From: a virus
DNA: 20,285 nt
Virus record (IMG/VR): IMGVR_UViG_3300021962_000832
Location: 1-20,285 of that record
Reading direction: 5' to 3' (one strand)
This document shows positions 1 to 20,285 of this stretch, piece by piece. Both the position numbers and the translations under genes were made by a program. How positions within the stretch are numbered: the stretch's first letter is position 1; every line of letters begins with the position of its first letter. Below the pieces are notes generated by a model, which saw only the letters and a program-made list of their open reading frames with translations, did no database searches and was not told the origin of the DNA.

Positions 1-1178
1 ATAGCCCCGGCTGGCGCAACACCAAGGGCGGACCATGCTGCCGCTACAGTTGTTGCCTGAAACAGGCCAATGCCAACAGCACCTCCTCCTAGATTGATTA
101 ACGCCCCGCCAGCCGTTGTTGAACCAGTGCCGCCATCTGTGATGTTAATCGGAACAGACAATCCAGCCGTGGCCGCATTGACAACATCCGTACCATCGCA
201 ATACAAAATGGCGCGTTCGTTCTGATTTACCGTCACACCTGTGCCAGCCGCTGTTTTGACTGTAAGCGTGTATGATCCTGTGGTGCGATTATCAACCCAA
301 TATTGTTGCACTGTTGTTGGAACGATAACATTCCTATTGCCCGTCAAAACGCCGGTAAATTTGTATGATACGCGATTTAATTCTGTGCCGGATAATGTGT
401 AGTTTCCAGTCCCAGCTACAGAAACAACTTTGTAATCGAAGGAAAATTCAGCACTTTGACCGAAGCCTATTGTATAAAAATTCGTCCCATCCGATATGAT
501 TCCAGACGCATCACCGGGGCTGTAAGACTTGGTGGCGTCACCGTCAATCGTTGCCGTTCCACCGGGTGTAACAGTGACTGATCCTGTGCCGCTGTTGCGC
601 AAATTCATAAACCAGTTGTTACCCACAGTTACCGGATCGGGAAGGGTTAGCGTTCCCGCCGCGCCTGTCCAGTTATACAGCTTTGATCTGTCTGTCGAAC
701 CGGCTGTATAATCAACACTGAAAGACGTGATAGGCATTGCTTGAGACAGCAATGTGCCAACAGCGATAAGGCCAGTTCCCGCCAGTGATGATGCAGAAGC
801 GTTAGAGATACTGGCCCCAAACTGAACTGAAGCCCAAGAACCCGCAGAAGTTGTATTGTTCGTGAGGTAAATCTGCCATGCCGTGCCGGGCGTAACCACA
901 ATGATCTGAACACCATCAGAACGCTTGATCGTGATGTTGTAAGAACCTGTATTCCGAAATAAAACAGTCTCGCCAGTGCCTGCCTTCGTGGCATCTGGCA
1001 TGGTTATGGAATATGCGGCGCTTGATGTAATATCCATGATGCGCGTAACAAGCGTTCCGCCCGTTGCTGCCTCAAGCGGCCAATTCACCGTTACATTACC
1101 AGTAAGGGAAAGAGAAGAATAACTGATTTCAGAAGGGTAAATATTAGCCCCATCAAAATCATCGGTATATGTGGTCAT
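1..1178 (-). CDS. Phage tail-fibre-like structural protein, C-terminus off the left edge
   Basis: Open frame reading off the left edge (392 complete codons), starting with ATG 4 bp after the stop of the adaptor-like gene; begins MTTYTDDFDGANIYP. It is built of Thr/Ser/Gly-rich beta segments, each with the pattern 'TVT-hydrophobic-P ... G....RN.G....TV.....G', as in trimeric phage fibre shafts. Near the truncated end it has ITDGGTGSTTAGGALINL, close to the short GGTG-S-T-A-x2-A-x2-NL motif seen in many phage tail-fibre repeat proteins. There are no Cys clusters or membrane segments. As the last gene of the visible late operon it is probably a host-recognition or tail-fibre component. The receptor-binding tip is not visible, so specificity cannot be judged. 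The fibre call is inference from composition and position. Confidence 0.72.
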   Translation of the reverse strand, partial: MTTYTDDFDGANIYPSEISYSSLSLTGNVTVNWPLEAATGGTLVTRIMDITSSAAYSITMPDATKAGTGETVLFRNTGSYNITIKRSDGVQIIVVTPGTAWQIYLTNNTTSAGSWASVQFGASISNASASSLAGTGLIAVGTLLSQAMPITSFSVDYTAGSTDRSKLYNWTGAAGTLTLPDPVTVGNNWFMNLRNSGTGSVTVTPGGTATIDGDATKSYSPGDASGIISDGTNFYTIGFGQSAEFSFDYKVVSVAGTGNYTLSGTELNRVSYKFTGVLTGNRNVIVPTTVQQYWVDNRTTGSYTLTVKTAAGTGVTVNQNERAILYCDGTDVVNAATAGLSVPINITDGGTGSTTAGGALINLGGGAVGIGLFQATTVAAAWSALGVAPAGA

Positions 1179-1181
1179 GGT

Positions 1182-1802
1182 TTAATTCCCCTCTCTCTGC
1201 GCACCACGATCCAGAACACGCCCTCTATCTTCAGCGACAAGAGCTTGCGCGGCCCGGTCATACAGCCCTTGCCATATCTGCACGCGCTCGTCACTTTTCA
1301 TAAAGGGTGCTGCCTCAAGAAGGGTAGCATACAAAATTAGATCAGGCATATTTTCCGTGATGATACTGACCTGATTGCTATCAGATAATGGTTCCGGGCG
1401 TTCGTAATACAGTAGATTGACTGTGTACACATCATCAGGCGCTGGCCCCAATAACCAATGCTGGTAATCATAGTCAGCATACAATTCCGGCTGGCCTGTC
1501 ACTGAATCTGGATATACAAACCTGATATATTCATAAGCCCGTGGAAGGACAGGCACGCCATCAATCATCATGCTCACTGTTTCGCGCCAACGATCCGGTT
1601 TTAGGTATGACGCAACGCCTATTTGTGTATCAAACGTCACGGCCCGCAAAAATTGCGTAACCTTTATTTCCCTGATAATGCGCTGCTCAGCAAGGTTAAT
1701 CAGGCGGGGAATCTGGTCATATACAACAGGGTCATTGCTGTATCCTGCCTCAAGATACCTGCGCACATCCTCGCTAAGGCTTGTAAATGTTACGCTGGTC
1801 AT
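1182..1802 (-). CDS. Head-tail adaptor-like protein (phage SU10 adaptor type), 206 aa
   Basis: The ATG at 1802 overlaps the upstream stop as ATGA, so I prefer it to an in-frame GTG at 1811. The N-terminal half has a helical DVRRYLEAGYS...DQIPRLINLAEQRIIREI block followed by a beta-rich part (PVLPRAYEYIRF; YADYDYQHWLLGPAPDDVYTVNLLYYERP). The C-terminal helix has NMPDLILYATLLEAAPF. This order, an N-terminal helix pair with 'LI..AE.RI.R', a 'Y....PAP...Y.V.L.YY..P' strand and a 'P.L...A.L.EA..F' helix, is what I know from SU10-type adaptor/connector proteins. Those form the ring between portal and tail tube in podoviruses. Its place among tail genes, away from the portal, is slightly unusual; a second adaptor-like gene lies at 3812-4789. 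Confidence 0.75.
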   Translation of the reverse strand: MTSVTFTSLSEDVRRYLEAGYSNDPVVYDQIPRLINLAEQRIIREIKVTQFLRAVTFDTQIGVASYLKPDRWRETVSMMIDGVPVLPRAYEYIRFVYPDSVTGQPELYADYDYQHWLLGPAPDDVYTVNLLYYERPEPLSDSNQVSIITENMPDLILYATLLEAAPFMKSDERVQIWQGLYDRAAQALVAEDRGRVLDRGAQREGN

Positions 1803-2719
1803 GATACCCACACCACTGGTTTTGAGAATGACGGGCTTCTGCCCACAGCAACAATCTTGTTATTGCCTGAAATAATACCATTGATATCAGGCGTTCCCGT
1901 AATACCAGTGCCACTCTGTGTCCATGTTCCAGTTTGACCACTGATAGACTTCCACACTTTCGCACTGCCACCAACAACAAACCACTGCCCCTTTGTTGTG
2001 ATGCACTGCGATAAATTCATACCTGTCGGTGTCGTCTGTGCGTTCCATGTAATAGCATCAGAAGAAAGCAGGATGGTTGAGAGGAAGGGCGACCCACCGC
2101 TCGCATCATATCCAACGGCACACCATGTGCCATTTTTGTATGCAACCCCAAGAAGCAACACCGTGCCGCCTACAGACCTGTCTGTCCATGTTATACCGTC
2201 CGTGCTTGTTGCGATATATCCATTATCTGCAACAGCCACAAACAAACCATTTCCATAACCTAAAGCACGTGCTGTTCCGATCAATACGTCACTGTGAGTT
2301 GTCCATGTAATACCATCTGAAGACGTGTAAGAATGACGCGTCTGGCCAACAGCAACAAACTTCGATCCGTTCCAAGCTATACCATAAATAGCTGTCCCTG
2401 TCGCCAACCCAACCGACCATGTCGTTCCATTATCATCAGAGTATGAAAGGCCTGTTGATCCAACAACAATCCTTGACCCGTTTGTTGAAAACGATCTTAT
2501 GGTTGTGCCGAGGATGTTTGAAACACTTCCCTCTGTCCATGTACTCGCAGGATCACTCGCAGATGCAATGCACGGAAACAAACCAGACGTATCGACGCCA
2601 CCTGCTACCCACTTTGTGCCGTTATAAACCACCGCGTTCAGCGTATCATCAGAGCCTGCTATTTCCTGCTCAGACCAGCTTACCGCAACCGGTGCAACAC
2701 TGAATATCGCCGGGTTCAT
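1799..2719 (-). CDS. Asp-box (BNR-type) beta-propeller phage tail protein, 306 aa
   Basis: The sequence shows at least four Asp-box repeats S-x-D-x-G-x-T-W: SDDNGTTW (~94-101), SSDGITW (~133-139), STDGITW (~172-178) and SSDAITW (~219-225), with a looser KSISGQTGTW near 257-266. Between them are matching strands such as YNGTKWVAGG, WNGSKFVAVG, GNGLFVAVA, YKNGTWCAVG and NNKIVAVG, giving six or seven blades. Proteins of this type fold as sialidase-like or sortilin-like propellers. I see no sialidase Arg triad or FRIP motif, so a carbohydrate-binding or purely structural role is more likely than catalysis. The ATG overlaps the upstream fibre gene's stop as TGATG, so translation is coupled. Probably a tail-tip or fibre adhesin domain made as a separate chain; exact function unknown. 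Confidence 0.7.
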   Translation of the reverse strand: MNPAIFSVAPVAVSWSEQEIAGSDDTLNAVVYNGTKWVAGGVDTSGLFPCIASASDPASTWTEGSVSNILGTTIRSFSTNGSRIVVGSTGLSYSDDNGTTWSVGLATGTAIYGIAWNGSKFVAVGQTRHSYTSSDGITWTTHSDVLIGTARALGYGNGLFVAVADNGYIATSTDGITWTDRSVGGTVLLLGVAYKNGTWCAVGYDASGGSPFLSTILLSSDAITWNAQTTPTGMNLSQCITTKGQWFVVGGSAKVWKSISGQTGTWTQSGTGITGTPDINGIISGNNKIVAVGRSPSFSKPVVWVS

Positions 2720-3585
2720 CAGATAGCCTTCCCAAAATAGGTGCTGCCGTCATATGTCCAGATATAGACATGGTTTGTTCCGGATGATTGCAACACAACA
2801 CCCATAGCGCTGAATGATGATGATGTCGTACCGTCACCAACAATCCATGTTACCGTTGGCCATGTGATAGTGTAAGCACCACCATTCACAACCTGTAAGA
2901 ACAATTCTGAATACTCGTTCCCACCAGCGCCAGAAAATGCAAAGGTAACATTTCCACCAACAGTTACTTTCTGCTTCTTGCCATTTGCAAAGTTAAAAGT
3001 TGTTGTGCCGCTGGTGACTGTTCCCTTGTCGGTCACAACATCCCATTGCCTATGAAACCGCCGCCATGTCGTACCGTCAAATATGAAAGAAACAGACAAA
3101 CGATCTTCGGCAAGCACCCAATCAGAAGCCGCACCCTCAATGGTACTGCCGTTCCGGCCAATCGTTACGTCATTGCCACCGCGCCGTGTGACAACCACCT
3201 GATTGCCGCTCGCTGGTGTTGCTGGCAATGTTACGGTAAACGCACCGCCGTTGCTATCCGCCAACACCACAGCGCCCGCCGCAACAGTCGTGTTGCTGGT
3301 AAGGCGCGTTGCGTTCCCGAATGAGACGGTGGCAAAAGATAGATTACCCGCGCCATCTGTTGCCACAACCTGATTCGCAGAACCATCAGATGTCGGGTAC
3401 TTCAGACCAGCAGGGTTGTTTATGACACGTTTTACAACACCACTGGCGTTTTCAGCATAAAGCGCCATGTCGGCATCGTTGTAATTTATTGCAAGCTCAC
3501 CAGCCGCAAGATTGCCAGCAACCGGCGCGGCACCACCAGTTGTTGTGCGGTAGAGCTGAATTGGCGTATACCCACTTTGTGCCAT
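2719..3585 (-). CDS. Phage tail/fibre structural protein with fibre N-terminal motif, 288 aa
   Basis: The N-terminus (IQLYRTTTGGAAPVAGNLAAGELAINYNDADMALYAENASGVV) matches a pattern I know from many phage fibre or spike N-termini: short strand, 'L..GELA.N..D..LY....G.V'. The remainder is Gly/Thr/Ser-rich beta structure. It includes a segment at ~95-180 (VVLADSNGG, FTVTLPATPASGNQVVVTRRGG, NDVTIGRNGSTIEGA, LSVSFIFDGTTWRRF) that resembles the hydrolase-free fibre domains of structural proteins, and a C-terminal sheet with YTITWPTVTWIVGDG and VYIWTYDGSTYFGKAI. A start at 3585 is supported by GGGGTGATGT just upstream. It overlaps the propeller gene by one base and probably works with it in the same tail-tip or fibre complex. 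Confidence 0.68.
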   Translation of the reverse strand: MAQSGYTPIQLYRTTTGGAAPVAGNLAAGELAINYNDADMALYAENASGVVKRVINNPAGLKYPTSDGSANQVVATDGAGNLSFATVSFGNATRLTSNTTVAAGAVVLADSNGGAFTVTLPATPASGNQVVVTRRGGNDVTIGRNGSTIEGAASDWVLAEDRLSVSFIFDGTTWRRFHRQWDVVTDKGTVTSGTTTFNFANGKKQKVTVGGNVTFAFSGAGGNEYSELFLQVVNGGAYTITWPTVTWIVGDGTTSSSFSAMGVVLQSSGTNHVYIWTYDGSTYFGKAI

Positions 3586-3596
3586 ACATCACCCCA

Positions 3597-3812
3597 TCAA
3601 TTATCTGGCCGCACAAACGGCAATGTTATGTCATCCGCTGGCTTCATCGGTAGCTTGTTGCCATCAATGGGATCCCAGCAATCGTTGCAAACCATTAATC
3701 CCGGCACATTACCATCTGGTTTAATGTCGCCTATGCGATAGTTAAAACCGCATCTATCACAGCGTGCCAGTCCATAACTTGCCCTACCACGGACGCTAAA
3801 TCTGCGTGGCAT
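3597..3812 (-). CDS. Small zinc-ribbon phage protein, 71 aa
   Basis: Two Cys pairs, C18-x2-C21 and C42-x2-C45, 20 residues apart and flanked by aromatic and Gly residues (LARCDRCGFNYRIGDI; GLMVCNDCWDP), make a typical treble-clef or zinc-ribbon arrangement. The N-terminus is basic (MPRRFSVRGR). Proteins of this size and pattern occur between adaptor and tail genes in podovirus-like genomes, but I know of no assigned function. The ATG overlaps the stop of the preceding adaptor gene as TAATG, indicating coupled translation and similar stoichiometry. It could be a small virion or assembly factor; nucleic-acid binding is possible but not shown. Confidence 0.72.
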   Translation of the reverse strand: MPRRFSVRGRASYGLARCDRCGFNYRIGDIKPDGNVPGLMVCNDCWDPIDGNKLPMKPADDITLPFVRPDN

Positions 3813-4789
3813 TAGAGCGGCCTCCCAAAAAAGCGAAACTGCAACGGGCTACCATCGTTATCACCATCTCGTGCATTCTGAAGTGACATCTGTGCCTGTT
3901 GCGCCAGTAAGGGAACAACACTCATATCAACACTTGGCGTTGTCATGGCTAGACGATAGGCCAGACCGTCAATAATGGCCTGCAACCAGCGCTGCGGCAC
4001 CTCAACATCGTTCCTCAGATTGTCCGTATCCATCACATGACGGTGACGCCACACGATACATTGCTGCTGCTGTTCAACGGTTTCTGTTGCAACAGGCCAC
4101 ACATGCAGCACCGGCTGCGGAATATCCCGCTGGTACCAATATTGAACGGGCTGCCCCTGCTGCCCCTTTTGCGCCAAGCTGAAATAATTGTCCCTGTTGA
4201 TGCGTCCAATCACAATTTCATTCGGGTTTGCGCCAATCTTGACCCAGCTATATGACAGTGTGCCAGCACCAGTTACCCGAAAATATGTTGCAGAAACCGG
4301 CACATCAATATCAACCCAAACAATATCCCCAGCCGAAGCCGTGCCAGTCCATGTCGCAACCGTTGTATATGTTGCATCATCATTGCTTACAGCCAAGGTT
4401 AAGTTTGTGCTTGCACCAGACCACTTAATTCCGACAGTCGCAACATAGGTTGCGGACAACATCCTCAATTTGTAACTTGTCGTTGTGGTCGTTACTGTCC
4501 CACTCTGGATACCTACAGTCCGATACGCAACAGACAAAACATCCAGCGTGCCGGGAGGCAAATCAATCACAGGGTTATTTTGGTAAAATGGCAAAACCTG
4601 CTTGTCAACAGCCCAAGACAGCGTTTTGCCATTCCCAAGTTCACTCAAAAACAAGTAAAGCTCGTCTAGCGCATCCTGAGCCGATTCAACAGGTATGGCC
4701 TGCGGAGGCAATCTGCACCGCCGATAAGCGGCCTCAATTACCTTCCGTGCATCAAAGCCATACTGCGAAACATTGCCGGAAAACGCCAT
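3812..4789 (-). CDS. Head-tail adaptor-like protein with inserted beta-sandwich domain, 325 aa
   Basis: The N-terminal part (~1-90) has helical adaptor-like sequence: FDARKVIEAAYRRCRLPPQAIPVESAQDALDELYLFLSELGN. It then has LPFYQNNPVIDLPPGTLDVLSVAYR, the usual 'Y.LP.GT.DVL.AY.R' strand. Residues ~95-190 interrupt this with a beta-sandwich-like insert (SYKLRMLSATYVATVGIKWSG; NLTLAVSNDDATYTTVATW; VSATYFRVTGAG) that resembles a discoidin (F5/8 type C)-like fold. The adaptor resumes at ~190 (EIVIGRINRDNYFSLAQKG...PVQYWYQRDIPQPVLHVWPV) and ends with ARDGDNDGSPLQFRFFGRPL, close to the 'A...D.D.SPL.I' tail of adaptor or connector proteins. It likely forms a ring below the portal, with the insert projecting outward and possibly decorating the virion neck. 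It is paralogous in type to the gene at 1182-1802. Confidence 0.68.
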   Translation of the reverse strand: MAFSGNVSQYGFDARKVIEAAYRRCRLPPQAIPVESAQDALDELYLFLSELGNGKTLSWAVDKQVLPFYQNNPVIDLPPGTLDVLSVAYRTVGIQSGTVTTTTTSYKLRMLSATYVATVGIKWSGASTNLTLAVSNDDATYTTVATWTGTASAGDIVWVDIDVPVSATYFRVTGAGTLSYSWVKIGANPNEIVIGRINRDNYFSLAQKGQQGQPVQYWYQRDIPQPVLHVWPVATETVEQQQQCIVWRHRHVMDTDNLRNDVEVPQRWLQAIIDGLAYRLAMTTPSVDMSVVPLLAQQAQMSLQNARDGDNDGSPLQFRFFGRPL

Positions 4790-4795
4790 CGTTCA

Positions 4796-4930
4796 TCACT
4801 TCTTCTTGCCAGCTTTAGGCTTCATGCCCATCGCCATCTTTTTGTGCATGGGCATCTTGGCATCGGACTTTACAGCCCCACCCTTTGCATACCCTTTTTT
4901 CATTTTTCCGCTTCCGCAATCTTTTTTCAT
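4796..4930 (-). CDS. Lys/Met/Gly-rich 44-aa microprotein
   Basis: A 44-codon frame, MKKDCGSGKMKKGYAKGGAV through MGMKPKAGKKK, extremely rich in Lys, Met and Gly, with no acidic stretch except two Asp. It lies in the only gap between the adaptor gene and the 88-aa gene and has the same strand. Similar short Lys/Met-rich peptides with a 'KKGYAKGG' core are, from memory, found next to structural genes in podovirus-like and metagenomic phage genomes. The net charge is strongly positive, which would suit DNA condensation or a capsid-lumen peptide. That is inference only. No start weaker than ATG is needed, and a poly-purine stretch precedes the ATG at moderate distance. Confidence 0.62.
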   Translation of the reverse strand: MKKDCGSGKMKKGYAKGGAVKSDAKMPMHKKMAMGMKPKAGKKK

Positions 4931-4951
4931 GTTAAACCCTCAAGGTTGATA

Positions 4952-5218
4952 TTAACAATTCCATGCTTTCAGAGAAAGGGCCTTCCGAGTTGGCTTCCCT
5001 TTTTCATCCTTCATGGGGCCGGGCATTCCGCTCATACGGGCGCAGAACGATTTCCGCCGTTTTGCATCTTTTTCCGTCTTGGGATTCGGTGCCGGTGGTT
5101 TTAATCCCGGCTTTCCGGGATTGTCCTTGTTGTACGATGCGCGTCCCTTGGCGTTTAGACCACCTTTCGGGTCTTTACCTTCCTTGCGCTGCCAAGCTGG
5201 TGTCTTCTTACCCGCCAT
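4952..5218 (-). CDS. Small basic phage protein resembling DUF6321, 88 aa
   Basis: The frame starting MAGKKTPAWQRKEGKDPKGG contains GGLNAKGRASYNKDNPG and ends RKSFCARMSGMPGPMKDEKGKPTRKALSLKAWNC. The 'NPKGGLNAKGR', 'SFCARM.GM' and 'K...ALK.WNC' landmarks are those I associate with the DUF6321 family of phage and metagenome proteins. The reading frame is open upstream to 5272, but the ATG at 5218 is preferred: the longer form would add an Arg/Cys-rich stretch out of character and overlap the upstream gene more. The start lies inside the last codons of the 61-aa gene (11-bp overlap). Strongly basic; role in the virion unknown. Confidence 0.72.
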   Translation of the reverse strand: MAGKKTPAWQRKEGKDPKGGLNAKGRASYNKDNPGKPGLKPPAPNPKTEKDAKRRKSFCARMSGMPGPMKDEKGKPTRKALSLKAWNC

Positions 5219-5393
5219 CACGCACCTCTGTCTTGACCTCAAAACGCAAGACAATATCCTGCCCACTCTCATCCTGCCCTACCATATCACGCTGAAGCGA
5301 TACGTGTTTTTTACCATCGGCAAGCACAGAGCCTGTTTCATACCATTCAGACCATGAGGGTTCAGATTCCTTGATAACCTTCTTTTTAGCCAT
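5208..5393 (-). CDS. Hypothetical 61-aa charged phage protein
   Basis: Starts MAKKKVIKESEPSWSEWYETG and ends FEVKTEVRDGG. It begins 1 bp after the stop of the 230-aa structural gene and overlaps the 88-aa gene by 11 bp, as expected for a coupled operon member. It has an early Trp pair (SWSEWYETG) and a central charged beta-like part (KKHVSLQRDMVGQDESGQDIVLRFEV). No family recognised. Position suggests a minor virion or assembly protein, but nothing in the sequence proves it. Confidence 0.6.
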   Translation of the reverse strand: MAKKKVIKESEPSWSEWYETGSVLADGKKHVSLQRDMVGQDESGQDIVLRFEVKTEVRDGG

Positions 5394-5394
5394 G

Positions 5395-6087
5395 TCAGAA
5401 TCCCTTCAGTAGAATGCCGTTTGCCCCCAGCACCGCGCCAGTGCCCGCTGAAGAAACAATACCACGAATATGCGTAATGTTGTAGTTGCTCTGCACGACA
5501 GCAGCAGAACCGGGGTTGGGCGGCGTTACGGCAGAACCAATATTGAACCATGTTGCCTGATTATCAACACTGCCCTGCATGGTAATCGAAGGCGCTGAAG
5601 AACCACCTGTGGCCCTGTTTGCAACAAGCTGCAAATTCATGCAGTTCGATACGTCAAACGCAGCAGTTGTGCTGTTTAACGAATTAACATTGATCGTTCT
5701 GTCAATAAATTGACGAATCAATGACCCCTGATCTGTTGACACGTTTCGGGTGATGCGGAATGTGAAAGACGGCGTTGTCCCGGCGATTGTACAAACATAC
5801 CGCATTGCGATGCCGTTACGCTGAAGTTTGGGTGTGCGCAAAATCGTAGTCGCGGAAATACGCGGGAAATGGTACCTGTCAATCCAGTTTGTGCCGCCGT
5901 CCGTGGATTCCTGCAATACAACATCAAGTGTTGGAGTTGTTCCGGAAACAGCAGTCACAACAACATTTGAAACAAACGAATTACCGGCATCATTGACAAA
6001 GGCGTCACTGGTAAATGTCGCGGTTCGAGCGGCGGACGCCACATCTTCAAAAAACCCGATAAAACCAGATGTTGTAAAGATAGACAT
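5395..6087 (-). CDS. Two-repeat phage structural protein, 230 aa
   Basis: The protein contains two similar halves of about 110 residues. Each has a hydrophobic strand, then Q-x-S-x-D-x4-W: LQESTDGGTNWIDRYHF (~58-74) and MQGSVDNQATWFNIG (~165-179). Each ends with strands that resemble the closing sheet of immunoglobulin-like or jelly-roll folds (MRYVCTIAGTTPSFTFRITR; THIRGIVSSAGTGAVLGANG). This suggests an internal tandem duplication of a beta-sandwich domain. It follows the hairpin terminator at 6110-6139, so it may be expressed at a lower level than the capsid genes. AGAGG precedes the ATG. It could be a capsid decoration, neck or tail protein; function unassigned. Confidence 0.7.
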   Translation of the reverse strand: MSIFTTSGFIGFFEDVASAARTATFTSDAFVNDAGNSFVSNVVVTAVSGTTPTLDVVLQESTDGGTNWIDRYHFPRISATTILRTPKLQRNGIAMRYVCTIAGTTPSFTFRITRNVSTDQGSLIRQFIDRTINVNSLNSTTAAFDVSNCMNLQLVANRATGGSSAPSITMQGSVDNQATWFNIGSAVTPPNPGSAAVVQSNYNITHIRGIVSSAGTGAVLGANGILLKGF

Positions 6088-6109
6088 GGCATAGCCTCTT
6101 TTTATCTCA

Positions 6110-6139
6110 TAAAGGAAAGAAGGCGGGGTTTCCCCCGCC
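6110..6139 (-). terminator. Hairpin terminator after capsid genes
   Basis: On the minus strand a perfect 7-bp GC stem GGCGGGG-GAAA-CCCCGCC (6139-6122) with a GAAA tetraloop is followed by a T-rich run TTCTTTCCTTT. It lies 9 bases after the stop of the 149-aa gene and before the next gene. The T-run is interrupted by C, so termination is probably partial. That would lower expression of the adaptor and fibre genes relative to capsid and scaffold. Confidence 0.75.
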
Positions 6140-6147
6140 CCCCTGAA

Positions 6148-6597
6148 TTACACCGAAGGAACATACTGAACAGTCAGACGAACACGCGCCTGCGTTGTCA
6201 AAATAGTGCCGTTCGGATCAACGGTCACAACAACATTGGTATTGCTACCAATATTAGAGAGCGCCAGCACTTGCGCCGCGCTAAGCGTTGGCGCTGCCCG
6301 CGCAGTACTGAACAGGTCAACGCTGTTCATATACTGCGTGCTAGCCGCTGCCGTTCCAACAGTAACAGGCAAGGTTGTCGCCGTGCCGCCGCCCACAGAA
6401 GGGGCAACAACACGATCAACCTTGTAATCAACAATGCTGCTGTTGGCTGGAAGTGTGATTGTTCCACTTACCGCTGAACCGTCCGCCAAGGTTGTAACCT
6501 CGACAGACTTCATCAGCACGGCAACGCCAAAATCTGTCGACGCGCCCCTACTCGGATTGCTACCGGCAGTAATGCCATTTTGGAAATACGAGGACAT
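6148..6597 (-). CDS. Hypothetical phage head-region structural protein, 149 aa
   Basis: Beta-rich, Thr/Val/Ala-rich protein (MSSYFQNGITAGSNPSRGA, then DFGVAVLMKSVEVTTL; VSGTITLPANSSIVDYKVD; TTLPVTVGTAAASTQYM; VVVTVDPNGTILTTQARVRLTVQYVP). It starts 2 bp after the major capsid protein's stop, with GGGGG 8 bp upstream of the ATG, and is the last gene before the terminator at 6110-6139. That places it in the high-level capsid transcript. Composition fits a capsid decoration or cement protein, but no family motif is recognised. No Cys, membrane segment or catalytic signature. Confidence 0.68.
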   Translation of the reverse strand: MSSYFQNGITAGSNPSRGASTDFGVAVLMKSVEVTTLADGSAVSGTITLPANSSIVDYKVDRVVAPSVGGGTATTLPVTVGTAAASTQYMNSVDLFSTARAAPTLSAAQVLALSNIGSNTNVVVTVDPNGTILTTQARVRLTVQYVPSV

Positions 6598-6599
6598 GA

Positions 6600-7520
6600 T
6601 TAAACCCCCGCATTACCAAAGACACCCCGATAGTTCGTGGCACCGACGGCAAACCGTTCGCGGCCCTTAATCTTCATGGTGTCGGCCTCAAACGAACCAT
6701 CATTGGCCAGACGTGGCTTTCCATCAGGATGCCAGAAGAACGAAAGACCGTGCGGCGCATTTGTGACAATGAACCACGGCGACACCAATGCCGAACTGGT
6801 CAAACGGGTCATTTTAACAACACCGTTTTTGAAGTCAGATACATATCTAAGTGGAGACACATCGTTGTTGGTGGTGCCAGCACGTAGCGTGTTTTCCATC
6901 AGAACAACGCCGTTCAGGTAGTTGTCCTTGGAACAAACCAACGTATCGGATTTCAACCCAATGATCTTGCCACGGAAGTCACGCGCACCCCAAACCTGAG
7001 CAGTAGCCGCCTCCAGCGACGTTTGCGCCAAGGTCGCAGCCGTCAGAAGATTGCTTTGAACGCCAGCAAATTGAGGATGGTTTGCACTGCAAAGTGCTTG
7101 GCCATCACCAATCGGGAATGCGCCATCAAATGCACGATTCAGATAATCAGCACACTTGATTTCTTGCGCCTCTAGCAATGACCGGGTGATGTGTTCCGAA
7201 TATGTTTTAGTCATAGACGGAAGATCGCCATCCTCGATCAATTCTTGGGTGAGGGCGCTCTGCAAGGCATACGTCACATAAAGATGTTCGTATGTCAGTT
7301 CAGTGCCGCCATCATCGGAAATTGTCGCGGAACCGGGCAATTTCTCACGCGCAACATCAAAACCATACATCATGGTTTCGCGATGCAGCGCATTCCGCAT
7401 ACCAGTCTGCTCTTTGAATACCTTTTTCCATTCAAGTTCTGTACCTTCATAGATACCCTTGAACGTCTTAAGGACTAGGCCTCCGGTAAGGTCTGGAAAA
7501 TTAGAAGACAACATAACCAT
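6600..7520 (-). CDS. Major capsid protein (HK97 fold, Mu gpT-like), 306 aa
   Basis: The order of segments matches known major capsid proteins of the gpT-like HK97-fold group. The N-terminal arm (NFPDLTGGLVLKTFKGIYEGTELEWKKVFKEQ) precedes the E-loop region (MYGFDVAREKLPGSATISDDGGTELTYEHLYVTYAL) and spine helix (EDGDLPSMTKTYSEHITRSLLEAQEIKCADYLNRAFDGAF). GQALCSANHP is a close match to the 'L(F/C)S..HP' landmark, and it is followed by the P/A domain (TSLEAATAQVWGARDFRGKIIGLKSDTLVCS; NTLRAGTTNNDVSPLRYVSDFK; SPWFIVTNAPHGLSFFWHPDGKPRLAND; RERFAVGATNYRGVFGNAG). 306 aa is normal for an MCP without a fused scaffold, which agrees with a separate scaffold gene at 8692-9666. AAGGAG precedes the ATG. It assembles the icosahedral shell. 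Confidence 0.93.
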   Translation of the reverse strand: MVMLSSNFPDLTGGLVLKTFKGIYEGTELEWKKVFKEQTGMRNALHRETMMYGFDVAREKLPGSATISDDGGTELTYEHLYVTYALQSALTQELIEDGDLPSMTKTYSEHITRSLLEAQEIKCADYLNRAFDGAFPIGDGQALCSANHPQFAGVQSNLLTAATLAQTSLEAATAQVWGARDFRGKIIGLKSDTLVCSKDNYLNGVVLMENTLRAGTTNNDVSPLRYVSDFKNGVVKMTRLTSSALVSPWFIVTNAPHGLSFFWHPDGKPRLANDGSFEADTMKIKGRERFAVGATNYRGVFGNAGV

Positions 7521-7532
7521 AGGTAGCTCTCC

Positions 7533-8132
7533 TTATGATACGGTATTTACGGCAGCGCTCAAATCGTGTTCGTTAATGTAAACGAACGCATCAATGAACG
7601 CATCGGTAAGTGGAGTGCCGGGATCAAAGCTATCAATAATGAATTGACCACGGGTTGCCTGTTTTGCTGTCAGGTACGTTTTGGAAATACCTGTTACAGT
7701 AGAACCAGCAGGTGATTCATTCGGACGCCAATCACATTGGCCATTAACAAAGCCCTGAACGGTAGTGCCGGGGCTTGGATTAGCAAACTGAACCCGAATT
7801 TTAGTGCTGCGCGGAACAATGACATAAGCCTGAATGGCTGTGGCCACAGTACCAGAAGGCCAGTAGTTCGACTGCACAATAGCATTCTGTGCATTGCGAT
7901 ACTGAACCCCTTGGAAGATACCCAGCAGGTTTTCCCCATCGGTTGTACCTGAGCGTGTGCCATCACTGGTAGCAAGCTGAATCGTGCCATCAGTGTGCCA
8001 CTTCACAGGATCGCCCTTGAAGATATTCTGTGCGTATCCGGACGCAATAGCATAACCGGGGCCGGAAAACCGAAGCTCTCCGGTCTGGTCATTTACAGGC
8101 AGGAAGCCTGAAGCTTGAGATGTACTAGCCAT
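7533..8132 (-). CDS. Phage head-surface (decoration/head-fibre-like) protein, 199 aa
   Basis: The gene lies directly before the major capsid gene, a usual place for decoration or head-fibre proteins. The sequence is beta-rich with motifs like GYAIASGYAQNIFKGDPVKWHTDGTIQLAT, LLGIFQGVQYRNAQNAIVQSNYWPSGT, and IQAYVIVPRSTKIRVQFANP. In my knowledge, 'NIF.GD.V......G......G......LLGVF.G..Y' is a common pattern among capsid-associated 'structural cement' and head fibre proteins of tailed phages. AAAGGA lies 9 bp before the ATG. It has one Cys and no catalytic motif. Assignment rests on location plus pattern. Confidence 0.68.
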   Translation of the reverse strand: MASTSQASGFLPVNDQTGELRFSGPGYAIASGYAQNIFKGDPVKWHTDGTIQLATSDGTRSGTTDGENLLGIFQGVQYRNAQNAIVQSNYWPSGTVATAIQAYVIVPRSTKIRVQFANPSPGTTVQGFVNGQCDWRPNESPAGSTVTGISKTYLTAKQATRGQFIIDSFDPGTPLTDAFIDAFVYINEHDLSAAVNTVS

Positions 8133-8149
8133 CTGTTAGATCCTTTCTG

Positions 8150-8647
8150 TTAAAATCTGGCCGGTTTGCTGGTAATTCCCATGGAACCGAAGCCGTCTCG
8201 TTGGTTGATGCCCACCATCGCTGCCTCAACACGACGTTGAGCGAAAACCTCTGATTTCATTCCAGCAACAGCTTGGTCTGGCAGCTTCCGATAAAAGAAA
8301 TTCATCAGAGCTTGCCATCTGGCTTCGGGGATTTTCATCAAGACCATTTCCTTGACGCTAATCATATCTCCGCCTGATTCACTGCGTGGAAAGTTTGGAA
8401 ATTCCTCAGGCCGGACTAGCTCATATCCAATCTGGCTCTTATTAGCGATATCGCCCTGAACATTCTTGGCTGCCCAGTAAAGCCGATATCCGGGAATTTC
8501 TCCGGGGAATGCCAGCGGGTTGCTTGTGTCCCGCTCAAGAAACCGTTCAAAATCAAAATCATCATTAAGATCAACTGGCGGCGCTTCGTGTTGCGCGGCT
8601 AAGTTCTGTTTCGATGACTTTTTGAAAGTGTTTTCTTCAGTCTGCAT
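8150..8647 (-). CDS. Conserved phage head-region protein of unknown function, 165 aa
   Basis: The N-terminal 35 residues are polar and look disordered; then follow NPLAFPGEIPGYRLYWAAKN, GYELVRPEEFPNFPR, DMISVKEMVLMKIPEARWQALMNFFYRKLP and a C-terminal helix (EVFAQRRVEAAM). The 'L.FP.EIPGY...W', 'GYE.V.PE' and 'V...EMVL.KIPE..W...M' series is known to me from head-region genes between scaffold and capsid in podovirus-like phages, but it has no established role that I can name. The position between scaffold and capsid suggests assembly. GGAG lies 9 bp before the ATG. Function unassigned. Confidence 0.65.
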   Translation of the reverse strand: MQTEENTFKKSSKQNLAAQHEAPPVDLNDDFDFERFLERDTSNPLAFPGEIPGYRLYWAAKNVQGDIANKSQIGYELVRPEEFPNFPRSESGGDMISVKEMVLMKIPEARWQALMNFFYRKLPDQAVAGMKSEVFAQRRVEAAMVGINQRDGFGSMGITSKPARF

Positions 8648-8691
8648 GTCCTATTACTCCATTCTATAATAGATTTTTGGTTCGGTCAACT

Positions 8692-9666
8692 CTACTTCTT
8701 CTTGCCGTTTTTAATGGCTTCCCTGATTTCCTCAGGGGTCATAAAATCAAGCCAAGCCTTAGGCACTGATATTGTAGTGCCCGTGCCTTTTCTGCCTTGC
8801 CCAACAACAGGGCCGCCTTTCTGCTTTCGCACTTCCGGCTTTTGTTTTTGTGCTACTACCGCGCCCTCATCCACAAAATCGTCAACCCTGCGCTGTAATT
8901 CGTTCCAGTAAGCCGCTGTGTTTGGATTGTACCCCTCAGACACCAATTGCCTATCGATTGTCATGGCAAGTCGTGATTCCTTGTTTACCCCTTGCCCGGT
9001 GCGTGCATCAAACTTAAACCACGGGTTTTCCTGCACGAAGTTCTCGAAAAAATGCTGGCTCACATCTTGGTTAACACGTGGTGCAACAGGTGCTTGCACA
9101 GATTGTACAAGCTGCTGCTTAGCTTCAAGCCGCCGTTGTTTCTCGACAATTAGTAGGGCCTTAATTCTTTCGGCTTCGGCTTTGACATTGTCGTCACCGT
9201 GAACAATTGCTTGATCGTAGTAATACGTGGCATGCCGGTAGTTATCATCCAACTTGGCAATTTCCTGATCCAACACAGAAAGCTGCACCTCATTAAACCG
9301 GCGCATCATTGCAGCTTGCTCCTGCTGCAACTGTGCGTTCAGTTTTTCAAGCTGTTCAAGGCGCTGCCTGTTATATTCCCTCGCCCTTTTCTGGCGCTCA
9401 CGGCGCTCTTTCCGCGTCAGTAAATGAGACCGCTCAGGTTTTTCAGGTTCTTCACCATCTTCAGGCTCACCGTCTTCGGGCGTTTCATCACCTTCCGGAT
9501 CGTCTTCACCATCATCGCCGTTTACCTCTTGTCCCGAATCACCATCCGGCTCAGAAAGTTCGGCATCCTCGATCTCAATCGTGATTGTAGGTTCATCAGC
9601 GCCGTGCATAGAAGATATCAGTTCTTCCAATGCGCGTTCTTCATCCTGTTCGTGGTCTTGCGTCAT
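8692..9666 (-). CDS. Capsid scaffolding protein, 324 aa
   Basis: The N-terminal ~80 residues are very acidic with repeated Gly-Glu-Asp-Pro (DGEDDPEGDETPEDGEPEDG). Then comes a basic coiled coil (RKERRERQKRAREYNRQRLEQLEKLNAQLQQEQAAMMRR, ~85-125) and a longer helical middle. A conserved FFENFVQENPWFKFDARTG (~205-223) is followed by a C-terminal Lys-rich helix FMTPEEIREAIKNGKKK, with helix-loop-helix character. This acidic start, coiled-coil middle and basic capsid-binding end is typical of P22/phi29-type scaffolds. It lies upstream of the capsid gene and has GAGGTGAG near the ATG. The scaffold directs procapsid assembly and is expelled or lost during packaging. The family was not confirmed by search. 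Confidence 0.82.
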   Translation of the reverse strand: MTQDHEQDEERALEELISSMHGADEPTITIEIEDAELSEPDGDSGQEVNGDDGEDDPEGDETPEDGEPEDGEEPEKPERSHLLTRKERRERQKRAREYNRQRLEQLEKLNAQLQQEQAAMMRRFNEVQLSVLDQEIAKLDDNYRHATYYYDQAIVHGDDNVKAEAERIKALLIVEKQRRLEAKQQLVQSVQAPVAPRVNQDVSQHFFENFVQENPWFKFDARTGQGVNKESRLAMTIDRQLVSEGYNPNTAAYWNELQRRVDDFVDEGAVVAQKQKPEVRKQKGGPVVGQGRKGTGTTISVPKAWLDFMTPEEIREAIKNGKKK

Positions 9667-9674
9667 GGCTCACC

Positions 9675-10109
9675 TCACATAGACACAGAAACGCCGTGCA
9701 ACTGCGCGTTGACAGGATCGACAACATTGCAGCCAACAACGTCAATATCTGGAATAATTGCAACCAAGACACGGTCGGACTCGTCGCTCGTATCAACAGG
9801 ATCGACCATAAATTGATCCCCAGCCCATTTGCGCACCACGACAAAATCACCAACCTTCGGGCGTTTATCCCTGTCCGGACTCCATTCTCGGCCCTTTCCT
9901 GTCCCCTCAAAAGCATATGGCCCGATTGCCAAAATCTTAGCAACAATCGTTGATTGCTGAACCCCAGATTGCGTGTCAGGCACAAGCAAAACGCCACCTT
10001 TTGTTTGCTTTCGCGGCTGTCGAAGCTGCACCAAAAGCTTGTTTACCACAGGCTCAAACTCAACCGCGACTTTTGGAAAGGCCGCATCCATATCGTACAC
10101 ATAAGCCAT
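9675..10109 (-). CDS. GroES-like co-chaperonin (Cpn10-fold), 144 aa
   Basis: Residues ~18-120 follow the Cpn10 outline. A first strand with FEPVVNKLLVQLRQPRKQTKGG is followed by the mobile-loop region (KQTKGGVLLVPDTQSGVQQSTI, ~34-55), then AKILAIGPYAF, KVGDFVVV and DQFMVDPVDTSDESDRVLVAIIPDIDVV. This compares with GroES 'R.....VK......SAGGI.L......... GEV.AVG....' and 'VGD.V.F....G.....I..E....L...DI'. A VLL triplet takes the GroEL-contacting IVL place. ~45 extra residues (GREWSPDRDKRPKVGD and the C-terminus) are not GroES-like. It likely replaces host GroES to open the GroEL chamber for capsid folding, like T4 gp31. The ATG at 10109 with AAGGA is preferred; upstream ATG 10118 and GTG 10139 give extra residues only. 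Confidence 0.78.
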   Translation of the reverse strand: MAYVYDMDAAFPKVAVEFEPVVNKLLVQLRQPRKQTKGGVLLVPDTQSGVQQSTIVAKILAIGPYAFEGTGKGREWSPDRDKRPKVGDFVVVRKWAGDQFMVDPVDTSDESDRVLVAIIPDIDVVGCNVVDPVNAQLHGVSVSM

Positions 10110-10135
10110 TTCACACATCCTTAACTTGACGACAA

Positions 10136-10333
10136 TCACATGCCATCATCTTCCATCAGGCGTTTGTAAGTGGCATCCAGAAGGTGTAAAGCATCAAGCA
10201 TTCCTCGATACTGTCCCCTTAGATACCCATAACCAGCATCGCCTGTTTCTGCTGGTTTTTTCATGGCCGCCTCGGCGTGCTGTTGCATCATTGTTTCAAG
10301 CTCGCGCCGCAATTCGGCCAATAACTGAAGCAT
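10136..10333 (-). CDS. Small coiled-coil phage protein, 65 aa
   Basis: An all-helical polypeptide (MLQLLAELRRELETMMQQHAEAA, then DAGYGYLRGQYRGMLDALHLLDATYKRLME). The GYGYLRGQYRGMLDAL segment resembles the 'G...G...G...AL' helix of small phage proteins coded between portal and scaffold genes. The gene begins exactly one base from the end of the portal coding region, so translation is coupled, and ends 27 bp before the co-chaperonin start. A portal- or scaffold-associated assembly factor is plausible; function unknown. Confidence 0.65.
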   Translation of the reverse strand: MLQLLAELRRELETMMQQHAEAAMKKPAETGDAGYGYLRGQYRGMLDALHLLDATYKRLMEDDGM

Positions 10334-12655
10334 TTACACCCCCGGATTGATGCCACCACCGGTTGAAACGGCGTAACGATCACCTGTCATTGACTCAGCA
10401 ATCGCCAGTCGCATCGCAGTCTGGTTATCATCAGAGTTCATTTTTTCACGCATCTGCATTTCAATTGTAGCACGCTGGTTTTCCGCCTCCTGTTTGAATT
10501 TCTCAAGCTCAAGGCGCATCTGGCCTTTAAGCTGCTCAATCTCAAGCATCGGATTCTGCACCCCCGGCTGCTGTTTATACTGCTCAGCCTCCTGCACCAG
10601 AGCCTGAACCTCTGGCATAATCGGCGCAAGCGCTTGCTCAATCTGTGCTTGCGTATTCAGAATCAGCATGGTCTGCGCATCTGTATCATCTATGACCACG
10701 CCTTCCATGAGTTCGTCAGCCTTCACCACGGCCTCATGCGCCTGTGTCAGATACAGCTGGCTAATGTGCTGCAAGATGTTCTGCACAATCGCAGGTAGGG
10801 CAATTGGCCGCACAGAAGGACTCATCAGAACAGGTGACTTAACAAACGCCATATGCACCTTAATATGTCCTATGTGATCTTGTTTTGGTAGCGCCACAAA
10901 TGGCCTTCCCATCGTTGCAGCCACATTCTCAGACACAGGATCAAGGTCTTCACTGCCCGGCATGGGCTGCAAAACATCACCAGCCGGTATCTTAAGTTGT
11001 TCTAAAAATCGCTCCTCAACCTTACGCTGGTCATACAAAGCAGGGGTTGCAGCCGCACGTTGCATAAGCGCCTGAACCTGTGCAAAACGCTGTGCCTCGC
11101 TAAAAATATGCGGCTCAGACACCGGGATAACATCCACGGGGCCGTCAAAATCTTCAGGCTTTACGTCAAGCCCTGTATTCCAAAGCTCTAAAACTTCCTC
11201 ATCAACCCAAAAGTGATTGATCCGGTACAAAATACCAAGCAGGCGTCCCATTGCGTGGTGCATCCTGTGGTGTATCTCTGAAAAAACAACAGCACCCTGC
11301 TCAATAAGCGCCAAGGTGGTACCTACAGGCGCGTTCGGATTGCCGTCAGCAACCCTGTCCAGACCAACATCGACTGTTTCTTTGGCCTGCTTTACAACGT
11401 AATCAAGTAAATTTGCCAGCACCGGGGACGGCCCCGGAAATGGCAACGGCATAGCGTATTTTTTAATGTCATCTGTGACTGCACCAGCGTCAATCTGCGT
11501 TGATTGCCCCGGACGGATATCAATAGACTGCCCTGTCGGGCCACCCTTGAGTGTCAAAAATGACGGAATATTTTGGATTGCAGCGCTGTCAAGTAATGCT
11601 CGTAGCGATCCTGTCGCGCATCGCGCAAGATCACCGATAAAATGCACAAGCCCTACAGGATATGCACCCCGCCACGGCAAACAAGGCAGCTCGACAATCC
11701 AATCTAAGCGCACCTTCAGCGCATCATCCGGCTTCCAGTTTCGGTAGAGTGACAATACTTTCAAACTGGATGGATCAATTGTTATCAGATACGGCGCATC
11801 GTCGCCCTCAATATCAAGATAACATGATACCTCATACAGCTCTTTGAGGCCATCCTCAGTAAAACTTGAACGATCCGCGCCCTCAATTTTGTCAATTTCA
11901 AGCTGTGTTTCCGTCACCTCATCAAAATTTGAAGCAACCGACACGTCAACACCATAACGCTCTTTAATGTCACGGTCTGTCAACCTCAGAACGTGCGTAA
12001 TCCGTTCAGCAGAATCAAACGTACTGGTTGTAATGGGCGTAAACACATAATCAAGGGGCACATCCTCGACAACAGGACGCTTGAACCGATCCGACCAGTA
12101 CATCTTGACGTAGTGCACGCCTATAAGCCCAACCTGCGTCAGAGCCTGTCCAAGTAAAGGCCGAAACTCACTCATCTGCTCGGTGGTTTGCCAGCGCATA
12201 AGCTCGGCAACACGTTGTGCTTTCTTGATCTTTTCGTGATCCTGCTCGCCTAAAATCTTAGACTTAACCGGCCCGTTCGCAGGAAAAATCTCGCGCATAA
12301 CGCGACTGGAAAAATCAACACACGATTGAACCATAATAGGATGCGTGACGGTTGATCCGCCATCAATGCCAAGGCCGCCGGGTGCTGGCTCACCAAGGCC
12401 GGTTAGCCTCAACGCCTCAGCATACTTTTCATCTTGCGGCCTGCGTTCCTCGCGGTCTTTATCAATGTCAATCACAAGCTGTTGCGCAAGTGCGCGCAAC
12501 TTCTGCTTATCGACAGCATCAACAATGTTTTCAAAGTGTTCCCGCGCTTCGTCTGCGGTTGTATAGCCCTCGTCGTCTTCATCAAAACTAATTTCGACCA
12601 TATCCATTTCTGGTACGTCAGCGGTAAACTCAATCTCTAGTTTCTGTTCTTCCAC
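10334..12655 (-). CDS. Portal protein, 773 aa
   Basis: Large enough for a podovirus-type portal (usually 500-780 aa), with features of that family. It has an early helical region (KLRALAQQLVIDIDKDREERRPQDEKYAEALRLTG), a glycine-rich surface segment (GLGIDGGSTVTHPIMVQSCVDFSSRVMREIFPANGPVK, ~95-130), and a wing region with the strand DVPLDYVFTPITTSTFDSAERITHVLRLT. Then come crown- and stem-like helices (DLARCATGSLRALLDSAAIQNIPSFL; SPVLANLLDYVVKQAKETVDVGLDRVADGNPNAPVGTTLALIEQ). The C-terminus (~704-745) is a coiled coil (LEIEQLKGQMRLELEKFKQ), the barrel-type tail seen in P22-like portals. It lies next to the large terminase, as always. It forms the dodecameric channel through which DNA is packaged. 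Confidence 0.92.
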   Translation of the reverse strand: MEEQKLEIEFTADVPEMDMVEISFDEDDEGYTTADEAREHFENIVDAVDKQKLRALAQQLVIDIDKDREERRPQDEKYAEALRLTGLGEPAPGGLGIDGGSTVTHPIMVQSCVDFSSRVMREIFPANGPVKSKILGEQDHEKIKKAQRVAELMRWQTTEQMSEFRPLLGQALTQVGLIGVHYVKMYWSDRFKRPVVEDVPLDYVFTPITTSTFDSAERITHVLRLTDRDIKERYGVDVSVASNFDEVTETQLEIDKIEGADRSSFTEDGLKELYEVSCYLDIEGDDAPYLITIDPSSLKVLSLYRNWKPDDALKVRLDWIVELPCLPWRGAYPVGLVHFIGDLARCATGSLRALLDSAAIQNIPSFLTLKGGPTGQSIDIRPGQSTQIDAGAVTDDIKKYAMPLPFPGPSPVLANLLDYVVKQAKETVDVGLDRVADGNPNAPVGTTLALIEQGAVVFSEIHHRMHHAMGRLLGILYRINHFWVDEEVLELWNTGLDVKPEDFDGPVDVIPVSEPHIFSEAQRFAQVQALMQRAAATPALYDQRKVEERFLEQLKIPAGDVLQPMPGSEDLDPVSENVAATMGRPFVALPKQDHIGHIKVHMAFVKSPVLMSPSVRPIALPAIVQNILQHISQLYLTQAHEAVVKADELMEGVVIDDTDAQTMLILNTQAQIEQALAPIMPEVQALVQEAEQYKQQPGVQNPMLEIEQLKGQMRLELEKFKQEAENQRATIEMQMREKMNSDDNQTAMRLAIAESMTGDRYAVSTGGGINPGV

Positions 12656-12664
12656 GGTCGCACC

Positions 12665-14224
12665 TTACGAATAGGGGTTTACAAATTTTCTTTCAGGCTG
12701 CTCAAAGTCAACCACAGGATTAGCATACTCCTGTACATCGAGCAAGCTCGACGCTCTCATGTACAAAATAGCCTGTGACCAGCTATCGACATAATCATCA
12801 TGACCACCACCGCCCGGCTTAAACATTTCAAGCTGTTTTACAAACGGCTCCGCCCAACCTGCGATTGATCCGTCACATTTTGTGCTTTCCGGCAACCAGA
12901 TCTGACCATTAGCAAGGTAAGGTAGCGCACCATGCACACGGCTTGTCTTGTCACCAGCTTGCTTGTTCCGTTCGATCGAAACAGCACCAATCCCGCGCTT
13001 TCTCAGGTCTGGTATCAGCGCATGGCCAGACGCCTTGTTTTCAACCAGCACGCAATCGGCACGCCTTGGGATTGAGTAACCGTAGCCGTTTGACTTCATG
13101 GCATATTCTTCGTTCCACTCTCGGATTGCAGCCTGCAACAACGTAGGGTAATCCATTCTCTCCGACCAGCAATCAATCAGCATGGCGTTCATCCGGCCAT
13201 CAAACCGGAAAATGCCCCACACCGTGAAAGCTGTGCAATCTGCGGTTTCCTTTTCAGAAAATGCCGTGTCAAACGATTGAATGATTGTCGAAAAGACGGG
13301 TGTTTTGCGCTCATTAGGCCATACTTTCCACCATTCGCGCTTGATAATACCACCACCTAAGGGCGTTGGACGTTGCTGGTACTGCGCCGCATAGGCATAA
13401 GGCCCAAGCTTTGACTTAAGCGACTCAACCTCTGATGCGTCAAAACGCTCAGGTAGTAAAAGCTCACCGGGTTTTGTGCGGGGATCTTTAAATATGGACG
13501 TTTGGCACGCATGGTCTGGCTCAAATTCCATTGGTAAACAAAGGTGTTCCCACTTGTCCGGTTCAATTTCAAGGGCAATGCCCGTGGGATCGTTCACATC
13601 CACACGTTGCATAATCAGGACAAAACAATCCGTCTTAGGGTTGTTGATCCGGCTTGGCAACACCTCCCGCCAGACCCGCGATGCCTCTTCGATAACAGAT
13701 CTTGAGTTGCTTTCTTTCACCGATATGGGATCGTCAACCAAGATGCGATTACCGCGCTTACCCGTGACATTCATGCTCGACGATTGCCGGAAACCGTTAT
13801 CCATCGTCTCAAAGTAGTGCTTTTGGTTCTGGTCGTCCTTTAGTTTCACGGGCCAGCGCGCCTGAAACCACTCACTTTGTAAGAGATTACGCGACCTTAG
13901 ACTATCGCGCCCTGACAACTCTTCGTTGTGTGCCACCGATATGTACTTTGCCCACGTCATGCCGCGTGGCCCCCACTCCCACATCGGCCAAAACACACAC
14001 ACAAGTAGAGATTTTGCAAATGATGGTGGGATATTGATAATCAGGCGCTGTATTTTACCATCTGTGATTGCTTGCAGGTGATCGCATACTGCTTGCATAG
14101 GCCAGCCCCACACAAGGGGTTCTGCGGGATGCAAAACGTGCCAAGCCTGCTGCACAAAATACGCCAGAGAGCGCCTGCACAGCTCTTTATCAACGTTAAG
14201 GATATCAAGCTCTGTCAGCTTCAT
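12665..14224 (-). CDS. terL: Terminase large subunit (packaging ATPase/nuclease), 519 aa
   Basis: The N-terminal ATPase has a Walker-A-like loop LIINIPPSFAKSLL (~61-74; Lys71) that is degenerate in having Phe-Ala where most have Gly, as in several phage terminases. The Walker B is RILVDDPIS (~160-168; Asp164/Asp165), with a coupling motif FVLIMQRVDVNDPTG (~201-215). The C-terminal RNase-H-like nuclease supplies acidic residues in IIQSFDTAFSEK (Asp319), CVLVENKASG (Glu395) and GGHDDYVDSWSQA (Asp476-480). This arrangement and length are typical. It overlaps the small subunit gene by 20 bp and is followed 9 bp later by the portal. It pumps and cuts phage DNA during packaging. Confidence 0.97.
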   Translation of the reverse strand: MKLTELDILNVDKELCRRSLAYFVQQAWHVLHPAEPLVWGWPMQAVCDHLQAITDGKIQRLIINIPPSFAKSLLVCVFWPMWEWGPRGMTWAKYISVAHNEELSGRDSLRSRNLLQSEWFQARWPVKLKDDQNQKHYFETMDNGFRQSSSMNVTGKRGNRILVDDPISVKESNSRSVIEEASRVWREVLPSRINNPKTDCFVLIMQRVDVNDPTGIALEIEPDKWEHLCLPMEFEPDHACQTSIFKDPRTKPGELLLPERFDASEVESLKSKLGPYAYAAQYQQRPTPLGGGIIKREWWKVWPNERKTPVFSTIIQSFDTAFSEKETADCTAFTVWGIFRFDGRMNAMLIDCWSERMDYPTLLQAAIREWNEEYAMKSNGYGYSIPRRADCVLVENKASGHALIPDLRKRGIGAVSIERNKQAGDKTSRVHGALPYLANGQIWLPESTKCDGSIAGWAEPFVKQLEMFKPGGGGHDDYVDSWSQAILYMRASSLLDVQEYANPVVDFEQPERKFVNPYS

Positions 14225-14669
14225 CGCGTTCGGATTGTTTTCGTTGTGCGGCCATGATGGCTTTCAAAGTGCCGTCATCGAGCAGGGACACGTCAAGCGT
14301 TGCTTTAGGCGACATGCTACCATCGCTTGATTGACTATCCACGATTGTTTTTTCAGCGTAGTTAAATCTCGCCGACAACAAAAATTTAGCAAACGCTGGG
14401 TTGTATCTCTCAGCTAGCCCACCCTGCACAAGCATGGATTCGCAGAACTGCTTAAGCTCTTGATATTTAAGCTCAAAATCACGGTGCTTGTAAGCCCAAT
14501 TTCGGAAGCTCTCAGCATTAACGCCTAGCATCTGAGCACAACCCTGAAGCGAGGGCCATACGTGCCCCTCAATTTCGCGCCACCCACCAGAAATATATGC
14601 GTCAATGGCATCAAGTGTGGCCTGACCTCTATACTTTGACGTGTATCCTGTTGTGTGTGGCATCGTCAT
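14205..14669 (-). CDS. terS: Terminase small subunit-like packaging protein, 154 aa
   Basis: Start ATG at 14669 has AGGGGG five bases upstream (a second ATG two codons on is possible). The N-terminus carries a helix-turn-helix-like stretch (IEGHVWPSLQGCAQMLGVNAESFRNWAYKHRDFELKYQELKQFCE), where 'SLQGCAQMLGVNAESFRNW' resembles the DNA-recognition helix pair of small terminases. A central oligomerisation-like helix LVQGGLAERYNPAFAKFLL matches the common 'G........P....FLL' landmark. The C-terminal tail is polar (LLDDGTLKAIMAAQRKQSERDE). It overlaps terL by 20 bp and is the first gene after the promoter at 14699-14727. It is expected to recognise the packaging site and load the large subunit. Confidence 0.85.
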   Translation of the reverse strand: MTMPHTTGYTSKYRGQATLDAIDAYISGGWREIEGHVWPSLQGCAQMLGVNAESFRNWAYKHRDFELKYQELKQFCESMLVQGGLAERYNPAFAKFLLSARFNYAEKTIVDSQSSDGSMSPKATLDVSLLDDGTLKAIMAAQRKQSERDEADRA

Positions 14670-14679
14670 GTGCGCCCCC

Positions 14680-14748
14680 TGTCAACATAATAGTGACAAT
14701 CATAGGTGCGTGCGTGCGCATTGTCAATGTACAGTTAACAATGACAAT
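14680..14748. promoter_or_regulatory. Inverted heptamer repeats flanking the late promoter (operator candidate)
   Basis: The heptamer ATTGTCA/TGACAAT occurs at 14694-14700 (+), 14720-14726 (reverse) and 14742-14748 (+), with a partial TGTCA at 14680-14684. The pairs 14680/14694 and 14720/14742 form inverted repeats with 9- and 15-bp spacers. They overlap the -35, sit between -10 and start, and lie just upstream. This spacing would suit a dimeric repressor or activator. No regulator gene is in the window, so binding is inference. The heptamer also contains part of the TTGACA -35 box, which limits significance. Confidence 0.45.
14699..14727 (-). promoter_or_regulatory. Sigma70-type promoter of the phage late operon
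   Basis: On the minus strand TTGACA (14727-14722), 17 bp, TATGAT (14704-14699): perfect -35, one mismatch -10 and ideal spacing. The start point would be near 14692, about 23 bases before the small-terminase ATG. No other equally good promoter was found in the following 14 kb, so it can drive the whole late block. The spacer (14706-14721) is an alternating GC/AC purine-pyrimidine tract. Confidence 0.85.
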
Positions 14749-15794
14749 CAACCGTTCTCGGCCTGTGCTGATTTCCATGGCCAATAAGGCCGCGCTGAAA
14801 TGCGGATTGGTGTTGGGATCGGGCGCACCGGTATCAATAATCACCAGCGTGCGGCTTGCGCTCAGGCGGTGATAGCCGCCTTGGGGCAGGGTGCGCAGCG
14901 AGCGTCCCCGGCTGTCGGCCCGGGTCAGAATGGTATCGATGGTTAACGGATCGCCCTGATTGCCGCCCTGAAAACTGGCCAAGGCACCATCGCCATGCCG
15001 CCATAATTTCAGCGCCAGCGTCATGCGGCTGATGGCGGTGGTCAGAAAGCCGGGAGGCTTTTCATGCGCGAGAGCAAAGCAATTCCGCAGATCAATCAAG
15101 CCCCGCAGCGCCAGCATGTGGCGTTCCGGATTGCGTTCATTCAGACAGCCATCACCGAGCAGGTGCCGGGTAAGGGCGGTTTCCAGCGTGTCCAGCGCAG
15201 CCTTGAGATGAAGGGATTCCGGATCGAGGCATTGCGCCGCCAGCGCCCAGCCCGTAAGGCTGACCAGCGCATCTGCGCCGGTCAAGCGCCCGGGCAACAG
15301 GCGGCTTAGATGTCGGGCCGGCGCATCATGGCGCGATAGAGGCGCTCGCGAAAGCTGTGATCGGCATTTTCCAGAAAGAAATCATGCAGTAACAGCCAAT
15401 GCCGCAATCTGAGGCCGGTGGCGACAGCGTCCCAGCCGGGTTCGGCCCAGCGTTCATAATGGTCAAGCCATTGGCTGCACAGGGTGCGGGCGCGCTTACG
15501 GGCCTGATCGCCCCCTTGGCTGCGCAGATCATGCAGCCAGCCAAAACCGTGCAGGGCGATTAACACCGCTGTGGGCTGGGGCAGATCGGGAATAAAGGGA
15601 TCGCTGTCAATTGTGATGATCCGCCCGCACAGATGATAGCGCCCGGCCAAAATATCCGCCCCGCGTGCGGGATCGCCCGGCCAAGGATCGGCAGGCGTTA
15701 CCCGCAACCGCCGCGGCATCAAGACGAGGCGCAGGCTTTGTTGATTGACGCTACGGAACAGCGCGCGGAAAGCTAAAAAACATAGTAAAATCAT
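14742..15794 (-). pseudogene. Truncated, frameshifted heparinase II/III-family gene
   Basis: Two minus-strand frames are pieces of one bacterial heparinase II/III-like protein. The first half (15794-15306) has LVLMPRRLRVTPADPWPGDPARGADILAGRYHLCG, LHGFGWLHDLRSQGGDQARKRARTL and RLRHWLLLHDFFLENADHSFRERLYRAM. The second half (about 15300-14742) has LLPGRLTGADALVSLTGWALA, HLLGDGCLNERNPERHMLALRGLIDLR, LWRHGDGALASFQGGNQGD and AMEISTGRERLIV. The frame changes between MMRRPDI-stop and HLSRLLPGRL, near 15300-15310, by loss or gain of one base. The C-terminal beta-sandwich expected after 'GRERLIVNCG' is absent. The GC-rich composition differs from both flanks. An AT-rich in-frame extension (15795-15908) is of doubtful authenticity. 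Inactive. It is either host DNA flanking a prophage or captured cargo. Confidence 0.8.
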
Positions 15795-15919
15795 AGCCTT
15801 ATCTTTTGATCGTGTTTTGATTGTTTCCTGCTGGTTTACAATAGATGGGTTTTGCGGTTTGATTGTAGACTGTTCATTGACAATTCCAGCATATTTTTGA
15901 TTTTCCATAATTCTGGTAT

Positions 15920-15945
15920 TACGCGTGCGCGTGCGCGTGTGCGCG
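15920..15945. repeat. Alternating purine-pyrimidine (CG/TG) tract, Z-DNA-prone
   Basis: 26 bp of uninterrupted purine-pyrimidine alternation (TACGCGTGCGCGTGCGCGTG then TGCGCG), 12 bp upstream of the longest possible heparinase frame. A shorter alternating tract (16 bp) lies at 14706-14721, as the spacer of the late promoter. Thus the GC-rich gene fragment is bracketed by two such tracts. An A-rich stretch (15971-15979) and the first promoter cassette follow. It has no coding content. Confidence 0.6.
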
Positions 15946-15989
15946 GGTGCCCTAATTATTTTTTTGGGTCAAAAAAAAATCAATTTTGT

Positions 15990-16051
15990 GCATTTTCGCA
16001 TTGACAATCGTTTTTGACGGGGATAGATTAGGGTTATCGGACAACACAAGG
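15990..16051 (+). repeat. Promoter-leader cassette, copy 1 (62 bp)
   Basis: Matches 17018-17079 at 56 of 62 positions. The last 32 bases, from GGGATAGATTAGGG through CGGACAACACAAGG, are identical. The cassette includes a full promoter and an untranslated leader ending in a purine-rich Shine-Dalgarno-like AAGG. It places two separate short gene groups under the same control. The conserved leader ATCGGACAACA could be an operator or an RNA regulatory element. Confidence 0.85.
16001..16029 (+). promoter_or_regulatory. Sigma70-type promoter P1 of right arm
   Basis: TTGACA (16001-16006), 17 bp, TAGATT (16024-16029). Start expected near 16036, about 30 bases before the first gene. A second copy is found at 17029-17057 with identical boxes and spacing, which strongly supports real function. 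Confidence 0.85.
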
Positions 16052-16066
16052 ATGAGGATTAAAACC

Positions 16067-16288
16067 ATGACAACCAAGAGACAATATCTAGCAATCGTCC
16101 ATACATATGGGATCTGTTGTGATGAGGATGGCGCATATATCGGAGAGATATATGTGTTTGGCTCGACAAAAGAGCGTGACGATTTTGTCGATGATGGGCC
16201 TGATTATCGGAGTAGCCGTGGCTTTAGGCAAGCTATAACGCGCCGTGAGGCCATGCGCACTGCGGACGCAATTTATTGGCAGCACTAA
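16067..16288 (+). CDS. Hypothetical 73-aa protein, first gene of cassette 1
   Basis: MTTKRQYLAIVHTYGICCDE to ...FRQAITRREAMRTADAIYWQH. Mixed beta (YLAIVHTYGI; YIGEIYVFGS) then alpha (FRQAITRREAMRTADAIY), with acidic middle (KERDDFVDDGPDY). Start chosen 31 bases after the expected transcription start, with AGGA 8 bp upstream. An ATG at 16052 is possible but would leave almost no leader beyond the repeat. It ends in a TAATG overlap with the next frame. No family recognised; compact fold suggests an early-type small regulator or inhibitor, but this is speculation. Confidence 0.65.
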   Translation: MTTKRQYLAIVHTYGICCDEDGAYIGEIYVFGSTKERDDFVDDGPDYRSSRGFRQAITRREAMRTADAIYWQH

Positions 16289-16299
16289 TGAGGCAAGCC

Positions 16300-16725
16300 A
16301 TGAAAGGATCTTTGGGAATGTCCAAAAAATATCAAGATGAGTACGTTATAAATTGTAAAGGTGACGCTGTCACCGGAGATGAGATCGCCTTTGTTGAGGC
16401 GGTTTTTGAGGGATCTTATAGGAGCCCAAAATATGTGGGCGAGAGAACAATTTTTGGAAGAATCGTGAAAGATTCGTATGGTGCTGAAAAGCAACAACAT
16501 ACGTTCACGATTCTTGTGGATTTTGTTGAGGGGGCAAACAAAAAAGACGTCATTGTCGGATCAAAAATCCGGCGCAAAGGCCGTAACTTGTACGGCATAT
16601 CGACGATGCGCAAGGCATGGGTTGATGAGTCGATGCGCAAGGTGGCGCTTGCTGAAAAGCACGCGAGGGGTGGTGCGGCACGCGCCGAGCGCGACCATCG
16701 CAAGGCAGGAGGATTTTATGGTTGA
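16300..16725 (+). CDS. Hypothetical 141-aa protein
   Basis: Starts MKGSLGMSKKYQDEYVINCK. The ATG at 16300 has GAGG six bases upstream; the ATG at 16288 overlaps the previous stop (TAATG), and 16318 has AAGGA nine bases upstream, so the true start is uncertain by a few codons. A central beta-rich region (TIFGRIVKDSYGAEKQQHTFTILVDFVEG; KKDVIVGSKIRRKGRNLYGIST) precedes a basic helical tail (ESMRKVALAEKHARGGAARAERDHRKAGGFYG). The tail might bind nucleic acid. No family recognised. It overlaps the following gene by 8 bp, so translation is probably coupled. Confidence 0.65.
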   Translation: MKGSLGMSKKYQDEYVINCKGDAVTGDEIAFVEAVFEGSYRSPKYVGERTIFGRIVKDSYGAEKQQHTFTILVDFVEGANKKDVIVGSKIRRKGRNLYGISTMRKAWVDESMRKVALAEKHARGGAARAERDHRKAGGFYG

Positions 16726-17011
16726 ATTTTTTGTTATCTCAAAAGAGACATTTTTACCGATCCGGATCGTCTGTGATCCGGAAAGGGAAATAATTGACGG
16801 TAAAAATGAAAGGATTATGTCATATAATGACTACTATCAAGAGTTGTTATACAACATTGATGGTAATGACGAGTTCTTCGACGAGGAAGAGCCTGCAACC
16901 TACGGAATATCGTTGCTATTCCGTGCATTAAAAAAAATCGGAGAGTTAGAAATGGCACACTTTAGGGTAAGTGCTGCTGAAAGTACGGCCTTGTCGATAC
17001 TGGGAGGTTAA
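16718..17011 (+). CDS. Hypothetical 97-aa acidic protein with fused repeat-derived C-terminus
   Basis: The ATG at 16718 follows a perfect GGAGG with good spacing. Residues 1-78 form an acidic protein (MVEFFVISKETFLPIRIVCD, DYYQELLYNIDGNDEFFDEEEPATYG, SLLFRALKKIGELE). The final 19 residues (MAHFRVSAAESTALSILGG) are encoded by a 39-bp segment repeated at 17781-17819, where it is the start of a membrane-protein gene. An Shine-Dalgarno-like GGAG precedes the internal ATG too. So the native C-terminus is likely lost and the reading frame now runs into a truncated copy of another gene. Function unknown. Confidence 0.62.
   Translation: MVEFFVISKETFLPIRIVCDPEREIIDGKNERIMSYNDYYQELLYNIDGNDEFFDEEEPATYGISLLFRALKKIGELEMAHFRVSAAESTALSILGG
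16952..16990 (+). repeat. Direct repeat A, copy 1: 5' end of small membrane-protein gene
   Basis: 39 bp, starting ATGGCACACTTTAGGGTAAG, matching 17781-17819 at most positions, with differences mainly at third codon positions. It encodes MAHFRVSAAES here and MTHFRVSAAES there. Third-base bias suggests both copies were coding for some time after duplication. After ~13 codons the sequences diverge fully. Confidence 0.8.
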
Positions 17012-17017
17012 ACTGAT

Positions 17018-17079
17018 GCATTTTTGTATTGACAATCGTTCTTGGTTGGGATAGATTAGGGTTATCGGACAACACAAGG
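17018..17079 (+). repeat. Promoter-leader cassette, copy 2 (62 bp)
   Basis: The second copy of the element at 15990-16051 (56/62 identical). It begins 7 bases after the stop of the 97-aa gene and ends directly before the next gene's Shine-Dalgarno region. Most differences lie in the spacer and upstream of -35, while both promoter boxes and the entire leader are conserved. This pattern points to selection on promoter boxes and leader. Confidence 0.85.
17029..17057 (+). promoter_or_regulatory. Sigma70-type promoter P2 of right arm
   Basis: TTGACA (17029-17034), 17 bp, TAGATT (17052-17057), the same boxes and spacing as at 16001-16029. Start expected near 17064, ~26 bases before the ATG at 17090. 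Confidence 0.85.
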
Positions 17080-17089
17080 GGTACGGATT

Positions 17090-17353
17090 ATGAGTACAAA
17101 AGAACAGATTGACTTAACGTACCGGCACGATGGTTTTTGGATAAAATTCTTCCCTGTGAGCGATGCGGGGGTGGGTTTGTACGAGTCAATGCTGATGGCT
17201 GGGAATGAAGCCGTTTTGACGATACATGCTGATGCATTTATCCGTGCTTTACGAAAGTCTGGCTACGTTGTCAGGCGATCAAAAGAGCCATCGTCCAAGT
17301 CATTAGAGTGGACCTCAGAAGACGAGGCTTTACTCTCAGCTTTAAACGTATAA
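17090..17353 (+). CDS. Hypothetical 87-aa protein, first gene of cassette 2
   Basis: MSTKEQIDLTYRHDGFWIKF ... ADAFIRALRKSGYVVRRSKE ... WTSEDEALLSALNV. The Shine-Dalgarno AAGGGG lies eight bases before the ATG. The predicted order is beta-beta-alpha (HDGFWIKFFPVS; EAVLTIHADAFIRALRKSGYVVRR), then a short polar tail. It has no detectable similarity to the first gene of cassette 1 despite the same promoter. No family recognised. Confidence 0.65.
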   Translation: MSTKEQIDLTYRHDGFWIKFFPVSDAGVGLYESMLMAGNEAVLTIHADAFIRALRKSGYVVRRSKEPSSKSLEWTSEDEALLSALNV

Positions 17354-17368
17354 TCAGGGGCAACGACT

Positions 17369-17794
17369 ATGACAAACAGAAAAACCTTACACCAAGTTGC
17401 ACACGCAATTTGGAATGGCTGTGCGTTGCCAAAAGATTATGAAAACTTATGTAGAGTTGTTAAAATTATTTTGAAAGAGGAACGATACAATCACATTTGT
17501 GAGAGTCATTCTGAAAAAATAGCCCAAATGATTCAAGAATTGAGATGTAAAATTGATATTAGGACTCATGGATACTCTTTTGGGAGTTACGGGATGGTTC
17601 CTGATTCGGCCAGAAAAGGGAACCAATTGAAATGTTTGGATGATCCATTAGTTATTCGGAAAAGTTTAAGAATGTTACCGAAATATGTGTGGTTTGGAAT
17701 ATTACAAACCAGACGTGAGGAAAAAAAATCAGGAGCTCAAGTCGGGGACGCCAGAGCCGTAGGTTGGGTGGAGGATGAAAATGACACACTTTAG
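17369..17794 (+). CDS. Hypothetical 141-aa protein, AT-rich
   Basis: MTNRKTLHQVAHAIWNGCAL; then KDYENLCRVVKIILKEERYNHICESHSEKIAQMIQELRC (two helices), a loop (THGYSFGSYGMVPDSARKG), DPLVIRKSLRMLPKYVWFGIL and a charged C-terminus (VGWVEDENDTL). Base composition is clearly more AT-rich than the adjoining genes, consistent with separate acquisition. GGGG precedes the ATG at 9 bp. It overlaps the start of the membrane protein gene by 14 bp. No family recognised; possible helical DNA-binding or toxin-like protein, unproven. Confidence 0.6.
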   Translation: MTNRKTLHQVAHAIWNGCALPKDYENLCRVVKIILKEERYNHICESHSEKIAQMIQELRCKIDIRTHGYSFGSYGMVPDSARKGNQLKCLDDPLVIRKSLRMLPKYVWFGILQTRREEKKSGAQVGDARAVGWVEDENDTL

Positions 17795-17819
17795 GGTGAG
17801 TGCTGCTGAAAGTGCAGCA
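17781..17819 (+). repeat. Direct repeat A, copy 2
   Basis: The intact-gene copy of the 39-bp element at 16952-16990. It contains the ATG and first 13 codons of the 55-aa membrane protein, so this copy is likely the source and 16952-16990 the truncated one. Confidence 0.8.
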
Positions 17820-17948
17820 TGGTTTGCGCACCGGCGGGCCGCTCGGCGTCGGATGTTTTGGGCGATGCTGATTGACGGCATCGTGATCTGGACACTGTTT
17901 GTTATGATGTCCGGACTAATGATTTTTTGTTGGGCGGTGTGGGGATGA
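17781..17948 (+). CDS. Small single-span membrane protein, 55 aa
   Basis: MTHFRVSAAESAAWFAHRRA-ARRRMF followed by one long hydrophobic span (FWAMLIDGIVIWTLFVMMSG-LMIFCWAVWG, ~26-55). Positive charges (HRRAARRR) lie directly before the span, so the N-terminus is predicted cytoplasmic. GGAGG lies six bases upstream of the ATG. The first ~13 codons are duplicated at 16952-16990 (repeat A). The stop TGA overlaps the two ATGs of the next gene. The small size, and a promoter cassette nearby, would suit a holin-like, membrane-toxin or superinfection-exclusion peptide, but there is no motif to select among these. Confidence 0.65.
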   Translation: MTHFRVSAAESAAWFAHRRAARRRMFWAMLIDGIVIWTLFVMMSGLMIFCWAVWG

Positions 17949-18181
17949 TGGACAAATTATCCGGGCTGAATGACCTTGATCGTTATGATCTGATTGAGGA
18001 TTTTGAGAGGATGAACCCGGATTGTGTGTACTCCACTCCTAATGAGATTAACGCCCGACGCGTTGCTCAGAAATTGGATCGGAAGAACACGAAACGTGAG
18101 AAACGTGAAAAGAGGAATCGGAAAAATGAAAAAAATCATCACCGGCCCAACGGGGTCTGGAAAAACATATCAGGCCATTAG
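17945..18181 (+). CDS. Hypothetical 78-aa protein with very basic C-terminus
   Basis: MMDKLSGLNDLDRYDLIEDFERMNPDCVYSTPNEINARRVAQKLDRK... followed by a Lys/Arg/Asn tract (KREKREKRNRKNEKN). The ATG overlaps the previous stop (ATGATGG), so translation is coupled. The 5' half is a plausible acidic helical protein. The last ~19 codons run over the start and Walker-A region of the helicase fragment in another frame, a 56-bp overlap that is long for a true gene pair. The C-terminus may be an artefact of a lost stop. A short direct repeat GAAACGTGA x2 lies in the basic part. Function unknown. Confidence 0.5.
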   Translation: MMDKLSGLNDLDRYDLIEDFERMNPDCVYSTPNEINARRVAQKLDRKNTKREKREKRNRKNEKNHHRPNGVWKNISGH

Positions 18182-19153
18182 CCGGGCGCGGGCCTTGGGC
18201 CGGTTTGCGTATGCAGCGCCGTGCAGGCTGCTGGCATACGAAAGTTTCATAAAATATGCGGGGCCAAGTGATCGTCTGGAGACGGGCGGTGCCCAAGTTA
18301 TTCTTGGACGTGGCAGTCTGTTTACCTGCTTTTCCGGGATCAACCCGGATCATATCCGGCAAGGCCGATCGAAGAATTTAACATTAAGCGTATCGGATAC
18401 CTAGATGCGCTTGTCCGGATGCGATCAGGGGTATCAACCCTGATAATCGCCTCATCCATTAAGGATGCCGATTGGTTTTCTACAAAATACGAAGCATCTC
18501 TAATAACCAGAGAGTTTTCGGAGTATCATATTTTTAAGACAATGATTGATTTTCAGGAGGGGAAAATCAACCGTTTGGTGTCAACTAATATCGCCGCACA
18601 AGGGCTCAATTTACCTTGTGAGAATCTGATTCTCCATCTCAATAATTGGGATGGAAAAAAGGATATTTGCCAGAAAATTGGGCGTCTTGGACGCCCCTTT
18701 ATGGGCAAAAATGACATAGCTCTGACTGTGTCATATCATTGTGATATGGATAGTTATGACGCCTCATATCACAGCGCGACAGAAAAACGTCTGGATGCTT
18801 GGGACAACCGGCTGGTTGTCGAGAGAATTGTACAACCGGGCGGTGATCTGGCGCACTGGAGGGTCAACCTTGACCATGTGCCAGAGCCTGACAAAGATTA
18901 TCAGGAGCCGGGGCGTGACCGGGGTTGCGAGCTGCTGATTTACAAACAGCTCAAAAAAAGATGGCGTGCGGAAGCCGAGGCCATGAATAATGAAATTATC
19001 AGGTTGGTAAACAAACCTGAAGTAACGGCCAGTGAAGCGCGTGAACGCATCCCTGAAGCCATGTGGCGGTGGATGATGGACGAGGAGGACATGACCGAGA
19101 GTGAGGTTATGGAAAAGAGGATTGCAACCGGTGATAGGTATTATCCGGTTTGA
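18126..19153 (+). pseudogene. Decayed SF2 helicase (two frames, motif II missing)
   Basis: First frame (18126-18404) begins MKKIITGPTGSGKTYQAISR, a perfect Walker A/motif I, then a motif-Ia-like GRFAYAAPCRLLAYESFIKYAG. Second frame is open from before 18359 (ARPIEEFNIKRIGYLDALVRMRSG), with STLIIASSIKDADWF resembling motif IV, NRLVSTNIAAQGLNLPCENLIL matching motif V and DICQKIGRLGRPF matching motif VI. No DEAD/DExH box or SAT motif lies between. The joined protein would be ~340 aa, so about 80-100 residues around motif II appear deleted and a frameshift follows near 18355-18370. The C-terminal part (DHVPEPDKDYQEP; KRWRAEAEAMNNEIIRLVNK; WRWMMDEEDMTESEVM) is family-specific. As a helicase it must be inactive. 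GAGGA precedes the ATG. Not a programmed frameshift: no slippery site. Confidence 0.75.
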
Positions 19154-19162
19154 TGTTTGATT

Positions 19163-19204
19163 GCCAGCCCTACGCCCGTGCTTGTTAAGCACGAACAGGC
19201 TGGC
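19163..19204 (+). other. Nested stem-loop after helicase remnant
   Basis: Outer stem GCCAGCC (19163-19169) with GGCTGGC (19198-19204) encloses a second perfect stem GTGCTT-GTT-AAGCAC (19178-19192). It follows the helicase stop by 9 bp and abuts the terminator at 19206-19234. It might stabilise the transcript 3' end, act as a cruciform, or be a recombination or attachment site. Confidence 0.6.
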
Positions 19205-19205
19205 G

Positions 19206-19234
19206 GGGTGGTGACAATTTATCACCACCCTTTT
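19206..19234 (+). terminator. Rho-independent terminator
   Basis: Perfect 9-bp stem GGGTGGTGA (19206-19214), 7-base loop CAATTTA, TCACCACCC (19222-19230), followed by TTTT. It is 50 bp after the helicase stop and ends the transcript of the right-arm gene series. The stem itself starts 1 bp after the nested stem-loop. Confidence 0.82.
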
Positions 19235-19251
19235 GAAAAATGGAGAAAGAA

Positions 19252-19389
19252 ATGAAAAAATCTAAGCTCAAAACCGCCGAGGTGAAGGGTGCAGCAGTCG
19301 AGGAACAGCGTATTTTTCACGCATTTTCTGCACCCAAAAATGCAAGAACCCCCTTTTTTATCAGGGGGTTATGCAGTGATCCATTCTAG
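19252..19389 (+). CDS. Hypothetical 45-aa protein, possibly a remnant
   Basis: ATG with GGAGA at 6-9 bp upstream; MKKSKLKTAEVKGAAVEEQR, then IFHAFSAPKNARTPFFIRGL and CSDPF-stop. The first 20 residues look like a genuine polar helix. The final part is coded across a strong stem-loop (19341-19375) and its stop lies in the first copy of repeat B (19383-19418). So the 3' end may be shaped by rearrangement. No family recognised. Confidence 0.45.
   Translation: MKKSKLKTAEVKGAAVEEQRIFHAFSAPKNARTPFFIRGLCSDPF
19341..19375 (+). other. Stem-loop within the 45-aa frame
   Basis: AACCCCCT (19347-19354) pairs with AGGGGGTT (19363-19370) over an 8-base T-rich loop. TGCA (19341-19344 and 19372-19375) extends the stem across a bulge. 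No T-run follows on either strand, so it is not a standard terminator. It could be a regulatory hairpin or a hairpin-end remnant of a small mobile sequence. Confidence 0.55.
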
Positions 19390-19418
19390 CAATAAGGGAT
19401 CAGTGGGTCAACCGTAAC
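19383..19418 (+). repeat. Direct repeat B, copy 1 (36 bp)
   Basis: Matches 19449-19484 with one mismatch in 36 bp. The two copies are 66 bp apart, exactly 22 codons, and are in the same frame. This copy lies before the ATG of the 79-aa gene, coding in frame ILAIRDQWVNRN but with no start codon of its own (a TGA sits just upstream). It is a truncated duplicate of the gene start. Confidence 0.85.
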
Positions 19419-19445
19419 TATAATAAATATACGCGTTTAGAAACA

Positions 19446-19685
19446 ATGATTCTAGCAATAAGGGATCAGTGGGTCAAGCGTAACGAGTCAGAATTTGTGG
19501 ATAAGGTGCGATTGCGCCGAGCAATCTTAAGGTGCGATGATAATATCGCGGTATGGTGCGATCCACCGAAACAACCTATTCTAACTTTTGATGAGGACGG
19601 AGATGTTGCTGAGGCCCAATACCCTGAATTGACTCCCGATGAGGAGTTTGAGGCGTGCTGCCACTGGGTGGCGAAGGAGGATTGA
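19446..19685 (+). CDS. Hypothetical 79-aa acidic protein
   Basis: MILAIRDQWVKRNESEFVDK; VRLRRAILRCDDNIAVWCDPPKQPILTFDED; ending DEEFEACCHWVAKED. There are four Cys (…RCDD, WCDP, ACCHW) but not in a zinc-finger pattern. The start is the only ATG that keeps the frame after an upstream TGA; the ribosome site is poor (GAAACA). The 5' end is repeated 66 bp upstream (repeat B). A hydrophilic, helix-rich small protein; no family recognised. Confidence 0.6.
   Translation: MILAIRDQWVKRNESEFVDKVRLRRAILRCDDNIAVWCDPPKQPILTFDEDGDVAEAQYPELTPDEEFEACCHWVAKED
19449..19484 (+). repeat. Direct repeat B, copy 2, at start of the 79-aa gene
   Basis: Codons 2-13 of the 79-aa protein (ILAIRDQWVKRN). The near-perfect upstream copy at 19383-19418 implies recent tandem duplication of a 66-bp unit or a replacement of the gene's upstream region. 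Confidence 0.85.
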
Positions 19686-19750
19686 CCATAACGGCCATAA
19701 TCGCAGGCTTGGTGCCGTGAACGTTACCAAGGCGTGCAGTTTAACCAAAG

Positions 19751-19783
19751 AGCCCGGTGTCATCACGTCAAAGACACCGGGCT
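19751..19783. other. Perfect 11-bp inverted repeat upstream of last gene
   Basis: AGCCCGGTGTC (19751-19761), 11-base loop, GACACCGGGCT (19773-19783). It lies 65 bp after the stop of the 79-aa gene and 2 bp before the proposed ATG of the 100-aa gene. No T-run follows on the plus strand. It would sequester the ribosome-binding region of that gene if transcribed through, so it may be a translational attenuator, a partial terminator, or an operator. Confidence 0.6.
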
Positions 19784-19785
19784 AT

Positions 19786-20088
19786 ATGATGGTGTACGAC
19801 ACGGGGAAGCGTCATGGTGACTTCAACGATGTTTTTTTTGTTGTCGATACCGCGGGGACGTGGTCGTCGGTCGTTCCACAACACTTAATATGTCCACAAG
19901 ACGAAGATATCCTGACTGGTAAAGAATTGCTTGTCAACGAGTGGAGATTCCATCATGGGACACATTTTGTCGAGTCAGCCTTGCGCAATCGCAGGGAACG
20001 TCTTCGGCGGGATGCGAGCAACATGATATCGCTAATCGGGGCAATCGCAATTTTCATTTTAACGCATGTCTTTATCAGGTACTACTGA
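19786..20088 (+). CDS. Small protein with C-terminal membrane anchor, 100 aa
   Basis: From the ATG pair at 19786/19789: MMVYDTGKRHGDFNDVFFVV, DTAGTWSSVVPQHLICPQDEDILTGKELLVNEWRFHHGTHF, then a basic linker (RNRRERLRRDASN) and a C-terminal span MISLIGAIAIFILTHVFIRYY. A soluble domain followed by basic residues and one hydrophobic helix fits a tail-anchored inner-membrane protein with its N-terminus in the cytoplasm. The frame is open back to 19639, but that part overlaps the previous gene and runs through the perfect inverted repeat, so the shorter form is preferred. No strong ribosome site is seen. No family recognised. Confidence 0.55.
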   Translation: MMVYDTGKRHGDFNDVFFVVDTAGTWSSVVPQHLICPQDEDILTGKELLVNEWRFHHGTHFVESALRNRRERLRRDASNMISLIGAIAIFILTHVFIRYY

Positions 20089-20113
20089 GGGTAAGGCACT
20101 ATTTCCCTCATTA

Positions 20114-20145
20114 CCCCCAGACTGTCTCCAGCTCCGGGGTTTTTT
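20114..20145 (+). terminator. Weak hairpin with T6 run after last gene
   Basis: CCCC (20114-20118) may pair with GGGG (20136-20139) around an inner AGAC-T-GTCT stem, followed by TTTTTT (20140-20145). It lies 25 bp past the stop of the 100-aa gene. The stem is short and the loop is large, so strength is uncertain. Confidence 0.35.
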
Positions 20146-20285
20146 ACTCTGCACTCTTTTTTGAAAAAAGCCTAAATTTCGACCTCTGGTGCGTTTTACC
20201 CAAAAAGCCACCAAATCCCCGCGAAAACCTAACAAAACGCACACAGCCCCCCTTAGAATTGGTTCTAGGGCCATTCCTAGAGCGT
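20146..20285. other. Non-coding right end
   Basis: No convincing gene on either strand. The region contains a perfect palindrome CTTTTTTGAAAAAAG and a small TAGAA-TTGG-TTCTA inverted repeat near 20253-20267. Nothing else recognised. Confidence 0.5.

Follow-up and report, generated by a model that had tools for sequence, protein, structure and literature searches.

A truncated, frame-shifted heparinase-like gene fragment of host type, apparently carried between the early and late gene blocks of a phage

In the mosaicism model of tailed phages, fragments of host genes enter phage genomes by illegitimate or short-homology recombination. The locus described here agrees with this model in that part of a host gene, foreign in composition and cut short, lies at a gene boundary with a presumed short match at the join and spared phage functions, but it differs in that the gain is read from composition and homology, as searches gave no close empty-site relative. 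Like a moron, it is an extra gene of differing composition between two phage operons; unlike a moron, the gene is not intact and has only weak promoter sites around it, with no promoter or terminator of its own recognised. In specialised transducing phages (lambda gal) host DNA is joined to phage DNA at a short illegitimate match, as it presumably is at this locus, whereas here the packaging and head genes are kept and no attachment site or integrase was seen. The captured piece itself has the sequence of the alphaproteobacterial heparinase II/III gene found beside purH, collinear over positions 57-399 of a homologue model, although ~190 C-terminal residues are absent and the frame is broken. 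The probable capture of host DNA at this locus is a known kind of event and not a new system, seen here in a poorly sampled phage and with an unusually readable junction.

The window analyzed is the whole of IMG/VR virus record IMGVR_UViG_3300021962_000832, which is linear and 20,285 bases long. The leftward genes (3-14669) make up one operon for structure and packaging, with major head protein, GroES-like protein, portal, TerL and TerS, and the first gene of this operon is the terminase small subunit gene terS (14205-14669, minus strand; PF16677, E 1.5e-10; PHROG terminase small subunit). Rightward genes start at 16067; among their products are a DUF7699 protein and fragments of a Suv3-like helicase. 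The heparinase segment sits in the gap between the leftward operon and the rightward early genes. The GroES-like co-chaperonin gene (9675-10139, minus strand) adjoins the portal gene, as it also does in the portal relatives L135-L138. The helicase (18024-19153, plus strand) looks broken as well, since its Walker A part (Suv3 profile positions 17-58 of 154) and its helicase C domain lie in different frames, and no space is left for the DEXQ motif before helicase C. Further right, a direct repeat of ~30 bases (ATTCTAGCAATAAGGGATCAGTGGGTCAA) occurs at 19383-19411 and 19449-19477, the two copies being 66 bases apart.

The segment differs from its surroundings in composition. A three-segment maximum-likelihood fit placed a stretch with 62.8% G+C at 14788-15768, as compared to 48% and 42% in the flanks, and GC3 was 0.69-0.70 in the heparinase segment versus 0.45-0.51 in the phage genes. 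The trinucleotide distance from the left arm was 0.43 for the segment, whereas no phage window exceeded 0.31. The foreign composition has phage sequence on both sides, as expected of a capture, and the phage-type −35 word and operator type are likewise present on both sides.

Judged by sequence similarity, the segment corresponds to the 5' portion of a heparinase II/III gene from Alphaproteobacteria. Membership in the family was supported by a Pfam PF07940 match (E 6.6e-7; 29.5 bits, cut-off 24) limited to profile positions 2-58 of 237, where the C-terminal domain begins. With a profile built from 20 bacterial heparinase II/III homologues, two pieces were recognised on the minus strand: a C-ward piece ending in GRERLIV (14743-15297; 222 bits, model 196-399) and an N-ward piece in another frame (15306-15795; 137 bits, model 57-194). 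The two are collinear on model positions 57-399, a single model position separating them. Among the relatives found, the nearest come from the Alphaproteobacteria (Azospirillales and allied Rhodospirillales), at 42-47% identity, and the donor presumably belonged to such a lineage. The gene was found in 82 of the 82 genomes searched of one order, and plasmid copies in Rhizobium and Qipengyuania adjoin purH. The intact host allele that the sequence-only reading had proposed to look for was not found, as class and order searches for a donor genome gave at most 47% identity. No heparinase relative was present in the phage records searched, none was confirmed in a scan of viral contigs, none of the solved structures sought for mapping the catalytic residues matched, and literature searches returned nothing directly relevant.

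The gene is broken in two ways. Near 15300-15325 its reading frame changes, leaving two pieces in different frames, which contradicts the earlier description of the coding pattern as intact up to GRERLIV. In addition, the homologues run from GRERL through IVN(C)G for ~190 further C-terminal residues that are missing here, and the lost part includes the AAHS block, which 104/114 homologues have no more than 30 residues from the break. The sequence-only reading had suggested a search for the rest of the gene at the distal end; neither the missing C-terminal part nor any further piece occurs in the window, and the gene has no open frame that extends over the entire C-terminal domain. The family signature is nevertheless clean in each of the two frames (222 and 137 bits). 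The best reading of the fragment is that it is now a pseudogene.

The left join shows how host and phage sequence meet. The minus-strand frame 14629-15297 reads ...MEISTGRERLIV and then, across the break, IVNCTLTM, and it continues across the promoter into terS without a change of frame, in agreement with the initial observation that the heparinase frame runs unchanged into the promoter. Of 114 unselected homologues, 113 have [IV][VI]N(C/A/S)G immediately at the break, while the window has GRERLIV-IVNC-TLTM. The homologue profile aligns VNC after a two-residue insertion ('RLI--vnC'). The resemblance was thus not cut off cleanly at GRERLIV, where it had been said to break, but VNC recurs after two extra codons and the likeness to the host gene extends to 14731, within the sequence over the late −35 box. 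IVNC at the join is the sole xVNC tetrapeptide outside the insert in all six frames of the window. The host-like IVNC codons (ATTGTTAACTGT, 14731-14742, minus strand) overlap the left copy of a phage operator-like site, and for this reason the left join probably fell in microhomology, presumably shared between donor and phage. Alternatively, the overlap of operator and IVNC could have arisen later, when the junction was copied in inverted orientation and the duplicate became the inverted arm. The sequence does contain the join, and we infer that it is physical in the DNA.

Beyond the join, the late promoter and terS are intact. The predicted promoter (14699-14727, minus strand) has sigma-70-type boxes, TTGACA at 14727-14722 and TATGAT at 14704-14699 with a 17-base spacer, and lies 30 bases before the terS start; downstream follow AGGGGG and the terS ATG at 14669. 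It had been called a perfect promoter that starts the terminase operon. Its presence before terS was confirmed, but it matches 11 of 12 positions and is not perfect. It scores best of the 15 promoter-like sites that lie between 13000 and 17500, where shuffled sequence would give 5.7. Its core starts 15 bases past the break, lies wholly on the phage side and looks undamaged. On the other side of the gap, a promoter scan gave an early promoter, TTGACA-17-TAGATT (16001-16029, plus strand), which recurs at 17029-17057, and the two have TTGACAAT in common. They lie in a 63-nt repeat of 90% identity (15989-16051 and 17017-17079, plus strand) that precedes two early genes.

The pattern ATTGT-N13-ACAAT has three exact sites in the window, versus 0.05 expected. 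One covers the late −35 box (14720-14742) and reads ATTGTTAACTGTACATTGACAAT on the minus strand; one lies at 15862-15884, and the third, between these two, at 15820-15842. The outer copies form a 23-nt inverted repeat around the insert with 20/23 matches, a score reached in 0 of 200 shuffles (maximum 18). The word TGACAAT had been pointed out at 14742-14748 and 15878-15884 as flanking the gene. It does occur at these positions but is not specific to the junction, as the window holds 10 copies (4.2 expected) and the −35 boxes at 14720, 16001 and 17029 each contain one. TGACAAT is therefore a recurrent word of the −35 and operator sequences of this phage and not a scar, and as a promoter word it was also ruled out as a target-site duplication. 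Alternating GT/GC tracts lie just beyond both operator arms (14703-14719 and 15920-15946).

The right join could be placed between ~15768, where the foreign composition ends, and 15820, where operator-type sequence begins, and no closer. An in-frame ATG at 15795 stands at a similar distance from the DPWPGD motif as in homologues and may thus be the original start of the heparinase gene. In the same region a 42-nt spaced repeat (15814-15884, minus strand) encodes in frame IVNEQSTIK and IVNQQETIK; the ORF with these two peptides begins at 15908 and continues into the heparinase frame.

Taken together, our results make it probable that host DNA was captured by homology-assisted illegitimate recombination and has since decayed, a course of events that would account for everything observed. 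About 1.05 kb of an alphaproteobacterial chromosome, with the 5' part of the heparinase gene, would have entered the regulatory gap where the early and late operons diverge, presumably a place at which inserts are tolerated. The host RLIVNC codons and the phage operator ATTGT-N13-ACAAT would be alike by chance, and recombination could have exploited this likeness, the cut end being joined inside the resemblance and leaving a 6-nt offset repeat. The insert would have spared the early and late promoters and was probably near-neutral, and the fragment would then have decayed by at least one frameshift; the order of these events and the neutrality of the insert are part of this reconstruction. A relative without the insert was sought by nucleotide searches of phages and of plasmids and by scans with terS, terL, portal, capsid and the DUF7699 protein, which returned distant relatives or none, so that none close enough to show an empty site came to light. 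In L136 and L137 the gene order upstream of the portal is not comparable with the window, and terS was not found in the eight related records searched. The portal search of 385 genomes of the class gave three distant matches (27-28%) and no usable host link.

The original observation mostly holds, apart from the gene being intact up to a junction heptamer. The original suggestion had been an illegitimate join or a prophage insertion. An illegitimate join fits the foreign composition, the truncated host-type gene and the overlap of IVNC and operator. The edge of a prophage is not supported, because phage genes with the same promoter and operator words lie on both sides, which means that a host fragment is inside a phage rather than a phage end inside a host gene. 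Aberrant excision of a prophage of the lambda-gal type, with the right join as the old attachment junction and only the left join illegitimate, would fit a host fragment between phage blocks, host-like codons that run into phage sequence on the left side only, and the short repeats on the right side. We consider it improbable; no integrase, tRNA or att site was recognised in the window, a weak argument in an incomplete record. A little less improbable, though still unlikely, is that a chimeric molecule (e.g. from whole-genome amplification) or a misassembly joined bacterial and phage DNA. The source is a metagenomic virus record, and inverted short repeats at the ends are the sort of place where amplification chimeras arise, but two independent false joins would be required in one short gap with the same phage type outside both, and the matches at the joins appear too short and too diverged to mislead an assembler.

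Three further explanations we regard as very improbable. A mobile element delimited by the 23-nt arms (14720-14742 and 15862-15884) would account for their significant 20/23 match, but none of the ORFs that the arms enclose is a transposase and no target-site duplication adjoins them; moreover, the arms resemble operators, of which there is a third copy within. The predicted operator of a phage regulator, ATTGT-N13-ACAAT, could be a recurrent acquisition site whose look-alikes steer host DNA into the gap; if this far-fetched reading were true, this phage group would repeatedly gain cargo between its early and late genes. The third is a working phage enzyme, a polysaccharide lyase or depolymerase cargo broken only by sequencing error. 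The clean family signatures in both frames imply either recent decay or an erroneous frame change, but the loss of the C-terminal residues with the AAHS block and the lack of phage homologues speak against a functional product.

Capture of host DNA remains our preferred reading, and about 1 kb of a host heparinase-like gene, truncated and frame-shifted, is apparently carried between the early and late blocks of this phage. The locus gives a readable snapshot of host DNA uptake by a phage, in which a first step of decay and, at the cut end, a probable short match are both legible. Such fragments should not be annotated as phage-encoded polysaccharide lyases. For this otherwise unplaced phage, the fragment suggests an alphaproteobacterial host near Azospirillales/Rhodospirillales.

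Follow-up and report, generated by a model that had tools for sequence, protein, structure and literature searches.

The window analysed here is an entire virus record of 20,285 bp, which is probably a fragment of a phage genome. Its leftward genes encode a terminase, a portal, a GroES-like protein, a capsid and adaptor proteins. Among phage records, the closest portal was that of Caulobacter phage RW (41% over 97% of the length), followed by those of the Manatee Spring uncultured phage ctpbd312, of Roseobacter phages CRP-901 and CRP-902 and of pelagiphage HTVC023P. In phage RW the structural genes (portal, terminase, GroES, capsid) follow each other in the same order and, as in the window, a set of small genes diverges from them on the other strand. 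On gene content and gene order, which are as in RW, the window can be described as that of a Riverwalkvirus-like podovirus, a term used here for likeness and not for membership of a genus.

Two damaged genes were observed outside the region described below. Between the packaging and the small-gene arms (14770-15790, minus strand) lies part of a heparinase II/III gene of alphaproteobacterial type. It is GC-rich (0.62 compared with about 0.48), has one frameshift near 15300 and lacks its C-terminal end; it is either host DNA acquired by the phage or an assembly join. At 18126-19153, a Suv3-like helicase is present as two pieces in different frames, with the P-loop and helicase C parts but not the middle part that bears the DExx motif. 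Similarity searches confirmed no relatives for the helicase half or for the heparinase fragment. Strain mixing or decay may account for both.

The small-gene arm contains a repeated promoter-like element, called element P. The features of this arm, and one site of the leftward arm, are as follows.

14699-14727, minus strand: promoter-like site of the packaging and structural arm, TTGACA-17-TATGAT, which has TTGACAAT in common with element P
15989-16051, plus strand: element P, copy 1, promoter-like boxes and leader to AAGG, first copy of a 63-nt direct repeat
16001-16029, plus strand: boxes of copy 1, -35 TTGACA (16001-16006), 17-nt spacer, -10 TAGATT (16024-16029)
16020-16051, plus strand: perfect 32-nt core in copy 1 (17048-17079 in copy 2), from the -10 box through the leader
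16067-16288, plus strand: g1, 73 aa, first gene past copy 1, no relatives found
16300-16725, plus strand: g2, 141 aa, DUF7699 (Pfam PF24766, E=2e-21)
16718-17011, plus strand: g3, 97 aa, the last ~20 codons of which are a truncated copy of the start of g6
16950-16984, plus strand: g6' remnant, right end of unit 1
17017-17079, plus strand: element P, copy 2, second copy of the 63-nt direct repeat
17029-17057, plus strand: boxes of copy 2, -35 TTGACA (17029-17034), 17-nt spacer, -10 TAGATT (17052-17057)
17090-17353, plus strand: g4, 87 aa, first gene past copy 2, unrelated to g1, no relatives found
17369-17794, plus strand: g5, 141 aa, no family found
17775-17948, plus strand: g6, 57 aa, contains a hydrophobic stretch; both units have its first codons as their right end

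The two copies of element P are direct repeats with a spacing of 1028 nt and are identical at 57 of 63 positions (90%). In each of them the boxes match the consensus at 10 of 12 positions, and the -35 box is kept together with TTGACAATCGTT. The core, GGGATAGATTAGGGTTATCGGACAACACAAGG, starts just 5' of the -10 box and ends in AAGG, within the ribosome-binding site; past AAGG the copies diverge by a short indel, then the genes start and the homology ends. Dinucleotide shuffles of the window gave no match to the 51-nt pattern of P, and the best non-self matches in the window were 27/51 for this pattern and 18/32 for the 32-nt core; therefore, the window holds exactly two copies, no third or weaker one being found in it by these searches. 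Both are counted within the 4.3 kb of small-gene arm that the fragment contains. No homologue of P was found in phage records, viral contigs or bacterial genomes with exact core sequences of 30, 20 or 19 nt, or by BLASTN of phages.

P has no convincing palindrome. The leader as a structured RNA was considered and rejected, as it was predicted to be unstructured in both copies. No rightward terminator-like site was found before copy 2, near 16,950-17,020, where the upstream fold energy was that of the background. The sequence TTGACAAT occurs four times in the window (14720, 15877, 16001 and 17029), in all cases within control regions and preceded by an A, which makes it a near-palindrome, ATTGACAAT; one of these sites is the -35 box of the leftward arm. 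As an operator common to both arms it would have these four sites, but 6 of 100 shuffles reached four, and the sites include the -35 consensus.

The genes that follow the two copies are different. No significant similarity between g1 and g4 was detected by BLASTP, and they have no common family, which bears out the claim of the earlier note that a duplicated promoter-leader cassette stands ahead of unrelated genes. The first residues of the two proteins are alike (MTTKRQ and MSTKEQ); the shared part may reach a few codons into the gene, or this may be chance. Only g2 has a recognisable domain, and its relatives are found in two viral contigs (55-57%) from which element P is absent. Searches with PADLOC, Pfam and PHROG gave no significant match for g1, g4, g5 or g6; with the PADLOC defence and counter-defence families there was none for g1 to g4 or g6, and one weak match for g5 (E=0.03). 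Similarity search confirmed no relatives of g4. Single-sequence structure models of g1 and g4 (mean pLDDT 58 and 63) were too poor for a fold search. The suggestion that such genes code for defence or host-takeover factors thus found no support in these families and is at most a guess.

A second repeat, missed by the first reading of the sequence, lies at the other end of the units: positions 16950-16984 and 17779-17813 are identical at 33 of 35 positions. The second of these lies at the start of g6. The first is a copy of that start, which forms the in-frame end of g3 and breaks off just before promoter copy 2. The region is therefore laid out as P-g1-g2-g3-g6' followed by P-g4-g5-g6, that is, two differing sets of genes between common left and right ends. 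The ends are 90-94% alike and the interiors show no significant similarity of DNA or protein, which is the expected signature of gene sets brought together between common ends.

The reading that we consider fairly probable is that P is a promoter of the host sigma-70 type, with a leader and a ribosome-binding site, and that two small-gene operons were joined by recombination at their P and g6 ends. Judged by its boxes, P would be read by the host RNA polymerase, and the leader would be the 5' part of the transcript. Both copies would be situated in an early region, as far as position indicates, of a Riverwalkvirus-like podovirus, each driving a few small, unrelated genes as a short operon. The two units have common ends, the promoter-leader on the left and the start of g6 on the right. 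Recombination would take place between phages that differ in the genes behind a shared promoter, and one gene set would have been added beside the other and not in its place, an addition that would have truncated the first copy of g6. The promoter-leader would in this way serve both as control signal and as homologous join for the gain of small genes. Since the leader is predicted to be unstructured and no terminator was found between the units, transcription from copy 1 is likely to continue into unit 2, where copy 2 would boost it. Since the g6' remnant is in frame within g3, part of it may have been retained for some other reason.

The same layout could have arisen by a plain tandem duplication of the promoter and the genes, after which the genes diverged or were partly deleted while selection maintained the promoter and the start of g6, with no acquisition of genes. 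The order P to g6 followed by P to g6 fits such an event, as do the likenesses of the P copies (90%) and of the g6 starts (94%). However, the interiors differ in gene number and in length (about 900 compared with 700 nt) and have no significant similarity, whereas the ends, which would be equally old, are still at least 90% identical; in addition, g2 belongs to an independent family, DUF7699, that is unrelated to g4 and g5. We regard a simple duplication as unlikely.

The related phages were analysed by comparing the regions upstream of genes within each phage, with shuffled controls. In phage RW, a repeated element, GCAACtnAGcGcTTGCAA, was found, the best pairs of which were identical at 23 of 26 positions, whereas shuffles reached no more than 20. 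With a profile of this element, 11 sites were detected, each upstream of a gene on the same strand, at 35-104 nt and in one case at 298 nt; three of the 11 were absent from the set used to build the profile, and the count for RW is given as at least 11. The first genes behind the sites have no mutual similarity (the leftward gene at 2792 was left out), and two copies lie within the terminal repeat. The RW element contains a palindrome, GCAAC..TTGCAA. From the sequence, TTGCAA could act as a -35 box in several copies, with a -10 box of GCTA type about 17 nt further on; the copies at 11926 and 21344 lie too close to the start codon for a -35/-10 reading, and for them an operator role is as likely. 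Separately from the question of the window, this palindromic promoter- or operator-like element before at least 11 different small genes makes up a candidate phage regulon, which the paper on RW does not mention; the word 'promoter' is absent from the papers that describe RW and CRP-901 (PMC11053796, PMC10149686). The Manatee Spring phage had one repeated pair (22/26, compared with at most 18 in shuffles), and HTVC023P and DSL-LC04 had no repeated upstream element exceeding the shuffles.

In Roseobacter phage CRP-901, the element is TTGTAATCTGTGACAnnTGTCAC, behind which a TATATA-like sequence and then a polypurine leader are found. Five copies, identical at up to 25 of 26 positions, precede five genes; the element contains the palindrome GTGACA..TGTCAC, and a terminator-like hairpin lies directly before three of the four rightward copies. 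Exact matches to it were found in 33 viral contigs, many of which have two or three copies. CRP-901-type marine phages carry a putative terminator-promoter-operator-leader cassette, and in 35 sequences of this type 84 copies stood before 16 unrelated gene families, with 22 different adjacent successions (families by single linkage at E 1e-4; F03 mixes two lengths). Family F01 was followed by F03, F04, F06 or F13, and five families were found before F02; F03-F05 in one contig is F05-F03 in another, and the order is F01-F04-F06-F02 in CRP-901 compared with F01-F06-F03-F02 in CRP-902. Cassettes before the same family in different contigs were 81% identical, compared with 69% before different families in the same contig and 70% at unrelated places; therefore, cassette and gene normally move together, and the cassette copies of one genome are not homogenised. 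The 90% likeness of the two copies in the window suggests a more recent duplication or join.

The modular early-gene array proposed in the earlier note is upheld as to its modularity: both units of the window end in the 5' sequence of g6, RW and CRP-901 have the same layout, and the genes of CRP-901-type phages have been exchanged and reordered. Gene shuffling behind a common control element was observed in these relatives; for the phage of the window we infer it, together with recombination as its route.

The palindromes of the RW and CRP-901 elements bear on another explanation, in which P would act mainly after transcription or in translation, or as the operator of a phage regulator, and the promoter boxes would be secondary. 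The longest perfect stretch of P does cover the -10 box and the leader up to the ribosome-binding site and is not at the -35 box or the spacer, and cluster K mycobacteriophages have start-associated sequences of unknown action (PMC3203893). Against this, the leader has no predicted structure in either copy and P no convincing palindrome of its own, whereas the -35 box with TTGACAATCGTT is conserved as well and the boxes and their spacing are good in both copies; such a role is quite unlikely as the main one. Finally, an assembly artefact joining the early regions of two strains in a metagenomic contig, to which the probable fragment state of the record, the GC-rich host-type heparinase fragment inside it and the helicase split in two frames without its middle would lend themselves, is very doubtful, as the copies differ at 6 of 63 positions and so are not one k-mer path that was collapsed or duplicated, as their flanks are unique and as the same type of layout is found in the isolate genomes of RW and CRP-901.

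The reading of P as a promoter-leader and homologous join can be compared with known systems. Mobile regulatory cassettes of T4-type phages, called PeSLs, were reportedly described by Arbiol et al. in 2010 and by Comeau et al. in 2014. They are promoter-plus-stem-loop cassettes that mediate the shuffling of small genes, according to the statement cited in PMC4503421. The window also has a repeated promoter-like element between unrelated small genes, proposed here as the join for shuffling, but in PeSLs the promoter is paired with a stem-loop, whereas no stem-loop terminator precedes copy 2, and the sequence and the phage group are unrelated to those of T4-type PeSLs. The CRP-901 cassettes are closer to PeSLs, in that three of the four rightward copies follow a terminator-like hairpin and that different genes stand behind the cassette in different phages.

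In cluster K mycobacteriophages, a 13-bp signal, the start-associated sequence (SAS), is repeated at the starts of genes from different families, just upstream of them; the ESAS adds an inverted repeat whose consensus is lineage-specific (PMC3203893). P is likewise a short repeat just upstream of genes from different families, but it has full promoter boxes and a leader. No GGGATAGGAGCCC-like 13-mer lies immediately upstream of the gene starts; the core of P begins with GGGATAG but goes on with ATTAGGG, and it is located at the -10 box, some 40-47 nt upstream of the start codon. The elements of RW and of CRP-901/902 belong to the same phage group and layout as P, as lineage-specific repeats before unrelated small genes. 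They differ from it in having entirely other sequences, palindromic operator-like parts and more copies (at least 11 in RW, five in CRP-901); the elements of the window, RW and CRP-901 are all unrelated in sequence to each other. P belongs neither to the PeSLs nor to the SAS; it adds a new case to a style of phage genome construction that is already known. The view that the region holds an undescribed system was not borne out, promoter cassettes that mediate shuffling having already been described for T4-type phages, in so far as the citing statement in PMC4503421 goes.

More tentatively, and with somewhat less than an even chance of being right, podoviruses of Alphaproteobacteria (the Riverwalk/CRP-901 group and relatives) would build their small-gene arm from promoter-plus-gene modules, with a lineage-specific cassette as the homologous join, and the window would represent a further lineage. 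In the Riverwalk/CRP-901 group, each module might consist of one lineage-specific promoter, often with an operator and a terminator, plus one or a few genes. Phages keep many small genes that have no known function. If early arms are made of promoter-plus-gene modules joined by a repeat, a search with the cassette would reveal the small genes behind it; such a design, if true, would also account for the arrival of genes already equipped with regulation. The module idea becomes testable in cultured phages through the CRP-901-type data, with 16 families behind one cassette in several orders.

At the far end of the window, a 36-bp direct repeat was observed at 19383-19418 and 19449-19484 (97%, 66 bp apart). 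On the minus strand it reads as TTGACC-17-TAGAAT with TG ahead of the -10 box, and it may be a further duplicated promoter or belong to an origin.
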